Below are positions 1 through 64,000 of a stretch of 64,000 nucleotides of DNA, piece after piece. The translations under genes and the position numbers were made by a program. Position 1 is the first letter of the stretch; each line of letters opens with the position of its first letter. The notes below the pieces were generated by a model. That model was not told the origin of the DNA and ran no database searches. It worked only from the letters and a program-made list of their open reading frames with translations. Origin of the DNA: Agrobacterium tumefaciens (lineage in GTDB: Bacteria; Pseudomonadota; Alphaproteobacteria; Rhizobiales; Rhizobiaceae); contig CP048470.1 in the NCBI GenBank assembly GCA_025559845.1, positions 596,001 to 660,000 of the forward strand, read 5' to 3'.

Positions 1-491
1 TCCAGCCGATAAACGTTGCGCGTTTTCTGTTCAGGTTCGGCCTTGTAACCTTCATAGTCTGAGAGGATGCCGTAGGTCGGATCAGTAAACCAGACACTGC
101 CATCAGACTTTACCACCACATCATTGGGAGAATTCAAACGCTTTCCGTCGAAACTGTCAGCGAGCACAGTGATGGAGCCATCCACCTCGGTCCGCGTGAC
201 ACGTCGCCCGCCATGCTCACACGATACCAACCTCCCCTGCCGATCGCGGGTGTTTCCGTTTGTGAAGTTTGAGGGCTGGCGGAAGACGGAAATCCCGCCA
301 TCCGGCACCCACCGTAGCATACGCTCATTGGGAATATCACTGAATAGGAGGCAATTCAGGTCCGAGAACCAGACTGGCCCCTCCGCCCAACGGCAGCCGG
401 AGTAAAGCTCTTCCAGTTCGGCATTGCCGACAATCAGGAGACGAAAGCGCTCATCATGGATTTCGTATGGAGAGGTGAGGTCTGTTGTCAT
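1..491 (-). CDS. SMP-30/gluconolactonase-family lactonase, N-terminal part
   Basis: Partial gene: the start is at 491 and the frame stays open to the window edge, giving 163 codons. It begins MTTDLTSPYEIHDERF. WAEGPVWFSD (residues 35-44) carries the Glu that is a metal ligand in SMP-30 enzymes, and LNSPNDVVV (about 124-132) followed by WFTDPTYG is the family's substrate/metal Asn region. The C-terminal Asp ligand lies outside the window. The family hydrolyses sugar lactones (glucono-, xylono- or galactonolactone) in the cytoplasm. It is the last gene visible in a minus-strand operon, 34 bases after the second permease, so it probably acts on an oxidised form of the sugar imported by that transporter. 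The exact lactone cannot be told. The ribosome site is weak. Confidence 0.85.
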   Translation of the reverse strand, partial: MTTDLTSPYEIHDERFRLLIVGNAELEELYSGCRWAEGPVWFSDLNCLLFSDIPNERMLRWVPDGGISVFRQPSNFTNGNTRDRQGRLVSCEHGGRRVTRTEVDGSITVLADSFDGKRLNSPNDVVVKSDGSVWFTDPTYGILSDYEGYKAEPEQKTRNVYRL

Positions 492-525
492 GTGCGTTAT
501 CCGCTTGCAGCTTCTTGTTCAGGGT

Positions 526-1473
526 TCAGCGCGTTGCCTTGGGGCCACTTGCCAGTAGAATGACGGAAATGATGATGAGCCCGGTGAGAATGAGGCGAAT
601 TCCAGCGCCGAAGCCGTAGGTATTCAACATGGAAACCACCAGAAACATGAAGAGCGAGGCGCCCCAGATGCCCGGCACGTTGGAATCTCCACCCGCGACG
701 GCTGTCCCGCCGATTACCACAACGGCGATAGACATCAGGAGATACTCCGAGCCCATGTTAAGTGCTGCACCGCCGGAAAAACTGGCGAGAAGGTAACCGG
801 CGATAGCCGCCAGCACGGCACAGAGCACATAGGTGATAAAGCGCGCGCCATCGACGGGAATGCCAGTCATTCGGGCAGCGAAGGTGCTTTGCCCGATCGC
901 CGAAATCCAGCGGCCGTAAAACGTGCGATCGAGCAACAGCCACGCTATGACAGAAAGCAGCAATGCCACAAGTGCCACGTTTGGAATGCCGAACAGGCTC
1001 GAGGTGGCAAATGTCGCCAGGGTTTCCGGAGGTTTGATACGCAGGCCACGGTTTGACCAGATCGCAATGGATTGCACAATAAAACTCATGGAAAGCGTTG
1101 CGATGATCGGCGGAATGCGCAGAAGCTTTATGAGCGCGTAGTTTCCAATGCCAATGCCGATACCGATCAGTATGGCCACCAGCAAACCTGGCAGGATCAG
1201 TCCGTCTGACACATCCATGAATTTGAGCGCTAGCGTGCCGGACAGCGTCATCGTGGCGGGGACGCAGAGATCAATGTTTCCCGGCCCAAGCGTGATAACG
1301 AACATCTGGCCAATTCCGACAATGACCGAAAAGGCCGCGAATGTCAGTGCCGCATGCGAGAGACCAAAGGAGCTCGCGCCACCGGTGAATAGAACGGTGA
1401 TGGTCCAGACCGCTGCCGCAGCCGCATAAGACCAGATCCAAGGTTTCTTGGAGAGAGTAGCAAAACCGTTCAT
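526..1473 (-). CDS. RbsC-type sugar ABC transporter permease (second permease)
   Basis: 315 residues, almost entirely hydrophobic, with the 8-10 membrane segments expected of the RbsC/BPD_transp_2 family. The motif region GPGNIDLCVPATMTLSG (about residues 63-79) corresponds to the GGIDLSVG signature of ribose/xylose permeases, with Pro-Gly-Asn in place of Gly-Gly. It would pair with the next permease as the membrane channel of a sugar importer. Its ATG overlaps the stop of the upstream permease by four bases (ATGA), so the two are translationally coupled. Two different permeases instead of a homodimer is a common arrangement in rhizobial CUT2-type systems. Substrate unknown. Confidence 0.9.
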   Translation of the reverse strand: MNGFATLSKKPWIWSYAAAAAVWTITVLFTGGASSFGLSHAALTFAAFSVIVGIGQMFVITLGPGNIDLCVPATMTLSGTLALKFMDVSDGLILPGLLVAILIGIGIGIGNYALIKLLRIPPIIATLSMSFIVQSIAIWSNRGLRIKPPETLATFATSSLFGIPNVALVALLLSVIAWLLLDRTFYGRWISAIGQSTFAARMTGIPVDGARFITYVLCAVLAAIAGYLLASFSGGAALNMGSEYLLMSIAVVVIGGTAVAGGDSNVPGIWGASLFMFLVVSMLNTYGFGAGIRLILTGLIIISVILLASGPKATR

Positions 1474-2411
1474 TGATTTTTCTCCCGCTTTTCAAGACGG
1501 TTGAGCAGGATGCGCAAGGCAAGTACGATGATAAGGATCGCTCCCTGGGCACCAATTTGCCAGTCAGGTGAAATACGCATGAAAGACAGAAACGAGCCCG
1601 CGAGCGTCAGCGTCAGTGCACCGATCACCGCGCCGATTGGCGAAACACGGCCACCGACAAATTCCCCACCGCCCAGAATGACACCAGCAATCGACAGGAG
1701 CGTGTAGCGCAATGCGATGTTGGCATCAGCAGACGTCGTCAATCCGACCAGTGCAATGCCTGAGAGCACCGCGAAGAAGCCGGCAAGTGCAAAGGTACCA
1801 GCACGAATGCCGACGACAGACCAGCCGGACCGCTCGACAGAGCGGAAATTTCCACCGACGCCGCGCATCAATACCCCAAAGGAAGAGCGCATGACAATGT
1901 AGTGAGCTATGGCAGCGATGAGGATACTGGCAACGATGGCAATCGGCACAAATGGCGGTTTTGCCGTCATGATGGAGCGGATAAACGCAGGAGCCTGTCC
2001 TCCCGGCGATGGCAATATCAGGACTGCAAGACCGCCCCAGACGAAACTCATGCCGAGTGTCACAACGATGGACGGCAAGGAACGAATATGGATGACGGCG
2101 CCAAGCAGCGCATAGACGGCGATTGCTCCGGTGAAGATCAAAATCCCGACGAGTGGCGCATCTTGCAGAAACGTCGCAGTTACGCAGGCACAGAAACTGA
2201 CGAATGTACCCATCGACAAATCGAGATCGTTGACGGACATGATCAGCATCTGCGCAATCGTGGCAAGTGCGATCGGCACCGCGAGATTGAAGAGCAGATT
2301 GAGGCCCGTGTAACTCATGGCGCGCGGCTGCATATAAAAGACCGCGATGAGAAGAAAGCTAAGGGAGGCGGCAGGAATGATAAGGCGTAGAGCGCTCGCA
2401 GAGACCTTCAT
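1470..2411 (-). CDS. RbsC-type sugar ABC transporter permease (first permease)
   Basis: 313 residues with an N-terminal membrane segment and a further 7-9 hydrophobic segments. VNDLDLSMGTFVSF (about residues 60-73) is the RbsC family signature, and the C-terminal VSPIGAVIGALTLTLAG stretch is typical. It forms the membrane part of the CUT2 importer with the downstream permease. The start codon overlaps the stop of the ATPase gene by four bases and its own stop overlaps the next gene, so the three are one coupled unit. No feature identifies the sugar. Confidence 0.9.
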   Translation of the reverse strand: MKVSASALRLIIPAASLSFLLIAVFYMQPRAMSYTGLNLLFNLAVPIALATIAQMLIMSVNDLDLSMGTFVSFCACVTATFLQDAPLVGILIFTGAIAVYALLGAVIHIRSLPSIVVTLGMSFVWGGLAVLILPSPGGQAPAFIRSIMTAKPPFVPIAIVASILIAAIAHYIVMRSSFGVLMRGVGGNFRSVERSGWSVVGIRAGTFALAGFFAVLSGIALVGLTTSADANIALRYTLLSIAGVILGGGEFVGGRVSPIGAVIGALTLTLAGSFLSFMRISPDWQIGAQGAILIIVLALRILLNRLEKREKNQ

Positions 2412-3871
2412 GCGTGATCGCCTCCGGAAAACGATGCAGCCAGAACATTCTGTTCGGTTATATCCTCGCCGATCAATTCCGCCTGGATGGCACCATCACG
2501 AAACACATAAACTCTGTCGCAAAGACGAATCTCATCCATTTCCGTAGAATACCAGATGAACGTCCGGCCATGAGATGCTTCGGTTCTCAAGATATCGTAG
2601 ACCTCCTGTTTGGTACCGATGTCGACACCACGCATCGGGTCGTCCATCAGCACAGTGCCGGCCGTAGTTGCGAGAGCGCGCGCAAAAAGCACCTTCTGCT
2701 GATTGCCGCCGGAGAGAGAAAGAATTTTGTTGCCCATATCAGGCGTGCGGATCTCGATACGTTTTTTCCATTGCGCGCCGAGTTCACCTTCTTTTTGCCG
2801 GTCGACGAGACCCAAGGAGGAAATATCGCGTAGTGACGCGATGGAGAGGTTTTTCAGAATGCTCCACAAGGGAAACGTGCCGTTCAGGCTGCGGTCGCCC
2901 GCAACAAAGGCGATGTCGGTCTTGCGAGACGGCAGCCAATTGCTGTTTTGCGTGAGATATAGATCAAGTAGTGCTTCCGTTTGGCCGTGACCGCCTAGAC
3001 CTGCCAGCCCAACGATTTCACCACGATAGGCTTTAAAGGCGAGACCTTCGCCCCTACGAGCAGGCATAGACAAAACCAGGTCACCCGCCCCCAGATCGTC
3101 ACGTTTTCTTCTGTCTTGCTCCTTGACGACACTACCCATGGTTTCGACGAGCGTGCGGGTGGTAAACTGGCCAACAGGCCGATTGGCGACGGCCCGACCA
3201 TCTTTCATCACCACGATGCGGGTCGCCGTCGAAAGAATTTCGCCAAGAATGTGCGAGATCAACAAAACGGAGCCGCCGCCGCGAACGAAATGACGGACAT
3301 AGTCCATCAATTGCTCAGCCAGCCCCGCGTCGAGTGAGGATGTCGGTTCGTCAAGGATCACCAGCCTCGGCGCTTCCGGGCTCCGACAAAAATTGATGGC
3401 AATCTCGACCATTTGCCGTTCAGCGATCGAAAGCTCATCAACAGTCAGTTCGCAGTCGATGCCGTGGCCAGGGAAAATTTCATCCAGTGTCTGCCGGATC
3501 ATCGTAAGCGCACGGCCGCGCCAGTTTCGTCCGCTCATCGCCGCGTGCATGACCCTGACATTTTCGCTGATCGTCAGGTTCGGACAGAGCGAAAGCTCCT
3601 GGAAGACACAACGCACACCGTTGGCACGTGCTACAGCAATGCCGTGATGATGCTGGTGACCGCGGTACGAGACGGCCCCCTCATGCGGGGTCAATCCGCC
3701 ATTGATAACGTTGACGATCGTAGATTTTCCGGCGCCGTTGTGGCCAACGAGCCCGACGCATTCGCCTGAGCGGATAACAAGATCTGCACCATCAAGCGCC
3801 TTGACCGCGCCGAATACGACTTTCACACCGCGCGCGGCGACGACCTCTTCGGTCTCGATGATGTCATTCAT
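2408..3871 (-). CDS. RbsA-type sugar ABC transporter ATP-binding protein
   Basis: About 487 residues from the ATG at 3871; a TTG two codons upstream is also in frame. It contains two ABC domains in tandem, as in RbsA/XylG. The first has Walker A GHNGAGKST near residue 45, a divergent signature LSIAERQMVEIA and Walker B RLVILDEPTSS. The second lacks a recognisable Walker A but keeps LSLSGGNQQKVLFARAL and VLMDDPMRGVDIG. A catalytically asymmetric pair is normal in this family. It powers the two downstream permeases. It follows the binding-protein gene after about 95 bases, a gap that often serves to give the binding protein higher expression. Confidence 0.92.
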   Translation of the reverse strand: MNDIIETEEVVAARGVKVVFGAVKALDGADLVIRSGECVGLVGHNGAGKSTIVNVINGGLTPHEGAVSYRGHQHHHGIAVARANGVRCVFQELSLCPNLTISENVRVMHAAMSGRNWRGRALTMIRQTLDEIFPGHGIDCELTVDELSIAERQMVEIAINFCRSPEAPRLVILDEPTSSLDAGLAEQLMDYVRHFVRGGGSVLLISHILGEILSTATRIVVMKDGRAVANRPVGQFTTRTLVETMGSVVKEQDRRKRDDLGAGDLVLSMPARRGEGLAFKAYRGEIVGLAGLGGHGQTEALLDLYLTQNSNWLPSRKTDIAFVAGDRSLNGTFPLWSILKNLSIASLRDISSLGLVDRQKEGELGAQWKKRIEIRTPDMGNKILSLSGGNQQKVLFARALATTAGTVLMDDPMRGVDIGTKQEVYDILRTEASHGRTFIWYSTEMDEIRLCDRVYVFRDGAIQAELIGEDITEQNVLAASFSGGDHA

Positions 3872-3966
3872 GAGCAAATACGCCAGTAATCTGCAACGAG
3901 AAATAGAGCGAGGTCGCGGCGCCCTTCAAAGAGCACCGCAATCTCTTGCGATCAGGAAGCACGGGC

Positions 3967-4983
3967 CTATTTGGCTGAGGCGATGACCTTCTGGGCATCT
4001 TCCAGCGAATATTCGACATTCGCCACCCCACCCTTCTGGGTGTTCTTGAGATTGTCCTCGAGATTGCCCTGATCTATGCGAAGGAAGGGAACGGTCAGAT
4101 CCTTCTTTACATCCTTGCCATCAAGGATTTGCTGGGCCACCCAGAAGGCAAGCGTTGAGACGCCGGGAGCAATGGAAACCGACATGGTTTCGTAACCGCT
4201 CGCGTCCTTCTGCTGCTTCCACCACTGCAACTCGTCTTCACGGTTGCCCATGACGATGGTCGGTGTCGGGCGCTTTGCAGCAGCAAAGGCCTGCGCCGCA
4301 CCATAGCCGTCGCCACCCTGGGTCACGACAGCAGCAACCTCAGGAAGGCTCGGCAGGATACCTGCGACAGCGCGCTGTGCGACATCCTGCGCCCAATCGC
4401 CATTAACTGAACCGACGATTTTGAATTGCGGGTTCTTGGCAACGCCAGCAGCAATGCCGGCGTGAATCTCGTCATCGACCGAGACACCTGCCAGGCCGCG
4501 GATTTCCAGCAGGTTTCCGCCCTTCGGCATTGCTTTCGCAAGATAGTCGACCTGGCTTTCACCCATGGCCTTGAAGTCCACGGCAATACGCCATGCGCAT
4601 GGCTCCGTGACAATGCCGTCAAAGGAAACGACGATGATACCCGCGTCACAAGCTTCCTTAACCGCACCGTTCAACGCGGTAGGAGATGCAGCATTGATGA
4701 CAATCGCATCGTAACCTTGAAGAATGAGGTTCTGGATCTGGGCGGCCTGCTCGGTCGCCTGGTTCTCCGCAGTCGTGAACGGATCGGCCGCAGCGACCTG
4801 TTTATCGGCCACTGCCTGTTTGGTGATCTTGTCCCAGCTCGTGAGCATGGCCTGGCGCCATGAGTTACCAGCATAATTGTTCGATAGCGCAATTTTTTTT
4901 GCCGATGTATCGGCGTGAGCGACGATCGGCAACGCTGCGCATGCGACAGCGACCGATGCCAAAAGCATCTTCCTGAAAGCCAT
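3967..4983 (-). CDS. Periplasmic sugar-binding protein of the RbsABC-type importer
   Basis: 338 residues from the ATG at 4983, which has a clear GGGAGG ribosome site 6-8 bases upstream. The open frame extends about 155 codons further upstream, but that extension has no family similarity and is rejected. Residues 1-25 form a signal peptide ending AHA before DTSAKKIALSNNYAGNSW. The rest is a periplasmic binding protein type 1 fold: QIQNLILQGYDAIVINAASPTALNGA and DAGIIVVSFDG are the usual hinge-side strands. It should deliver a sugar to the permease/ATPase encoded just downstream. It lies divergent from a two-component system, which is a likely regulator. Confidence 0.92.
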   Translation of the reverse strand: MAFRKMLLASVAVACAALPIVAHADTSAKKIALSNNYAGNSWRQAMLTSWDKITKQAVADKQVAAADPFTTAENQATEQAAQIQNLILQGYDAIVINAASPTALNGAVKEACDAGIIVVSFDGIVTEPCAWRIAVDFKAMGESQVDYLAKAMPKGGNLLEIRGLAGVSVDDEIHAGIAAGVAKNPQFKIVGSVNGDWAQDVAQRAVAGILPSLPEVAAVVTQGGDGYGAAQAFAAAKRPTPTIVMGNREDELQWWKQQKDASGYETMSVSIAPGVSTLAFWVAQQILDGKDVKKDLTVPFLRIDQGNLEDNLKNTQKGGVANVEYSLEDAQKVIASAK

Positions 4984-5168
4984 TGATTTCCTCCCTGGTG
5001 GCTTGCCCTTTACGGGCCGGAAATCCGATCTCCCGCAAATCTCCTCAGCGGTAGTCGAAATTCCTTTGCACTGGAGCTCCTTTCCCCAGTACAAGCGAGA
5101 ATGACCAAGAAGGTTGGGCTTGTATAGGCGCATAACGGCAATATTCCTGCGCGTTTCCGCAGAAAGGA

Positions 5169-5182
5169 TGCGGGAACCCGCA
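5169..5182. promoter_or_regulatory. Perfect short palindrome in the divergent importer/kinase region
   Basis: TGCGGGAACCCGCA has 6-base arms around AA. It sits in the 291-base region between the binding-protein start (4983, minus) and the kinase start (5275, plus). It could be an operator or the base of a small hairpin. No match to a known consensus is claimed. Nothing else definite was found in 4984-5274. Confidence 0.3.
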
Positions 5183-5274
5183 AGACGAACAGCACCGTGA
5201 AGCGCACTATAAGCTGCTGGTGCTCGTGTGACACCCGATATCGATACGGCAGGCGCTTGGGAGGGCGTCCGCAC

Positions 5275-6510
5275 ATGCTGGACACGCCAAAAAGCGCTCT
5301 TTTCCATCACTATATGGGCATTTCGCGTCTGCTTGCCGGGCAGCTCGAGTTCAATGCGATCATTCAGGCAGTGGCGACCGAGGTCACCCATATCATCCCG
5401 CATGACCATCTTGATGTCTGCATCAAGCAACTCGACGACAAATACCACATTGCCTATGAAAGTGGCCTCGCAAGTGCTTGGAGCAGACAGCCACCGGCAC
5501 TTTTGACGGGAAGCCCGATCCGCTCGGTGCTGTCAGGCGAGGTCGACTATCTCTTGAGCGGGGATGCCTGCGCGGATCCACGTTTCCATTTCGAAGGCGC
5601 CTTTTCCAGCCCGATCATAGAGCTCAATCTGCATAGCCGTCTGCATGTGCCGATGAAGGTACACGGAGACATTATTGGCGCTTTGAGTTGTTCATCACAT
5701 CAATCCAATGCCTACTCGATGGAGGATGTCACCAATGCCCGCGCCGTCGCGGATTTGCTGGCCCCCTATTTTTACGCGATCCGCGCCGCGGAGCAGGCAA
5801 AGCGTTCCGCGATTGAAGAAGCCCGTGCCAACGCCCGCGAGGAGGGCCTTCGGCTGGGCGCCCTACAATTGACAGAAGCGCTGGAGGCCGAACGACAACG
5901 CATAGGCATGGATCTGCACGATCAGACACTGGCGGATTTGACGCGGCTTGCACGACGTATCGAGCGGATGAGTTATACGACAGACCTCTCCGGTGAGATG
6001 CTCGAGCCGGTGGTGCGAAGCCTCCAGCATTGCATGCAGGATCTGCGTGAAATCATCGAGGAGGCAAAGCCTTCAATTCTGCAATTGTTTGGTGTCGTGC
6101 AGGCAATCGAAACCTATGTGGACCGGTCCGTGCGCGACAGCGGATATATCATCAACTGGTCAGTCGCCGACGATACGGATGGTCTGGTCGAAACGCTCGA
6201 TAAAACAGTGGCGATTTCGCTCTTCCGTATCGTACAGGAGGCAATCAACAACGCAATCCGCCATGCCCAACCCGAAACGATTGCGGTGACATTATCGATT
6301 GTGAATGGTGGCCTCAGGGTCAAAATCAGCGACGACGGTACGGGCGGTGGCAAAAATCGCAGTGTCGGCGGTCATGGCATCAGCAACATGAAAACAAGGG
6401 CGCGGCTGATTTCCGCTCGGTTTGAGATTGGCAGGAACGATCAGGCTAAAGGTACCTGCATCACCGTTTTCTTGCCCAAGGATGTTTTTGACGGGCGCAA
6501 GGAGCTTTGA
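5275..6510 (+). CDS. Soluble GAF-domain sensor histidine kinase (HisKA_3 type)
   Basis: 411 residues from the ATG at 5275, preceded by GGGAGGG; an in-frame upstream ATG at 5197 adds 26 residues unlike any kinase. No membrane segment is visible, so it is cytoplasmic. Residues about 20-175 look like a GAF sensor domain (IIGALSCSSHQSNAYSMEDV near its end). A helical linker leads to a dimerisation region with RQRIGMDLHDQTLADLTRLA, where His is the predicted phosphorylation site as in NarX/DegS kinases. The HATPase region has EAINNAIRHAQ (N box), ISDDGTGGG (G box) and GGHGISNMKTRARL. The partner regulator starts two bases after its stop. The divergent sugar importer is the obvious candidate target; the ligand is unknown. 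Confidence 0.9.
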   Translation: MLDTPKSALFHHYMGISRLLAGQLEFNAIIQAVATEVTHIIPHDHLDVCIKQLDDKYHIAYESGLASAWSRQPPALLTGSPIRSVLSGEVDYLLSGDACADPRFHFEGAFSSPIIELNLHSRLHVPMKVHGDIIGALSCSSHQSNAYSMEDVTNARAVADLLAPYFYAIRAAEQAKRSAIEEARANAREEGLRLGALQLTEALEAERQRIGMDLHDQTLADLTRLARRIERMSYTTDLSGEMLEPVVRSLQHCMQDLREIIEEAKPSILQLFGVVQAIETYVDRSVRDSGYIINWSVADDTDGLVETLDKTVAISLFRIVQEAINNAIRHAQPETIAVTLSIVNGGLRVKISDDGTGGGKNRSVGGHGISNMKTRARLISARFEIGRNDQAKGTCITVFLPKDVFDGRKEL

Positions 6511-6511
6511 C

Positions 6512-7234
6512 ATGGATGTGTTGATTGTTGAGGACGACGCTTTGCACCGCGCCTATCTTAACGAAGCAGTGCGGGCCGCCCTGCCGGAATGCGACACCGT
6601 TCTGGAAGCTGCAAACGGCAGGACCGGCGAAAAACTCGCACGCGAAAACCGCGCGGCTCACATCGTCATGGATTTACAGATGAACGAGCGTAATGGCATT
6701 GAGGCTGCTCGCACAATCTGGAAGGAAAGACCTGATACTCGCATCCTGTTCTGGTCGAACTACTCCGACGAGGCCTACGTCCGAGGGGTGTCCCGAATTG
6801 TTCCGGAAGGCGCAGCCTATGGCTATGTTTTGAAATCGGCATCCGACGACCGCTTGCGGTTGGCATTGCGCAGCATTTTCATCGAGGCACAATGCGTGAT
6901 CGACAGGGAAGTGCGCGGTCTACAGGAAAAAAGCCTGGGCAAAGCCCACGGCTTTACCGACTCCGAGTATGAAATCCTGGTCGATGTTGCACTCGGTCTG
7001 ACTGACAAGGCGATTGCCCGTCGGCGCAATCTTTCGCTACGCAGCGTGCAAAATCGCCTACAAAGTCTCTACGAAAAACTGAACGTTCATCAGGCCGCCG
7101 GCGACGATGAAGCTGAAGGCCGATATAATCTCAGAACGCGCGCAGTGACCGTCGCCTTCCTGCGCAAGCTGTTAAACTACAGCGCGCTCGAACGGGCAGA
7201 ACGAGAATTGTCCGAATGGGCGGGAACCCGTTAA
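6512..7234 (+). CDS. NarL/LuxR-type response regulator
   Basis: 240 residues from the ATG at 6512, one base after the kinase stop; the longer frame starting at 6422 lies inside the kinase gene and is rejected. Residues 1-120 are a receiver domain: VLIVEDDALH holds the acidic pocket, HIVMDLQMNERNG carries the phospho-acceptor Asp near residue 52, and YGYVLKSASDDRL has the conserved Lys. The C-terminal half has a LuxR-type helix-turn-helix (LTDKAIARRRNLSLRSVQNR) and then a non-standard tail of about 40 residues. It should bind DNA when phosphorylated by the adjacent kinase. Likely targets are its own operon and the divergent importer. Confidence 0.9.
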   Translation: MDVLIVEDDALHRAYLNEAVRAALPECDTVLEAANGRTGEKLARENRAAHIVMDLQMNERNGIEAARTIWKERPDTRILFWSNYSDEAYVRGVSRIVPEGAAYGYVLKSASDDRLRLALRSIFIEAQCVIDREVRGLQEKSLGKAHGFTDSEYEILVDVALGLTDKAIARRRNLSLRSVQNRLQSLYEKLNVHQAAGDDEAEGRYNLRTRAVTVAFLRKLLNYSALERAERELSEWAGTR

Positions 7235-7252
7235 CCGCCTGATCCGGTCTCG

Positions 7253-8137
7253 CTAGACCCGTAAGGCTTCAATCACGGCACGCAAGCCTGCGGATATATA
7301 CCTGCGTGTCGGGTAATAGATGTAGAGCCATTCCATCGGAGCGCTCCAGGACGCTAGGCATTCTACCAGCCTGCCATCGGCGATATGGGGACGTGCCCTC
7401 TCCTCCCAAACATAGGCGAGACCAATGCCGGAAAGCGCTGCCTCAACCATCAACTCGTGGTCATCAAGCGAGAGCGGTCCCGACGGTTGAAATTCAATGA
7501 TTTTTCCAGCTCGACTGAACTCCCAGGGATATGGCGTGCCACTAGGGTAAATGTTGCGCAGACAGACATGAGCCTGCAATTCCTCCGGAGATTTCGGAGC
7601 CGGATGCGTGGCGAGATATGCGGGCGAACCAACCACCGCAAACCTGAGACGAGGGTTGATCTTTACCGCCGTCATACCATCCCGAAGGCTTTCTCCGAGC
7701 CTTATCCCGGCGTCGAACCCCTCCTCGACGATATCCACCAGTCGATCCGTTGTAACAATCTCAACTTCAAGATTGGGATTGGCCGTTATCAGCGGTGCCA
7801 TGACCGAGCGGAAAACGAAAGGCGCGACCGAACTCGGCGCATTGATGCGAACTTTTCCAAAAGGTGTATCGCGAAACTGGTTCAACGCATCGAGCGCTGA
7901 ACCAATGTCTCCGAATGCAGGTGAAAGCTGTGCCAGAAGCATTGCGCCAGCGTCTGTCAACGAAACGCTGCGTGTCGTCCGGTTCAACAGGCGTATGCCC
8001 ACCCGTGCCTCGAGATTGCTGACCGCGTGACTGATTGCGGATGCGGTCACACCTCTCTCCTCCGCCGCCCGACGAAAACTTCGATGCCGAGCAACGGCAT
8101 CGAAAGCTGCAAGTTCAGATAGATCGGCTGCACGCAT
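7253..8137 (-). CDS. LysR-family transcriptional regulator
   Basis: 294 residues, the usual family length. The N-terminal winged helix-turn-helix is plain: LAAFDAVARHRSFRRAAEER, then GVTASAISHAVSNLEARVG and RTTRSVSLTDAG. The rest is a LysR substrate-binding domain (VRINAPSSVAPFVFRSVMAP, IVEEGFDAGIRLGESL), of the CrgA/YafC-like subgroup that often controls oxidoreductases. It is divergent from the VOC gene at 8251 and convergent with the response regulator at 7234. The 113-base divergent region contains an inverted repeat (8161-8178), so control of the VOC/SDR pair is likely. Effector unknown. Confidence 0.93.
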   Translation of the reverse strand: MRAADLSELAAFDAVARHRSFRRAAEERGVTASAISHAVSNLEARVGIRLLNRTTRSVSLTDAGAMLLAQLSPAFGDIGSALDALNQFRDTPFGKVRINAPSSVAPFVFRSVMAPLITANPNLEVEIVTTDRLVDIVEEGFDAGIRLGESLRDGMTAVKINPRLRFAVVGSPAYLATHPAPKSPEELQAHVCLRNIYPSGTPYPWEFSRAGKIIEFQPSGPLSLDDHELMVEAALSGIGLAYVWEERARPHIADGRLVECLASWSAPMEWLYIYYPTRRYISAGLRAVIEALRV

Positions 8138-8160
8138 TAATGAACCCTGCTCATGACTGA

Positions 8161-8178
8161 AGAGAGAATTACCTCTCT
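8161..8178. promoter_or_regulatory. Inverted repeat, candidate LysR site
   Basis: AGAGAG-AATTAC-CTCTCT has perfect 6-base arms and lies between the divergent LysR gene (start 8137) and the VOC gene (start 8251). Position and symmetry fit a LysR operator, although the spacing is not the strict ATAAC-N5 type. It could also be a chance purine/pyrimidine repeat. Confidence 0.4.
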
Positions 8179-8250
8179 AATCAAAAATATGAAAAGGGTC
8201 CAGATTTCTCCTCGCAAGCCTCTGTACGCTTTACCGACAAGGAGAAACCC

Positions 8251-8712
8251 ATGGCCGACTTTATTACTCCCCCTCAAAACAAAACATCGCCATTTGCCGG
8301 CATGAACGGGCACCATGTCGCCGTTCGCACACCTGACCTTGAAAGTGCCAAACGCTGGTATGTCGAGAAACTTGATTTCCGGGTGGTCGCGGAATGGAAT
8401 TACGCAGATGAGCAACTCGCTTATCTTGCCCCAGCGACGGACGACCATTTCTACATCGAAATACTGGGGGGCGGCGATCCCGCTCCCATCGAGCTTCGTC
8501 CATACGCGGGCCTCGGAGACAGCCTGAAATATGCCGGCTACCACCATTTCTGCCTGAACGTCACCAGCGTCATCGATACGGTTGAGGAACTGCGAAAACG
8601 CGGCGTCACCATCGTGACCGAACCCTTTGAACTGCCCGCGATCAGCCGGCGTCTCGCGTTCTTCTGTGATCCCTTCGGCAATCTGATCGAACTTGCTGAA
8701 GTGCTTGCCTGA
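8251..8712 (+). CDS. VOC (glyoxalase/dioxygenase) superfamily protein
   Basis: 153 residues with two beta-alpha-beta-beta-beta units. GHHVAVRTPDLESAKRWYVEKL (about residues 20-41) and YHHFCLNVTSVIDTVEELRKRG (about 98-119) are the two module starts and supply His ligands. FFCDPFGNLIELAEVL is the standard C-terminal motif with the Glu ligand. The ribosome site is AAGGAG. Members are metal-dependent lyases, isomerases, dioxygenases or resistance proteins, and the reaction cannot be deduced here. It precedes an SDR gene by 73 bases in the same direction, so the two may act on one small molecule under the divergent LysR protein. Confidence 0.88.
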   Translation: MADFITPPQNKTSPFAGMNGHHVAVRTPDLESAKRWYVEKLDFRVVAEWNYADEQLAYLAPATDDHFYIEILGGGDPAPIELRPYAGLGDSLKYAGYHHFCLNVTSVIDTVEELRKRGVTIVTEPFELPAISRRLAFFCDPFGNLIELAEVLA

Positions 8713-8785
8713 TCTTTCCTCATCGTCGCCCGCTCATAATCCGACGACGGCTCATCAACATCTTCATCTTACAAGGAGAATACCC

Positions 8786-9619
8786 ATGAAAACCTGGTTT
8801 ATCACCGGTGCATCCCGCGGCTTTGGCGCTCTCGTCACTGAGTTGGCTCTGTCCAATGGAGATAACGTCGTCGCCACGGCCCGTAACCCGAAGGCGATAA
8901 CCGATCGTTTCGGAACACATCCCAATCTGATGCCGATCTCGCTTGATGTCACCAACGAACAGCAGGCCGAAACGGCAGCACGTGAAGCAATCGCCCGCTT
9001 CGGTCGCATCGATGTCCTCCTGAACAATGCCGGCTTCGGACTTATGGGAGCGGTTGAGGAAGCTTCTGCCGCCGAGGTAGAAGCAATTTACCGCACCAAC
9101 GTCTTCGGCCTCCTGAATGTCACACGCGCAATCCTGCCGCATATGCGGAAGGCGCGCTCGGGTCGCATACTCAATATTTCCTCGATCGGCGGTTATCGCG
9201 GTGCTGCGGGATTTGGTGTCTATTCGTCGACCAAATTCGCGGTTGAAGGAATAAGTGAAGCCCTGCACGATGAACTCGCACCGCTTGGTATCCATGTGAC
9301 AGTGATCGAACCGGGCTATTTCCGCACCGATTTTCTCGACAGCACTTCGCTGTCCGTCAGCACAAACATTATCGACGACTACGCAGCCACCGCCGGAATG
9401 GTCCGCTCGGTAGCAACCGACCTCAGCCACAACCAGCCCGGTGATCCGAAAAAGCTGGCGGCAGTTCTCCTCGAGTTCGCAGATGCCGCCAATCCCCCTC
9501 TGAGACTGCCCCTCGGCAGTGACACCGTCGCCGCGATTGAAGACAAACATCGCAGAGACGCGGCAATTCTCGCGGAATGGCGTTCGGTATCAATATCGAC
9601 CGACTTCATTTCTGAATGA
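8786..9619 (+). CDS. Short-chain dehydrogenase/reductase (SDR)
   Basis: 277 residues from the ATG at 8786, preceded by AAGGAG; the frame upstream to 8693 is not coding. WFITGASRGFGALVT (residues 3-17) is the TGxxxGxG nucleotide-binding motif of classical SDRs, LNNAGFGLMG is the NNAG motif, and ISSIGGYRGAAGFGVYSSTKFAVEG holds the catalytic Ser and the YxxxK pair, written here in two parts: Ser in ISS and YSSTK. PGYFRTDF follows. The family reduces or oxidises carbonyl/alcohol groups with NAD(P)H. It follows the VOC gene and ends before a strong terminator at 9628. Confidence 0.92.
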   Translation: MKTWFITGASRGFGALVTELALSNGDNVVATARNPKAITDRFGTHPNLMPISLDVTNEQQAETAAREAIARFGRIDVLLNNAGFGLMGAVEEASAAEVEAIYRTNVFGLLNVTRAILPHMRKARSGRILNISSIGGYRGAAGFGVYSSTKFAVEGISEALHDELAPLGIHVTVIEPGYFRTDFLDSTSLSVSTNIIDDYAATAGMVRSVATDLSHNQPGDPKKLAAVLLEFADAANPPLRLPLGSDTVAAIEDKHRRDAAILAEWRSVSISTDFISE

Positions 9620-9627
9620 CACTCTTC

Positions 9628-9668
9628 ATACACAGAGGCGGAGATAACTCGTCTCTGTGTATTTTTTT
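9628..9668 (+). terminator. Rho-independent terminator after the SDR gene
   Basis: A 10-base perfect stem, ATACACAGAG paired with CTCTGTGTAT (9628-9637 and 9653-9662), is followed directly by a run of T. It ends the VOC/SDR unit and separates it from the convergent MarR gene. Confidence 0.9.
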
Positions 9669-9744
9669 CTCTTACAACTGAGAACTCTGGCTCTCTGGGA
9701 GCTCTACACGAATTTGCTAGCAGCCATGATACTGCGGCGACAAT

Positions 9745-10197
9745 TCAATCCTTGTCCTGCTTTTCAGATGCAGGCACCGCGATGAAATCATTCATGCTCT
9801 TGAGGAACGCCTGGAACTGATCCTTCCCCATGGAGGCTTCAATCCGGGCGCGGGCACGGGCAGCAGCTTTGGTGAGTTGATCCAGAACTTCGATCCCTGC
9901 CGGCGTGATGTGGAGAAGGCGGGCGCGTTTGTCAGAGGGGTCAACCGTTCGTGTGATCAGTTCGCGTGCCTCCAGAATCTCGACACACTTGGTGACCGAA
10001 GAGCGATCAAGGGCGATGCGTTCGCCAAGCATGTTCTGTTGAATGCCAGGTTCAATCTGCACAAAGGCAAGTGCGCTGAACTGTGTCGGAGAAAAGCCAA
10101 TGTCCTCCGCTTCCTCGGTAAATATGCCCAAGGCGACCTGCTGGCAACGCCGCAGAAGGATACCGTGGGTGTTAAGCATATGCGCGGCTGTAAGCAT
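9745..10197 (-). CDS. MarR-family transcriptional regulator
   Basis: 150 residues. The winged helix-turn-helix lies in the middle: FSPTQFSALAFVQIEPGIQ, then LGERIALDRSSVTKCVEILEAR and the wing LITRTVDPSDKRARLLHITPAG (residues about 75-96, the DxRDxRxxxLxLT motif in variant form). MarR proteins are ligand-released repressors, often of their own gene and a divergent operon. A concentric palindrome 39-79 bases upstream of its start is the likely operator. The divergent dehydrogenase operon starts at 10517, so co-control is possible. Ligand unknown. Confidence 0.92.
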   Translation of the reverse strand: MLTAAHMLNTHGILLRRCQQVALGIFTEEAEDIGFSPTQFSALAFVQIEPGIQQNMLGERIALDRSSVTKCVEILEARELITRTVDPSDKRARLLHITPAGIEVLDQLTKAAARARARIEASMGKDQFQAFLKSMNDFIAVPASEKQDKD

Positions 10198-10516
10198 TAA
10201 GACTGCCAGTGCCTCTTCCCAGAATTGACAATAGGAAATTAGTGGCGTAGCTGATTATCAGTAATCCAACTAATTTATGGAAGGACGCTGCGCCTTGTTG
10301 TCGCAGACCTCCAGCATCGATGACACGACTGAATCCATGACTGAATACAGCTTCCCTCCCCATAACAACGCGCCGACCTTTTACGAGACTCGATAGAGGC
10401 TGCCGCAGGGCAAATATTGCCCGACCTTGCCCGCTCGCGCAACGCTCCGCAACCGGCGTTTTCGCGCCTGGTTTTTCCTGCGCGGCGGTTTCAATCATTG
10501 AAGTGGACGAACGATA
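10198..10516. other. 319-base divergent intergenic region
   Basis: Apart from the palindrome at 10236-10276, I see no gene or further clear signal. The right part (10290-10510) is GC-rich, without a convincing ribosome site for a small gene. It must hold the promoters of the MarR gene and of the dehydrogenase operon. Confidence 0.5.
10236..10276. promoter_or_regulatory. Concentric double palindrome, candidate MarR operator
   Basis: Outer arms AAATTAGT (10236-10243) and ACTAATTT (10269-10276) and an inner palindrome CTGATTATCAG (10251-10261) share exactly the same centre, base 10256. The element is AT-rich, as MarR sites usually are, and lies just upstream of the MarR gene. A TTGACA at 10225-10230 could be a plus-strand -35 element, but no good -10 follows at the right distance. 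Confidence 0.6.
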
Positions 10517-11044
10517 GTGCCCCAAACACCCAACACTTTATCTCGCCGCAGCTTGCTGCTCGGCGGAGCAAGCCTCATCGGCGGCAGCATGCTTGCTACA
10601 CTCTGTCCGCCGCTGTCGCTTGCAGCGACAGATGCCGCCGACATGAGCGGGCGCTTCATGAGAATGTCCAACCTGTTGATCGACCATCGGCTGAATGCCG
10701 ATGTTGGCGCGCGCATCGCAGAAACGGCCTCCAAGCAATACGCCCGCTGCTCCGAGATGCTTGATGCAATCATCGCCATTGCAGAGAAAAACAACGCGAG
10801 AGTCGTTGAGGACTTCTTCCCCGACGTTCCGGATGGAGAACTGAAGGATTTCGCTTTTTGGGTGATATCTGCCTGGTATAGCGGCTGTTCCTCCGAAAAG
10901 CGCGACGCGACGGTCTTCACCTTCGAAGAAGCGCTCACCTTCAAGACGACGAGCGATATGGTGACGATCCCGTCTTACGGACTGACTGGCCCAAACATGT
11001 GGCACCGTCCAAGCGTGCCGCTCTCGGCTATGCCGCGTTTCTAA
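10517..11044 (+). CDS. Small (gamma) subunit of FAD-dependent sugar/polyol dehydrogenase
   Basis: 175 residues, starting at a GTG (10517). LSRRSLLLGGASLIGGSML near the N-terminus is a twin-arginine signal (S-R-R-x-L-L). The mature part is the short helical domain of the membrane-bound sugar/sorbitol dehydrogenase small subunit family (compare gamma subunits of FAD-glucose dehydrogenase). In that family it carries the flavoprotein across the membrane by the Tat route as a hitch-hiker and aids its folding. The flavoprotein gene follows after 29 bases and has no signal of its own, which fits. Substrate could be gluconate, sorbitol, glucose or a related compound. Confidence 0.85.
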   Translation: MPQTPNTLSRRSLLLGGASLIGGSMLATLCPPLSLAATDAADMSGRFMRMSNLLIDHRLNADVGARIAETASKQYARCSEMLDAIIAIAEKNNARVVEDFFPDVPDGELKDFAFWVISAWYSGCSSEKRDATVFTFEEALTFKTTSDMVTIPSYGLTGPNMWHRPSVPLSAMPRF

Positions 11045-11073
11045 GAAAACCCAGCGAAGAAAAGACCTTTCCC

Positions 11074-12705
11074 ATGGCTACCAAGAATAGTGCCGACGTC
11101 GTCATCGTCGGAACGGGCGTCGTTGGCGTCGTTATTGCAGAACAGTTGCTCGATGCCGGCCACTCCGTTTTGATGATCGAGGCCGGGCCGCGCGTTACGC
11201 GCGCCGAAGTCGTCGAGAACTTCCGAAACGCCCCACTCGGTGTCAAAGGCGACACATCCGTTGCCTATCCACCGCGTCCCTGGGCACCCCATCCAACCGG
11301 CGGAGAAAAGCCGGAAGATGCCTATCTTCAATTGAGCGGTCCCGACAGTTACGCCCAGACCTTCATTCGTTACGCCGGGGGCTCCACATGGCACTGGGCC
11401 GGCACATCCTGGCGCCTGACACCCGAAGACATGCGTCTTCGATCTCTCTACGGCGTTGGCCGCGACTGGGCGTTCGACTACGACACGCTCGAGCCCTATT
11501 ACGTCCGCACTGAGAAAAAGCTTGGCATCTGCGGCCCCTCTGACCCTGCGCTGCAATGGCCGCAACGCCCGCGTTCTGCACCCTACCCCATGCCTGCTTT
11601 GCCGTTTTCTCCCGGCGAAAACCGTTTCACCGAGGTCGTAAAGACTTTGGGATACAACAACATTCCAGTCGCGCAGGCGCGCAACAGCGGCATGCCTTAC
11701 GATGACCGCCCCGCCTGTTGTGCCAGCAACAACTGCGTCCCGGTCTGTCCCGTTGGAGCACGATACGATGCGGCAACCTCGCTACATCGGCTGGAAAACA
11801 AAGGCGCCACGATCCTTGCCGATTCTGTCGTCTACAAGGTGGAGACCAATGCACAGAACAAGATCGAGGCTGTCCATTACCTCGATCAGAACAAACAGAC
11901 ACATCGTGTCACCGGCAAGCTTTTCGTGCTCGCCTGCAATGGCCTCGAAAATCCCAAGCTGCTCTTGATGTCGGCAGACGACCGCAATCCAAACGGGGTC
12001 GCCAACAGTTCCGATCAGGTCGGCCGCAACATGATGGATCACCCTCAGCTCACATTGACCGTGACGACGAAGGAACCCTTCTGGGCAGGCGTTGGACCCG
12101 TCGTCAACAGCGGCATTATGGAAACGTCCCAAGGGGCATTTCGCTCCGAACACGCTGGCGCTTATTTCCGCTTCAACAACTTCGCCCGCAACCGTTTCGT
12201 CACCTTCGCAGCCTTGAAAAAGGGCCTCGTCGGCAAGGCGCTCGACGCCGAAATCCGCCGGCTGACAGCCTGCACGGCCGATATCGTCGCCGCGCACGAA
12301 GTCCTTCCCGACCCGAACAACCGACTGACTCTATCCGAAAAGAAAGATTGGCACGGCTTGCCCAAGCCATCGATCCACTACGATGTCGGCGAGTACACTC
12401 GCAAATCTGCCGAAGTCTATTCGCTGCCGATCGGTCGTCGCATCGCCGAGGCGATGGGCGCGACCGACGTCAAGATCAGCCCCAAGTTCAACCAGAGCAA
12501 GCACATCATGGGTGGCACGATCATGGGTAACGACGCGAGCAATTCCGTTGTCGATGCCGACTGCCGATCACACGACCACGAAAATCTTTTTATTCCCGGC
12601 GGTGGCGCCATGGCATCCACAGCCTGCGGCAATAGCACGATCACCATGACCGCTCTTGCCATCAAGGCCGGTGATGCAATCGTCAGCCAGATGCGGGGCG
12701 CATGA
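11074..12705 (+). CDS. GMC flavoprotein (alpha subunit) of FAD sugar/polyol dehydrogenase
   Basis: 543 residues from the ATG at 11074. DVVIVGTGVVGVVIAEQLL (residues 8-26) is the FAD-binding GxGxxG fold. GGSTWHWAGTSWRL is the second GMC region. CCASNNCVPVC (about residues 213-223) has the CC-x4-C-x3-C spacing of the 3Fe-4S cluster site of FAD-glucose dehydrogenase alpha subunits. The C-terminal GGGAMASTACGNSTITMTALAI with Asn, and NMMDHP with His, are catalytic-region motifs. It oxidises a sugar, sugar acid or polyol in the periplasm and passes electrons through the Fe-S cluster to the triheme subunit encoded next, whose start overlaps its stop by four bases. Confidence 0.92.
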   Translation: MATKNSADVVIVGTGVVGVVIAEQLLDAGHSVLMIEAGPRVTRAEVVENFRNAPLGVKGDTSVAYPPRPWAPHPTGGEKPEDAYLQLSGPDSYAQTFIRYAGGSTWHWAGTSWRLTPEDMRLRSLYGVGRDWAFDYDTLEPYYVRTEKKLGICGPSDPALQWPQRPRSAPYPMPALPFSPGENRFTEVVKTLGYNNIPVAQARNSGMPYDDRPACCASNNCVPVCPVGARYDAATSLHRLENKGATILADSVVYKVETNAQNKIEAVHYLDQNKQTHRVTGKLFVLACNGLENPKLLLMSADDRNPNGVANSSDQVGRNMMDHPQLTLTVTTKEPFWAGVGPVVNSGIMETSQGAFRSEHAGAYFRFNNFARNRFVTFAALKKGLVGKALDAEIRRLTACTADIVAAHEVLPDPNNRLTLSEKKDWHGLPKPSIHYDVGEYTRKSAEVYSLPIGRRIAEAMGATDVKISPKFNQSKHIMGGTIMGNDASNSVVDADCRSHDHENLFIPGGGAMASTACGNSTITMTALAIKAGDAIVSQMRGA

Positions 12706-14144
12706 TCATGACTAAAAAGACATTCGCTCTCGCCTTGGCTCTCGGCGCTTTCCTGCCGGGCATCAGCACTGCGCAGGAGTTCTCGAAAGAACTGGTGGAC
12801 AGAGGCAAATACCTCGCCACCGCCGCCGATTGCATCGCTTGCCATACAAATCATCATGGCGGCGAACCAATGGCCGGCGGCTTACCGATGGCCTCTCCCG
12901 TTGGCACGATCATGTCGACCAACATCACGCCATCGAAACAATTCGGTATCGGAAATTACAGCGAAGCGGAATTTGCCAACGCTGTCCGAAAGGGCGTTCG
13001 TGCCGACGGTGCCAATCTTTACCCGGCGATGCCTTATGTGTCCTATTCTGCGATGACGGATGAGGACATACACGCACTTTATGCCTATTTCATGCAGGGC
13101 GTCGAGCCGGTTGAGAAAGAGGCCCCGCAGACCAGCCTTCCTTTCCCGATGAACATCCGGGCGTCGATGATGGGCTGGAACCTTCTGTTCCGCCCCAGCG
13201 AAACCCATGTGGATGATCCACAGCGGTCGGCCGAATGGAACCGTGGGCGATATCTCGCCGAGGGTGCTGCACACTGCAGCACCTGCCACACGCCACGTGG
13301 CTTGCTTATGCAGGAGCAGAAAGCTGCCAATCTCAGCGGTGGCCAGGTCGGCCCCTGGTATGCGCCTGACATCACCAACGACCAGGTGACCGGTATCGGT
13401 TCCTGGAGCCAGCAGGACCTCGTGACCTACCTGAAGACCGGTAGACTGGATCACCGCGCCCAGGCGGCCGGAAGCATGGCAGAAGCGATCAGCTACAGCT
13501 TCCAGCACCTGACAGATGCCGATCTCAACGCGATAGCCACGTATATTCGCAGCGTGCCATCCGCTCGCCCTGCGAAAGAGGCGGCAGCTCCGACCCGCTT
13601 CGATCTGGGCAGCGCGGCGAATGAATTGACCGGGTTCCGCGGTCAAAACTATGCAAAGGGCCTCGCCGGCGTAAACTCCGGTGCGCAAATCTACTCCGCC
13701 AATTGCGCATCGTGCCATGGCTTCAACGCTGAGGGCACAGGTGACGGATATTACCCAAGCCTGTTCAAGAACGCCGCAACTGCTGGTGACAACGGCGTCA
13801 ATCTGATCGCAACGATCCTCTATGGTGTTGACCGTCATACCGGAGACGACCACGCATTCATGCCACCGTTTGGTGATCAGTCCAATGCGTTGACGTCGCT
13901 TAACAACGTCGAAGTGGCATCACTTGCCAACTACATCTTCAAACATTACGGGAACGCCGATCTTGCCGTAACGCCAGATGACGTTCAGGTTATCCGTAAT
14001 GGCGGCCCAGCCTCCAACCTGGTGGTCATGGCACAAATTGGTGTCGGCGCCGGGGCAACCGTAGCCTTGGTTATCTTGGCTGCAGGACTTTATGTCCTGC
14101 TACGTCGGCGCCACCGCAAATCCACCATGACGCTACAGGGATGA
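12702..14144 (+). CDS. Triheme cytochrome c subunit of the FAD dehydrogenase
   Basis: 480 residues; start ATG 12702 (overlapping the previous stop) or 12708. A signal peptide ends near ISTAQE. There are three heme c attachment sites: CIACH (about residue 46), CSTCH (about 194) and CASCH (about 337), each in a cytochrome c domain of 110-140 residues. The C-terminus has a single membrane segment (IGVGAGATVALVILAAGLYV) followed by RRRHRK, which anchors it in the inner membrane. It takes electrons from the flavoprotein and hands them to ubiquinone or a terminal oxidase, as in gluconate, sorbitol and glucose dehydrogenases. Confidence 0.93.
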   Translation: MIMTKKTFALALALGAFLPGISTAQEFSKELVDRGKYLATAADCIACHTNHHGGEPMAGGLPMASPVGTIMSTNITPSKQFGIGNYSEAEFANAVRKGVRADGANLYPAMPYVSYSAMTDEDIHALYAYFMQGVEPVEKEAPQTSLPFPMNIRASMMGWNLLFRPSETHVDDPQRSAEWNRGRYLAEGAAHCSTCHTPRGLLMQEQKAANLSGGQVGPWYAPDITNDQVTGIGSWSQQDLVTYLKTGRLDHRAQAAGSMAEAISYSFQHLTDADLNAIATYIRSVPSARPAKEAAAPTRFDLGSAANELTGFRGQNYAKGLAGVNSGAQIYSANCASCHGFNAEGTGDGYYPSLFKNAATAGDNGVNLIATILYGVDRHTGDDHAFMPPFGDQSNALTSLNNVEVASLANYIFKHYGNADLAVTPDDVQVIRNGGPASNLVVMAQIGVGAGATVALVILAAGLYVLLRRRHRKSTMTLQG

Positions 14145-14168
14145 CCATACATTATTGACGCATAACGT

Positions 14169-14195
14169 GTTGCTCGCCATGCCATGGCGGGCAAC
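14169..14195 (+). terminator. Hairpin after the dehydrogenase operon
   Basis: GTTGCTCGCC (14169-14178) pairs with GGCGGGCAAC (14186-14195) with one G-U pair and a 7-base loop, and a GTTTT follows a few bases later. It is likely a terminator or attenuator before the kinase gene. Confidence 0.6.
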
Positions 14196-14215
14196 CTGCC
14201 GTTTTGACAAAGCTT

Positions 14216-14229
14216 GACAGGTCCCTGTC
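14216..14229. promoter_or_regulatory. Short palindrome upstream of the second kinase
   Basis: GACAGG-TC-CCTGTC has perfect 6-base arms, 47 bases before the proposed kinase start. It may be an operator for a regulator of the two-component genes. No known consensus is claimed. Confidence 0.3.
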
Positions 14230-14275
14230 CACAAGACATGCCATTTTCGATGGCATCTGAACAATCGGGATCATT

Positions 14276-15766
14276 TTGCGAGCAGCCACACTAGGATTTT
14301 GGGCCACATTCCTCGTCACGACTTTGATCGCCATCGGCGCGGTCGCGGTCGTCCGATACAACACGGGATTGTCGGAACTTGCCGCCACGACCCGGCAGAC
14401 TGATGTCCTGCTGGCAGAAAAACTGGCGCAGCACGACGCACACCTGACGGCGCTTGCGGCAGTCGTCCGCATGTCGAACGATGAACCTGCAGAAAGCGTG
14501 CAGGGGCTCGCGCAATCCGTAAGCATGTTTTATTCACGCATTACGAACATCGCCACGATCAGGATCGAAGGCCCGGTCTCGCGCGTGGTCACCTATGGCG
14601 CAGCGACAGGTCCACTTGTCTCCTCCGAACCCACAGAAGGTTTGCTCCTGCCACAAAGGCCTGGTGACACAATGGTTCGCGCAATCCCGGGCGCGCACGC
14701 CTATGACATCTACAAGCTGGTTGAGTTCAATCGGCTGCTGCGGCTGAGGATCGACGCAACCCGATTGCTGGCAATCGAGCAGATGCCACCGGAGTATTCT
14801 GTAGGCCTGTCTCTCGGCGACAGTGTGCTTTTCACGCGCCCAACGAGCGCACCTGCCATCACCTCGGCAACCGAAGCGCTTTCGTCCTCCAATGCCGGAC
14901 AACCTCTGAAGCTCACCGTCAGTCGCGTTTTCGGACCGAAAGAGCTGTTGCCTCCACTAGTTCTGATACCGGTTCTCGCTCTTCTGGCTGGAGCACTCTG
15001 GCTTGTTCGACAGTATCGCCATGCCAGCAACGAGCGACGACGTCAGGAACAACGCGCGGCCCTGCTTGAACAAGAAACGCAGCTTGCTCATGCTGGGCGG
15101 GTAAACGCGCTCGGTGAAATGGCGTCAGGTATTGCACATGAACTGGCCCAGCCTGTGGCTGCAATGCTCGCGCAAAGCCAGGCAGCGCGCCGCGCGATCA
15201 CGATCAACCGCACAGACATTCTCGAACAGGCGCTTGATGCCAATGTCCGAGAAGCCAAACGAGCAGGAGACATTCTCGGCCGTATGCGGGCCTATATTTC
15301 CGGAGCTGATGCAAAGATCGAGAATGTGTCCTTGACTGACGCGCTGACTGGTGCACTGCGTCTGGTGGAGAGCGACATTGCACAAAGGGGCATCGTTCTG
15401 GAAACGTCGATTTCCGAGAAGCCATGTCTTATCGCCATCGACGTCATTTCCTTCCAGCAGGTGATCCACAATCTGATCCGCAATGCTGTTGACGCGCTGG
15501 TCAACCGCCCGGCCCCGCACATCAGAATTTCGGCTGAACCTCAAGGAAAGGAAGTGATCATCACTGTCCGCGACAACGGTCCGGGCTTGGACCCTGCCTT
15601 GATCGAGCGCATATTCGAACCATTCTTCACGACGAAGAAAGACGGGATGGGTCTTGGCCTGCCGCTTTGCGCACGCCTAATCGAAAAAATGAACGGCACG
15701 CTTGAAGCACACAATGATGATGGCGCCTGTTTTACGATCCGCATACCATTGGGGAGCGCCGAATGA
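14276..15766 (+). CDS. Membrane sensor histidine kinase
   Basis: 496 residues from a TTG at 14276; the start is uncertain because no strong ribosome site precedes it. A membrane helix at residues about 6-27 (LGFWATFLVTTLIAIGAVAVV) and another near 222-243 (LPPLVLIPVLALLAGALWLV) enclose a periplasmic sensor region of about 195 residues. The dimerisation domain has ALGEMASGIAHELAQPVAAM with the phospho-His. The ATPase domain has HNLIRNAVDALVN, VRDNGPGLDP, FFTTKKDGMGLGLPL. It belongs to the FixL/DctB-like group. The regulator starts four bases inside its end, so the two are coupled. Being next to the dehydrogenase operon, it may sense its substrate or product in the periplasm. Confidence 0.9.
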   Translation: MRAATLGFWATFLVTTLIAIGAVAVVRYNTGLSELAATTRQTDVLLAEKLAQHDAHLTALAAVVRMSNDEPAESVQGLAQSVSMFYSRITNIATIRIEGPVSRVVTYGAATGPLVSSEPTEGLLLPQRPGDTMVRAIPGAHAYDIYKLVEFNRLLRLRIDATRLLAIEQMPPEYSVGLSLGDSVLFTRPTSAPAITSATEALSSSNAGQPLKLTVSRVFGPKELLPPLVLIPVLALLAGALWLVRQYRHASNERRRQEQRAALLEQETQLAHAGRVNALGEMASGIAHELAQPVAAMLAQSQAARRAITINRTDILEQALDANVREAKRAGDILGRMRAYISGADAKIENVSLTDALTGALRLVESDIAQRGIVLETSISEKPCLIAIDVISFQQVIHNLIRNAVDALVNRPAPHIRISAEPQGKEVIITVRDNGPGLDPALIERIFEPFFTTKKDGMGLGLPLCARLIEKMNGTLEAHNDDGACFTIRIPLGSAE

Positions 15767-16344
15767 TCTACGTCGTCGATGATGATGCCTCCGTTCGCGA
15801 AGCCCTTTCTCTGCTTCTCGCCACCTACGGCAAAGAGGTGACCGCTTTTTCCGATGCCGCCCATCTTCTTGCCCATCTGGACAAAACAAAGCCAGGTGTC
15901 CTCATTCTGGATCTGCGCATGCCAGCAACCAGCGGACTTCAGCTTCTGAAAAAACTGTCCGAGATGGATATAGATTGGCCGGCGATCATGATCACCGGGC
16001 ACGGCGATATCGAAGCCTGTCGTCGCGCTTTCAAGGCAGGCGTCATGGATTTTCTGGTGAAGCCGGTGGACGAACATGTACTGATTGACGCGATCACATC
16101 ATGCGAAGCCAAGCTGTCAGAATTGATGGCGCAGCACGAAACGGGCAAGCTGCTGGAACAACTCACCAGCCGCGAACGCGAAGTCATCGACCTTGTCACA
16201 AAAGGTTTCGGCAGCAAAGAGATCGCGGCCGCGCTCGGTGTATCGATCCGTACCGTGGACAGCCACCGGGCAAATATTGCGCTGAAACTTGGAACGCCTG
16301 CCGTTGCCGAGCAGACGCGTATCTGGCTTGCGCTTAATCGGTAA
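15763..16344 (+). CDS. FixJ-type response regulator
   Basis: 193 residues. The receiver domain has IYVVDDDASVREALS at the start, GVLILDLRMPATSG with the phospho-Asp near residue 51, IMITGHGDIE and MDFLVKPVDEHVL. The C-terminal LuxR-type helix-turn-helix is LTSREREVIDLVTKGFGSKE and IAAALGVSIRTVDSHRANI. This is the FixJ/TodT/MxaB group. It is coupled to the kinase. Three direct TGTCTC repeats directly downstream, before the exported DUF336 gene, are candidate binding sites. Confidence 0.92.
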   Translation: MIYVVDDDASVREALSLLLATYGKEVTAFSDAAHLLAHLDKTKPGVLILDLRMPATSGLQLLKKLSEMDIDWPAIMITGHGDIEACRRAFKAGVMDFLVKPVDEHVLIDAITSCEAKLSELMAQHETGKLLEQLTSREREVIDLVTKGFGSKEIAAALGVSIRTVDSHRANIALKLGTPAVAEQTRIWLALNR

Positions 16345-16363
16345 TTCTACCGATAGAGGTCAG

Positions 16364-16410
16364 TGTCTCTGCGAATTTTGGCAATGTCTCTCTTTGGCTA
16401 AATGTGTCTC
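16364..16410. promoter_or_regulatory. Three direct TGTCTC repeats at two-helical-turn spacing
   Basis: TGTCTC occurs at 16364-16369, 16385-16390 and 16405-16410, so the starts are 21 and 20 bases apart, all on one face of the helix. They lie between the response regulator gene and the DUF336 gene (start 16442). Such phased direct repeats suit cooperative binding by a response regulator. Confidence 0.5.
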
Positions 16411-16441
16411 CAGCAACACCAGCAACTGGAGACCCACGGAT

Positions 16442-16930
16442 ATGAAAAACGTTCTGCTTTCGATCGCACTTTCAACTGCTTTCGCTAGCTCCGCCTTCGC
16501 GCAAGACACCGTCAAGCAGACGAGCCTTGGCACGGCTGCGGCAGTCGAACTGGCGAACGCAGCAGTCGCCGCGTGCTCTGCCGAAGGTTACAATGTTGCA
16601 GCAGCCGTCACCGACCGGGCTGGCATCCTGCTGGCACTGGTTCGCGCTGAAAACGCTGGTGCCCACACGGCAAATGCCGCCACGGCCAAGGCATACACAT
16701 CGGCATCCTCACGCAATCCAACCAGCGGGATGGCCGAAACCGTTTCGAAAAACCCCGCAGCTGCCGGTCTCGTCGACATTCCGGGCTTCCTGGTCCTGGC
16801 AGGAGGCGTTCCGCTCAAGATCGGAAAAGACACCATCGGTGCAATCGGCGTTGGTGGCGCGCCCGGCGGTCAACTCGATGAGGCTTGCGCTACGAAGGCG
16901 ATCGAGAAACTTGCTGACCGGCTGAAGTAA
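16442..16930 (+). CDS. Exported DUF336 (GlcG/HbpS-like) protein
   Basis: 162 residues from the ATG at 16442, where a signal peptide begins (MKNVLLSIALSTAFASSAFA, cleavage near AFA-QDT). The mature protein is one DUF336/PF03928 domain: AVELANAAVAACSAEGYNVA, AAVTDRAGILLALVRAENAG, then the small-residue loop PGFLVLAGGVPLKIGKDTIGAIGVGGAPGG read as the conserved glycine-rich end. Relatives bind heme or act as redox-stress accessory proteins, and periplasmic versions are often found beside PQQ or flavin alcohol/sugar dehydrogenases. Its place after the regulator gene, behind phased repeats, suggests it belongs to the dehydrogenase regulon. Confidence 0.85.
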   Translation: MKNVLLSIALSTAFASSAFAQDTVKQTSLGTAAAVELANAAVAACSAEGYNVAAAVTDRAGILLALVRAENAGAHTANAATAKAYTSASSRNPTSGMAETVSKNPAAAGLVDIPGFLVLAGGVPLKIGKDTIGAIGVGGAPGGQLDEACATKAIEKLADRLK

Positions 16931-16945
16931 GCTTCAATGATCTAT

Positions 16946-16981
16946 GACCAGCGCCTGCCAAATGACTTGCGGGCGCTGGTC
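16946..16981 (+). terminator. Strong hairpin between convergent genes
   Basis: GACCAGCGCC (16946-16955) pairs perfectly with GGCGCTGGTC (16972-16981), followed on the plus strand by TTCTCTCTT. It terminates the DUF336 gene and may also stop read-through from the minus strand. Confidence 0.75.
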
Positions 16982-17007
16982 TTCTCTCTTCTGGCAATAG
17001 GCTTACG

Positions 17008-18066
17008 TCACTGCGTGACGGGGCGCGGAGCAGGTAACGGCACACTCTCAACGGTTTCGCTGGCCCATGTGCGGATGGCGTAGACCTGGCTTGGCCCCTC
17101 ACCTTCCAAATAGGTTTCGTGGCCGGGCAACCCCATTGGGTAAAGTGCTTCGCGGCTGGTCTCATAAGCCGCGCTCTGGTTGGTACAGAGACGTATCCGC
17201 ATATCTTCCGGCGCGACCTCCGGCCTGTTTGGAATGTCATCCACGCGCTCCGCCCGTGCCGCCAATTGCCCGTCGAAGGCCTGAGTGAGGTACTGCGCGG
17301 AACGCTCATTGCGTTCTCTTTCCGTGGTCGCACCGAGCACGACGACCATAACCTGCTTGCCATTGCGCGTGGCAAGGCCGACATAGTTTCTCCCCGACGC
17401 ACAGAGAAAACCGGTTTTCATTCCAATCGTGCCGGGGTAGCGGCTCAGGAGCAAATTGTTCGACTTGATCTCCTTGCCGTCGATGGTCACTGCCGTGGCC
17501 TGGAAGAAATGGCGGTACTCGGGAAACAGCCGATCAATTTCCATACCAAGGATCGCAAGATCACGGGCCGTTGAATAATTCTGCCGGCTGAAAAGACCGT
17601 TCGGACTGGCGAAATGCGTTCCAGTCATCCCAAGCTGCGCGGCCCTCTCGTTCATGCGGGCAACGAATGTTGGTTCGCTGGATGCAACGGTTTCGGCCAA
17701 AGCGACCGCCACGTCATTTGCAGACGCGGTAATCGTCGCATAAAGCGCATCCTCGATCGTCATCGTTCGGCCAAATGTGAGGCCGGACTCCAAAAACGCC
17801 TGTTTCGTCGCGTTACGCGACATCACAACAGGCGTCTTCAGGCTCACGACATTTGCATGAAGAGCCTCGAAGGTCAGCAGAGCCGTCATCATTTTGGTTG
17901 TCGAGGCCGGATACCAAGGCACGCCGGCATCCTCCTGATAAAGCACATCACGACTTGCGACATCCACAACCAGCACCGGCGTTGCACTGGCCGGCACGCT
18001 CGCCAGGCAAGAGGCAACAAGCAAAGCGCCTTTGAACATTCGCTTCGTCGGCTGTTTTCCCGGCAT
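17008..18066 (-). CDS. D-alanyl-D-alanine carboxypeptidase (penicillin-binding protein, S11 family)
   Basis: 352 residues from the ATG at 18066; starts at 18129 and 18039 are also possible. An N-terminal signal (MFKGALLVASCLASVPASA) exports it. YPASTTKMMTALLTFEA holds the SxxK catalytic Ser and Lys, SANDVAVALAE the SxN motif, and GMKTGFLCASG the KTG motif. All three penicillin-binding motifs are therefore intact. It trims the terminal D-Ala from peptidoglycan side chains in the periplasm, setting cross-link density. The region after KTG is about 110 residues and Pro/Arg-rich, shorter than in PBP5, and lacks an obvious C-terminal amphipathic anchor. It stands alone between convergent and divergent neighbours. 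Confidence 0.92.
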   Translation of the reverse strand: MPGKQPTKRMFKGALLVASCLASVPASATPVLVVDVASRDVLYQEDAGVPWYPASTTKMMTALLTFEALHANVVSLKTPVVMSRNATKQAFLESGLTFGRTMTIEDALYATITASANDVAVALAETVASSEPTFVARMNERAAQLGMTGTHFASPNGLFSRQNYSTARDLAILGMEIDRLFPEYRHFFQATAVTIDGKEIKSNNLLLSRYPGTIGMKTGFLCASGRNYVGLATRNGKQVMVVVLGATTERERNERSAQYLTQAFDGQLAARAERVDDIPNRPEVAPEDMRIRLCTNQSAAYETSREALYPMGLPGHETYLEGEGPSQVYAIRTWASETVESVPLPAPRPVTQ

Positions 18067-18415
18067 ATCCGGGCTGCCAGGTAAGCCGCATCCTAGACGA
18101 TGAAAAATGGAATGCTTTGAGAATAACATGGGCAGATGCTTTGGCTGTGGTCGGTTAATGTGAGATAGGGAAGATCGAGCTGATGTGTCGAAGCCGTCGC
18201 AAGATCAGAAAAACAAGATGTTCGAATACTACCAGTACCACCGACAGCGCAATGGCTAACGCTTCGACATCACGAGAAACTGTTCGGCTCTGACGGGCAT
18301 CTGCGAGATCGGTTTGGACTAAGCCCGGACGCTTCCTGACGAATTGATATCCGCGTTCCGAGACGATAACGTCACGCACGGAAGATCGGGTTTCCTTAGC
18401 AAAAACGAGAACATG

Positions 18416-18880
18416 ATGAGTGATTTGAAGACCGTCCTGGAGCAGGAACGCAGACTTGTCCTGCCGAAGTTTGATGAAGATATCGCGTTCGAGCTTGGAA
18501 CAATCGGCTGGAGAATTGCCACCGAGCGGCAACTGCCAATTGCCATCGATATCAGAACGTTCGACCGTCAGATTGTCTATCTGTCGCGCCCAGGCGCCTC
18601 CTCAAACAACAGCGAATGGGTGAGACGCAAGGCAAACACGGTGCGCCGGTTCCTGAAGTCAACCTATCGCATCGTGCTCGAGCAGGGTCGCGAAGGTGAG
18701 TTTTCACCGAAGACCGGTGCCGATATCGCCGACTACGTCATGGCAGGCGGTGGCTTCCCGATTGTCGTTCAGAACGCCGGAATTATCGGAAGCCTGACGA
18801 TCTCAGGTCTGACCGGGGAAGAAGATCATGCTCTTGCAGCCCAGATCCTCATGGAACATCTGAAAATCGATCCAGCGTAA
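18416..18880 (+). CDS. UPF0303 / heme-degrading-domain (DUF336 fold) cytosolic protein
   Basis: 154 residues from the ATG at 18416 (an ATG just before, at 18413, is equally possible). No signal peptide. AFELGTIGWRIATERQLPIA, IDIRTFDRQIVYLSRPGASS, WVRRKANTVRRFLKSTYRIV and GGGFPIVVQNAGIIGSLTIS are the landmarks of the UPF0303/HbpS-like family. Members share the DUF336 fold with the exported protein at 16442. The cellular role is not established. It is preceded by about 280 bases (18130-18412) in which I see nothing definite and followed by a strong bidirectional terminator. Confidence 0.85.
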   Translation: MSDLKTVLEQERRLVLPKFDEDIAFELGTIGWRIATERQLPIAIDIRTFDRQIVYLSRPGASSNNSEWVRRKANTVRRFLKSTYRIVLEQGREGEFSPKTGADIADYVMAGGGFPIVVQNAGIIGSLTISGLTGEEDHALAAQILMEHLKIDPA

Positions 18881-18915
18881 GCGGGATCTTTGGCGATACC
18901 CGCTAAGGGTTGAAA

Positions 18916-18945
18916 GCATACCCCGACTTAAGCGTCGGGGTATGC
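18916..18945. terminator. Bidirectional terminator
   Basis: A perfect 12-base stem, GCATACCCCGAC with GTCGGGGTATGC, encloses the loop TTAAGC and is followed by TGATTTTAG on the plus strand. It sits between the convergent UPF0303 gene and the Old Yellow Enzyme gene. Its arms contain CATACC/GGTATG, the same hexamers as the ArsR operators at 20071-20123 but in the opposite order. Confidence 0.8.
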
Positions 18946-18951
18946 CTGATT

Positions 18952-20058
18952 TTAGAGGGCCTTGAACAGGGTTTTCAAGGTCGCCGGCTGACTGCGGTGA
19001 TATTGAGGAGCGGCGGAAACTTCGCCACCGAGCGCTGCGGCAGCATGCCATGGCCAACGTGGATCATAGAGAATCGTGCGGGCCAGACCGATCAGATCGG
19101 CATCTCCCGTCGCAACAATACCTTCCGCCTGAGATGGCTCGGTGATCAATCCGACAGCAACGACCGGCATCTTTACGGCAGCCTTCACAACGCGCGCGAA
19201 CGGCACCTGGTAGCTAGGAGAAACAGGGATCTTTTGCTCGACATGCAGGCCGCCAGTCGAGACATTGATCGCATCGCAGCCGCGAAGCTCGAGTGCTTTG
19301 GCAAACTCAACGGTTTCCTCGAGATTCCAGCCACCATCGTGCCAATCCGTCGCTGAAACACGGACAGAGACAGTCTTGTCTGCTGGGAAGGCAGCGCGCA
19401 CCGCATCGAAGACTTCCAACGGAAAGCGCATCCGGTTTTCGAGGCTTCCACCGTATTCATCCGTTCGCTGATTGGCGAGCGGCGACAGGAACGAATGGAG
19501 CAGATAACCATGCGCGGCGTGTATCTGTACAGCATCGATGCCGATACGCGCGGCACGGACGGCAGCTTCTGCGAAAGCGTCGCGGATCGCGTTCATGCGC
19601 TCGCGGCTGAGTTCGGTCGGCGCATTGTCGGTCGATTTGAATGCGACAGGCGACGGCCCCTCGGTTTGCCAACCATTCTTGTGGTCTGGCGCAATCTGCC
19701 CACCACCCTGCCAAGGTAGATCCGTCGATGCTTTTCGTCCGGCATGAGCAAGTTGGATAGCAATCGGGATGTTCGACCACTTCCTGACGCCTTCGAGTGT
19801 TCTGCGCATCGCATCTTCAGTTGCGTCATCGTACAAGCCGACGTCGGCGTAGCTGATGCGCCCTTCAGGGACAACTGCTGTCGCCTCGATCGTCAGCAAA
19901 CCAGCGCCGGAAAGGGCAAGCTGCCCAAGATGAATAAGGTGCCAATCCGTCATGCAACCGTCGACGGCCGAGTAGGTGCACATAGGAGCAATGGTTATAC
20001 GGTTCTCGAGTTCGAGGTTACGGATCTTGAAGGGTGTAAAAAGTTGGGGTTGGGGCAT
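18952..20058 (-). CDS. Old Yellow Enzyme family NADPH:flavin oxidoreductase (YqjM class)
   Basis: 368 residues from the ATG at 20058 with ribosome site AAAGGTG; the frame to 20343 runs through the divergent operator region and is rejected. ITIAPMCTYSAVDG (about residues 20-33) has the Cys and Tyr typical of the YqjM-like 'thermophilic' class. AHAGRKAS, QIHAAHGYLLHSFLSPLANQ (split: the His pair in IHAAHGYL), RTDEYGGSLENR and VSTGGLHV are FMN- and substrate-binding motifs. It reduces activated C=C bonds such as quinones, maleimides or nitro-compounds. It is divergent from an ArsR-type regulator, with two operators just upstream of its start, so it is probably induced by electrophiles. Confidence 0.94.
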   Translation of the reverse strand: MPQPQLFTPFKIRNLELENRITIAPMCTYSAVDGCMTDWHLIHLGQLALSGAGLLTIEATAVVPEGRISYADVGLYDDATEDAMRRTLEGVRKWSNIPIAIQLAHAGRKASTDLPWQGGGQIAPDHKNGWQTEGPSPVAFKSTDNAPTELSRERMNAIRDAFAEAAVRAARIGIDAVQIHAAHGYLLHSFLSPLANQRTDEYGGSLENRMRFPLEVFDAVRAAFPADKTVSVRVSATDWHDGGWNLEETVEFAKALELRGCDAINVSTGGLHVEQKIPVSPSYQVPFARVVKAAVKMPVVAVGLITEPSQAEGIVATGDADLIGLARTILYDPRWPWHAAAALGGEVSAAPQYHRSQPATLKTLFKAL

Positions 20059-20070
20059 GAGGTCACCTTT

Positions 20071-20123
20071 GGTATGGGATAGGCCATACCTAGGATGCAA
20101 GCGGGTATGCGTCAAGCCATACC
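20071..20123. promoter_or_regulatory. Double operator GGTATG-CATACC between OYE and ArsR genes
   Basis: Site 1 is GGTATGG-GATAGG-CCATACC (20071-20090, perfect 7-base arms). Site 2 is GGTATG-CGTCAAGC-CATACC (20104-20123, perfect 6-base arms). Both span 20 bases and their centres are 33 bases apart, about three helical turns. Site 1 lies just upstream of the OYE ribosome site and site 2 is 41 bases before the ArsR start, so a repressor here would shut both genes. Confidence 0.75.
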
Positions 20124-20163
20124 TTAGACTTGCACCAGGCAGCCAATCCTCGTAATTTACAGT

Positions 20164-20523
20164 ATGCCAGAAATTCTTCCCCAGCCCACGCGTGATGAAA
20201 TCGACCTCAGCGTCGTGTTTTCCACCCTGTCCGATCCCTTGCGTCGCACGGTGATTGCCATTCTGGCGACGCTCCCGGATTGCACTGAGCGCAACTGCGC
20301 ATCGTTCGGCTTTCCGGTCGCCAAAGCGTCGCTGACCCACCACTTCAAAATTCTTCGCGAAGCGGGTTTGATCAGCCAGATCGACTACGGTAACCGTCGC
20401 GCGTCCTCGCTTCGTCGTGACGACATTGACGCCCGGTTCCCGGGCCTTCTCGCTCTTTTGATGGAAGAGCTGGAGCGGGATGGTGGTGTCGACAAAGCTG
20501 TCGCCTCAACCGGAAAACGTTGA
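20164..20523 (+). CDS. ArsR-family helix-turn-helix regulator
   Basis: 119 residues. VFSTLSDPLRRTVIAILATL and KASLTHHFKILREAGLISQI form the winged helix-turn-helix of ArsR/SmtB proteins. DCTERNCASFG just before the recognition helix contains two Cys (about residues 39 and 44), which could form a redox or electrophile switch, while the classic CxC metal box is missing. It is divergent from the OYE gene and shares the double operator. It probably represses the OYE gene until a thiol-reactive compound or quinone modifies it; this mode of sensing is inference. Confidence 0.9.
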   Translation: MPEILPQPTRDEIDLSVVFSTLSDPLRRTVIAILATLPDCTERNCASFGFPVAKASLTHHFKILREAGLISQIDYGNRRASSLRRDDIDARFPGLLALLMEELERDGGVDKAVASTGKR

Positions 20524-20538
20524 GCCATCATTGCTGCT

Positions 20539-21381
20539 TCACGATGACTGAAAAGCGCGTGTTATCCGTCGAAGTACAGCGTTGGCGTGATCCCCCGTCA
20601 CCGCAGAAATCATCACGACATCCAACGTTGGAAGCTCTGGTAGAAGAGTGCCGTTGATCTCCCGCACCCCGGCAGGTGCTGCGCTCTGCGCCAGAAGTGC
20701 AACGCCGATCCCAGCTTCAGCCGCCGCCCCCACAGCCGTTGCTCCAGTCCCTACAAAGACCTCACGCCAGGCAATATTCTCGCTCTCCAGAGATCGAAGC
20801 GCCATGGCGCGCAGATTGCAGGGTTCCGGTTGAAGCACGAGAGGTACAGGGGCGTCCGGAGGCAGACTGAAGTCCACGCTGCAGTACCAGTTGAAGTTTT
20901 CCTGAAACAAGGTCTCACCGTCGCGACGGATATCGTCGTGCCGTAACACGACGATCGCGTCGAGCTCGCCGGAATCGTAAAGTTCGAGCAGCGTTCTTGT
21001 GCCGGCGGTTCGAAGATGAAGCGTTACGCTCGTCTCCCGTTCACTCACAACACGAAGGATGCGGGGCAGATCGGCACCGATCAAGTGATGCGTGACACCA
21101 ATCGCAAGACGCGTTGGCTCTTTACCAAAAACATCAAGGGCGCGACGGCCCGCAGCAACATAAGCACGTGCCGGCTCCAGTAAACGCTCACCTGCCGCCG
21201 TCAAACGGACTCGACGCGGTGTTCGTTCGACAAGACGATGCCCCAGCATGTCTTCGAGCCTGCGCAAGCGCAGGGATATGGCGGCTTGCGTCGTGCTCAT
21301 CACTCCAGCAACCCGAGTGAATGACTGCAATTCGGCGACGAGAAGAAAAGCCTCGACGGCTTCGAGATCAAGGGAGCGCAT
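20539..21381 (-). CDS. LysR-family transcriptional regulator
   Basis: 280 residues from the ATG at 21381; the 12 residues before it (start 21417) lie over the operator and are unlike LysR proteins. LDLEAVEAFLLVAELQSFTR and TTQAAISLRLRRLEDMLGHR form the helix-turn-helix, followed by RTPRRVRLTAAGERLL. The effector domain begins at LAIGVTHHLIGADLPRILRV. It is divergent from an MFS transporter gene, with a textbook LysR box between them. It should control that transporter; the inducer is unknown. Confidence 0.92.
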   Translation of the reverse strand: MRSLDLEAVEAFLLVAELQSFTRVAGVMSTTQAAISLRLRRLEDMLGHRLVERTPRRVRLTAAGERLLEPARAYVAAGRRALDVFGKEPTRLAIGVTHHLIGADLPRILRVVSERETSVTLHLRTAGTRTLLELYDSGELDAIVVLRHDDIRRDGETLFQENFNWYCSVDFSLPPDAPVPLVLQPEPCNLRAMALRSLESENIAWREVFVGTGATAVGAAAEAGIGVALLAQSAAPAGVREINGTLLPELPTLDVVMISAVTGDHANAVLRRITRAFQSS

Positions 21382-21387
21382 ACATTT

Positions 21388-21402
21388 ATAACAAACTGTT
21401 AT
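21388..21402. promoter_or_regulatory. LysR box ATAAC-N5-GTTAT
   Basis: ATAAC-AAACT-GTTAT is a perfect dyad with the T-N11-A core of LysR-type recognition sites, 7 bases upstream of the LysR start, as expected for the autoregulatory site. Two further dyads follow in the same region: AATAG-AGCG-CTATT (21439-21452) and CGAGA-AC-TCTCG (21457-21468), the latter close to the MFS start. Confidence 0.65.
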
Positions 21403-21481
21403 CGCTGAAATGCGCAAGCCCCTAATTCTGCAGACAATAATAGAGCGCTATTCCGACGAGAACTCTCGATAGGATTTTCTC

Positions 21482-22720
21482 GTGTCATCACAAATTTCAC
21501 CGCCCTCCCCCACATCCGCAGTTCCCGTCGTTCCTCGAATTTGGGCAGTCCTTGCAGTGGCGGTAGGCACTCAAACTGCAGGCTCCTTTGTTTCGCAAGG
21601 GATTTACATCCTTGTGCCCTTCTGGCGCGAAGCGTTCGGCGTCTCTCTCGCATCAGCCGCACTGGCTGTAACCGTCATGAACGGCGTCCAGATAGCAACA
21701 ATGTTCATGCTTGGTCGCGCCATTGACAGTCACGGTGAACGTCGCATCGTCGGCATTGCAATGCTCGGCATGGCAATCGCTATGGCCTGCGCTGCGACAT
21801 TCGCAGACAGCCTGCTGGCACTTTTCCTCTGCATGGCATTTTTGGGTGGCACCTACGCTGCGGTGCAGCCAGGCGGTACACGTGCGATCATGCGCTGGTT
21901 TCCACCGGCAAAACGCGGCATAGCCACGGGCTTCAGACAGGCAGCTGTTCCTTTTGGAACGATGATCGCAGCAGCTCTTCTTCCCCTCATCGCAGTTCAG
22001 CATGGCTGGCATGCTGCGGCTTGGCTCAGCGCCGCTGTTTCCTTAGCCGGCGCCGCACTTTTCTTGGGATTATACCGTGAAGGAGGCGATCTCGCCGCCA
22101 AAACCGAGCGGCCACTTCCACTGTCGCAACTCGTTCGCACCGTCGGGCAAAACAGGAACTTCTGGCCTGCACTGCGCCTAGGCATCGCCATGTCCGCATT
22201 CCAGTTTACCTTAACGGCACACATCATCGGCTTTCTCGCAGATGGTTTGGGGCTTGGGCTTTTCGCAGCCTCATCCATGTTTGCCGCAACGCAGCTTGTC
22301 GGAATTCCCGGTCGCATCCTGTTACCGTGGATTAGCGATAGCTTCCGGCCCGGGCGTCGCAGCCAATCCTTCGGCCGCGTGTCCGTGATTGCCGCAAGCG
22401 CTGCCGCGACGCTTGCGGCTTTACCCTTGGGAACTCCCACACCAGTCATTCTACTCGTTCTTGTTGGCCTCGGTATTTTTGGAATCGGCTGGTTTCCGCT
22501 CTACCTTCTTGAAATCGCGGAGAGTGCACCGAAAGGTTCGATCGCATCTACCGTTGCCTTCGCCTCCACGATCTGTTTGGCGGTCATGGCACTAGGCCCC
22601 TATGTCTTCGGACTTCTCGTCGACCATTCTGGCTATGGCCTGGCGTGGTCGGCACTTGTCGTGCCGGTGCTCGTCACGGCGCTGCCTTTGGCCATATCAT
22701 CGCCGTCTCATCCGAAATAG
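21482..22720 (+). CDS. Major facilitator superfamily transporter
   Basis: 412 residues from a GTG at 21482, with about twelve hydrophobic segments. GRAIDSHGERRIVGIAMLGM (about residues 78-97) matches the MFS loop 2-3 motif GxxxDrxGrR, and GTYAAVQPGGTRAIMRWFPP then KRGIATGFRQAAVPFGTM resemble motif regions of organic-anion and cyanate/nitrate-type porters. Substrate is unknown; import of a carboxylate or export of a drug are both possible. It is divergent from a LysR gene with a LysR box between them. Confidence 0.88.
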   Translation: MSSQISPPSPTSAVPVVPRIWAVLAVAVGTQTAGSFVSQGIYILVPFWREAFGVSLASAALAVTVMNGVQIATMFMLGRAIDSHGERRIVGIAMLGMAIAMACAATFADSLLALFLCMAFLGGTYAAVQPGGTRAIMRWFPPAKRGIATGFRQAAVPFGTMIAAALLPLIAVQHGWHAAAWLSAAVSLAGAALFLGLYREGGDLAAKTERPLPLSQLVRTVGQNRNFWPALRLGIAMSAFQFTLTAHIIGFLADGLGLGLFAASSMFAATQLVGIPGRILLPWISDSFRPGRRSQSFGRVSVIAASAAATLAALPLGTPTPVILLVLVGLGIFGIGWFPLYLLEIAESAPKGSIASTVAFASTICLAVMALGPYVFGLLVDHSGYGLAWSALVVPVLVTALPLAISSPSHPK

Positions 22721-22779
22721 TTGCGGATGACCGGCGCCATGTCGTTAATGGAGGTCGATGATCGCCGGGAGAAAAAAGA

Positions 22780-23253
22780 ATGGCTTACCTCATCCAAAGG
22801 CTGGAACAGCATTCCGAACTGCTCGGTGAGTTTGCCGAACTGCTGGAAGAAATGCAGGCGCACTACGACGTGCCCTGCCCCACCCGCGAAAACATTCTGA
22901 ACGGATTGAAGGAACGGCCCGACGCGTCCGAGATCATTATCATCACCGAACAGGGCACGATCCTTGGCTTTGCTGCCTTTAGCGCACTCTACCCCGGCCC
23001 TTATCTGCAACCCGGTCTTTTCCTGAAAGAACTTTATGTCCGGCAGCGCTACCGAAGCCGGGGCCTCGGTCAAAAATTGCTCGCGCACTTGGCACAGCTT
23101 GCCGTGGAGCGCGGGCTTTCGCGGATCGATTGGACGGCAGATGCGAATGACGACCGCTTGTTGCGCTTCTATGACAACATTGGCGGCACGCAGAAACCGG
23201 AGAAGATCTTCTATCGTCTCGACGGAGAGGCGCTGAAACGGCTGGCGAACTGA
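22780..23253 (+). CDS. GNAT-family N-acetyltransferase
   Basis: 157 residues. ILGFAAFSALYPGPYLQPGL, LKELYVRQRYRSRGLGQKLL and AHLAQLAVERGLSRIDWTAD show the GNAT fold. RYRSRGLGQKL is motif A (Q/RxxGxG/A) that binds acetyl-CoA pyrophosphate, and DDRLLRFYDNIGG is motif B. It transfers acetyl groups to a small amine or protein; the acceptor cannot be predicted. It lies 59 bases after the MFS gene and nearly abuts the convergent LysR gene. Confidence 0.88.
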   Translation: MAYLIQRLEQHSELLGEFAELLEEMQAHYDVPCPTRENILNGLKERPDASEIIIITEQGTILGFAAFSALYPGPYLQPGLFLKELYVRQRYRSRGLGQKLLAHLAQLAVERGLSRIDWTADANDDRLLRFYDNIGGTQKPEKIFYRLDGEALKRLAN

Positions 23254-23254
23254 A

Positions 23255-24154
23255 CTAGTCTCTCGTCGTCCGGGCTTCTTCATAGAGCCATTGCTCGAAA
23301 AGGCGCATGGACTGGCTGGTCGGAATATTGCCAGGCTTGGTGAACCAATATCCGAGGTCGCTCCGGTATCCCATTCCGCCGGGATTGACGAGACGCCCGG
23401 CAGCAAGGTCGTCGACGATCAGACCGTGCGGGATCAGCGCCATGCCCTGCCCCGCAAGTGCTGCGCGGATGACCATGGTGTAATAACCGAAACGCATGGT
23501 GTGGCGGATTTCAAGGCCCTTTCTGTCATTCGCCTCGGCAAAAAAAGGCCAGTGAAACGGGGTCTGAGGATGCTCCAGCATCACCCCTCTTGAAACGGCT
23601 TCGATGGTGCCATTGTCACCTAACTTTTCCCAGTAGGAGGCGGCACTGACCAGGCGGACGTCATTGCCGAACAGATAGGCACCTTCTTCTTCAGCACCGG
23701 GGCAGACGACAAATCGCACGCTTCCGTCTGGCACCTCGGTCTGCGCCTTCGAGACAAAGGTGGTGAACTGCACTTCGATTTCCGGATGTGCCTCGGTAAA
23801 TTGCGCAAAGCGCGGCAACAGCCAACGATCACCGAAAATCGGCGGCACCTGAAGACGAAGCACACGCGGTCCGGGTCTGAGGCGCGCGACCTTCAGTGCA
23901 GCATCCTCCATGGCCTTGATGGCCGTGCGCGCATGGTCAATGTAGATGGCACCCAACTCGGTCGGAACCATGCCGTTAGGCGTTCGTGAAAAAGCCGGGC
24001 CGCCAATTATATCTTCAAGTCCGATCAACTGCTTACTGACTGCACTTTGAGACAGAGCCAGCGGCTCAGCTGCAGCACTCGTTGACCCGCGTTCGGCCAC
24101 CGCGAGCAAAACCTGCAACGCCGTCATCGATGGAAATTGTTTGCGACCGGACAC
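23255..24154 (-). CDS. LysR-family regulator (GcvA-like) beside the C-N lyase cluster
   Basis: 299 residues from a GTG at 24154, which has a GAGG ribosome site 6 bases upstream; an ATG at 24199 gives 15 more residues. SMTALQVLLAVAERGSTSAA and LSQSAVSKQLIGLEDIIGGP form the helix-turn-helix, RTPNGMVPTELGAIY the wing. The effector domain starts around PRVLRLQVPPIFGDRWLLPR, as in GcvA-type regulators. It is divergent from the argininosuccinate-lyase-like gene and very probably controls the transporter/lyase/epimerase cluster, perhaps with the imported aminopolycarboxylate as inducer (inference). Confidence 0.9.
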   Translation of the reverse strand: MSGRKQFPSMTALQVLLAVAERGSTSAAAEPLALSQSAVSKQLIGLEDIIGGPAFSRTPNGMVPTELGAIYIDHARTAIKAMEDAALKVARLRPGPRVLRLQVPPIFGDRWLLPRFAQFTEAHPEIEVQFTTFVSKAQTEVPDGSVRFVVCPGAEEEGAYLFGNDVRLVSAASYWEKLGDNGTIEAVSRGVMLEHPQTPFHWPFFAEANDRKGLEIRHTMRFGYYTMVIRAALAGQGMALIPHGLIVDDLAAGRLVNPGGMGYRSDLGYWFTKPGNIPTSQSMRLFEQWLYEEARTTRD

Positions 24155-24305
24155 TTTGACCTCGCCGTTAGTCGCTTTCAGCCTAGTCCCCAAAAACATG
24201 ACTGGCTAGTCGTTTTTGTCATAGGCCAAGGAATTAACTTCGCTTGCCCGAATTGGCATCACATGGGAGCGTTGCCTCAACATTAAACAAAAAAGGGAAC
24301 AAAGC

Positions 24306-25766
24306 ATGTCGGAGCCGACCCAGCTTTGGGGTGGACGATTCAAGTCCGGCCCCTCGGAAGCACTTGCCAATCTTTCTCGCTCGCACCCCACATATTTCCG
24401 GCTTTACCGGGAAGATTTGGCTGGTTCGCGTGCACATGCCTCGGAACTGAAACGCGCCGGCGTGCTGGACGAGGCGGAATTCACCACCATCCGCGAGACG
24501 CTCGATCATATCGAAACCGATGTTGCCAGCGGAAACGAAAAGCCTATCGCCTCCGATGAGGATATCCATACCTTTCTCGAGCGCCTCTTGATGCAGCGCC
24601 TTGGCGTGCTGGGAGGAAAGCTGCGTGCTGGCCGTTCGCGCAATGACCAGACGTCCAACAACACGCGTCTTTATCTTCGCCGAAAGGCACGCGAACTGGC
24701 GCTCGGCGTCGTCGCAGTCGAAGAAGCACTCGTTCTGCAAGCGACAAAGCACACCGAAACGGTTATGCCTGGTTTCACCCACTTGCAGCCGGCACAGCCA
24801 GTCGTGCTTGGCCATCACCTCATGGCACATGCGCAAAGCCTGTTGCGCGACCTGGAGCGCTTTGAAGATTTCGACCGGCGCTTTGACCGTTCACCGCTCG
24901 GTGCGGCGGCACTAGCAGGCTCTGGCATCGCTTGCCGCCCGGATCTATCCGCCATCGAACTTGGCTACGCTGCAGCCTGCGAAAACTCCATCGACGCCGT
25001 CTCCGCTCGCGATCATGTCGCCGAGTTCTTGTTCATCTGCTCGCTGGTCGCTGTCAGCCTTTCTCGCCTCGCAGAAGAAATCTGCATCTGGAGCTCCAAG
25101 CAGTTTAGCTGGGTCAAGTTGCACGATTCCTATTCGACCGGCTCCTCCATCATGCCGCAGAAGAAGAACCCGGACATTGCCGAACTGACGCGTGGCATGA
25201 GCGGCACCCTCATTGGCAACATTGCCGGTTTCCTGGCGACGATGAAGGCCATGCCGCTGGCCTATAACCGTGATCTCGCAGAGGACAAGCGAGCTTTGTT
25301 CGAAAGCATCGATGTTATCGAACTTATCTTGCCTGCTTTTGCAGGCATGGTTGAAACACTGGAGTTCGACGTTGCAAAGCTACGCGAAGAAGCACCAAAG
25401 GGCTTCACACTCGCAACCGAAGTGGCTGATTGGCTCGTGTCCCAGAACGTGCCTTTCGCACAGGCGCACGACATCACCGGGGCTGTAGTCCGCTATTGCG
25501 AGGAACGTGGCCACGATCTGGCCGGTTTGACAGCAGATGATCTCCCACACATCGATGAACGGCTTAACCCTGGCGTTCTTGAAGCCATCACGTTGGAAGG
25601 CGCGCTTGCAAGCCGCCATGGCTATGGCTCGACATCCCCGGTTCGGGTCCGCGAGCAGATCGAGCGTTTCACCACCATACTGGACGCGAAGAAGACGTTC
25701 GCCACCAGCACACTGAACCTGCCCGGCAGCAATGCCACGGGCCTGCGTGAAAGAGGTGCGCGATGA
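24306..25766 (+). CDS. Argininosuccinate-lyase-like C-N lyase (candidate iminodisuccinate/aminopolycarboxylate lyase)
   Basis: 486 residues, somewhat longer than typical argininosuccinate lyases (about 460). LWGGRFKSGP (residues 7-16), AGRSRNDQTSNNTRLYLR, GFTHLQPAQPVVLGHH and GSSIMPQKKNPD (about 278-289) are the fumarase/aspartase superfamily motifs, with the catalytic Ser in GSSIMPQ. NSIDAVSARDHVAEFLF also matches the lyase family. The standard arginine-biosynthesis gene stands with other metabolism, whereas this one opens a unit with an amino-acid importer and an MmgE/PrpD protein and overlaps the permease start. That context points to a catabolic C-N lyase releasing fumarate, as known for iminodisuccinate lyase of Agrobacterium and for EDDS lyase. 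True argininosuccinate activity remains possible. Confidence 0.82.
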   Translation: MSEPTQLWGGRFKSGPSEALANLSRSHPTYFRLYREDLAGSRAHASELKRAGVLDEAEFTTIRETLDHIETDVASGNEKPIASDEDIHTFLERLLMQRLGVLGGKLRAGRSRNDQTSNNTRLYLRRKARELALGVVAVEEALVLQATKHTETVMPGFTHLQPAQPVVLGHHLMAHAQSLLRDLERFEDFDRRFDRSPLGAAALAGSGIACRPDLSAIELGYAAACENSIDAVSARDHVAEFLFICSLVAVSLSRLAEEICIWSSKQFSWVKLHDSYSTGSSIMPQKKNPDIAELTRGMSGTLIGNIAGFLATMKAMPLAYNRDLAEDKRALFESIDVIELILPAFAGMVETLEFDVAKLREEAPKGFTLATEVADWLVSQNVPFAQAHDITGAVVRYCEERGHDLAGLTADDLPHIDERLNPGVLEAITLEGALASRHGYGSTSPVRVREQIERFTTILDAKKTFATSTLNLPGSNATGLRERGAR

Positions 25767-26635
25767 CCATCACCGATACCCACCCAGCATCGCTTGAACA
25801 AAAGTACGAGATTGCGCATCTGACACTCGTTCCCAAGCGCCACATCGGGCGCATGGTAGCGGCCGCAGTGGTTCTCCTCGTGCTCGCAGCAATCATCCGC
25901 GCTTTCAGCGTCGGCCAGATCGAATGGAGCTATGTTCGCGATTTCCTTTTCGCTCCCGCCATTCTCGATGGATTGAGAAACACTCTGTTCATGACGGTTG
26001 CGGCCATGACACTGGGGATCGTTCTTGGTGTTGTCATTGCCATCATGCGTGTATCTGGCAATCCGGTATTGTCTTCGATCGCCGTCGGATATGTCTGGAT
26101 TTTCCGTGGTGCGCCAGCGCTGCTTCAGCTCATGATCTGGTTCAATCTGGCTCTGATCTTCCCGACCATGGGCATTCCTGGCCTGTTCGAGTTCCGCACC
26201 GTCGACATCATGACGCCCTTCGTTGCGGCCATGCTTGGGCTTGGCATTTCTCAAGGCGCCTATACGTCGGAAGTTGTGCGTAGCGGGCTGCTTTCCGTCG
26301 ACAGCGGGCAATATGAGGCTGCGCGTTCCATCGGCATGACGCAGATGATGATGTTGCGTCGCATCGTCCTTCCTCAGGCCATGAGGGTGATGGTTCCGCC
26401 GATCGGCAACGAGGTGATAGGCATGGTCAAACTGACTTCATTGGCCAGCGTCATCCAGTACTCCGAGATCCTGCACAACGCTCAGATCATCTATTTCGCC
26501 AATACCCGTGTGCTTGAATTGCTGCTGGTTGCAAGCTTCTGGTATCTCGCCGTCGTCTCCGTCCTGTCGGTCGTTCAGCACTATATCGAACGATATTTTG
26601 GCCGTGGCAGCAAAGCTGTCAGCGCTTCGATGTGA
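25763..26635 (+). CDS. Polar amino-acid ABC transporter permease
   Basis: 290 residues. After a cytoplasmic N-terminus of about 30 residues come five or so membrane segments. FLFAPAILDGLRNTLFMTVA opens the HisM/GltJ-like domain, and QYEAARSIGMTQMMMLRRIV then LPQAMRVMVPPIGNEVIGMV (about residues 178-220) form the EAA loop that contacts the ATPase. The start overlaps the lyase stop by four bases, so transporter and lyase are made together. It serves as the membrane channel for a negatively charged or polar amino-acid-like substrate. Confidence 0.92.
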   Translation: MTITDTHPASLEQKYEIAHLTLVPKRHIGRMVAAAVVLLVLAAIIRAFSVGQIEWSYVRDFLFAPAILDGLRNTLFMTVAAMTLGIVLGVVIAIMRVSGNPVLSSIAVGYVWIFRGAPALLQLMIWFNLALIFPTMGIPGLFEFRTVDIMTPFVAAMLGLGISQGAYTSEVVRSGLLSVDSGQYEAARSIGMTQMMMLRRIVLPQAMRVMVPPIGNEVIGMVKLTSLASVIQYSEILHNAQIIYFANTRVLELLLVASFWYLAVVSVLSVVQHYIERYFGRGSKAVSASM

Positions 26636-26643
26636 GGTCCGTC

Positions 26644-27414
26644 ATGAGCAAGAACATTATTGTAAAAGCAGTCGACGTTACCAAGCTGTATGGCACTTTC
26701 GCCGCGCTTGATCAGGTCAGTCTCGAAATTGCCAAAGGAGAGGTCTGCTGCATCATCGGCCCTTCCGGATCAGGCAAAAGTACCTTTCTGCGATGCATCA
26801 ATCAGCTTGAGAAAATGAACTCTGGAGCGATCTGGGTCGGAGACGAATTGATCGGGTACCGCCGTGAAGGCAACAATCTCTATGAGGTGAGCGACGCCGA
26901 GATTTCCAGGCAACGCCGTCGCATCGGCATGGTCTTCCAGCGCTTCAACCTCTTTCCGCACAAGACCGCCCTTGAAAACATCATGGAAGGCCCTGTCCAT
27001 GTCCTGGGCGAGCCTGTGGCAGACGTTCGTAACCGTGCCCTTGAGCTACTGGCCAGGGTCGGTCTGTCGGATAAAGCCGATCATTATCCTTCACAATTGT
27101 CGGGCGGCCAGCAGCAACGTGTCGCGATTGCGCGGTCAATGTGCATGCGACCCGATTTGATCCTCTTTGACGAACCAACCTCTGCACTTGATCCGGAACT
27201 GGTGTCCGAAGTGCTTGACGTCATGAAGGCGCTTGCCGCGAGCGGCATGACAATGATCGTGGTTACCCACGAACTGGGCTTTGCCCGCAACGTCGCCAAT
27301 ACCGTTGCCTTCATGGAGGCCGGAAAGATGGTCGAAGTCGGTCCTGCGGCCGAGGTGTTGGGAGCACCGAAAAGTCCGCGCACTGCCGAATTCATCAAGG
27401 CCGTTCACAGTTAA
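26644..27414 (+). CDS. Polar amino-acid ABC transporter ATP-binding protein
   Basis: 256 residues from the ATG at 26644, eight bases after the permease stop. IIGPSGSGKSTFLRCINQLE (about residues 38-57) is Walker A, HYPSQLSGGQQQRVAIARSM the signature, DLILFDEPTSALDPELVSEV Walker B, and MIVVTHELGFARNVANTVAF the H-loop. It is closest in style to GlnQ/HisP. A small insertion (YRREGNNLYEVSDAEISRQR) between the Walker A and Q-loop is typical of this opine/histidine-type subgroup. It powers the adjacent permease. Confidence 0.93.
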   Translation: MSKNIIVKAVDVTKLYGTFAALDQVSLEIAKGEVCCIIGPSGSGKSTFLRCINQLEKMNSGAIWVGDELIGYRREGNNLYEVSDAEISRQRRRIGMVFQRFNLFPHKTALENIMEGPVHVLGEPVADVRNRALELLARVGLSDKADHYPSQLSGGQQQRVAIARSMCMRPDLILFDEPTSALDPELVSEVLDVMKALAASGMTMIVVTHELGFARNVANTVAFMEAGKMVEVGPAAEVLGAPKSPRTAEFIKAVHS

Positions 27415-27493
27415 TGCCAGCAGGAACGGCCAAAACCGTCGCCTTGCGATAATCCTATCAACCCAACCACGTTTCAAAACAAAGGGGAACAAC

Positions 27494-28321
27494 GTGAAAA
27501 AAGCTCATATCTCTCTCGCCGTCATTCTGGCTTCGACTGCCGCCCAGGCAGAAGGCCTGCCGGAGCGCATCAAAACCGCCGGCAAGGTTATCGTCGCGAA
27601 CCAGCCCAACTACCCGCCAATGGAATATAAAGACCCTGCTACCAACACGCTGATGGGCGTCGACATTGATCTCGGTCTGGCACTTGCCAAGCAGTTAGGC
27701 GTCAGCGTCGAATGGGCCGACATTGGCTTTGAACAGATGGTGTCCTCGCTCCAGACGGGTCGTGTCGACCTGATCCACAGCGGCATGAGCGACTTGCCCA
27801 AACGACGCGATACGCTCGATTTCGTTGACTACATGAAGTCCGGAGCGCAGTTCTACACCTCCGCCTCGCGCAAGGACGAGTTCAAGACCACGACCGATTT
27901 CTGCGGCAAAACCGTCGGCATGAGCCGCCGCACGTCCTTCCCGGAAGAAACGGCAAAATGGAGCGCCGCCAATTGTGAGGCCAAGGGTATGGCGGCAATC
28001 AAGGTGGTTGGCACCGAGGGTTCGGCAGACGCGCGTGCACAGCTTAAGCAAGGCCGTCTGGATGGCGCCGTACAGGGATCGGAAACGCTGCCTTATCTCC
28101 TCAACCTCGAGAAGGACACCTACGCTGTCGTCGGCGAACCCTTCACGGCAGTGTTCCAGGGTATTGCCTTCCCCAAGAAAGATACTGAGCTGCGCGATGC
28201 CTACGCCGCTGCCTTCAAGGCTCTCATGGCATCTGGCGAATACAAGGCAATCTTTGCCAAGCATGGCCTGGAAGGCACCCTGCTTGACGGCCTCTATATC
28301 AACGGCGAAGCCGTCAAGTAA
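27494..28321 (+). CDS. Periplasmic binding protein of the polar amino-acid importer
   Basis: 275 residues from a GTG at 27494 with AAAGGGG upstream; the frame to 27281 lies in the ATPase gene. The signal peptide is about 19 residues (KKAHISLAVILASTAAQA). The mature part is a family 3 solute-binding fold: IVANQPNYPPMEYKDPATNT, LMGVDIDLGLALAKQLGVSV, VSSLQTGRVDLIHSGMSDLP. In amino-acid receptors an Arg-Asp pair holds the alpha-amino acid group; the SDLPKRRDTLDFVDYM segment is in the right place. It binds the substrate imported for the lyase/epimerase enzymes. Confidence 0.92.
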   Translation: MKKAHISLAVILASTAAQAEGLPERIKTAGKVIVANQPNYPPMEYKDPATNTLMGVDIDLGLALAKQLGVSVEWADIGFEQMVSSLQTGRVDLIHSGMSDLPKRRDTLDFVDYMKSGAQFYTSASRKDEFKTTTDFCGKTVGMSRRTSFPEETAKWSAANCEAKGMAAIKVVGTEGSADARAQLKQGRLDGAVQGSETLPYLLNLEKDTYAVVGEPFTAVFQGIAFPKKDTELRDAYAAAFKALMASGEYKAIFAKHGLEGTLLDGLYINGEAVK

Positions 28322-28347
28322 TCGACGAGCATAGATCAATGAAAAAA

Positions 28348-28375
28348 CGCCCGACCGCATACAAGCGGTTGGGCG
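28348..28375 (+). terminator. Intercistronic hairpin after the binding-protein gene
   Basis: CGCCCGACCGC and GCGGTTGGGCG form an 11-base stem with one G-U pair and a 6-base loop; a TTTTTT run comes 15 bases later after GGCATTGCC. It may terminate partly, leaving the MmgE/PrpD gene (start 28430) at a lower level. Confidence 0.6.
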
Positions 28376-28429
28376 CAGCCTTGGCATTGCCTTTTTTGCC
28401 CGAAAAATTCCATTCAATCGAGCATTACC

Positions 28430-29821
28430 ATGAACCGTTCTCTCGCCGACACGCCGGTCGACAGGCTGGCCCAGTTTGTTTCTTCCCTCGATTACGATAG
28501 CTTGCCCATCGACGTTGTCGCCAAGGCTAAAGTCCACATTGCCGATACGCTCGGTGCGGCTTTGGCCGGGGCGCGATCGCGCGAGTTTGCCATTGCAGTC
28601 AAATCGCTTCGGCCAGATGGTCCGGTGCGGCTATGGGGAACCGGTCTAGCTGCCTCTGCTCGCGACGCATCACTTCTCAATGGCTGCGCCGCGCATGCCT
28701 TTGAGCTGGACGATTCCGGCGGTTGCGACCATTCCGGCGCTGTGGTCATGCCTGCCCTGTTTTCAGCGCTGCATCATATCGGCCAACCTGTCAGTGGCAG
28801 GCAAATGATTACTGCCGTTGTCGCGGGCTACGATGTTGGGCGCCGTATACTTGAAGCGACCGGGGGCTATGACGCGCACAACAGTCTCGGCTGGCACTCC
28901 ACCGGCACCTGCGGCACGCTAGCTGCTGCGGCCGCGTGCGCTCGACTGTTCGGGCTCGATGCTGCCGCGACACGCGATGCCATCACACTCGCCACCAGCT
29001 TCTCATCCGGTCTCTGGGCCTTCATCCACGACGGATCTCAGGCGAAGAAACTGCATGCTGGACGTGCAGCTGAAGGCGGTTTGCTGGCAGCACAACTTGC
29101 AGCCAATGGCTTTGCCGGACCATCCCGCGTCTTCGACGATGTCTGGGGCGGCTTCTTCAACGCGTACAACAAGTCGGCCTGCCAACCAGGATTTCTGGCC
29201 GAAGGTCTAGGCGATGTCTGGAAAATCAGGCGCGCTGTCCTGAAACCCTACGCTTCCTGCCGCGGCGCGCATTCGGCCATCGACGCACTTGAGGATCTCC
29301 TGAACGAAACGGGACGCAAGGCCACGGAGATCGTACGGATCGATCTGCGGATGAGTGCAATGCTCAAAGACATGTGTGGCGCAAAGGTTGGGGGCGCGAT
29401 GGCGCCGACGCAGATGAGCCTGCCCTATGCGCTGGCAGCGCGTTGTGTGTTTGGGACGGCTGGGCTTCAGGCCTACACTGAGGAAAATCGCCTCGATGCG
29501 GGCGTCCATGCGTTGATGGACGGCATGAACATCAAAATTGATGACAGCATGGCTCCGATGGCAGAACCCCTGGTGACGCTGACGTTCGGTGATGGAGTGG
29601 AGATAGAGCGGATGGTGCCTCGTGCCACGGGCTCAGCCGAACGGCCAATGCAATCGACTGCGATCGAGGCAAAGTTCCGCGAACTGGCCGGCATGAGCCT
29701 TTCGTGCGAAAATCGAAACGCTCTTTGGAACGCGCTTGGCGAACTTGAAGATGTCAAGGACTGCTCCCTGATCGAAGCCCTTATGGTCGGCAATGCCGAC
29801 AGCATCCCTACCTTCCGATGA
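28430..29821 (+). CDS. MmgE/PrpD-family protein (candidate iminodisuccinate epimerase)
   Basis: 463 residues, full length for the family. LVRF-type start is replaced by RLAQFVSSLDYDSLPIDVVA; then ADTLGAALAGARSREFAIAV, NGCAAHAFELDDSGGCDHSG, GYDVGRRILEATGGYDAHNS and GWHSTGTCGTLAAAAACARL are the family's conserved blocks, followed by the alpha/beta domain with LKPYASCRGAHSAIDALEDL. Members include 2-methylcitrate dehydratase, cis-aconitate decarboxylase and iminodisuccinate epimerase, which racemises the alpha carbon. No methylcitrate-cycle gene is nearby, while a C-N lyase and an amino-acid importer are, which favours the epimerase role. The activity is inferred from context. Confidence 0.82.
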   Translation: MNRSLADTPVDRLAQFVSSLDYDSLPIDVVAKAKVHIADTLGAALAGARSREFAIAVKSLRPDGPVRLWGTGLAASARDASLLNGCAAHAFELDDSGGCDHSGAVVMPALFSALHHIGQPVSGRQMITAVVAGYDVGRRILEATGGYDAHNSLGWHSTGTCGTLAAAAACARLFGLDAAATRDAITLATSFSSGLWAFIHDGSQAKKLHAGRAAEGGLLAAQLAANGFAGPSRVFDDVWGGFFNAYNKSACQPGFLAEGLGDVWKIRRAVLKPYASCRGAHSAIDALEDLLNETGRKATEIVRIDLRMSAMLKDMCGAKVGGAMAPTQMSLPYALAARCVFGTAGLQAYTEENRLDAGVHALMDGMNIKIDDSMAPMAEPLVTLTFGDGVEIERMVPRATGSAERPMQSTAIEAKFRELAGMSLSCENRNALWNALGELEDVKDCSLIEALMVGNADSIPTFR

Positions 29822-29832
29822 AAGCGTGAAAC

Positions 29833-30717
29833 ATGACGTTCGACCTCTCTCCCCGCCCATTGAACCCGGCTCCCCCGACACCAAAGATGATCTGGCCAAA
29901 TGGCGCCAAGAGCGCTCTGTTTATCGGCTTCGATGTGGATGCCGAAACCGCATGGATCGGCAATAATCCGTCTAACATCGACAGAATGGTGACAACCTCG
30001 CACGGCGGATATGACGCGCGGGTTGGCATCGCAAAAATTCTCGAGCTCATGGACGAACTGGGCTTGAAGGGTACGTTCTTCACACCGGGATGGACGGCCC
30101 TTGCCCATCCTGCTCAGTGTGAAGCGATGGTCGCGGCCGGTCATGAAATTGGTCATCACGGTTACCTTCATAAACTACCGGATCGCACGAAACTCGATGA
30201 AGCATTCGAGGAAATTGATCGCGGGGTTGAAGCGTTGCAGACCGCGCTTGGGGTACGTCCGGTTGGCTACCGTGCACCGTCGGGCGAAAACTTTCCGGAA
30301 TTGCTCGCCTATCTCAAAAAGTCGGGCATTCGTTATTCGAGTTCCTTCCGCGACGACATCCTCCCCTATCGTCATGCTGGCGCTGGCGGCGAGGTCGGTC
30401 CGGTCGAAATCCCGGTCAACTTTGCTTTCGACGACTGGAACTTCGGCATGAAAAGCCGTCTTAGCCCGGGGACGTTGTTCGGCCGTGAGGCGGTCCTGCC
30501 ACTCTGGATCGATGAATTCGAAGCAACTCATGCCTGGGGTGGCGTTACCACGCTTGTCCTTCACCCTCAGGTTTCCGGTCGGCCGATGCGCTGGCACATT
30601 CTCCGTGACTTCCTGAAGCACGTTCTCGACAAAGGCGATGTCTGGATCGCGACCGGCAAGGAAATTACGGACCATTACGAAGCGCTGGAGTCCGCCTCCG
30701 GCACCGCTCGCAGTTGA
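29833..30717 (+). CDS. NodB-domain polysaccharide deacetylase-like hydrolase
   Basis: 294 residues. LFIGFDVDAETAWIG has the acidic motif 1 near residue 35, AAGHEIGHHGYLHKL is motif 2 with its two metal-binding His (H-x3-H), and VGYRAPSGENFPELL is motif 3. LVLHPQVSGRPMRWHILRDF near the C-terminus holds the motif with the catalytic-site His. This type, like HpPgdA or PuuE, has no signal peptide and is cytosolic, so it more likely hydrolyses an amide or cyclic C-N bond of a small molecule than cell-wall sugar. It starts 11 bases after the MmgE/PrpD gene, so it is probably part of the same pathway. Confidence 0.85.
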   Translation: MTFDLSPRPLNPAPPTPKMIWPNGAKSALFIGFDVDAETAWIGNNPSNIDRMVTTSHGGYDARVGIAKILELMDELGLKGTFFTPGWTALAHPAQCEAMVAAGHEIGHHGYLHKLPDRTKLDEAFEEIDRGVEALQTALGVRPVGYRAPSGENFPELLAYLKKSGIRYSSSFRDDILPYRHAGAGGEVGPVEIPVNFAFDDWNFGMKSRLSPGTLFGREAVLPLWIDEFEATHAWGGVTTLVLHPQVSGRPMRWHILRDFLKHVLDKGDVWIATGKEITDHYEALESASGTARS

Positions 30718-30768
30718 TCGAGCAATACGGTTCGAGGCACACGTGCAAAGGCAAGGACCGCCGCAACG

Positions 30769-30787
30769 ACTGCGGCGATCCAAAATC
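30769..30787. terminator. Hairpin between convergent genes
   Basis: CGCCGCA-ACGAC-TGCGGCG, a 7-base stem, lies between the deacetylase stop (30717) and the cytochrome stop (30819). There is no clear T-run, so terminator function is only likely by position. Confidence 0.4.
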
Positions 30788-30818
30788 TGTAGCAGTGGTG
30801 AAGCGGACCATCCACCGG

Positions 30819-31214
30819 TCATTGTGGTGATTTTGACGCCGCACTTTCGATATAGGCGATCAGATTATCCAGGTCTTCAGCTTTGCTGACACCAGCCGAA
30901 GCCATCTTGTTTCCGGGTATTTTCTTCTTCGGTGCGCTTAGAAAATCGCGCAATTCTTCAGCCGTCCAGATCTGTCCGTCCTCACCGGCCTTCTTCATCG
31001 CATTAGAATAATTATAGTCGGCAGCGCTCCCAGCGCCACGGCCGATGATGCCATTGAGTTGCGGACCGACCCTGTTTTTTGCACCTACGCCGATGGCGTG
31101 ACAGGCGGAACAGCGCTTGAAGACTGTTTCACCCTTGGCGATATCACCCTCTGCGAGAGCGGGGGCGCTGCCTGCGGCCAGAATTGCTGCCGCGAAGAAC
31201 ATCACATTACGCAT
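30819..31214 (-). CDS. Cytochrome c (class I), electron acceptor of the GMC dehydrogenase
   Basis: 131 residues with a signal peptide ending ALA (residue about 21). RCSACHAIGVGAKNRVGPQL contains the single heme site CxxCH, and IPGNKMASAG supplies the distal Met ligand. It resembles small soluble cytochromes c2/c550. It is the third gene after the GMC flavoprotein and subunit 3 and would carry electrons from them in the periplasm, as in cytochrome c-linked glucoside-3-dehydrogenases of Agrobacterium and relatives. Confidence 0.92.
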   Translation of the reverse strand: MRNVMFFAAAILAAGSAPALAEGDIAKGETVFKRCSACHAIGVGAKNRVGPQLNGIIGRGAGSAADYNYSNAMKKAGEDGQIWTAEELRDFLSAPKKKIPGNKMASAGVSKAEDLDNLIAYIESAASKSPQ

Positions 31215-31283
31215 CTTGTCATCCTTGTCTTGCCGTATGGGAGCGATCCGCCCGTAAACCGAGCGGATCGGACTATCGCGGTG

Positions 31284-31844
31284 TCAGGTGGTGCCCCACG
31301 CTGGTGTCCCCTTTTGATAGGGAACACGATCTTCGAAGCCGCCGGGGATTTCGTCGTAAACGAGCACTTCCGTCGCGCCGACTTTCGAAGTAAAAAAGCC
31401 GAGTAACGTCAATTGCTTGACGAGCGTGAACGGGTGCGGCGCGGTCGGTGTTTGCTCCGTTCTGGCTTTTTTATCCAGTGCAGAGAGAAGCGCCTGCCGC
31501 TGCTCTCCGGTTAGGTCCAAAAACGCTTTCTTATGGTCTGCCTGGCTGCGGCTTTCGATCTCCGTGATTGCCGAGAGGAAAAGTTTTCTCTGCTCTCCCA
31601 TGTAACAATCAGCGGCGTAAACAGCCATGAATTCGCCGACAGCAGCATCCTTCGCACCCGGCGTGGATGTACGGGGGATAATGGTATCCGCAACTTCGTC
31701 CAGAAACAGGATGTCTTCCTTGCTGAAGACATGGCTTTCCCCTGCCGGCTTGGTGGCGTTTTGCGCCGCCGTCACAACGTCCGCACCAATCAAGGGAAGA
31801 CCGGTTGCGATGGCGATCATTTTCAGCAGTTCGCGTCTGTTCAT
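31284..31844 (-). CDS. Gluconate 2-dehydrogenase subunit 3-family protein
   Basis: 186 residues from the ATG at 31844, which overlaps the previous stop as TGATG; a GTG one codon upstream is possible. MNRRELLKMIAIATGLPLIG is a Tat-like signal (N-R-R-E-L-L). The mature part, with FLDEVADTIIPRTSTPGAKD and AAVGEFMAVYAADCYMGEQR, is PF13618, the small subunit family of GMC dehydrogenases. It would escort the flavoprotein through the Tat translocon and stay bound to it. The ribosome site AAGGGA lies inside the end of the GMC gene. Confidence 0.88.
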   Translation of the reverse strand: MNRRELLKMIAIATGLPLIGADVVTAAQNATKPAGESHVFSKEDILFLDEVADTIIPRTSTPGAKDAAVGEFMAVYAADCYMGEQRKLFLSAITEIESRSQADHKKAFLDLTGEQRQALLSALDKKARTEQTPTAPHPFTLVKQLTLLGFFTSKVGATEVLVYDEIPGGFEDRVPYQKGTPAWGTT

Positions 31845-33529
31845 CACAGATTTCCCTTCTTGAGTTCCGAAACGGCAAAATCAGCGGCACGGGCAGTCAG
31901 CGCCATATAGGTCAGCGATGGATTGACGCAGGATGCCGACGTCATGCAGGCCCCATCGGTCACGAAGACGTTTGGTGCGTCCCAGACCTGGTTGTTGCCG
32001 TTGAGAACGGAGGTTTTCGGGTCGCGTCCCATACGGGCCGTTCCCATTTCATGAATGCCCATACCAGGAGCGTAGGTGCCTCTGCTTGGCTTCACATTCT
32101 TGATCCCGACTGCTTCGAACATTTCAACGGCGTCGTTGACCATGTCCTCACGCATATCGAGTTCGTTTTGCTTCATCTCGACATTCATCGACAGGACAGG
32201 CAGCCCCCACTTGTCCTTCTTGTCGTGGTCAAGCTTCACGCGGTTTTCGTGATAGGGCAGCATTTCGCCAAAGGCGGTCATGCCGATTGTCCACGCACCC
32301 GGCTCGGTCAATGCCTCCTTGTAGTCGGCGCCGATGTTGAGTTCGGCGATTTCCCGCTCCCAGCGTGTACGGCTGGCTGACCCCTGGTAACCGAAACCGC
32401 GCAGGTATTTGCGCTTGTCGTCGCCGGTGTTGCGGAAGCGCGGAATATAGAAACCTGCCGGACGGCGGCCCTTGAAATAGAAATCCTCGAAACCCTCAAC
32501 CTGACCGGTGGCGCCCATCCGGAAGTGGTGGTCCATCGCATTGTGGCCAAGTTCGCCCGAGCTGCTGCCCAAGCCTCCTTCCCACACATCCGTCGCCGAG
32601 TTCATCAAAACCCAGGTCGAATTCAGGGTCGACGCGTTCAGGAAGATCACGTCGGCGGTGTATTCGTAGGTCAGGTTCGTTTCTGCATCAATGATCTCAA
32701 CGCCGCGCGCCTGCTTCTTGTCCTTGTCGTACAGAATCTCTTTCACGATGGAAAACGGGCGAAGGGTGAGATTTCCGGTGGCGACTGCGGCAGGCAGGGT
32801 CGAGGCCTGCGTGCTGAAATAGCCGCCGAAGGGACAGCCCAGCCGACACTTGTTGCGGAACTGACAGCGCGTACGATCCTGATCGGGAAGCTCCTGGGTG
32901 ATGTTTGCGCAGCGGGAATTGATCAGGTGGCGTGTGCCCTTGAAGGCGGTCTTCAACCGTCGAGCAACATCCTCTTCCACAAAGTTCAGCGGAATGGGCG
33001 GAAGGAATTCACCGTCTGGCAGAATGTCCAAGCCATCGCGGCTTCCGGAAATCCCGGCAAAACGCTCGACATAATCGTACCAGGGAGCAACGTCCTGGTA
33101 GCGAATGGGCCAATCGACGGCGATGCCTTCTTTGGCGTTGGCCTCGAAATCAGTTTGGGACCAGCGGTAGGTCTGGCGCCCCCAGAGAAGCGAGCGGCCG
33201 CCAACGTGATAACCGCGGAACCAGTCGAAGCGCTTTTCCTCGACATAGGGTGTTTCCTGTTCATTGGCCCACATTCCAAGTGTGGCCTCTTCCAGCAGAT
33301 AATCGCGGCTGAGGACGGGATATTTCGCCTTCATTTCCTGCGTGGCACGGTTGCGATGGGGATAATCCCAGGCTTCCTTGTCAGCGTTCTGGTAGTCGGT
33401 GATATGCTCGATGTTTCTGCCGCGTTCCAGCATCAGAACCTTCAGGCCCTTCTGCGTGAGCTCCTTTGCAGCCCAGCCTCCACTGATGCCCGAGCCGACA
33501 ACAATCGCGTCGTAATGATTGTTTGCCAT
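31844..33529 (-). CDS. GMC-family flavoprotein dehydrogenase (glucoside-3-dehydrogenase type)
   Basis: 561 residues. YDAIVVGSGISGGWAAKELT (residues 6-25) is the FAD-binding GxGxxG motif, GGRSLLWGRQTYRWSQTDFE the second region, and CQFRNKCRLGC (about 223-233) a Cys cluster of C-x5-C-x3-C spacing that could hold an Fe-S centre. MGIHEMGTARMGRDPKTSVL and DGACMTSASCVNPSLTYMAL are C-terminal GMC motifs with catalytic His/Asn. No signal peptide, so it relies on subunit 3 for export. This gene trio matches periplasmic dehydrogenases that oxidise C3 of glucosides and disaccharides. The exact sugar is not shown. Confidence 0.9.
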   Translation of the reverse strand: MANNHYDAIVVGSGISGGWAAKELTQKGLKVLMLERGRNIEHITDYQNADKEAWDYPHRNRATQEMKAKYPVLSRDYLLEEATLGMWANEQETPYVEEKRFDWFRGYHVGGRSLLWGRQTYRWSQTDFEANAKEGIAVDWPIRYQDVAPWYDYVERFAGISGSRDGLDILPDGEFLPPIPLNFVEEDVARRLKTAFKGTRHLINSRCANITQELPDQDRTRCQFRNKCRLGCPFGGYFSTQASTLPAAVATGNLTLRPFSIVKEILYDKDKKQARGVEIIDAETNLTYEYTADVIFLNASTLNSTWVLMNSATDVWEGGLGSSSGELGHNAMDHHFRMGATGQVEGFEDFYFKGRRPAGFYIPRFRNTGDDKRKYLRGFGYQGSASRTRWEREIAELNIGADYKEALTEPGAWTIGMTAFGEMLPYHENRVKLDHDKKDKWGLPVLSMNVEMKQNELDMREDMVNDAVEMFEAVGIKNVKPSRGTYAPGMGIHEMGTARMGRDPKTSVLNGNNQVWDAPNVFVTDGACMTSASCVNPSLTYMALTARAADFAVSELKKGNL

Positions 33530-33630
33530 GATAACTCCTCCGATTGGTAGTGGGTAATATGTCGACGAGACAACCCGCTCCCCGTCGCGATGCGGCGGGA
33601 ACTTCGGTCTCCATCTATCGAACCTAGCGT

Positions 33631-33655
33631 TCCCCGGCGGAGCGACCGCCGGGGA
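33631..33655 (-). terminator. GC-rich hairpin after the TIM-barrel gene
   Basis: TCCCCGGCGG-AGCGA-CCGCCGGGGA has a perfect 10-base stem just beyond the stop at 33668. There is no U-run on the minus strand, but position and strength suit a terminator or processing hairpin that separates this gene from the GMC operon. Confidence 0.6.
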
Positions 33656-33667
33656 GCTGTTCTGGTT

Positions 33668-34522
33668 TTACTGAAGTGTCGGGAGGCGCTCGTTCAGGAA
33701 CGCGTTGCCCTTGGTCAGAACTGCTTCGGCATCAAGCGGAAGGTCGTGTTCAAGAATGAACCATTTTGCACCAGCCTTTTTGGCGGCCGGCAAGATTGTC
33801 TTCCAGTCGAGAACGCCGGTTCCAAGCGTTGCAAAGCCACGCTCATTTTCCGCCGTGCCCGCAGGCGCATTGTCCTTGGCATGGATCGCGAAGACCCGGC
33901 CATTCAACGTTTCGAGAAACTGTGCCGGATCGTTACCGCTACGGGCAACCCATGCGACATCAAGTTCGCTCTGCAGCTTCGGGCCGGCTGCATCGAGCAG
34001 CAGTTCGAGAGCCGTCTTTCCATCAAACTTCACCAGCTCGAAATCATGGTTGTGGTAGGCCATCGCAAGGCCAGCAGCCGACAGCTTGTCCGCATATCCG
34101 CCCAGTTCCTTGCCGAAAGCAGTCCAACCGGCTGCGTCCTTCGGGCGATCTTCTGGCTTGAGGAAAGGCACGGTTACAACAGGATTGCCAACAGCCTTCT
34201 GCTCGGTGATGACCTCATCAAGATTGCCGCGAAGCTTGTCGATCGGCACGTGCGATGAAATGACCTTGATCTTGTGCTTTTCCAGAAGCGTGTTCAGCTC
34301 GTCTGCGCTGACCTTTTGCATGTCCACCGTCTCTACGGCCGCGACACCAGCGCGGTTGAGAATGGTAAACTGCTCTTCAAGAGTGCCAGCATTGCGCAAC
34401 GTGTACATTTGAGCGGCGATCGGCAGCGTCTTGCTGTCATCGGCAAAAACCGGGTTTGCGACACCGGCCACCAGGCCGACGACAAATGCCATGCTTGCGA
34501 ATTTTGACTTGAACGTTTTCAA
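33668..34522 (-). CDS. Exported sugar-phosphate-isomerase/epimerase-like TIM-barrel protein
   Basis: 284 residues if a TTG at 34522 is the start; AAAGGGAG lies 7 bases before it and the longer frame has no other good start. The N-terminus (KTFKSKFASMAFVVGLVAGV then ANPVFA) is a signal peptide. The rest is AP-endonuclease-2-like TIM barrel: LPIAAQMYTLRNAGTLEEQF, GVAAVETVDM, HNHDFELVKFDGKTALELLL, LDVAWVARSGNDPAQFLETL and VFAIHAKDN, with metal ligands Glu, Asp and His in these strands. Periplasmic members next to C3-dehydrogenases are proposed to cleave 3-keto-glycosides by elimination. A hydrolase/lyase role here is an inference from that context. Confidence 0.82.
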   Translation of the reverse strand: MKTFKSKFASMAFVVGLVAGVANPVFADDSKTLPIAAQMYTLRNAGTLEEQFTILNRAGVAAVETVDMQKVSADELNTLLEKHKIKVISSHVPIDKLRGNLDEVITEQKAVGNPVVTVPFLKPEDRPKDAAGWTAFGKELGGYADKLSAAGLAMAYHNHDFELVKFDGKTALELLLDAAGPKLQSELDVAWVARSGNDPAQFLETLNGRVFAIHAKDNAPAGTAENERGFATLGTGVLDWKTILPAAKKAGAKWFILEHDLPLDAEAVLTKGNAFLNERLPTLQ

Positions 34523-34651
34523 ACGCGTAACTCCCTTTCCGTTTGACCAATGCGAACGACACACGTGCTCTTGCCCTCCCCGACTTCACAGCCGGGAAAT
34601 CCCACAGCAACCTCCAATGCCTGGTGTCGTCCTTCTCCGATGTCCTGCGGT

Positions 34652-35821
34652 CTAAATGTCGATCGTGACCCACGACGAGCTTCGACTGGATCGGACGGCC
34701 GCATCAATGAATGCGAGCCCCGCAAGACCGTCCTCTATACCGGGATAGGTTGCGTCCCCGGCCGATGTCTTTCCCTCCCTTTTGGCGATGATTGCATCTG
34801 CGGCTTCGCGGTAAATCGTTGCGAAACCCTCGAGATATCCTTCCGGGTGCCCAGACGGCACACGGCTAACGCGGTTGGCGGCAGCACCTGCACCCGCGCC
34901 ATTGCGCGTGATGAGCCGTTTCTCTTCTCCGTAAGGCGTAAACCAAAGTTCGTCAGGCACTCGATGGTGCCATTCGAGCCCACCCTTGTCGCCGTAGACG
35001 CGCAGCGACAAAGCGTTCTCGTTACCGACCGCGATCTGGCTTGCCCAAAGCATACCCTTCGCGCCACTCTCGTAGCGCAGCAGAATGTTGGCGCTGTCAT
35101 CAAGTTGCCGGCCCGGTACGAACGATGTCAGATCGGCGTAAAGACTTTTCGGGATTTCGCCAGTGACGAATGCAGCCGCATTGAAGGCATGCGTGCCGAT
35201 ATCGCCAATGGCGCCTCCAGCACCCGAGCGGCTTGGATCGGTGCGCCATTCGGCACCCTTTGCACCCGAATTTTCCACTGCTTCAGTCAGCCAGTCCTGC
35301 GCATATTCCGCCTGGACATGACGCAGCTTGCCGATGGCGCCGTTGGCGATCATCTCCCGCATCTGACGCAACATGGCGTAACCGGTGTAGTTGTGCGTCA
35401 AGATGAACAGCCTGTCGGAGGCGCCGACGATACCGGCCAGTTCTCGCGCCTCTTCGATCGTCGCCGTCACGGGCTTGTCGCAGATGACGTGGATACCTGC
35501 TTCAAGGAAGGCCTTTGAGGGCGCGAAATGCAGATGGTTCGGGGTCACGATGGCGACCGCCTCGATCCCGTCTTCACGAGAGGCCTCGGCCGCCGCCATT
35601 TCCTGAAATGTCGCATAGGATCTCTCCGGTGCGATGCCGAGCAGGAGGGCGGAAGCGCTGGCCCGTTCTGCATCAGAGGAAAGCGCCCCGGCCACCAGTT
35701 CGTACCGATCATCCAGTCTGGACGCGATCCGGTGTACAGCGCCGATAAAGGCACCCTGACCACCGCCGACCATACCGAGCCGGATCCGCCGGCTATCGAA
35801 TTTCGCTGTTGTGGAGGACAT
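34652..35821 (-). CDS. Gfo/Idh/MocA-family oxidoreductase
   Basis: 389 residues from the ATG at 35821 with ribosome site AAAGGGG. IRLGMVGGGQGAFIGAVHRI (about residues 12-31) is the NAD(P)-binding motif; AVAIVTPNHLHFAPSKAFLE and GIHVICDKPVTATIEEAREL carry the EKP-like motif (here DKP) with the catalytic Lys, and GAIGDIGTHAFNAAAFVTGE the His of the active site. Members oxidise or reduce sugars, inositols, levoglucosan and 3-keto sugars. It lies 11 bases after the TIM-barrel gene at 35833 and should act with it on the sugar brought in by the upstream importer. Confidence 0.92.
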   Translation of the reverse strand: MSSTTAKFDSRRIRLGMVGGGQGAFIGAVHRIASRLDDRYELVAGALSSDAERASASALLLGIAPERSYATFQEMAAAEASREDGIEAVAIVTPNHLHFAPSKAFLEAGIHVICDKPVTATIEEARELAGIVGASDRLFILTHNYTGYAMLRQMREMIANGAIGKLRHVQAEYAQDWLTEAVENSGAKGAEWRTDPSRSGAGGAIGDIGTHAFNAAAFVTGEIPKSLYADLTSFVPGRQLDDSANILLRYESGAKGMLWASQIAVGNENALSLRVYGDKGGLEWHHRVPDELWFTPYGEEKRLITRNGAGAGAAANRVSRVPSGHPEGYLEGFATIYREAADAIIAKREGKTSAGDATYPGIEDGLAGLAFIDAAVRSSRSSSWVTIDI

Positions 35822-35832
35822 GACTACCCCTT

Positions 35833-36882
35833 TCAAAGACCAAGCAGACGACGGTTTGCGGCATCATCGACGCCGCTTTTGGCGAAGTCGTCAAATGCCC
35901 GCTCGGTTACACGGATGATGTGGTTCTGGATGAAACCGGCACCTTCCCGCGCTCCGTCTTCGGGATGTTTCAGTGCACATTCCCATTCAAGAACGGCCCA
36001 CCCGTCGAAGTCATATTGGGTGAGTTTCGAAAACACAGCGCCAAAATCGACCTGCCCGTCTCCGAGCGAACGGAAACGCCCCGGCCGATCGACCCAGCTC
36101 TGATAACCACCATAGACACCGGAACGGCCGGTCGGATTGAACTCGGCATCCTTGACGTGGAACGCACGGATGCGCTCGTGGTAGACGTCGATAAAATCGA
36201 GGTAGTCCATCGCCTGTAGGACAAAATGCGATGGATCATAGAGGATATTGGCACGCACGTGATTGCCGGTCGCCTCGAGAAAGCGCTCGAAGGTGATACC
36301 GTCGTGCAGATCCTCGCCCGGATGCAGCTCATAGCAGACGTCGACGCCATTTTCTTCGAACGCATCGAGGATAGGTGTCCAGCGTTTGCCAAGTTCGGCG
36401 AAGGCCATCTCGACAAGGCCGGCGGGACGCTGCGGCCACGGGTAAACAAAAGGCCAGGCAAGCGCGCCGGAAAATGTGGCGTGGCTCGAAAGGCCGAGAT
36501 GTTGAGAGGCTTGCGCCGCGCATTTGAGCTGATTGACAGCCCATTCCTGACGCGCCTGGGGTTTCCCACGCAACGCGGCCGGGGCGAAACCATCAAACAT
36601 TTCGTCGTACGCCGGATGAACGGCAACGAGTTGACCTTGAATATGGGTGGAAAGCTCAGTGATCTCGACACCTGCATCAGCCAGGCGTCCCTTGATATCG
36701 TCACAATAGGTTTTCGAGGCTGCAGCTTTTTCGAGATCGAAAAACTTTGGGTCGGTCGGCACCTGGATGCCCTTGTAGCCGAGCGAAGCCGCCCATTGGC
36801 CGAGATTGTCGAGCGTGTCGAAAGGCGCGTTCTCTCCGACAAATTGTGCGAGGAAAATCGCCGGGCCCTTGATCGTCTTCAT
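35833..36882 (-). CDS. Sugar isomerase/epimerase-like TIM-barrel protein (cytosolic)
   Basis: 349 residues from the ATG at 36882 with AAGGAG upstream; 39 further residues to 36999 overlap the LacI gene end and are rejected. It starts MKTIKGPAIFLAQFVGENAP. ADAGVEITELSTHIQGQLVA, VDVCYELHPGEDLHDGITFE, HVRANILYDPSHFVLQAMDY and RIRAFHVKDAEFNPTGRSGV are the metal- and substrate-binding strands of the IolE/IolH-like AP-endonuclease-2 superfamily. No signal peptide. It probably isomerises or eliminates from a keto-sugar. It is in one operon with the Gfo/Idh gene and the LacI gene. Confidence 0.9.
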   Translation of the reverse strand: MKTIKGPAIFLAQFVGENAPFDTLDNLGQWAASLGYKGIQVPTDPKFFDLEKAAASKTYCDDIKGRLADAGVEITELSTHIQGQLVAVHPAYDEMFDGFAPAALRGKPQARQEWAVNQLKCAAQASQHLGLSSHATFSGALAWPFVYPWPQRPAGLVEMAFAELGKRWTPILDAFEENGVDVCYELHPGEDLHDGITFERFLEATGNHVRANILYDPSHFVLQAMDYLDFIDVYHERIRAFHVKDAEFNPTGRSGVYGGYQSWVDRPGRFRSLGDGQVDFGAVFSKLTQYDFDGWAVLEWECALKHPEDGAREGAGFIQNHIIRVTERAFDDFAKSGVDDAANRRLLGL

Positions 36883-36919
36883 ATCCGTACTCCTTGCAGT
36901 CTCAGTTCGGCATTGGCAG

Positions 36920-37942
36920 TTATTTATCCGGCAGGCGGCAGGGCGCGACGGAGCCGCGCACCACCAATTCGGTATCCAGTGTGATGGTTTCAGCAGCACG
37001 TTTGCCGTTCAGACGGTCGACCATCAGCGCCATGGCTTTACGGCCCATTTCCTGTCGGGGCTGACGGACCGTCGTCAGAGGCGGCTCGAAGGCATTAGCA
37101 AAGATAATATCGTCAAAGCCGATGACAGAGATGTCGCTCGGTACGGACAGCCCCCTGGCACGCAACTCACTGATGGCGCCAATCGCCATCTGGTCACTCG
37201 ATGCGAAAATCGCAGTGAAGGAAATGCCGTTTTCGATCAGGGCGGCGATCGCCTGCCGTCCGGCTTCGATGCTGTAATCGCCAGTCACCACCAGTTCATC
37301 GGAGAAACCGATCCCGGCTTCCAAAAGCGCATCCTGATAACCGTCGAAACGTTCTTTCGCCAAGCTCTCCGGGAAAGGACCGGCGAGATGCACGATCCGC
37401 TTGTGACCGGCTTCGATCAGATGCCGCATGGCATTTTGGGAAGCGGCGCGGTTATCGACCTTCACAGTCGGCAGCGTGATACCGACGACGGTTTCCGACG
37501 CAATCACAATCGGCGGCAATGCATCGCCCTGATCAAGAAGGTCTGAAGGGAACTGCCCGGTCATCAGGATAAGACCGTCGGCGTGTTTCTGACGGACCAT
37601 GTCGATGTGGGTCGCAACACGATTTTCATCGTTGCGGGCGTCACCCATGAGAACCTTGTAGCCAGCCTCACCGGCCGCTTCTTCAACACCTTTGTAGATT
37701 TCGAGATAGAACGGGTTGCCGATATCACGAACCAGGAGAATGACGGTGTTGTTGGATTGGCGCCTGAAGCTTGCCGCCTGGGCGTTGGGAACAAAGTTCG
37801 CCTGCCTTACGGCGTCAAAAACCTTTTTTCGAGTTTCCGGGCGCACCTTGTCGGGTTGTTGCAACGCCCGCGATACCGTCGCGATCGAAACGCCGGCGAG
37901 AGCTGCAACTTCTCTGATATTCGAACTTTGGTCTTTGCTCAT
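36920..37942 (-). CDS. LacI-family transcriptional regulator
   Basis: 340 residues from the ATG at 37942. NIREVAALAGVSIATVSRAL (about residues 8-27) is the LacI helix-turn-helix, with hinge helix region QAASFRRQSNN. The core is a sugar-binding domain: VILLVRDIGNPFYLEIYKGV, RIVHLAGPFPESLAKERFDG, FTAIFASSDQMAIGAISELR. It begins one base after the stop of the permease, so it is transcribed within the sugar operon. The dyads upstream of the binding-protein gene (42515-42550) are the likely operators, giving autoregulation with the sugar as inducer. Confidence 0.93.
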   Translation of the reverse strand: MSKDQSSNIREVAALAGVSIATVSRALQQPDKVRPETRKKVFDAVRQANFVPNAQAASFRRQSNNTVILLVRDIGNPFYLEIYKGVEEAAGEAGYKVLMGDARNDENRVATHIDMVRQKHADGLILMTGQFPSDLLDQGDALPPIVIASETVVGITLPTVKVDNRAASQNAMRHLIEAGHKRIVHLAGPFPESLAKERFDGYQDALLEAGIGFSDELVVTGDYSIEAGRQAIAALIENGISFTAIFASSDQMAIGAISELRARGLSVPSDISVIGFDDIIFANAFEPPLTTVRQPRQEMGRKAMALMVDRLNGKRAAETITLDTELVVRGSVAPCRLPDK

Positions 37943-37943
37943 C

Positions 37944-38912
37944 TCAAACACGCAACTGCTTTTGGCGTCCATAAAGCAGCATCAGCGCAAGCAACGTGAC
38001 ACCGAATATGATCTGCCGGGCCCATACATCAAGGTTGAGCGTTATCAGTACGCTTTGCAGAATGGTCAGCGCAACTGCCCCGGCCATGGTTCCGATATAT
38101 CCACCGGCACCGCCGGCAAGAGAGGTGCCACCGATAACCACCGCGATGATGGATGGCAGAACATATTGGTCGCCGACGGAGATGAAGGAAGTACCGGTAT
38201 ATCCAATGACACAGACCCCGGTCAGACCGGCGAACAGGCCCGAAAAACCGTAAAGCAGTGTGCGGATCAACGAGACCGGCAATCCGACAAGTGTAGCCGC
38301 GCGCTCATTTGAACCTACGGCGTAGATGGCGAAGCCGAATGCCGTTCTGCGCAAGACGAACATCATGATCGCTGCAATGCCTAGCCAGACGAAAAGAATG
38401 CCGGGAATGCCAAAAACCAACGGCTTGTTGATGAACCCGGCAAGGAGCGGAGCCGCAGCACCGGAAGGAACACCCTGAGAATAGACGACCAGTCCACCCT
38501 GGATGACGGCTGTCATGCCCAGTGTCATGACAAGTGGTGGGATGCGCACGAAGGTAATGCCGATACCGTTGATGAGGCCGATCAGGAAAGGAATACCACC
38601 GGCGACCAGTATCGCGAGTGGAATGCCAATGTTTTGGCCATTCATCATGTTACCGGCCAGCACTGCACCAAGAGAGATCATGGCGCCGACGGAGAGATCG
38701 ATACCTTCGCGACCGCCGAGGATCACAAGGTTCTGTCCTGCTGCGACAATGCCGAGGATCGCGGCGATCGTCAGCAGTCTGACGATCTGTGAGCCCTGTG
38801 CAAAACCGGGAGACAGCAACTCGCCAAGAAGCAGCAGGAAAGCCGATGCGCCGATAGCAATGGTCAAGGGATCGGTAAGGAGAGATTTGATTTGCAGGCC
38901 CTTATTGGTCAT
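37944..38912 (-). CDS. RbsC-type sugar ABC transporter permease
   Basis: 322 residues with about nine hydrophobic segments. GGREGIDLSVGAMISLGAVL (about residues 67-86) is the strict RbsC signature, and VLPSIIAVVIGGTSLAGGAG is the second conserved block. It pairs with the permease gene directly upstream (one base between stop and start). It forms the channel of the CUT2 importer whose ATPase and binding protein are encoded further upstream in the same operon. Confidence 0.92.
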   Translation of the reverse strand: MTNKGLQIKSLLTDPLTIAIGASAFLLLLGELLSPGFAQGSQIVRLLTIAAILGIVAAGQNLVILGGREGIDLSVGAMISLGAVLAGNMMNGQNIGIPLAILVAGGIPFLIGLINGIGITFVRIPPLVMTLGMTAVIQGGLVVYSQGVPSGAAAPLLAGFINKPLVFGIPGILFVWLGIAAIMMFVLRRTAFGFAIYAVGSNERAATLVGLPVSLIRTLLYGFSGLFAGLTGVCVIGYTGTSFISVGDQYVLPSIIAVVIGGTSLAGGAGGYIGTMAGAVALTILQSVLITLNLDVWARQIIFGVTLLALMLLYGRQKQLRV

Positions 38913-38913
38913 A

Positions 38914-39858
38914 TCAACGCCTCGTCACCAGTACGCCGCCGGCAAGCGCCGTCAGCACGATCAAGCCCTGCACCAGTGTCTGGTACTCGAATGGCAAACC
39001 CGCAAAGAAAATCACATTGCCGATCATGCCAAGGACGAGTGCCCCGGCGATCGATCCCGTCGAGCTGCCGAACCCACCGGAGAGCGCCGTCCCGCCAAGC
39101 ACCACCGCCGATATGGACGACAACGCAAGGCTCGCACCGAGCAGAGGGTCACCCGATGCGGTTTCGCCCGTGAGACACAGTGCCGCCAGTGCCGAAAACA
39201 AACCGGAGATCATGTATGCACCGATGCGAATACCGGAGAGACGCAAGCCTGTCTGGAAGGCGCCGGTACGATTACCGCCGACCGCTAACAAATGGGTATG
39301 AAACGGAATGCGCGACACGATCAGGGTAAAGGCGATCCCGGCAATCAAAACCCACAAGACGAAGGGTAAGCCAATGAAGCTGCGCGAATAGGTCTGCCAA
39401 TAGGCTTCCGGTACGGGAAGCCCGGCCTGCGGCAAAACCCAGATTGCCAAGCCGGCAAAGATGATACCGGTTGCGAAGGTCGTCACGATTGGCTGGAAAC
39501 GCAAGCCGGAAATGAAGAGACCGTTGACCAGACCGCAGAGCAGACCGACGGCAGCACCCGCTGCCATACCAGCGATGACAGCACCTCCAGAGCCACCTAG
39601 CGCGGCAATGACGCTGACGGTCACGACATTGGCGAGCGCCACGATGCTGCCGACCGACAAATCGATGTCTCCCGCCAGGATCACGTAGGTTTGTCCAATG
39701 GCAACCAGGATCAGCGGGAGAAATGTCGTCAGGTTGGATTGCAGTACGGCAGGCTGAACGAAGGACGGCTGCAAAACCGTGTTCACGGCAACAAGGAGGA
39801 CGAGAACGACGAGAGTGATGATCCAGGGTTGCTTGCGCAGAAGGCCGGGGGAAATCAT
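38914..39858 (-). CDS. RbsC-type sugar ABC transporter permease
   Basis: 314 residues. ILAGDIDLSVGSIVALANVV (about residues 60-79) is the family signature and SSISAVVLGGTALSGGFGSS the second block. Its start overlaps the stop of the ATPase gene by four bases. The two permeases differ enough to suggest a heterodimer. Substrate is unknown, but the enzymes in the operon point to a sugar or cyclitol. Confidence 0.92.
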   Translation of the reverse strand: MISPGLLRKQPWIITLVVLVLLVAVNTVLQPSFVQPAVLQSNLTTFLPLILVAIGQTYVILAGDIDLSVGSIVALANVVTVSVIAALGGSGGAVIAGMAAGAAVGLLCGLVNGLFISGLRFQPIVTTFATGIIFAGLAIWVLPQAGLPVPEAYWQTYSRSFIGLPFVLWVLIAGIAFTLIVSRIPFHTHLLAVGGNRTGAFQTGLRLSGIRIGAYMISGLFSALAALCLTGETASGDPLLGASLALSSISAVVLGGTALSGGFGSSTGSIAGALVLGMIGNVIFFAGLPFEYQTLVQGLIVLTALAGGVLVTRR

Positions 39859-41348
39859 GCGGCGTCTCCATAGGCGGCGCGGGTCATGTTGACAGATGTC
39901 ATTTCAGCTCCGGTCAGTTCTGCAGAAATACGCCCGCCGTTGAACACCAGAATGCGGTCGGCATATTCAAGGATCTCAGCGTCTTCCGAGGAGTAGAAAA
40001 GAATGGTCGCACCTGCATCGGCCTGCTGTCGCATCAGCGCAAACAGATCGGCTTTTGCGCCGAGGTCGATCCCTTTCGTCGGGTCATCGAGCAGCAGAAG
40101 TTTCGGCGATGTTGCAAGCCAGCGCGAAATGAAGATTTTCTGCTGATTGCCGCCGGAAAGCGTGCCGATTGGCATGTCCATTCCGGCAAACTTCGTTTTC
40201 ATATCGTCGGCGACTTTTTGCACCTGCGGCTTCAAAGTTGCCGGCCGTATCAGTTTCATTTTCTCGCGTACCATCAGAGCAGCAACGAGATTTTCGAGGA
40301 TGGACCGTCCCTGCAACGACGCATCGCGCCCGCGGTCGCCGGAAACATAGGCAAAGCCATTGTGAACCGCCTGCGAAGGTTTGCCGATCGCAATGGCCTG
40401 CCCTTCGAACTGAATATCTCCGGAAGCGAAGGGATTGGCGCCGAACAGACCTTTCAGCAGCGCAGACTGTCCCTGCCCTTGCAAACCTGCCAAACCAAGG
40501 ATTTCACCCGCAAACGCCTCGAGCGTCACACCACGGACGCCCTCACCGGCTGCATTGTCGACCTTCAAACTCGCCTTTGCATCGAGGCGCCCATGCTGAC
40601 GAGCCGGTGCGGCACGAACATCACCAACCATGTCATGCACAACGGCTTCACGCGTAGTGGTCGACGTATCGAGCTCGGAGATGGTCGCACCGTTTCGCAT
40701 CACAGTGATACGGTCGCAGACAGCAAACACCTCATCGAGACGATGGGATATCATGATGGTGGAGACGCCCTCGGCCTTCTTGGCCTTGAGAATTTCGAAG
40801 AAACGCTGTGACTGACGGCCATCGAGTGCCGCTGTTGCCTCGTCCATGATCATGAGGCTGGCATTCTGAGCGAAGACCTTGAGAATTTCCACGAGCTGAC
40901 GCTGATCAGGCGGCAGGTTACCAACGATCGCATCCGGCTCCAGCCCATCTCCAGCGACACCGTCGAAAAGCGAGATCAGTTTGTCCGTTTCTTCTTTCAG
41001 CGCCGTGCGATCCACGAAAACACCGCGCTTCGGCTCGCGTCCAAGGAAAATATTGTCGGCGACTGAAAGCTGCGGAATGAGGCTCAATTCCTGGTAAAAC
41101 AGGGCGATCCCGGCATTTTCTGCGTCGCGGGGGCTTTTGAAGCGCACCTCGTCGCCATTGAAGCGAATTGTACCGCTGGTGGGCACCACTGCACCTGCAA
41201 CGATCTTGCAAAGCGTACTTTTACCGCAACCGTTCGCACCCAGAAGCGCATGGATTTCACCGCGGCCGACCGTCAGTTTACCGGCAGAGAGCGCACGCAC
41301 GGCGCCAAAATTCTTCGTTATGCCGGCCGCTTCCAAAGCGTTCGCCAT
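39855..41348 (-). CDS. RbsA-type sugar ABC transporter ATP-binding protein
   Basis: 497 residues from the ATG at 41348; 16 extra residues to 41396 have no support. Two ABC domains: Walker A LLGANGCGKSTLCKIVAGAV near residue 35, signature-like LPPDQRQLVEILKVF, Walker B ASLMIMDEATAAL; then a second domain with QGQGQSALLKGLFGANPF, LSGGNQQKIFISRWLATSPK and LLLLDDPTKGIDLGAKADLF. It drives the two permeases downstream. A strong hairpin separates it from the binding-protein gene. Confidence 0.93.
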   Translation of the reverse strand: MANALEAAGITKNFGAVRALSAGKLTVGRGEIHALLGANGCGKSTLCKIVAGAVVPTSGTIRFNGDEVRFKSPRDAENAGIALFYQELSLIPQLSVADNIFLGREPKRGVFVDRTALKEETDKLISLFDGVAGDGLEPDAIVGNLPPDQRQLVEILKVFAQNASLMIMDEATAALDGRQSQRFFEILKAKKAEGVSTIMISHRLDEVFAVCDRITVMRNGATISELDTSTTTREAVVHDMVGDVRAAPARQHGRLDAKASLKVDNAAGEGVRGVTLEAFAGEILGLAGLQGQGQSALLKGLFGANPFASGDIQFEGQAIAIGKPSQAVHNGFAYVSGDRGRDASLQGRSILENLVAALMVREKMKLIRPATLKPQVQKVADDMKTKFAGMDMPIGTLSGGNQQKIFISRWLATSPKLLLLDDPTKGIDLGAKADLFALMRQQADAGATILFYSSEDAEILEYADRILVFNGGRISAELTGAEMTSVNMTRAAYGDAA

Positions 41349-41421
41349 CGCATGTCTCCGAATTGTTCTTGTCATTGGCGAACATCGTAACAACACGCTG
41401 CCCGCAATCGAGATTCCAGAA

Positions 41422-41450
41422 TTCGGGCTGGCTGTTAACGCCAGCCCGAA
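41422..41450 (-). terminator. Intercistronic hairpin between binding protein and ATPase genes
   Basis: TTCGGGCTGGC-TGTTAAC-GCCAGCCCGAA is a perfect 11-base stem starting 7 bases after the binding-protein stop. No U-run follows. Such hairpins protect the upstream message and keep the binding protein in excess over the membrane parts. Confidence 0.7.
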
Positions 41451-41457
41451 GGCGGTC

Positions 41458-42480
41458 TTACTTGAAGAACTCGCCAGCCTGTTCCGGCGTCACTGTTGCC
41501 GTGACGGACCAATAGCCCGGTTTGCCTTCAGCGGCCTTGATGTTGTCCGCAAGGTTCTCATTGTTCACGAACGGGATCGGAATGTAGATGGCGTTCCCGT
41601 AGGTGCCGCCAAAGATACCGTCCTTGAACTCCTTGCCCTGAAGCTTCAACACCGCAACGTTGAGCGCACTGGCCATGACGCCGGGAGGGTTGACCGATGC
41701 ACCGGAATTGAACTTTTCCGCTTCCCAACGGGTCATGAAGTCCTTGCGGATTTCCCCGGTGGCAGCAATGTCCTTCGCCTTGCCTGCAGATTCGATGGCG
41801 CGCCAAGCGCCATCAGCCATGCCGTCCTGCACCCATACACCGCTAATGTCGGGATAAGTCGCAAGAAGGTTTTGCATGGCCTGCTGGCCCTGCGCCTGAT
41901 CCCAGCTCGCATTGGCTTCGTTCAGGACCTTGATGTCAGGATACTTTTTGAAAACTTCGCGGTAACCGGCGACACGCGCTTCGTTTGCAGGGTTGCCAGC
42001 GATGCCGTTGATGGCAACAACGCTTCCCTTGCCCTTCAGCGTATCCGCAAGCCACTGGGCCGACTGGGCTGCCCAGGCCTTCTGGTCGATACCGACATAG
42101 ATCGCATCTTTCGATGAAACCTCTGCGTCGGTGGCGATGACGAGAATATTACGTGCCTTCGCCTGGGCAAAGACTGGATCAAAAGCAGTTGGGCTACCCG
42201 GGTTGATCAGGATTGCATCAACGCCCTGGTTCATGAAATTGCGGATGTGTCCGATCTGGCCCTGAACGTCGACATTGCCGCTCTGAACAACCACTTCGAC
42301 CTTGACGCCCTTTTCACCCCACGCCTTCGCGGCAGCCTGAGCTTCCTCGATCATCTGCGTGCGCCATTCGCTTCCGACGAACGAATTGGAAAGACCGATC
42401 TTGAAGCTCTGTTCCTGCGCGTGCGCGGACGTGCCCGCTGCCAGCATCATCGCGGCAGCAGCCATCAAATGTCTAAACAT
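41458..42480 (-). CDS. Periplasmic sugar-binding protein of the second RbsABC-type importer
   Basis: 340 residues from the ATG at 42480, with GGAGGAG 8-14 bases upstream. Signal peptide MFRHLMAAAAMMLAAGTSAHA (given as ending AHA at residue 21; 20 residues or fewer shown in motif terms: FRHLMAAAAMMLAAGTSAHA). The mature protein is a type 1 periplasmic binding fold: GLSNSFVGSEWRTQMIEEAQ, IRNFMNQGVDAILINPGSPT, NILVIATDAEVSSKDAIYVG, VVAINGIAGNPANEARVAGY. First gene of the operon behind the LacI-type operators. The ligand could be a sugar, glycoside or cyclitol. Confidence 0.92.
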   Translation of the reverse strand: MFRHLMAAAAMMLAAGTSAHAQEQSFKIGLSNSFVGSEWRTQMIEEAQAAAKAWGEKGVKVEVVVQSGNVDVQGQIGHIRNFMNQGVDAILINPGSPTAFDPVFAQAKARNILVIATDAEVSSKDAIYVGIDQKAWAAQSAQWLADTLKGKGSVVAINGIAGNPANEARVAGYREVFKKYPDIKVLNEANASWDQAQGQQAMQNLLATYPDISGVWVQDGMADGAWRAIESAGKAKDIAATGEIRKDFMTRWEAEKFNSGASVNPPGVMASALNVAVLKLQGKEFKDGIFGGTYGNAIYIPIPFVNNENLADNIKAAEGKPGYWSVTATVTPEQAGEFFK

Positions 42481-42514
42481 GAAATTTGCTCCTCCAAGCA
42501 ACGGAAATCGATAA

Positions 42515-42550
42515 TGAAACCGTTTACATAAGCGAATGTAACCGGTTTCA
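42515..42550. promoter_or_regulatory. Tandem LacI-type operators upstream of the sugar operon
   Basis: TGAAACCGTTTACAT (42515-42529) and ATGTAACCGGTTTCA (42536-42550) are inverted arms with one mismatch around AAGCGA. Read differently, they are two CG-centred LacI sites, TGAAACCGTTTACA and TGTAACCGGTTTCA, with centres 22 bases apart. They lie 35-70 bases upstream of the binding-protein start, where they would overlap its promoter. Confidence 0.7.
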
Positions 42551-42850
42551 TAGATGTGTCAATCCCTGACCTCTTTTTTCCCCACCCGTAGTTCGGCGCC
42601 TTCGAGCCGCATGTCTCATTGTCACGGCGAGACACCCAAATCCGTGCGTTTTGGAGGGAGATATGCGTTGTAAGACGGAGTTTTTGATAGGGAGCACCAA
42701 ATTCACAAGGGTAAGTTTTTATGCCTGATAGAGCACTAAAATCTTCCGCTTGGGTCTTGTTGCGTGACCGGCTACCTTTTGATTTCAGACGGAACTCAAA
42801 TCAAATGTCATCGGTTAGCAAAGCAAAAAGATTGCGGGCGGAGCAAGGCA
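42551..42850. other. Intergenic stretch between sugar operon and hydrolase gene
   Basis: Apart from the possible 21-codon frame at 42663 I see no feature here. It holds the promoter of the plus-strand hydrolase gene. Composition is more AT-rich than the neighbours. Confidence 0.5.
42663..42728 (+). CDS. Possible 21-residue small protein or leader peptide
   Basis: ATG at 42663 follows GGAGGGAG by 3-4 bases, a strong ribosome site, and runs MRCKTEFLIGSTKFTRVSFY plus Ala to a TGA at 42726. No family is recognised. It could be a leader peptide for the hydrolase gene downstream or an accident; without conservation data it stays a guess. Confidence 0.2.
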   Translation: MRCKTEFLIGSTKFTRVSFYA

Positions 42851-43897
42851 TTGAGCAAGGAAGAACCAAGGCTTGCGTGGTGGATGGTGCGATGGTTGTT
42901 ACTGGCGCTCGCCATTCCCGGAGCGTCACAGTTGGCGCTGGCCGAAGCGCCACGGCTCGGCCCCTTCGAACTGCCCAGACCACGCGCGCTGACTATTTTC
43001 CAAAATGAGACCGCCTTCGACGCCAGAGAGGCCCTCAACGGCTCCTTCTCTTCTTCCCAAGCCTGTGCCGACATTCCCTATGGGCTGTGGATTGAAGTCG
43101 AGGGCAAAGGCGACTGCATCAGATATTATCCTCACGGATTGGCGGATGGTGAAAACCGCAAGGTTCTGGTCTATTTCGGCGGCGATGTAATGTTGCGCAA
43201 CTCAAAAGGTGTGCGCTTCATCACCGGCTCCTACATCCGGCAATCGCCCGCAACAATTGCAGCCGAAATGGCGGAATGGTCAAAAAAGGCGGGGCATCCC
43301 GTAATTTTCCTAGCACGGCCGGGAATATATGGTTCTTCTGGCGACCACAACAACCGCCGGCACCGGCGCGAGCTTTCCCTGATGAGCCAGGCACTCGACA
43401 GGATCAAACAGAAGCACAATGTATCGTCCTTCATTTTGACTGGACATTCAGCCGGTGGTCAGATTGTAGCGGGGCTTTTGAACCAGCGCACCGATGTTTC
43501 TGCGGCTGTCATCACGTCCGGACTGGTCTCGGTGAAACAGGTATCCAAATTCTGGGAACGGCGGCGTCGCCTTCCCGGCAAACTTCTCTACAATGCCGCA
43601 GCCTTCTATGATCCCGTAGACGAGATTTCCAACGTTTCGACCGCCGACCGCCCGGATATTTATGTCCTCTCTGATCCTGAAGATCGTGTCGTGCCATTCT
43701 TCAGTCAGCTATTCTACGTCAGGCGCTTGCGTACAGCGGGCTTCGAGCCGCACCACCTCTATGCTCATGCGACTGATCCACAGCGTCACATCCTAGCCTA
43801 CCACGGCCGCCTCGCAGCCGCATTGATCTCTAAGGGACAATCGACCGCCGAAATTCGCCGTGCCGTCCACGAGATGGATCTCGAACAGTTCAAATAA
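42851..43897 (+). CDS. Exported alpha/beta-hydrolase-like protein
   Basis: 348 residues if the TTG at 42851 (GGAG 7 bases upstream) is the start; an ATG at 42884 also yields a signal peptide, and an ATG at 42764 gives a longer, unlikely N-terminus. The signal is WWMVRWLLLALAIPGASQLA then LAEA. HNVSSFILTGHSAGGQIVAG contains GHSAGG, the nucleophile elbow with catalytic Ser; VLVYFGGDVMLRN may form the oxyanion region, YVLSDPEDRVVPFFSQLFYV has the acid Asp, and a late His (DPQRHILAYHG) completes a triad. It is an esterase or lipase-like enzyme of the cell envelope, natural substrate unknown. Its stop lies two bases from the stop of the convergent ligase fusion. Confidence 0.78.
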   Translation: MSKEEPRLAWWMVRWLLLALAIPGASQLALAEAPRLGPFELPRPRALTIFQNETAFDAREALNGSFSSSQACADIPYGLWIEVEGKGDCIRYYPHGLADGENRKVLVYFGGDVMLRNSKGVRFITGSYIRQSPATIAAEMAEWSKKAGHPVIFLARPGIYGSSGDHNNRRHRRELSLMSQALDRIKQKHNVSSFILTGHSAGGQIVAGLLNQRTDVSAAVITSGLVSVKQVSKFWERRRRLPGKLLYNAAAFYDPVDEISNVSTADRPDIYVLSDPEDRVVPFFSQLFYVRRLRTAGFEPHHLYAHATDPQRHILAYHGRLAAALISKGQSTAEIRRAVHEMDLEQFK

Positions 43898-43899
43898 GA

Positions 43900-46800
43900 T
43901 CATGCGGCGAAACTGCCATCGGCAGTCGTCTTCAGCCAATCGACCATTTCATGCACTCCGGCGCTGTTCGAACCTTTGAAGAGTACAACGTCCATATCCT
44001 CCAGCTCTTTACGAAGAACGCCCTTTAGGGCGTCGCACGAGCCCACTTTTTTGCCGCGTAAAGAGACGGGAAGCGCACGCCAGAAATCTTCGTACAGATG
44101 ACCGATAACATAGACCCGGTCGATTGAACTCTCTTTCAACACGGTAGCGAGTTCGGTGTGGTAGCCGGAAGCCCCAGGCCCTAGCTCCGCCATCTCGCCG
44201 AGGACTGCAATCTTTCGCCCACCCCCTTCGTGGTCGTTCAAGCGTTCGAGGGCGGCGCGCATTGAGCCGGGATTGGCGTTGTATGCGTCATCGATCATTA
44301 TCAGTCGCCGGCCATCGAGCGACAAAGATGTTTCCTCGCCACGCCCAGGAAGCGCCGAGAAGCTCTTGAGCTTTGCAATAGCTGTCTCAAGGGGGTAACC
44401 GAGCGCCGAAAAGGCAGCAAGAACAGCAAGGCCGTTGAGTGCCATGTGCCGGCCAGCCGCGCCAACGCTATAGGTAATGTCTCCCCCCTCTATGTGGGCG
44501 CAGGCATCGCCGCTCCCCGCATCGTATCGTGTCAGTTGGAAAGCACAGCCATCCGACGTGCCGTAGGTGACAATATCGAGCCCACGGCTGCGGGCTGCAT
44601 TATGAACGATTTCCCATTCCAGCATATCGCGATTGAGCACTGCCTTGTCGCCCGGAGCCATGCCGAGGAAGATTGCGCTTTTCGTTTTTGCGATATCCGA
44701 AATCGTACTGGACTCGTCGAGGTGGGCCGGCAGGATATTGGTAAAGACGGCAACCTTTGGACGCGCCATCCGTGCGCTGACCCCCATTTTACCCACTGCA
44801 AGTTCAAGCACGACATGGGGCGTATCCCACGGGATCGAGGCGAGGTTCCAGGCAACGCCGGTTGGCAGGTTTGCATTGTGGTGGCTTTTGCCCACGCGCC
44901 CCCACGAAGAAAGAGCATGGGCGAGCATGCTAACAACGGTGCTCTTGCCGGCACTTCCCGTCACACCTAGCACGGTGCCACTCATCTGACTCCGCGCATA
45001 ATTCCCCAGAGCAAGGACGGCGCGCATGCCGTCATCGACCTGCAGCACCGGCGCCGGATGCGCTTGCGCAAGGGTCGCATCCGTCGTGATGAGGCCTGCC
45101 GCCGTCCGCATCCCCCTCACGGTATTTACGGGAACACCGGCATCCCCCCTTTGACTGCGTACAACCACAAGCGCACCCGGCTGCATGGCTGGCGCATAGG
45201 TGCAGAGCCCGTTTGGAGTCCAGTCCGCCGGCGGTCGACGAATCCAACGACCGCCGGTCGCAGCCTCGACATGCGCCGCCGTCCATTGCCGCTCCTGATG
45301 AAAGACTTCGGGCTTTGTCCGAACAGCGCGTTGACAAACAAGCTCGCGAAACGACGCCTGCTCCCCGAGGTAGGTGAGATAGGCGACAAAACCGGAAAGA
45401 TAATGTTCGACGTCATCGATACGCACGCGGAAAGCCTGGTGACGAATGAAAAATGATCCGACTATGCGGTCGGGTTTTCGGCAGTACATGGCCATTTCCG
45501 GCCAGAAATGGCCGTTCAGCAAATGCTGCACACGTTTTTCAAGCGCCCGCTCGAAATGTGCAAGATCGATGTCCTCGAGGAGGTGGTTCAGTTGAGGTTC
45601 GGCTGCTATCCGCGACAGCGTTTGACGCGCCGCCATCATCAGCTCAAGCAAGGTGGGAAACGTCGTGATCCGGTTTTCGACAAAGTCGAGATAGCCGGCA
45701 ATATTGCGAATAGCGAAGCGGAAATAACGTTCTTCCGGTCTATGGCGGGTCAGTTCATTGACGCAATAGCCAAGCCAATGGTCGTGGTGTTTCCAATAGT
45801 CCTGGGCAATGAAGTACTCAAAGGCTTTCTCAACGGTCGCGAGCCACACCGGATCGAGCGTGAGAGCGTAAAGGCGCATGAGCCCGAACGCTGCCTCGCC
45901 CTCATAATAGATGGTCCGGTATTTTTGCTTGATAGCGAGATCCGGATAATTGAGGACATGCACGAAAGACCCGGTTTTGCAGTCCTGCATGTGTCGGATG
46001 CCATGAGCAAGTTTGTCGGTCAGGCAGCGCCATTGGTTGCCACCGGTTGCCTTCATGTATTGAACGAACGCCAGTATCGCTACGGCATTCCCGCCCAACT
46101 TGATCTCGTTGTCAGCCTCCACGACAAAGGCAGCCTCCTGTCCATCGGGAAGGACGGCGGACCTAATGAGCGTTTCAGCCAGGTATTGGAGCGCGCGCTC
46201 GATAGCGTCTTTGAGGAAAGGAGAACCCGTCACCTCCCACGCTTCAATCATCGCATAGGTCGTACTGGCATGACGTAACGCATTGTAGGCATGGATGCGC
46301 CTGTCGAAGCAAGCGTGATAACCGTAGACGAAACTGCCATCATGGTTGACCTGGCGGGCAAGATAAGCGGACGAATCCTGCACCAAGGATAGGATCACGC
46401 CTTTATCAAGTCGTTCAACCGTCCGTCTGCCTGTCTCAAGGCCCTTTCCGTCGAGCCGATGCAATCGGCCTGCCTTGTCGCAGAACACGCCCTTTGTCTG
46501 CAGAAGGTAAATCGTTTCCTCATCTTTAAACGCCGGCGGTGACAGGTCCTGAAAACGGGCCGCGGCGTAAAGCCTGAAGTTGTTTTCGTTCACCACGGCA
46601 TGACTGACGCTGTTACCGCCATAAAGCATTGCATTGGCATTCAATTCCTGTTCGGTGAACGCGAAGCGGAAATCTGGATCGAGAGCCAGTCCGAAACGGA
46701 AATAGTTGCGTTTGACCTTGCCAAGTAGAGCTCGCAAGCGCTTCCAACTCGTTGCCTCGGCAACATCTATCCAGTCCACCCGAAGCCAATCTCCTTTGAT

Positions 46801-47049
46801 GCCCTCGGTCTTCATCGTAGCGAGCAGTGAGGTTATTCCCTTTTGCCACGCAGATTCGAATGAAGGACCGGATGCGTTGATGACACGCGCACGTCTTTCG
46901 CCATCCGATACCGAAAAGAACAAAGTTACGGCTGGAAGCGGCGTTTCCAAAGGCTGAATGCCACACCGCAGGAACGTTCTGATGCGAGCGAGTTTTTCTT
47001 TCACGTCCTGCGGCTCGATTACAGATCTCGCAGCGGTTTCAACGTTCAC
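43900..47049 (-). CDS. Fusion of helical toroid-like region and MurF-like ligase, coupled to the secretion operon
   Basis: 1049 residues from a GTG at 47049 that overlaps the end of the adaptor gene and has GGGAGG 5-10 bases upstream; the longer frame to 47172 is inside that gene. Residues about 150-600 are helix-rich with repeated aromatic/His motifs (FVYGYHACFDRRIHAYNALR, YYEGEAAFGLMRLYAL, DYWKHHDHWLGYCVNELTRH), reminiscent of six-hairpin/alpha-alpha-toroid enzymes; I do not recognise a family with certainty. From about 620 a MurF-like ligase follows: GTVLGVTGSAGKSTVVSMLA (P-loop, about 690-709), NILPAHLDESSTISDIAKTK, IDDAYNANPGSMRAALERL and LGEMAELGPGASGYHTELA. MurF adds D-Ala-D-Ala to the wall precursor in the cytosol, but the usual UDP-sugar domain looks degenerate here. 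It may ligate amino acids to a surface polymer or protein. Function unknown. Confidence 0.85.
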   Translation of the reverse strand: MNVETAARSVIEPQDVKEKLARIRTFLRCGIQPLETPLPAVTLFFSVSDGERRARVINASGPSFESAWQKGITSLLATMKTEGIKGDWLRVDWIDVAEATSWKRLRALLGKVKRNYFRFGLALDPDFRFAFTEQELNANAMLYGGNSVSHAVVNENNFRLYAAARFQDLSPPAFKDEETIYLLQTKGVFCDKAGRLHRLDGKGLETGRRTVERLDKGVILSLVQDSSAYLARQVNHDGSFVYGYHACFDRRIHAYNALRHASTTYAMIEAWEVTGSPFLKDAIERALQYLAETLIRSAVLPDGQEAAFVVEADNEIKLGGNAVAILAFVQYMKATGGNQWRCLTDKLAHGIRHMQDCKTGSFVHVLNYPDLAIKQKYRTIYYEGEAAFGLMRLYALTLDPVWLATVEKAFEYFIAQDYWKHHDHWLGYCVNELTRHRPEERYFRFAIRNIAGYLDFVENRITTFPTLLELMMAARQTLSRIAAEPQLNHLLEDIDLAHFERALEKRVQHLLNGHFWPEMAMYCRKPDRIVGSFFIRHQAFRVRIDDVEHYLSGFVAYLTYLGEQASFRELVCQRAVRTKPEVFHQERQWTAAHVEAATGGRWIRRPPADWTPNGLCTYAPAMQPGALVVVRSQRGDAGVPVNTVRGMRTAAGLITTDATLAQAHPAPVLQVDDGMRAVLALGNYARSQMSGTVLGVTGSAGKSTVVSMLAHALSSWGRVGKSHHNANLPTGVAWNLASIPWDTPHVVLELAVGKMGVSARMARPKVAVFTNILPAHLDESSTISDIAKTKSAIFLGMAPGDKAVLNRDMLEWEIVHNAARSRGLDIVTYGTSDGCAFQLTRYDAGSGDACAHIEGGDITYSVGAAGRHMALNGLAVLAAFSALGYPLETAIAKLKSFSALPGRGEETSLSLDGRRLIMIDDAYNANPGSMRAALERLNDHEGGGRKIAVLGEMAELGPGASGYHTELATVLKESSIDRVYVIGHLYEDFWRALPVSLRGKKVGSCDALKGVLRKELEDMDVVLFKGSNSAGVHEMVDWLKTTADGSFAA

Positions 47050-48241
47050 GTAACGCCTCCCGAGCCTTGTTGAAGGGCTTGATAAGATATTCCAGCACGG
47101 TCTTTTCGCCTGTGTGGATGTCAACCGTTGCGACCATGCCCGGTACGATTGGAAACTCCCGGCCGGCCGCATTGATCAGCGCGTCCTTCTCCGTCTTGAT
47201 AAAAACGCGGTAATAATAAATCTCCCGGTCGACCTCATCCTGAATGGTATCGGGTGAGATGGTCGTCACCTGCCCTTCGAGACTACCGTAAACAGCGTAG
47301 TCATAAGCACTGATTTTGACGCTCGCGCGCTGTCCAGGATGTATGTAGGCGATATCGCGAGGGGAGATCCGCGCTTCGATGAGAAGCTCATCACCCAGCG
47401 GAATGATATCCATGAGCTTGCCGTTTGGCGGCACCACACCACCGATGGTCGAAACTTCGATGTTCTTGACGATACCGCGCACCGGGGAACGATGGGTGAG
47501 GCGTGAAAGGCTGTCTGTGCGACCAGTTACGACAGGCGAAAGAGAATTGACCTCCGCGTTCATTTTGGTCAATTCTTCACGGGCCTGCACCACATATTCC
47601 GATTTGATCTCAACCTTCTTGAGTTCCATTTCCACGATCTGTCTGCGCAGGCGAATAACCTCCACGTTGCTCGCAGCGCCAACAGCCCGGAGCTCTTCGT
47701 TAAGTGTCAACTCGCTGCGGACTAGAGCAAGGGATTCCTCAACCCAGTGCAAGGACTCCTCCAGAGCGCGCTTTCGCGCCGTGTAAAGCTCTGTCTCGGC
47801 GGTGATGAGCGCGGGATAGGCATCGAGTGCCGGCGGAAAGGCAAGTGATGTGCTATTAACCTCTGCTTCGAGCCGTGCAGACGCGGCAAGTGCGGCCCGA
47901 TATTTGGCTGCACTTTCTTCCACGTCAGATGCACTTTTGGTGGGATCAAGTTGAGCAAGGATCTGTCCCGGCTCGACAACCTGGTCTTCACGGACATGCA
48001 GCGTCGCAAGAATACCGCCTTCAAGAGACTGAATTACCTGCTCTCGGCTGGTCGGCACCACACGGCCATCCCCACTGGAAACTTCATCGAGCGTGGCGAA
48101 ATAAGCCCATATCAGCAGGACAGCCAAGAGGACGACGAAGACCTGCACGACACGTGTCGATCGGGACAGATTTCGTCCATCGTCGTCGCCAAACACCCAC
48201 CCTGTCTGCCCGGAGAACTCGCGATTGCCGACTGTCGCCAT
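47039..48241 (-). CDS. HlyD-family type I secretion periplasmic adaptor
   Basis: 400 residues. After a short cytosolic N-terminus one membrane helix (VVQVFVVLLAVLLIWAYFAT, about residues 31-50) is followed by GDGRVVPTSREQVIQSLEGG, the lipoyl-like half with LHVREDQVVEPGQILAQLDP, a long helical hairpin (about 90-240), and the C-terminal barrel with THRSPVRGIVKNIEVSTIGG and IVPGMVATVDIHTGEKTVLE. It bridges the inner-membrane exporter and the TolC-like protein. Its ATG is immediately next to the exporter's stop, and its end overlaps the ligase-fusion start. Confidence 0.94.
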   Translation of the reverse strand: MATVGNREFSGQTGWVFGDDDGRNLSRSTRVVQVFVVLLAVLLIWAYFATLDEVSSGDGRVVPTSREQVIQSLEGGILATLHVREDQVVEPGQILAQLDPTKSASDVEESAAKYRAALAASARLEAEVNSTSLAFPPALDAYPALITAETELYTARKRALEESLHWVEESLALVRSELTLNEELRAVGAASNVEVIRLRRQIVEMELKKVEIKSEYVVQAREELTKMNAEVNSLSPVVTGRTDSLSRLTHRSPVRGIVKNIEVSTIGGVVPPNGKLMDIIPLGDELLIEARISPRDIAYIHPGQRASVKISAYDYAVYGSLEGQVTTISPDTIQDEVDREIYYYRVFIKTEKDALINAAGREFPIVPGMVATVDIHTGEKTVLEYLIKPFNKAREALRER

Positions 48242-50491
48242 TCATATCTCCCCGATTGTCTTAAATGGGAATCCCGCCACGCTGGCGCCTTTGTTTACGC
48301 TGGTCGCTTTCCCTCTTGCGATGTTTGGGGGTACGACCTTGTTCACGCCCCGCAACGTGTTGAGGATTTCCTCTTTGCCACCGTCGAGCAATACGTGACC
48401 GCTTTCGACAACCAGAATGCGGTCGACCAGTTCGAGAACACGCATTCGATGCGTGGCAACAACGACTGTTTTTTCTTCGTTCCATACCCTGAAACGGGCA
48501 ATGAACTGGCGTTCGGTGGCCTCATCCATCGCAGCGGTCGGCTCATCCAGGAGAACAACGGAGGGATCTCGAATGAGAAGCCGTGCCAATAGCAAGGCCT
48601 GTTTTTGTCCACCAGAGAGCCCCCGCCCCCCTTCAAGAATGGGATGATCAAGGCCACGTGGAAGCTTACGCACGAACTCATCAGCACCGGTCATGGCGAG
48701 CGCGTCGAGCAACACCGTTTCTGGAGCATGCAGTGCGCCAAGGGTGACATTCTCACGGATCGTGCCGTGGAATAGCCGCGTATCCTGGGTCAGTAGTCCT
48801 ACATTGCGACGGACATCTGCAGGATCGATCTGTGACAAGGCGAGATCGTCAAGCATGACTTCTCCGGCAGCGGGCTCCACCATGCCGGCCATGGCCATCA
48901 GCAGGGTGGATTTTCCCGCACCGTTCTTTCCTAATATTGCGATCTTTTCACCTGGAGATACTGCCAGATCGGCGACAGCAAGCGCGGGTTTGCCCGCCCC
49001 ATTTCCGTAGTGGAACGCCGCTGCCTTCAACCGGTAAGCGCCTCGAAGCGTAGGCGCGCTGACCCGCGTTTCGGTTTCCGGATGGTCCGAAGGCATGCGC
49101 AGGATCGCATCGATACTGTTAAGACCGACGCGCGCCTGTTGAAATCTACCAAGGATCTGCGTGAGCTGCGCCATCGGTGCCATCATACGTGAACCGAGGA
49201 TGGAGCAGGCGACAAGTGAGCCGGTAGTCATGTCTCCTTCCATAACGATTGGCGCACCGACAAAGACGACGGCTGCAAAAGTGCCGGTCTGGACAGTGTG
49301 GCTCCAGGCGGAAAGACCATTAGTGATGGCGCGCAACCGCAATTGGCCATCAGCCGACACGGCGTTGTAATGGTTCCATCGCTGCTGGAAATGATCTTCT
49401 GCCTGCAGGGTTTTAATATCCTCGATCCCCTGCACCGCCTCGACAAGCATGGCGTTGCGCAGCGATGATTCCCGCATGGCCTCGTTTGCGGCCGCACGCA
49501 ACCTGCCTTGGACCAGGAGGCCGGGCAACAGCAGGAACAGCAACGCTGCTACAGGAATGGCCACAAGTGGCCCGCCGATCAGCCAGAAAATAAAGAGAAA
49601 CAGGAGGAAAAACGGAAGATCGGCAACAGCAGCCACGCTGGTGGACGTCAGCAGTTCGCGAACCTGCTCAAGATCTCGCAATTGTGCGATGAAAGTGCCC
49701 GTGGATGTTGGGCGTGCCTGGTTCTTTACGCGTAACGCATGGCCAAAAACGAGATCGGAAACGCGCATATCTGTACGCTTGCCCACAATATCGATGATAC
49801 GAGTGCGCAAGCGTCGCATGATGAAATCGAAAAGCGCTGCGAGCAGCACTCCAACGAAGAGCACGTAAAGCGTGTTGAACGATTTTGAGGGTACTACCCT
49901 GTCGTAGACCTGCATGGAAAACATAACGCCCGCCAGCGCCAGAAGATTGGCAACCAGCGAAGCCAGCATGACATGTCCGTAGGAGCCGATGTCGCGCAAG
50001 GCTATGACGCGGAACCAGTGTTCGCGATACGGAGCAATGTAGTCGTCAACGCGTTCATCGACCGTTCCACGTTGCGGCCGGGCCACGACCACGAAATCGG
50101 TCTGCGACAAAAGCGCATCAACCGGGAGCGTCGCTGCACCACCACCCTCGCCGCTGACAACCACAGAGGTATTCCGGTCGGAAGAAACCGCCGTAACGAC
50201 ACCCACCGCACCGTCGGCCAGTTGGAGGATCAGCGGGAGGCGCCAGCTCGTTAGAAGACGTGGCGAGGGCGCAGTCTTTTTGATCCTCAGCCCCAACTTG
50301 CCGGCCATACGCGCAAGCCCGTCTTCCGCATTGGCGACGTGCAGTGTACCGGCGAGCTGTTGAAGCCCGCCGGCAGAAAACGGCACGCCATAGTGACGCG
50401 CTACATATTGAAAGGCTTCGCTCCAACCTTTCATATCGATACCGGTCACGTCGGCATCTGGATGTTCATTCGTCATGTCGGAAAGAGGCAT
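48242..50491 (-). CDS. Type I secretion ABC exporter (LapB/BapB type)
   Basis: 749 residues with AGAGGA upstream of the ATG at 50491. Residues about 25-150 are a C39-like domain without the catalytic Cys, as in LapB-type exporters of large adhesins. Six membrane helices follow (from HVMLASLVANLLALAGVMFS to about residue 450). The ATPase has ILGKNGAGKSTLLMAMAGMV, GRGLSGGQKQALLLARLLIR, SVVLLDEPTAAMDEATERQF and VVVATHRMRVLELVDRILVV. It moves the unfolded adhesin encoded just upstream out of the cytosol. The last 35 residues beyond the ATPase are a basic tail. Confidence 0.95.
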   Translation of the reverse strand: MPLSDMTNEHPDADVTGIDMKGWSEAFQYVARHYGVPFSAGGLQQLAGTLHVANAEDGLARMAGKLGLRIKKTAPSPRLLTSWRLPLILQLADGAVGVVTAVSSDRNTSVVVSGEGGGAATLPVDALLSQTDFVVVARPQRGTVDERVDDYIAPYREHWFRVIALRDIGSYGHVMLASLVANLLALAGVMFSMQVYDRVVPSKSFNTLYVLFVGVLLAALFDFIMRRLRTRIIDIVGKRTDMRVSDLVFGHALRVKNQARPTSTGTFIAQLRDLEQVRELLTSTSVAAVADLPFFLLFLFIFWLIGGPLVAIPVAALLFLLLPGLLVQGRLRAAANEAMRESSLRNAMLVEAVQGIEDIKTLQAEDHFQQRWNHYNAVSADGQLRLRAITNGLSAWSHTVQTGTFAAVVFVGAPIVMEGDMTTGSLVACSILGSRMMAPMAQLTQILGRFQQARVGLNSIDAILRMPSDHPETETRVSAPTLRGAYRLKAAAFHYGNGAGKPALAVADLAVSPGEKIAILGKNGAGKSTLLMAMAGMVEPAAGEVMLDDLALSQIDPADVRRNVGLLTQDTRLFHGTIRENVTLGALHAPETVLLDALAMTGADEFVRKLPRGLDHPILEGGRGLSGGQKQALLLARLLIRDPSVVLLDEPTAAMDEATERQFIARFRVWNEEKTVVVATHRMRVLELVDRILVVESGHVLLDGGKEEILNTLRGVNKVVPPNIARGKATSVNKGASVAGFPFKTIGEI

Positions 50492-50548
50492 TTATATTCC
50501 TCTGTAGCGGCACACGGCCATCTAAGGCGCACATGCCGTTCCTAGATT

Positions 50549-53500
50549 TCAAACTACATTCGAAGCAGTGTTATTCCATTCATCTTCAGTTACGAGGTGT
50601 CCAAACGGATCGAGTGGGACGTCCGACGTGTCTACGGCAACCATCGTGTCGAGAGTTTCCCCTGTGATCGTATGGTCGGCATCAGCATCGACCGGCTCGG
50701 ACAGCGACGTCAGCCCGTCGAGGGAAACAGTCAAATCCTCGGCGCTCTCTTCGACAAGTTCGGAAAGATTATCCTGACTGTCAGGCTGCGCATCCGACGG
50801 AAGAGCATCATCGCCGACGGTCGCGTCAATGGTGTTCAGACCGATGAAATCATCTGCCGCGAACATCATTGCCTGATCGGGAACACCCGCGCCTGATGGC
50901 TCCACGTTAACAACCAGAGACGACTGCTCAATAGCACCAGACGGATGGACAAGCTGATATTCAAATGTGTCCGTTTGCGCTTCGGCGAAATGCGCCAAAT
51001 CAGACGCCGGCGCATAACTGTAATTTCCGTCGGCATCGACAGTGAGGGTGCCAAATTCGCCCTCGATGGTCATCGCGCCGATGACCTTCACGTAACTCGT
51101 GCCATCAAAGATCTCGAACGCCGTAAATGTGGAGCCCGTTTCGTCATTGGCGAGCAGATTGCCACTGTCGCCGACCCCATTCTCGAATTCGAACTGATCC
51201 GTGTAGGTGACGTCAATGTCGGTGGCGATCGTAGCGGAGACATTAACTAGCGAGCCGGTCAGTGTTGAGTGGATACGATAGTTGCCCGCCGTAAAATCGA
51301 CCTCGGAAAGATCAATCGATGCCACGACACCAAGACCACCTACAAGAACATTGAAGGTATCGGTGGCGACCGTTTCCCACGTGCCAGGGGCAGCCTCTCT
51401 TTGAAGCGAGACAGCCCCACTGGATAGGGCCGCAAGCAGCACTGACACTGTGACACTACCTGAAATCACCATGCTGTCGGTGATGACGAAGGTCGCGCTG
51501 TCATATGTGCTCGTTTGCCCGAGACTGCCCGAGAGCAATGTCGAACCGCTAGCCGTGAAGAAATCGGTGTCCGTCACGTTGTCCCATACGACGGTTGCCT
51601 CAGCACTATCGCCTGTCGCTGCGAACTCAAACACTGCCGGAAGCCCCGGATCAGTGCCATTCCATGTCATGGTGACGCTATCACTGCCGATCTGCACGTT
51701 CAGCGTTGCGGTGCCTGTGTTACCGGTGGCATCTACGAGCGTGTATTCGAACTGGTCGACCTGACCTATTCCTGCACCATTCGCGAGGGGCGTATAGGTG
51801 AAGGTACCATCGGGGAGGATCGATAACTCTCCAAAGTCGCCCTGGATAACGGTTCCTGCGGGATCAACTGACTGACCATCAACGCTCTGCACGGTAGTGC
51901 CCGTTGGCACGTCATCATTATCGATGACGTTTCCACTCACTTCGACAGCTTCGTATCCTCCGGCCTCCGTGAAATCGTAATCGGTAGCCGTCACTGTCAG
52001 GGTACCACCCACGCCGGCGCCAAGCAGCCCATCATAGCCCATGAAGGCCCGATATTCTCCCGCATCGAGTCCCTGTACGGTACCGCTCGCTCCGCCGAAA
52101 AGATCAAGGGACAGAATCGTGGCGTTCGTTTGACCATCAATACTGGTCCACTGTTGTGTCGTCGCATCCCACTTCTGTACGACGAGATTGTAATCGCTGA
52201 GAACACCTGCCCCGAGAATGCCGTTGAAATCGAAAGCCAAGTCCTGCGTGTGACCACTTTCCACTTCAAACTCTACGGTATCGGCAAATAGCTGCAGATC
52301 GATCCCCGCAAGACTGACGACAGCCAAGTAAGTCTCGCTGCCATGCGGTACGTCCTCGGTAACGGTCGGCAGAATATTCACCTGGGCAGATGCCACATCG
52401 TCCGTCGGCTCGAGATCTGCATCGGCGTCCGCATCTGCATCTGCGTCGGCATCGGCATCAGCGTCAGCATCTGCATCCGCGTCAGCGTCGGCATCTGCAT
52501 CGGCATCTGCATCGGCGTCGGCGTCAGCATCAGCATCCGCATCGGCATCTGCATCCGCGTCAGCATCTGCATCCGCGTCGGCATCTGCATCAGCGTCAGC
52601 ATCTGCGTCAGCATCGGCATCTGCATCCGCGTCAGCATCAGCATCTGCATCCGCGTCAGCATCAGCATCTCCATCTGCATCCGCATCCGCATCAGCGTCT
52701 GCGTCAGCATCTGCATCCGCGTCAGCGTCAGCATCGGCATCTGCATCTGCATCTGCATCGGCATCTGCATCTGCATCTGCATCGGCGTCAGCATCGGCAT
52801 CGGCGTCAGCATCGGCATCTGCATCCGCGTCGGCGTCAGCATCCGCATCCGCGTCAGCATCCGCATCTGCATCCGCGTCGGCGTCAGCATCTGCGTCTGC
52901 GTCAGCATCTGCATCTGCATCCGCATCCGCATCTGCATCCGCGTCAGCATCCGCATCTGCATCGGCATCTGCATCTGCATCCGCATCAGCATCCGCGTCC
53001 GCATCAGCATCAGCATCTGCATCCGCATCAGCATCTGCATCCGCGTCGGCATCTGCATCTGCATCGGCATCGGCATCGGCATCGGCATCCGCATCGGCAT
53101 CTGCATCCGCGTCAGCGTCGGCATCTGCATCTGCATCTGCGTCGGCGTCAGCATCAGCATCCGCATCTGCATCCGCGTCAGCATCTGCATCCGCGTCGGC
53201 ATCTGCATCAGCGTCAGCATCGGCATCTGCATCCGCGTCAGCATCAGCATCCGCGTCAGCATCAGCATCTGCATCCGCGTCAGCATCAGCATCTGCATCC
53301 GCGTCAGCATCCGCATCTGCATCGGCATCTGCATCTGCATCTGCATCTGCATCGGCATCTGCATCGGCATCAGCGTCAGCATCTGCATCTGCATCAGCAT
53401 CGGCATCGGCATCGGCGTCAGCGTCAGCGTCAGCATCGGCATCAGCGTCCGCATCTGCATCCGCATCAGCATCCGCGTCCGCATCAGCATCAGCATCTGC

Positions 53501-54262
53501 ATCTGCATCCGCATCTGCATCCGCGTCAGCATCCGCATCAGCGTCGGCGTCAGCATCAGCATCAGCATCGGCGTCCGCATCAGCGTCAGCGTCAGCATCC
53601 GCATCTGCATCAGCGTCGGCGTCGGCATCTGCATCTGCATCAGCGTCAGCATCTGCATCTGCATCCGCATCAGCGTCTGCATCCGCGTCGGCGTCAGCAT
53701 CCGCATCAGCGTCAGCATCCGCGTCGGCGTCAGCATCTGCATCCGCATCAGCGTCGGCATCTGCATCTGCATCAGCGTCCGCATCTGCATCGGCATCTGC
53801 ATCGGCATCAGCATCCGCGTCCGCATCAGCGTCCGCATCGCCATCATCTCCCGATGAACTGCCACCGATGGCAGCACCACCTGCGAGAAGTCCGAGCGCA
53901 GCTAATCCGAGAACGGAGCCACCACCGCTCGCAGAAGCACCAACAAGTTGATCGACACCTTCAATCTGCGAAAACTCGAAATCTGCCAAACCATCGCTGT
54001 TTTCGCCAAGCCAAAGATTTCCATTCTCGTCCTCAAGCACGAGTTGGCTATGTTCGCCGTCAACCTCTCGATAGAAATTTCCGATCCGGACGGTCTCACC
54101 GGACCGCATGCGAAGCAAGAGGTCATCTCCATCACGAACGAAGTCGGCGACATCATTGCGGGACGCGCGAATTTGCACGAGGCTCGGCTCATCAATCGTC
54201 AATTTGTCGAGTGGAACGGTCCGAGAATTTCCGGCGGCCATATCGGTTACGATTGCAACCAT
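50549..54262 (-). CDS. BapA-like secreted surface protein with 475-residue Asp-Ala repeat
   Basis: 1237 residues from the ATG at 54262, with AGGAGG 8 bases upstream. Residues 1-110 match the BapA prefix-like N-terminal domain ([40 protein letters not shown]), followed by a Gly/Ala-rich hydrophobic stretch ([19 protein letters not shown]). Residues 142-616 alternate Asp and Ala without a break except Gly at 531. Residues 617-1237 hold VCBS/Ig-like modules: [20 protein letters not shown] with [20 protein letters not shown], and a second, [20 protein letters not shown] with [20 protein letters not shown]. No RTX GGxGxD repeats are seen; the acidic C-terminus probably bears the type I secretion signal. 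It is most likely a biofilm/attachment protein kept at or released from the surface. Many family members are much longer. Confidence 0.88.
52415..53839 (-). repeat. Hexanucleotide-periodic coding repeat (Asp-Ala x 237 plus Asp)
   Basis: 1425 bases with strict 6-base periodicity encode (Asp-Ala)237-Asp on the minus strand, with one Gly codon (52670-52672). Both Asp codons and all four Ala codons are used in irregular order, so the DNA is degenerate while the protein is constant. The other frames therefore stay open too and give spurious long frames on both strands. Confidence 0.97.
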
Positions 54263-54856
54263 AAAACTGTCCTCCTGCAACGCGGCAACATTTCGGCGAC
54301 AGAAAACCGCTGCCGCTTCAAACGCCAAGCAACATTCAAAAAAATGGATTTTTGCGAACGGCTGAACCGCTGCAGAGATAGAGCCCGAAATCCTCCAACT
54401 CTACTCTTTTGCCTCGAAGGGAAGCTTCCCTCTCAAGAACCTCTCCCGCTTCCATAATCGCATAAAAACGAGGCATCGCAAGACAAAAAACAACTCCTGA
54501 GAGCATTAGCGTGTGCTTGTTAAGGATTCTGCTTCAGCCACCTACAGAAATTCATCCCTCAGAAATAATTGGTTTTTGATCCACTCGTGGGCTTCATAGA
54601 GCGTGAAAATTTTCAATCGAATGTTCTTTTGCCAACCTTTTTGCCTCGCGCGATACTCGTTAAAATAGCACCGCTTTCAAACCAAACGAAAGGACGGCTG
54701 ATCCTAAGAAAGGACCAGAAAAAAGGGGGGCTGGAGTTTGCAATACCGCAGGCAAAATAGCCATTTCCAGCAACTTGGAATGACGCAAGACAGCCACAAA
54801 AATTGACAAAAATCAAAAAGATAAAGGTCATTTCGCGGCTATGGCAGTGGTATGCT
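54263..54856. other. 594-base intergenic region between TolC-like and adhesin genes
   Basis: AT-rich relative to its surroundings. I find no gene with a convincing start and ribosome site. It should contain the adhesin promoter and possibly a terminator of the TolC-like gene; a stem such as TTTGC...GCAAA near 54735-54760 is too weak to call. Confidence 0.5.
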
Positions 54857-56296
54857 CTACAAAGATATACCTTGGACGGTCTGGCCTTCCAATGAAAATG
54901 CTTCGCGCATTCGTCCGGCACTGAAGGTGCAGTCGATGTTCAACCTGTGCAGATCATATTGAATGTTAGAGATATCGAACCTTGCTGCATGTAATTCCTG
55001 ATCGGCATTCAGCAGATCGAGCAGACTGCGCGTTCCCAGTTCAACATATTGTGTCCGATAAAGGTCCCGTGTCTGTCGCATCGTGGATTGGCGTGTTGAA
55101 AGCGAGCGGCTCAAGCTTTCTTTGCTCGAAATCTGACTGCTTGATTCCGTCAGGTTTCTCAGAATATCTACCCGCGCACGAGCTTCTGCCGCCTGCGAAG
55201 CGCCAAGTGCCTGCACTGCCATATTCCGCCGAGCACTTGTTGCCCCACCATTATAAAGGCTTCCTGTGACCTTCAATCCGATGGTGTAGTCAGGGTCAGG
55301 TGAGCCAATCTCCGAAACATCAACCCCAACTCCAGCGTCCAGTGACAAGGTAGGAAGGCCTTCGGCCTTGGCAAGGTTTATCTGCGCGGCCGCTGCCTCG
55401 CGGTCTGCCTCTGCCTGCATAACTGCCGGAACACGCGACCAGTCAAGTTGTGTGGAACCGCAGGACTTCGAAAGCCAGCCTGGCATTTTGTTCGAGACGT
55501 CGATACGTCCGCTTATTCCGCTGACGTTAGCCAAAACGGCTTCCCAGCGCGACAGTTGCCCGTCGATTTCCAGCAACGTGGCTTCTGCCGCCTGCACACG
55601 TGCTTCAGCCTGTAGAAGGTCGGAGCGCGTACTTGCGCCCTTGTCAGTCCGAGACTTCACCAGTTGCACGATTGCCTTGGTATCATTGATCTGATCACGA
55701 GCCACACCTCGTAGTGCGCGGTTGCGCTGGATTTCGATAACAGAGTAGGCCGCTTCGCGTGCTAGATCATCCACCGCCATCAAGACCTGCGATTTTCGGC
55801 CTGCAATTCCGGCCGTCGCAATCTTTATCTTGTTGTCGACCTTGCCAAAATCGTAGAGCATCTGGGAGGCGTTGAGGCTGAGATCTGGGCTATATCGATC
55901 CGATCGATAGGTATTGTAGGAGGAGTCCAGGCCCCAACTGACGCTTGGAAGATAACCGGCCCTCGCTTCGTTGACCGACTCTGTCTGCTGACGTAACCGG
56001 CCAATGGTTTCCGTAACGGCCGGGTGCCATTCGACAGCCTTCCTCACAGCAGTCTCGAGTGACAGAGGCCCTCTATGCTCTGACTTGCGATATTGCACGG
56101 GTTCGGCTTGCCGCTCTGTTGATCCCGTCACACCAGGCAGATCGATCCTTTGTGATACGCCCGTATGGTTGGCTGAAATGTCTGAACTTCCTTTTGATCC
56201 CTGTCTGTTTTTTATATTCGAACCGTTGGCGCACCCCGTTGCGAGCGCGCAAAGGGCGATCGTGCACAGAAAGGGTGAAAACCAAGAAAACCGCAT
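54857..56296 (-). CDS. TolC-family outer-membrane lipoprotein channel
   Basis: 479 residues from the ATG at 56296, with AAGGTGG 7-13 bases upstream; the ATG at 56314 is within that site. SPFLCTIALCALATGCANGS gives a lipoprotein signal with Cys at about residue 22. The mature protein has the two repeated outer-membrane-efflux-protein halves: LSLETAVRKAVEWHPAVTET, INEARAGYLPSVSWG-like text (VNEARAGYLPSVSWGLDSSY), and INLAKAEGLPTLSLDAGVGV, ending LGTRSLLDLLNADQELHAAR. It would form the outer-membrane duct of the type I system. It lies upstream of the adhesin gene in the same direction, separated by 594 bases. Confidence 0.92.
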   Translation of the reverse strand: MRFSWFSPFLCTIALCALATGCANGSNIKNRQGSKGSSDISANHTGVSQRIDLPGVTGSTERQAEPVQYRKSEHRGPLSLETAVRKAVEWHPAVTETIGRLRQQTESVNEARAGYLPSVSWGLDSSYNTYRSDRYSPDLSLNASQMLYDFGKVDNKIKIATAGIAGRKSQVLMAVDDLAREAAYSVIEIQRNRALRGVARDQINDTKAIVQLVKSRTDKGASTRSDLLQAEARVQAAEATLLEIDGQLSRWEAVLANVSGISGRIDVSNKMPGWLSKSCGSTQLDWSRVPAVMQAEADREAAAAQINLAKAEGLPTLSLDAGVGVDVSEIGSPDPDYTIGLKVTGSLYNGGATSARRNMAVQALGASQAAEARARVDILRNLTESSSQISSKESLSRSLSTRQSTMRQTRDLYRTQYVELGTRSLLDLLNADQELHAARFDISNIQYDLHRLNIDCTFSAGRMREAFSLEGQTVQGISL

Positions 56297-56415
56297 GCAA
56301 CGTTCCACCTTCAAAACAGAAGAATGAGCAACTTGCCAGCACGCAGAACGGAAGAATGGCCACTAAAGCGCCGATACAGAATTCGGCCTTGAGGGGCAAA
56401 GCTAGGAGAGCATGG

Positions 56416-56430
56416 TTAACGGTTGGTTAA
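56416..56430. promoter_or_regulatory. CtrA-type box TTAA-N7-TTAA
   Basis: On the minus strand this reads TTAACCAACCGTTAACCAT, the full CtrA consensus of alphaproteobacteria (TTAA-N7-TTAA with the CCAT extension). It lies 120 bases upstream of the TolC-like gene start, in a 262-base intergenic region. Confidence 0.65.
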
Positions 56431-56508
56431 TAGTTGCACCCAAGCATTGCAGGGTAGAAAGCACGGATTAGCCTGGTTGTTGCCTTTCCGGCATGAGAAC
56501 GCCCCATC

Positions 56509-56535
56509 TGATCAGGCCGAAATTCGGCCAGATCA
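56509..56535 (-). terminator. Hairpin downstream of the FAD oxidoreductase operon
   Basis: TGATCAGGCCGAA and its partner TTCGGCCAGATCA form a nearly perfect stem (one A-A mismatch) 24 bases after the stop at 56559. There is no U-run. It may end the FAD-oxidoreductase operon before the TolC-like gene. Confidence 0.4.
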
Positions 56536-56558
56536 TGGGTTTCGACTTAGTTTCCAAC

Positions 56559-57890
56559 CTAAAATCCGCTGATGATTTCTATTTTTGAACCATCCGAGAA
56601 CCTGTTGAACCGGAAGTTATGCGGGTCAACGAGTGGCGCGGTACCCGCCACGATATCTGCCATGAGCCTGCCGGCCGCCGGACCGATACCAAATCCGTGG
56701 CCGGAGAACCCTGTCGCGATGAAGAAACCCGGGATTTGATCAACACCCGAAATCACGGGGATTGCGTCTGGCGTGACATCGATTTTCCCTGCCCATCGCT
56801 GTGCTATTTCGGCTTTTTCAAAGGCAGGAAAGGCCTTGCACAAATTTGACAGTGCCTTGTCCTGAAGACTGAACGACGGTTTGGGGTCGAGAACACGGTT
56901 ATATTCGAAAGGCGAAGCCTCATCGTTTTTCCATCGGCGAGGAAGCCGTGCTTCGTCTAGGAAACCCAGACCGCCTCGCAACATCAAAGCACGCCATTCA
57001 TGGCCAAGCGCTGGGAGGAAATCGCGGAAGAAACGAAAGCTATCTGGGACAATATCGACGATATTCTCGAAACCATTGGCGATCGTGTAACCGCCGTCCT
57101 GTCGTTTGCGAATGGCAAACCCATTTGTCCAAATCGCCGATTCCGGCCCGCCTTCCATTGGTTTCGTCCTGATGACAGAATTGATAACCTTCAACTGTGG
57201 AAGCCTGATACCGGCGTTTCCGGCAAACAGGCTCGACCACGCACCACCTGCGAGAACCGCCGCATCGCAGGCAATGTAACCGCGCTCGGTAAAGACACCA
57301 CAGACCTTGCCAGCTTTGGTATCGATGCCTCTTACGGCACATTCAGTCATGATGTGGGCACCACGATCACGAGCCGCCTCCGCAACAGCCGGAGCTGCCT
57401 TCTGGGGTTCGGCCCGCCCGTCAACGGACGTGTATAACGCCCCCTTGATATTGAGCTTCGAGCCAGGGTTCATTTCAGCGAACTGCTGCGGCGTCAGCAT
57501 TCTCGTATTGAGTTGATAACCTTCAAGATTGCGCATCCAGCGCTCATGATCTTCGACCTCCTTGTCGGTCAGGCAGGTAAAAGTGATGCCTGCTTGCGTG
57601 TATCCGACATCCCTGCCGAGCCGCTCGTTCATGCCCGGCCATATGCGCAATGCTTCCGCCATCAGCGGCACTTCGCGCGGGTCTCTGCGGGTTATGCGCA
57701 CCCAACCCCAGTTGCGGCTCGATTGCTCATGACCAACGCCACCCTTTTCGCACAAAGCGACCTTGAAACCCCGCTCTGCCAACTCGAGCGTCGTCGACGT
57801 TCCGATGATGCCGCCGCCAATGACGACGACATCCACCTTTTGCGGCAGATCGGTATCTCCATGAAACGGAACGACGAAGGGACCGGGCAT
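56559..57890 (-). CDS. FAD-dependent amine/amino-acid oxidoreductase (DAO family) 3
   Basis: 443 residues from the ATG at 57890, preceded by AGGAG; 38 upstream residues to 58004 overlap the previous gene and are rejected. VDVVVIGGGIIGTSTTLELA (about residues 17-36) is the FAD-binding GxGxxG motif. GVGHEQSSRNWGWVRITRRD resembles sarcosine-oxidase-beta/DadA relatives, and VTPDAIPVISGVDQIPGFFI with ATGFSGHGFGIGPAAGRLMA is the C-terminal FAD motif of the DAO family. It oxidises a C-N bond of an amine or D-/N-substituted amino acid. It is the last gene of a long operon with a peptide-type importer. Confidence 0.88.
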   Translation of the reverse strand: MPGPFVVPFHGDTDLPQKVDVVVIGGGIIGTSTTLELAERGFKVALCEKGGVGHEQSSRNWGWVRITRRDPREVPLMAEALRIWPGMNERLGRDVGYTQAGITFTCLTDKEVEDHERWMRNLEGYQLNTRMLTPQQFAEMNPGSKLNIKGALYTSVDGRAEPQKAAPAVAEAARDRGAHIMTECAVRGIDTKAGKVCGVFTERGYIACDAAVLAGGAWSSLFAGNAGIRLPQLKVINSVIRTKPMEGGPESAIWTNGFAIRKRQDGGYTIANGFENIVDIVPDSFRFFRDFLPALGHEWRALMLRGGLGFLDEARLPRRWKNDEASPFEYNRVLDPKPSFSLQDKALSNLCKAFPAFEKAEIAQRWAGKIDVTPDAIPVISGVDQIPGFFIATGFSGHGFGIGPAAGRLMADIVAGTAPLVDPHNFRFNRFSDGSKIEIISGF

Positions 57891-57930
57891 TTTTGAAAAC
57901 TCCTGAGGTGTCTGAAATATCGAAGACTGG

Positions 57931-59103
57931 CTAACCGTGAAGCTCGAGCTTCGCCTGGGGGGTATTTGCGCCAAATCGGTTGAACTTGAATGAAGAGAGG
58001 TCATGAGTAGGCTGACGGCCCGTCACGAGATCGGAGAGTATTTGGCCCGTGACAGGCCCAAGACAGAAACCATGACCGGAAAAACCCATGCCGATGACGA
58101 GGCCGGAAATTCCGGGCGCATGGTCGAGAACAGGCAGCGCATCCGGAGTAAGATCGAGGAGGCCCGCCCAACACTCCTCGATCGGTGTTTCGGAGAGGCC
58201 AGGCAGCAAATGGTCGAGCGTTTTGATGATCGCGTTCAAACTAGACAACGGCGGACGGATAAGCGGTCGATCTCCGGCGCTTGTCGTGACTGTTTCCATG
58301 CTCCCCGACCAGTCGAGCATACCGCTAGTGATCCGAAGACGACCGTTCACTTCCTGCCGTCCGGCCCAGTCGCCGCCGCACACGCCGATCACCTGATCGA
58401 GAACTGGTGCAACGGGTCGGCTGCGAATGACCGCAACCATCGGGGTGCGGATCGGGACAGAAAGGCCGAGCGGTTCGAGCAGTGCGTTTCCAAGCATTCC
58501 ACCGGCGAGCACCACGCTGTCGACACCAAGTTTGCGAACACCCGTCCTGATGCCCACGACGCTGCCGCCGGAGACGGCAATTGCCTCGACGTTTTCGCCC
58601 ATAGCCAACGCAACGCCATGTCGCGATAGCGCCGCGATATAGGCAGCACTGACCGCCTGCGGATCAGCGTGTCCATCCGTCGGGCAAAAAGAGGCGCCGG
58701 GAACGGCCTCTGAAACTGCAGGTGCGATATCCCTCACCGCCTGATTATCCGCTAGGAACGCAAGGTCGAGGCCAAGTCCCTGCTGTTCGGAGACCATCGA
58801 ACGGATTACCCCGTATTCGTTCCCGTTGCGGGCAAGTCGCAGATTGCCACGTCGAGTGTAATGCGTTGGAGCACCAAGCTCCTCATGCAATGTCTGCCAA
58901 ATATTGACGGCATCAAGAGCAAGCGGCATTTCCGCCGGATCTCGGCCAGATTGCCGCACACCGGCAAGCGTCCAGCCAGATGCCATTGCCGCCGGGCCGA
59001 AACGATCGACCAGAACGACTTTGGCGCCCATTTTTGCCAGGGTATAAGCGGTCGCGCAGCCGCTGATGCCCGCGCCGATGACGGCAACATCAAATCTGTC
59101 CAT
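57931..59103 (-). CDS. FAD-dependent amine/amino-acid oxidoreductase (DAO family) 2
   Basis: 390 residues. FDVAVIGAGISGCATAYTLA (residues 4-23) is the FAD motif; AAMASGWTLAGVRQSGRDPA is the family's second block, and LTPDALPVLDHAPGISGLVI with GMGFSGHGFCLGPVTGQILS the C-terminal one. It is similar in plan to its neighbour at 56559 (both end KFNRFG/RFNRFS plus a short tail), suggesting an old duplication. It probably oxidises an N-methyl or D-amino acid. It lies 117 bases after the cupin gene and 40 bases before the third oxidoreductase. Confidence 0.88.
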   Translation of the reverse strand: MDRFDVAVIGAGISGCATAYTLAKMGAKVVLVDRFGPAAMASGWTLAGVRQSGRDPAEMPLALDAVNIWQTLHEELGAPTHYTRRGNLRLARNGNEYGVIRSMVSEQQGLGLDLAFLADNQAVRDIAPAVSEAVPGASFCPTDGHADPQAVSAAYIAALSRHGVALAMGENVEAIAVSGGSVVGIRTGVRKLGVDSVVLAGGMLGNALLEPLGLSVPIRTPMVAVIRSRPVAPVLDQVIGVCGGDWAGRQEVNGRLRITSGMLDWSGSMETVTTSAGDRPLIRPPLSSLNAIIKTLDHLLPGLSETPIEECWAGLLDLTPDALPVLDHAPGISGLVIGMGFSGHGFCLGPVTGQILSDLVTGRQPTHDLSSFKFNRFGANTPQAKLELHG

Positions 59104-59220
59104 CGCTGGTTCCCCTCATCGTCTGCTATCACGAGCCCAGACGATCACGCCGTTCATGATGGCTCTTTGGCCATCACCAAAGGCCTAGTCGCACGCATGC
59201 ACAATACGGCCAGGCACAGA

Positions 59221-59583
59221 TCAGGCGTTACCCGCACCGCCCTTGGGCACAACCATCGCGAATTTGCGGAAGGGCGTAAGAACAGTCAGCGAGATTGCAG
59301 CGTTGACTGGAATCGTGACGATATCTCCAACGCCAATGCGACGGATCTCGCCATCTGCCACCTGGCAATCCGCCTCACCTTCCATCACCACAAAGGTTTC
59401 GGCCAGAGGTCGGGCGGGATAGGCATAAACGCCGGGCGGCGCGATCCAGACTGCAGCTTTTGTGGCGGTTTCGGCGTCGCCTTCATCTACCCAGATCATG
59501 TTGCGATAGGATTGTGCACCATCCGCAGCCTTGGCCGCTTCCATCAGGCCAGTGTCATCGCCGACTTTTGCATAGATCGTCAT
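59221..59583 (-). CDS. Cupin-domain protein
   Basis: 120 residues forming one small beta-barrel. AVWIAPPGVYAYPARPLAET, FVVMEGEADCQVADGEIRRI and GVGDIVTIPVNAAISLTVLT correspond to the cupin core. The usual His-rich metal motif is reduced, since no HxH is visible, so it may not be a metal enzyme. This is the EutQ/DUF861-like kind often encoded beside amine and amino-acid oxidoreductases. It may act as an accessory or bind the substrate. It is 28 bases after the first oxidoreductase gene. Confidence 0.82.
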   Translation of the reverse strand: MTIYAKVGDDTGLMEAAKAADGAQSYRNMIWVDEGDAETATKAAVWIAPPGVYAYPARPLAETFVVMEGEADCQVADGEIRRIGVGDIVTIPVNAAISLTVLTPFRKFAMVVPKGGAGNA

Positions 59584-59611
59584 CTGCTTGTTCCTTTATA
59601 AAAAGAGAAAA

Positions 59612-60934
59612 TCAGTAGTGAGGGGGCAGCTCGACGCCGCCGCGTTTGCTCATGAAATTGTCGACGAAGCGCATTTCGCGCAGCTTGTAGGTCGGGCCGT
59701 AATCCATCCACCACGGTGCTTCCTCAAGCGGTTCGACTTCGAGATCGAGGTCTTTCTCAGGGATGCCGATGGCCCAGTCAGCAAGGATACCGCCAAGCAT
59801 CGTGCCTGTCGGGACGCCACGACCCGAAAGCCCGGTGAGCGCCACGACGCCAGGCGCAAGCCCGTAAAGGCGCGGCACCGTGCGGTACTGCATGTCGAGC
59901 TCACCGAACCAGAGATAGTCCCAGCGCACATCCTCGGTTATTTGCGGGTGCAGCCACTTCAGCTTGTCCGTCATAACCTTCTTCGTATAGTCGAGATCGC
60001 GTCCACGCGGTCCCATCAGAAACATCGAGGCGACGATGCGGTTATCTGCTGACCACTTGTAGCAATAGAAGTCACCGCGCCCATCAATCATCGAGGTGTT
60101 GCGTGGAAGAACCGTTTCTCTGAGCCTGTCCGAAAGAGGATTGGTGGCGCAGACGTAAACCGGCAAAATGCGGAAGCTTTTTTCAAGTTTTGGCCAGCCG
60201 TCGACGGTATAAGCGCCCGTCGCAAAGATCACCTTGTCGGCGATAACATGGCCGGTGCTGCTGGTGACCTTCCACTTGTCACCTTGCCGCTCGCAACCGA
60301 TGGCAGGTGAACTGGTATAAAGTTTCGCTCCTTCCGAAATCACTGCACGAGCCAGTCCGCGTGCATATTTCAGCGGGTGGAGGTGCGCGCCTTCTTCGTG
60401 AAGCCAGCCGCCATACATGCGTGGCGAACCGGTAATCGCGATTGCCTCGTCACGGCTAAGAACGCGAGTGCGCGCGCCGACTTCGTTGTAACTGTCGGCC
60501 TTGTGCTGCAAATGGGGAATATGTCCCGGCCGCATCGCTCCAATGACAAGACCATTTTGAACCCATTCACAGTCGATATTGTAGTGACTGATATATTCAG
60601 CCGCCTTGTCTGCCGCCCTCGTCTGCCGTTTGATCAGACGCTCTGCGAAGGGCTGACCAACCAACGACCGAACCTTTTCCAGTTCGTAATAGGAAAAGGT
60701 CGGGCTGCAATGGCCGGCATTACGGCCCGAACCGCCGTAACCGGCTTCCTCCCGTTCAAGTACAGCGACGGAGACGCCCTTCCGTGCAAGCTCGATTGCG
60801 GTCGTCATGCCGGTATATCCCGCACCGACGATACAGACATCAACCTTCTTTTCTCCGGAAAGGCGTTCCGTCTCGGGGGCAGGCGGGGCCGATGCGAACC
60901 AGTAGGACGCATCGAAAGGCGAGAACTTTGGCAT
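59612..60934 (-). CDS. FAD-dependent oxidoreductase (PuuB/OoxB-like) 1
   Basis: 440 residues. VDVCIVGAGYTGMTTAIELA (about residues 31-50) is the FAD motif after a 25-residue leader with FDASYWFASAPPAPETERLS, typical of gamma-glutamylputrescine-oxidase-like enzymes. AGYGGSGRNAGHCSPTFSYY follows. ALTGLSGRGVPTGTMLGGIL replaces the usual GFSGHGF block of the DAO family. It likely oxidises a secondary amine or polyamine derivative. First oxidoreductase gene after the importer genes. Confidence 0.88.
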   Translation of the reverse strand: MPKFSPFDASYWFASAPPAPETERLSGEKKVDVCIVGAGYTGMTTAIELARKGVSVAVLEREEAGYGGSGRNAGHCSPTFSYYELEKVRSLVGQPFAERLIKRQTRAADKAAEYISHYNIDCEWVQNGLVIGAMRPGHIPHLQHKADSYNEVGARTRVLSRDEAIAITGSPRMYGGWLHEEGAHLHPLKYARGLARAVISEGAKLYTSSPAIGCERQGDKWKVTSSTGHVIADKVIFATGAYTVDGWPKLEKSFRILPVYVCATNPLSDRLRETVLPRNTSMIDGRGDFYCYKWSADNRIVASMFLMGPRGRDLDYTKKVMTDKLKWLHPQITEDVRWDYLWFGELDMQYRTVPRLYGLAPGVVALTGLSGRGVPTGTMLGGILADWAIGIPEKDLDLEVEPLEEAPWWMDYGPTYKLREMRFVDNFMSKRGGVELPPHY

Positions 60935-61009
60935 GTTTGATCCTTCTGCCTATATGCTTGGCTTCATAGGTCGATTTCTGAGATCATACGAGCGGCGCTG
61001 CGCCCATCA

Positions 61010-62623
61010 TCAGGCGCTCCATCCCGGAATGGCATCCACAAGGCTCTTCGTGTACGGGTCCTTCGGAGCCGAGAAGAGTTCGTGGGCAGGAGCAAGCTCA
61101 ACGAGACGCCCCCTCTGCAATACGGCAATACGGTCGCAGATCTGACTTGCGACCCGCAAATCGTGAGTGATGAAGATCATCGAAATGCGGGTTTCCTGCT
61201 GGATTTCGTCGAGAAGCTGCAGGACTTGCGCCTGGATCGAAACATCGAGAGCCGAGACGGCTTCGTCTGCGATCAGCAGAACAGGATTGAACATCAAAGC
61301 ACGGGCAATACCGATACGCTGGCGCTGACCGCCTGAAAATTCGTGCGGATAGCGTTCAAGTGCCTGTTCGGGCAGACCAACTCGTTTCAGCAACCGGACG
61401 GCATTGGCGCGCGCTTCACCAAGCGAGGTTCCAAAGCTCATAGGGCCGCAAACCAGCGAATGTTCGATGGAATGGCGTGGATTGAGCGAGGCGAACGGGT
61501 CCTGAAAGACCATCTGGATATAGGGCCTCTTGCGCCGGAAACTGCTTTCCTTGAGCGGGACCACATCTTCACCATCGAGAATGATCTGTCCGGAATCACT
61601 GTCCAGCAGCTTCATGATCATACGTCCAAGCGTCGATTTTCCCGATCCGGATTCACCGACCACCCCTATCGTCTCGCCCTTGCGAAGAGTAAGGCTGACG
61701 CCATCCACGGCCTGCACGGTGCGTGCCTTGCCGAATAGACCGCCACCCGTCTTGTATGTCTTGTGGAGATCCTTGACGTCGAGAACTGTCGGCGCGTCAT
61801 CCCGCATGGGTTTGCGCGCCTCTGTCCGCATCGTTGGAATGGCGGCGAGCAGACGCCGGGAATAGGGTTCGCGCGGGGTATTGAGCACCTGCTCGGCCGA
61901 GCCATGCTCAATGAGCCTCCCCTTTTCCATGACGATGACCTTGTCGGCAATATCGGCGACCACACCGAAATCGTGGGTGATGAACATCACCGCCATCTTT
62001 TTCTGCCGCTGCAGGCGTTTGATGATTTCGAGAATTTGCGCCTGCGTCGTCACGTCGAGTGCGGTCGTCGGTTCGTCTGCGATGAGCACGTCCGGATCGA
62101 GAGCCAAGGCCATGGCAATCATCACACGCTGGCGTTGGCCACCCGACAATCTGAACGGATACTGGTGCGCCATTGCAGGCGGATTGGGCAAGCCAACCAT
62201 TTCAAGAAGCTCGATCACCCGCCCCCAGCGGTCAGCAGGAGCAGCATCGGGGTGGGTCAGCATGACCTCTTCGATCTGCTGACCGATTGTCATCAGCGGG
62301 TTCAGCGCCGACAGCGGATCTTGAAAGATCATGGAGACCACGCGGCCGTTAAAGCTCGAACGATCCTTTTCGCCGAGAGCCAGAATATCGCGATCGTGCA
62401 AGCGGATCGAACCACTCTCGACCTTGAGTGGCGGCGGCAGCAATCCCATCACGGCATTGGCCGTAACAGACTTTCCAGAACCGGATTCACCAACGATGCA
62501 GAGAATTTCGCCGGCCTCAAGCGTGAAGGATATGTTCTGGACAGCATGTGTGCGGTCGGCAACGCGTGGCAGGCTTACAGTCAGATCGCTTACAGTCAGG
62601 ACAGGGGTCATTGGCAGCCTCAC
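61010..62623 (-). CDS. Dipeptide/oligopeptide ABC transporter ATPase (fused DppD-DppF type)
   Basis: 537 residues with two full ABC domains in one chain. Domain 1: IVGESGSGKSVTANAVMGLL, RLSGGQRQRVMIAMALALDP, VLIADEPTTALDVTTQAQIL. Domain 2: VVGESGSGKSTLGRMIMKLL, EFSGGQRQRIGIARALMFNP, LLIADEAVSALDVSIQAQVL. This corresponds to GsiA/YejF-type fused ATPases. It overlaps the DppC-like gene by four bases. Imported substrates could be peptides, opines or amines that feed the oxidoreductases downstream. Confidence 0.95.
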   Translation of the reverse strand: MRLPMTPVLTVSDLTVSLPRVADRTHAVQNISFTLEAGEILCIVGESGSGKSVTANAVMGLLPPPLKVESGSIRLHDRDILALGEKDRSSFNGRVVSMIFQDPLSALNPLMTIGQQIEEVMLTHPDAAPADRWGRVIELLEMVGLPNPPAMAHQYPFRLSGGQRQRVMIAMALALDPDVLIADEPTTALDVTTQAQILEIIKRLQRQKKMAVMFITHDFGVVADIADKVIVMEKGRLIEHGSAEQVLNTPREPYSRRLLAAIPTMRTEARKPMRDDAPTVLDVKDLHKTYKTGGGLFGKARTVQAVDGVSLTLRKGETIGVVGESGSGKSTLGRMIMKLLDSDSGQIILDGEDVVPLKESSFRRKRPYIQMVFQDPFASLNPRHSIEHSLVCGPMSFGTSLGEARANAVRLLKRVGLPEQALERYPHEFSGGQRQRIGIARALMFNPVLLIADEAVSALDVSIQAQVLQLLDEIQQETRISMIFITHDLRVASQICDRIAVLQRGRLVELAPAHELFSAPKDPYTKSLVDAIPGWSA

Positions 62624-63507
62624 TTTCCATCACCGCGGACATCGAGCGCATCGCGCAGCCCATCGCCGACAAAGTTGAAACCGGTAACCGCCAGCGTGAT
62701 CGCCATGCCTGGAACGATTGCGAGCCAGGGAGCCTTGTCGAGATATTGCTGAGCACCGTTCAGCATGTTGCCCCAAGAGGGTAACGGCGGCTGGATGCCG
62801 TAGCCGAGGAACGAGATGTAGGCTTCGAGAAGAATGGCATTGGCGATGGTGAGGTTCGCAGAAACGATGATCGGGCCCATGACGTTCGGCAGGATTTCTC
62901 GAAACATCACACGGCTTGGCGCCAGGCCCAGCATCGTTGCGGCCAGAACGAATTCCCGGTTGCGAAGCGAGCGAACTTCGGCATCGACCACGCGAGCCAC
63001 CTGCATCCAGCTCGTGATCGCGATAATGACAGTAATCATCAGCGGACTTGGCTTGATAAAGGAGGCAAGCGTCAGCATCAGGAACACACTCGGGAAAGCG
63101 AGGAAGCCATCAACGATGCGCATCAATACTGCACCGATACGACCACCGTAGTAACCGGACACCGTGCCGACCAGCACGCCAATAACGGTCGATATAAGCA
63201 TCGCCGCAACGCCTGCGGTCAGTGAAACTCGGCCAGCCATAAACAGCCGTGCCGCGACGTCACGTCCAAGAGGGTCCGTGCCGAAAATATGCGCACCGGT
63301 CAGAGGGGGAGCGTTGCGCGCCCGCAGATCGATAAAAAGCTGATCGTAGGGGATGAGCCAGGGGCCTGCGATACTGGCAAGGATCAGTACCGTTACGATG
63401 ATCAGCCCAAGCACGGCCAGTTTATGCCGCATGAAGCGTGCAACAACACGGTTGCGTGGACGATGAGGAAGGACAAGATCTACAGTAGCCATCTCGGTCT
63501 TCCTCAT
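62620..63507 (-). CDS. Peptide-type ABC transporter permease (DppC-like)
   Basis: 295 residues from the ATG at 63507, which overlaps the upstream permease stop; an ATG at 63492 is also possible. FMRHKLAVLGLIIVTVLILA is the first membrane helix, and PPLTGAHIFGTDPLGRDVAA is the conserved DppC segment before the transport domain. NREFVLAATMLGLAPSRVMF carries the EAA loop. Six membrane segments in all. It pairs with the DppB-like permease encoded at the window edge. Confidence 0.93.
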   Translation of the reverse strand: MRKTEMATVDLVLPHRPRNRVVARFMRHKLAVLGLIIVTVLILASIAGPWLIPYDQLFIDLRARNAPPLTGAHIFGTDPLGRDVAARLFMAGRVSLTAGVAAMLISTVIGVLVGTVSGYYGGRIGAVLMRIVDGFLAFPSVFLMLTLASFIKPSPLMITVIIAITSWMQVARVVDAEVRSLRNREFVLAATMLGLAPSRVMFREILPNVMGPIIVSANLTIANAILLEAYISFLGYGIQPPLPSWGNMLNGAQQYLDKAPWLAIVPGMAITLAVTGFNFVGDGLRDALDVRGDGK

Positions 63508-64000
63508 GCCAGCCGGATGCGTGGATCGACGATTGCTGAGCAGATATCCGCAAGGAGGCTGCCCAGAACGGTAAGGATGGCAGAAAACATCAGCAGCCCC
63601 ATGATCACGGGATAGTCGCTGTATCCGAGACTATCGAGGAAGAGGCGCCCCATTCCCGGCCAGGTGAAGACCGTTTCGGCCACCAGTGCGCCGCCAAGCA
63701 ATTGCGGTATCTGCATGCCCGCCAGCGTTATCATCGGAAGGAGAGCATTGCGGGCAACGTGACGGCGCATGATGGTCTTGGTGCGCACCCCCTTGGCCCG
63801 TGCCGTCTTCACGAATTCCTGGCCGATCGCCTCCAGCATGGACGAGCGCATGTAGCGGCTCCAGATGGCGATGTTGACGAGCGCAAGGACCAGCGATGGC
63901 AAAATGAGGTGGTGGGCGTAATCCAACAAGGACTGGTCGCCGATGGTGTACATGTTACCGGCCGGAAACCAGCCAAGTCTGAGTGAGAAGATATAGATGG
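63504..64000 (-). CDS. Peptide-type ABC transporter permease (DppB-like), C-terminal part
   Basis: Partial: the frame is open from the window edge, giving about 165 codons. It begins IYIFSLRLGWFPAGNMYTIG, a DppB-typical periplasmic segment, then LPSLVLALVNIAIWSRYMRS, the EAA loop region GQEFVKTARAKGVRTKTIMR and the last helices, ending IVDPRIRLA. The Met at 63953 is internal and not the start. It forms the peptide/opine importer with the genes downstream; its binding-protein gene should lie just beyond the edge. Confidence 0.92.
   Translation of the reverse strand, partial: IYIFSLRLGWFPAGNMYTIGDQSLLDYAHHLILPSLVLALVNIAIWSRYMRSSMLEAIGQEFVKTARAKGVRTKTIMRRHVARNALLPMITLAGMQIPQLLGGALVAETVFTWPGMGRLFLDSLGYSDYPVIMGLLMFSAILTVLGSLLADICSAIVDPRIRLA

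Follow-up and report, generated by a model that had tools for sequence, protein, structure and literature searches.

Among the closest described systems is the staphylococcal locus pls-gtfC-gtfD, in which gtfC (SACOL0051, 538 aa) directly follows the gene for Pls, an adhesin with Asp-X (SD/DA) repeats; GtfC is required for full glycosylation of Pls, acting together with the glycosyltransferase GtfD, and CAZy does not place it among glycosyltransferases (PMC5230774). A second is BapA from the soil bacterium Paracoccus denitrificans, a type I-secreted adhesin whose Asp-Ala tract is very long and which runs at >300 kDa on gels against a calculated 212 kDa; deletions of bapA and bapBCD have already been made, and the authors left room for a posttranslational modification and doubt that bare Asp-Ala repeats explain surface hydrophobicity, while the word "ligase" has 0 occurrences in the main text of their paper (PMC5588039). 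Against reading the gel shift as modification, an acidic protein can shift unmodified. A third is cyanophycin synthetase (CphA1), in which a Mur-ligase-like domain activates the side-chain carboxylates of Asp on an Asp-rich chain, joining Arg to them, and another domain holds the polymer (PMC9262961). Literature searches on Mur ligases with YheC, toroid or ATP-grasp, on Mur ligases and adhesin modification, and on Pden_2408-2410 retrieved no system of the kind described below, which the 2009 amidoligase survey (Iyer et al.) may nevertheless mention.

The Adhesin Operon and the Fusion Gene

The window analysed here is a 64,000 nt stretch of DNA from Agrobacterium tumefaciens. On its minus strand, the genes for a TolC-type outer-membrane channel (54857..56314; TIGR01844, 226.3 bits, just above the cut-off of 225.15), a BapA-like adhesin (50549..54328; NF045619, 372.2 bits; PF22783 BapA_N at residues 27-137), an LssB-type ABC transporter (48242..50491; TIGR03375, 789 bits) and an HlyD-type adaptor (47039..48241; TIGR01843, 315.4 bits), the last three also over their cut-offs, form one operon for a type I secretion system (T1SS) and its adhesin. 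The adhesin coordinates are those of the ORF as listed, which has an ATG at residue 23. Residues 162-639 of the adhesin are an Asp-Ala tract of 478 residues (52412..53845, minus strand), the proposed substrate, encoded with both Asp codons and all four Ala codons.

The fifth gene of the operon (43900..47049, minus strand) encodes a protein of 1049 aa; as the earlier note had described, it starts with GTG and overlaps the HlyD gene, by 11 nt. The protein joins a module of 590 aa to a MurF-like ligase with a degenerate UDP-sugar domain (residues 588-1040; 43930..45288, minus strand). Convergent with it lies a gene for a predicted exported alpha/beta hydrolase (42764..43897, plus strand), a recurrent neighbor with homologs in 15 of 85 loci examined, P. 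denitrificans among them.

At the level of predicted fold, the module appears to comprise an AMMECR1-like alpha/beta domain (residues 1-211; 46417..47049, minus strand) and an (alpha/alpha)6 barrel (residues 212-568; 45346..46416, minus strand) like that of AGE / cellobiose 2-epimerase, a superfamily whose fold does not include the AMMECR1-like domain. Sequence kinship to this superfamily is not firm: PF07221 was touched by one of 12 module members (E 0.12), and hhalign gave a probability of 11.8% (E 0.0025), both weak matches. Nothing useful was found by comparing the module alignment with Pfam and PDB sequences. In VIA-align, a family missing from the list may still match. His260, His364, His424 and His549 are invariant in the module, as are E135, R209, E385, D423, D545 and D546; a catalytic His pair is described for AGE / cellobiose 2-epimerase (PMC5726027).

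The module is a family in its own right, which occurs also in clusters with no recognized ligase and with autotransporters or sortase-anchored proteins. On the S. haemolyticus plasmid L199, the gene after pls encodes a module of 538 aa that bears the name used for GtfC homologs and is 38% identical to the window module over 499 aa (E 1.6e-115); the staphylococcal module is thus identified as GtfC by position, length and homolog names. In S. epidermidis, sdrF is followed by the module gene and then by a glycosyltransferase gene. Unlike the window protein, GtfC has no fused ligase, its partner is a glycosyltransferase and its acceptor is Ser in SD repeats of a Gram-positive, sortase-anchored substrate. 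The earlier note knew of no system of this design; the module has in GtfC a relative with a shown role in modifying an SD-repeat adhesin, which by analogy would support such a role here. In P. denitrificans, BapA has 891 Asp-Ala repeats and a module gene adjoins the T1SS genes (L050); the module, the CapA-Mur protein and the hydrolase each have a gene of their own at that locus.

The Ligase Half Is Not a Plain MurF

The window fusion exceeds the Pfam cut-offs for Mur_ligase_M (103.6 bits) and for Mur_ligase_C (60.7 bits), and among 92 fusions the core ligase positions for ATP binding and catalysis are conserved to 97% or more; we take these positions to have their usual catalytic roles. Like MurF (the D-Ala-D-Ala adding enzyme), the fusion has the central and C-terminal domains, the P-loop and the conserved Glu/His/Lys positions. 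The motifs DSR and DGHDF, presumably those that dock UDP-MurNAc-tripeptide in MurF domain 1, are absent from the window protein and found in 0 of 92 fusions, whereas the genome has a separate MurF with both. We rejected a plain MurF paralog, since these motifs are lost and the curated MurF cut-offs are missed (254.3 against 544 bits and 247.9 against 288.6 bits); in addition, the ligase is joined to an unrelated 590-aa module. The window protein does carry DDAYNANP, an instance of D[DE]xYNANP, which we assume to be MurF-specific; of the 92 fusions, 79 retain YNANP, which four of six other Mur partners looked at lack, so that one universal amine is unlikely.

These MurF-specific motifs, and the S11 DD-peptidase-like domains that some loci have either in a fusion or alongside, would fit a ligase that makes a modified peptidoglycan precursor or a wall-linked adhesin anchor without acting on the adhesin. 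We consider this highly improbable: besides the lost docking motifs and the separate MurF, the module accompanies Asp-X tracts even where a ligase was not recognized. Among the earlier suggestions for the ligase, we now favor the addition of a peptide-like group to the exported adhesin; a wall anchor or wall precursor has less support.

The fusion scored 21.8 bits against the cyanophycin synthetase profile (cut-off 850), and no ATP-grasp domain was found in it. CphA1 builds its own poly-Asp backbone by means of such a domain (PMC9262961), whereas the chain in the window is ribosomal.

The Module Accompanies Asp-X Dipeptide Tracts

We surveyed 80 module loci, the best 80 of 566 confirmed relatives, a sample in which close relatives, above all Variovorax, are over-represented; neighboring genes were called as greedy ORFs, and some GC-rich ones are mis-framed. 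LssB- and HlyD-like matches occurred in 62 of these 80 loci, with flanks of up to 10 kb; of the 63 loci that have a Mur homolog, 49 have such matches. Stricter adjacency rules left 22 of the 80 without a nearby HlyD. The coupling to type I secretion that the earlier note had seen is therefore not local chance, nor is the fusion mostly far from secretion genes, an outcome that the note had named as counting against it. We rejected a tie to the T1SS as such, because autotransporter and sortase-anchored partners also occur.

An Asp-X tract, taken as a run of 16 or more, was found in an ORF of the stretch read in 57 of the same 80 loci and was absent from eight, the other 15 having a contig end within 9 kb; tract-negative loci were extended where the contig allowed and tract-positive ones were not. 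The module gene thus lies beside an exported protein with Asp-X dipeptide repeats in 57 of 65 decidable loci among the best 80 of 566. Asp is constant in the tracts, X is Ala, Ser, Gly or Thr, and most tracts in this sample are nearly pure Asp-Ala. The proteins that carry them include types with BapA_N, the LapA retention module, DUF4214, RTX repeats or an autotransporter barrel, as well as Pls and SdrF; we found no other feature common to all of them. In three loci (L030, L129, L131) the module is the sole such enzyme recognized adjoining the tract gene. The more constant partner of the module is the Asp-X dipeptide tract rather than the secretion system.

Chance neighborhood was rejected, as 20 stretches of 20 kb drawn at random from the same genomes (one stretch each, shorter than some extended loci) contained no tract. 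We also rejected a tie to BapA-type adhesins as such, since other adhesin types are served and no tract was found at 10 BapA-type loci from genomes where the module was not found; this control is weak, its matches being mostly weak or partial (seven below the NF045619 cut-off, three over that of PF22783) and several loci ending at a stretch or contig edge with a tract possible further out. The NF045619 cut-off was exceeded in one of 289 genomes, that of the window.

The association has exceptions in both directions. At two loci (L022, L023) a TolC-like gene lies beside a complete fusion, yet the stretches read contain neither an HlyD homolog nor a tract, and in A. baumannii the module follows a type I secretion protein without a tract by regular expression. 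Conversely, 15 of 23 family genomes matched by a DA-tract query had no module match in a search at E 1e-80; among seven such module-less loci read, four contained runs, short or mixed, of at least 16.

The module has a patchy distribution (nine of 151 family genomes) and plasmid copies (54 records), as could be expected if it acted on an unrelated surface polysaccharide, in keeping with its sugar-enzyme-like fold, and merely traveled with adhesin islands. That the Asp-X tract is the feature common to module loci over three export routes and two phyla argues against such hitch-hiking, which we regard as very unlikely.

A Possible Role in Decorating the Adhesin Stalk

We consider it likely that the enzyme acts on the Asp-X tract; if so, the ligase would, somewhat more probably than not, form an amide on Asp, and for that amide D-Ala-D-Ala or a similar amine is plausible at slightly below even confidence. 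Taken whole, the reading that the fusion works in the cytosol and modifies the Asp-Ala tract of the adhesin from its own operon is one to which we give about even weight. In its favor are the tie to Asp-X tracts, the conserved core ligase positions, the constancy of Asp within the tracts, the precedent of Arg joined to Asp side chains by CphA1, the gel behavior of P. denitrificans BapA and the need for GtfC in full Pls glycosylation; the loci without a tract and the tracts without a module count against it. Within it, a cell-wall ligase has probably been reused to decorate stalk aspartates. In the order of events that we infer, the AMMECR1-like/AGE-like module (residues 1-590) would recognize and/or first process Asp-X dipeptide tracts; the MurF-like ligase, having lost its UDP-MurNAc docking motifs, would phosphorylate Asp side-chain carboxylates with ATP and join an amine to the activated Asp (the retained MurF-specific motifs make D-Ala-D-Ala, or a small peptide related to it, the likeliest); and LssB/HlyD/TolC would export the modified, still unfolded adhesin, the tract becoming the anchor-proximal stalk at the surface.

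The one homolog studied by experiment promotes O-glycosylation on Ser, whereas (DA)n is free of hydroxyl residues: here the reaction must be another one, or the module plays a helper role only. The module could instead be a GtfC-like part of a machine that glycosylates Asp-X tracts, the ligase elaborating the sugar rather than an Asp side chain, for example by attaching a peptide to an aminosugar or to a uronic acid. The identification of the staphylococcal module as GtfC, the partner of GtfD on Pls, the glycosyltransferase gene after sdrF and the module in S. epidermidis, and the barrel fold, predicted to be of the sugar-epimerase/glycosidase type, are consistent with this, and a glycosyltransferase may lie elsewhere in a cluster or genome, neighbor annotation being partial. 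The nearly pure Asp-Ala composition of most tracts, which lack an acceptor hydroxyl, and the exclusion of GtfC from the CAZy glycosyltransferases (PMC5230774) make it unlikely, if still a serious contender.

Some copies have YheC/YheD-type ATP-grasp and PGA_cap/CapA-like domains as fusions or neighbors, and such partners, together with Mur, might grow poly-amino-acid side chains from the tract, so that a capsule-like polymer would spring from the adhesin. We hold little expectation of this, given that the five-gene operon of the window contains neither ATP-grasp nor CapA and that a Mur homolog occurs in 43 of 57 tract-positive loci, compared with CapA-like matches in 11 and YheC/D-like matches in seven of the 80 (best 80 of 566).

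Returning to stalk amidation, the tract adjoins the envelope anchor in BapA-type adhesins, in Pls/SdrF and in the autotransporters read, and a bolder extension, which we think decidedly doubtful, follows from this. A re-aimed MurF would equip hundreds of tract aspartates with D-Ala-D-Ala or a D-amino-acid peptide like it, creating protein-borne pseudo-stem peptides. The S11 DD-peptidase domains that accompany some copies could trim these stems, or transpeptidases could cross-link them to peptidoglycan or to each other, anchoring adhesins covalently. The AMMECR1/AGE-like module would then be the common core of an Asp-X stalk decorating system in Gram-negative and Gram-positive bacteria, with Mur, ATP-grasp, CapA, methyltransferase and glycosyltransferase as exchangeable partners.

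The presence of the same enzyme core with Asp-repeat adhesins in distant bacteria points to a widespread, little-studied protein modification. Asp-X dipeptide stalks are found in surface adhesins across widely differing bacteria; if enzymes amidate them, the form of the adhesin at the cell surface would differ from the one read in the sequence, with altered charge, calcium binding, protease resistance and anchoring. A peptidoglycan ligase would then have been recruited for protein modification, and a large family whose members are now named after a glucosyltransferase, after MurF or as hypothetical would gain a function. The proposed modification is directly testable in P. denitrificans.

A divergent family-2 module was matched in one of 398 genomes of a phylum sample; such modules (24% identical) lie beside Asp-rich proteins in two genomes only, in one locus (L057) and in a pair (L171/L172) ~9 kb apart.

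Genetic organization of the fusion gene and its relatives

The gene for the module-MurF fusion (43900–47049, minus strand; 1049 aa) starts with a GTG located six bases past a Shine-Dalgarno-like GGGAGG and shares 11 nt with the end of the HlyD gene, in agreement with the overlap described in the earlier note. Upstream, on the same strand, are genes for an LssB-type ABC transporter, a BapA-like adhesin and a TolC-type channel, all scoring above the NCBIfam cut-offs. Pfam matches in the fusion protein were limited to Mur_ligase_M and Mur_ligase_C. The gene is single-copy in its genome (6.3 Mb, 4 contigs), which also contains a separate MurF-like gene, 34% identical to the fusion over the ligase part and retaining the canonical UDP-sugar motifs.

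We found 1224 homologues of residues 1–640, which include the N-terminal module, among 8000 scored candidates. The best 120 of these comprised the module alone (about 580–600 aa) and its fusions to a MurF-like ligase, to this ligase plus a PF00768/PF13354 domain, to a PF14398-type ATP-grasp domain, or to PF09587 plus Mur. Additionally, the module is fused to a methyltransferase in locus L053, and to PF09924 or PF13480 in a divergent branch. In L030 the order is TolC, adhesin, LssB, HlyD, module and an opposite-strand gene, with no recognised ligase beside the module. Distribution is patchy within the family (9 of 151 genomes, E 1e-80), and in the order sample the module appeared in 2 of 397 genomes (E 1e-20). 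In L057 (18743–20599, minus strand) and L171, a divergent second module family (24% identical, >1200 homologues) has Asp-rich proteins and a Mur-like gene of its own as neighbours; L171 carries three tandem copies.

Asp-X tracts accompany the module

The BapA_N prefix domain of the window adhesin is followed, at a short distance, by an Asp-Ala tract of 478 residues. The tract is encoded with both Asp codons and each of the four Ala codons, a pattern that favours selection at the protein level over simple DNA slippage. As a side effect of the repeat, long open frames also occur on the plus strand, antisense to the tract (52412–53845; e.g., the frame at 52343–53857, 504 aa), and these could confuse gene prediction.

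In L010, an autotransporter encoded next to a distantly related module that stands alone had a (GD)n tract; this case, and afterwards L009 and L011, led us to examine Asp-X tracts across module loci. A contig scan yielded 566 confirmed relatives, and the best 80 loci were kept; those with an ORF containing an Asp-X run of at least 16 were scored as positive, extending the loci that were negative at first read. Runs were present in 57 of these 80 loci, 15 were undecidable because the contig ends within 9 kb, and eight had no such run (L022, L023, L037, L057, L060, L072, L089, and L090). Among the latter, the contig ends shortly past TolC in L037 and L072, L057 has a DDADSDDD repeat in place of the run, and a second module on the contig of L089 does have a tract. 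Counting only the four commonest X per locus, X was Ala (7875), Ser (251), Gly (58), or Thr (29). As a control, 20 stretches of 20 kb each were taken at random (400 kb altogether), and none contained a tract. Likewise, no run of at least 16 was found in ten adhesin loci with BapA-type matches from genomes in which the module was not found (one had a 12-residue run), a weaker control than the random one, with seven loci coming from matches below the family cut-off and several cut short.

In the reverse direction, a 200-aa Asp-Ala query matched 23 of 151 family genomes (E 1e-5), including eight of the nine module genomes (E 1e-80), and the other 15 had no module match at E 1e-80. Loci were read for seven of these 15, and four had runs of at least 16. 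Two of the four were small mixed-X proteins of about 140 aa, and the other two had 18 residues in total. The existence of tract-bearing genomes with no module match means that the module predicts the tract more strictly than the reverse. L192 and L195 (genomes G051 and G143, with no module match at E 1e-80) encode small proteins of ~140 aa that consist almost entirely of Asp-X pairs in which X varies widely (DNDFDIDIDADIDQ...).

Export routes vary among loci

LssB and HlyD matches occurred in 62 of the 80 best loci from the 566 relatives, and in 49 of the 63 of them that have Mur, extending beyond this genome the association with secretion genes claimed previously. The arrangements in these 80 loci were as follows: same-strand HlyD directly upstream of the module (22), T1SS downstream on the same strand (27) or convergent (8), TolC directly upstream (1), or no HlyD close (22). 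The tract proteins, however, were of unrelated types, containing BapA_N (L110), a LapA retention module (L053), DUF4214 (L052), RTX repeats (L069), or an autotransporter barrel (L129); none of such domains was matched in those scanned from L046, L066, and L080. On plasmids, the module follows pls (448 Asp-X residues) in S. haemolyticus, as a 538-aa product preceding a gene annotated as Mur ligase family protein; it follows sdrF (372) and precedes a glycosyltransferase gene in S. epidermidis, and in Sulfitobacter a BapA-prefix protein (266) is encoded convergently with it. The A. baumannii copy comes after a type I secretion protein in which no Asp-X tract was found. The more constant partner of the module is the Asp-X tract and not the export route.

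Experimentally studied relatives

By position, length and homologue names, we identify the module with GtfC (SACOL0051), which is encoded directly after pls by a gene for 538 aa. GtfC is reported not to be classed among glycosyltransferases by CAZy, and its mutation left Pls glycosylation by GtfD weak (COL) or absent (1061) (PMC5230774). P. denitrificans BapA, with 891 Asp-Ala repeats, runs at >300 kDa vs. 212 kDa calculated, and its authors could not exclude modification (PMC5588039); its locus (L050) has a module match directly after the TolC match, and also a CapA-Mur gene. Decoration of dipeptide-repeat adhesins is already known from the staphylococcal loci SdgA/SdgB (PMC7029136) and GtfC/GtfD (PMC5230774). 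In staphylococci the decorating partner is a glycosyltransferase. Our searches of open-licence papers brought up no account of such a locus with a ligase, or of the link of the module to Asp-Ala tracts.

Putative function of the ligase and neighbouring genes

Mur-like ligases activate carboxylates. The MurF part of the fusion lacks sugar-nucleotide docking motifs, keeps the catalytic motifs and is fused to a module associated with Asp-X tracts; the simplest reading is that it would form amides on Asp residues of the adhesin tract, in the cytosol and before export. In CphA1, the Mur-like domain joins Arg to the side chains of an Asp chain, and the N domain holds the polymer via charged patches (PMC9262961). 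The presence of motifs specific to MurF points to D-Ala-D-Ala, or an amine like it, as the attached group. Some module copies occur together with S11 DD-peptidase-like domains that bear SxxK and KTG motifs (as in the tail of protein P0031). However, YNANP is absent from four of six other Mur partners inspected, and what is attached may therefore vary from lineage to lineage.

A predicted exported alpha/beta hydrolase with a GHSAGG motif is encoded convergently to the fusion (42764–43897, plus strand) and has homologues in 15 of 85 module loci; that of L089 is fused to an S11-like domain. A 310–375 aa protein is encoded beside module genes in six of 85 loci (L036, L043, L053, L057, L069, and L089); the L053 copy, apparently secreted, has a metallopeptidase-like HELFH motif, and two scanned copies had no Pfam match. 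It is our speculation that either protein could finish or trim the product outside the cell.

A sugar-type ABC transporter operon (33668–42501, minus strand), recognised by eye from the ORF list, comprises genes for substrate-binding, ATPase and two permease-like proteins, a LacI-like regulator, and xylose-isomerase-like and oxidoreductase-like products, and is unrelated to the module.
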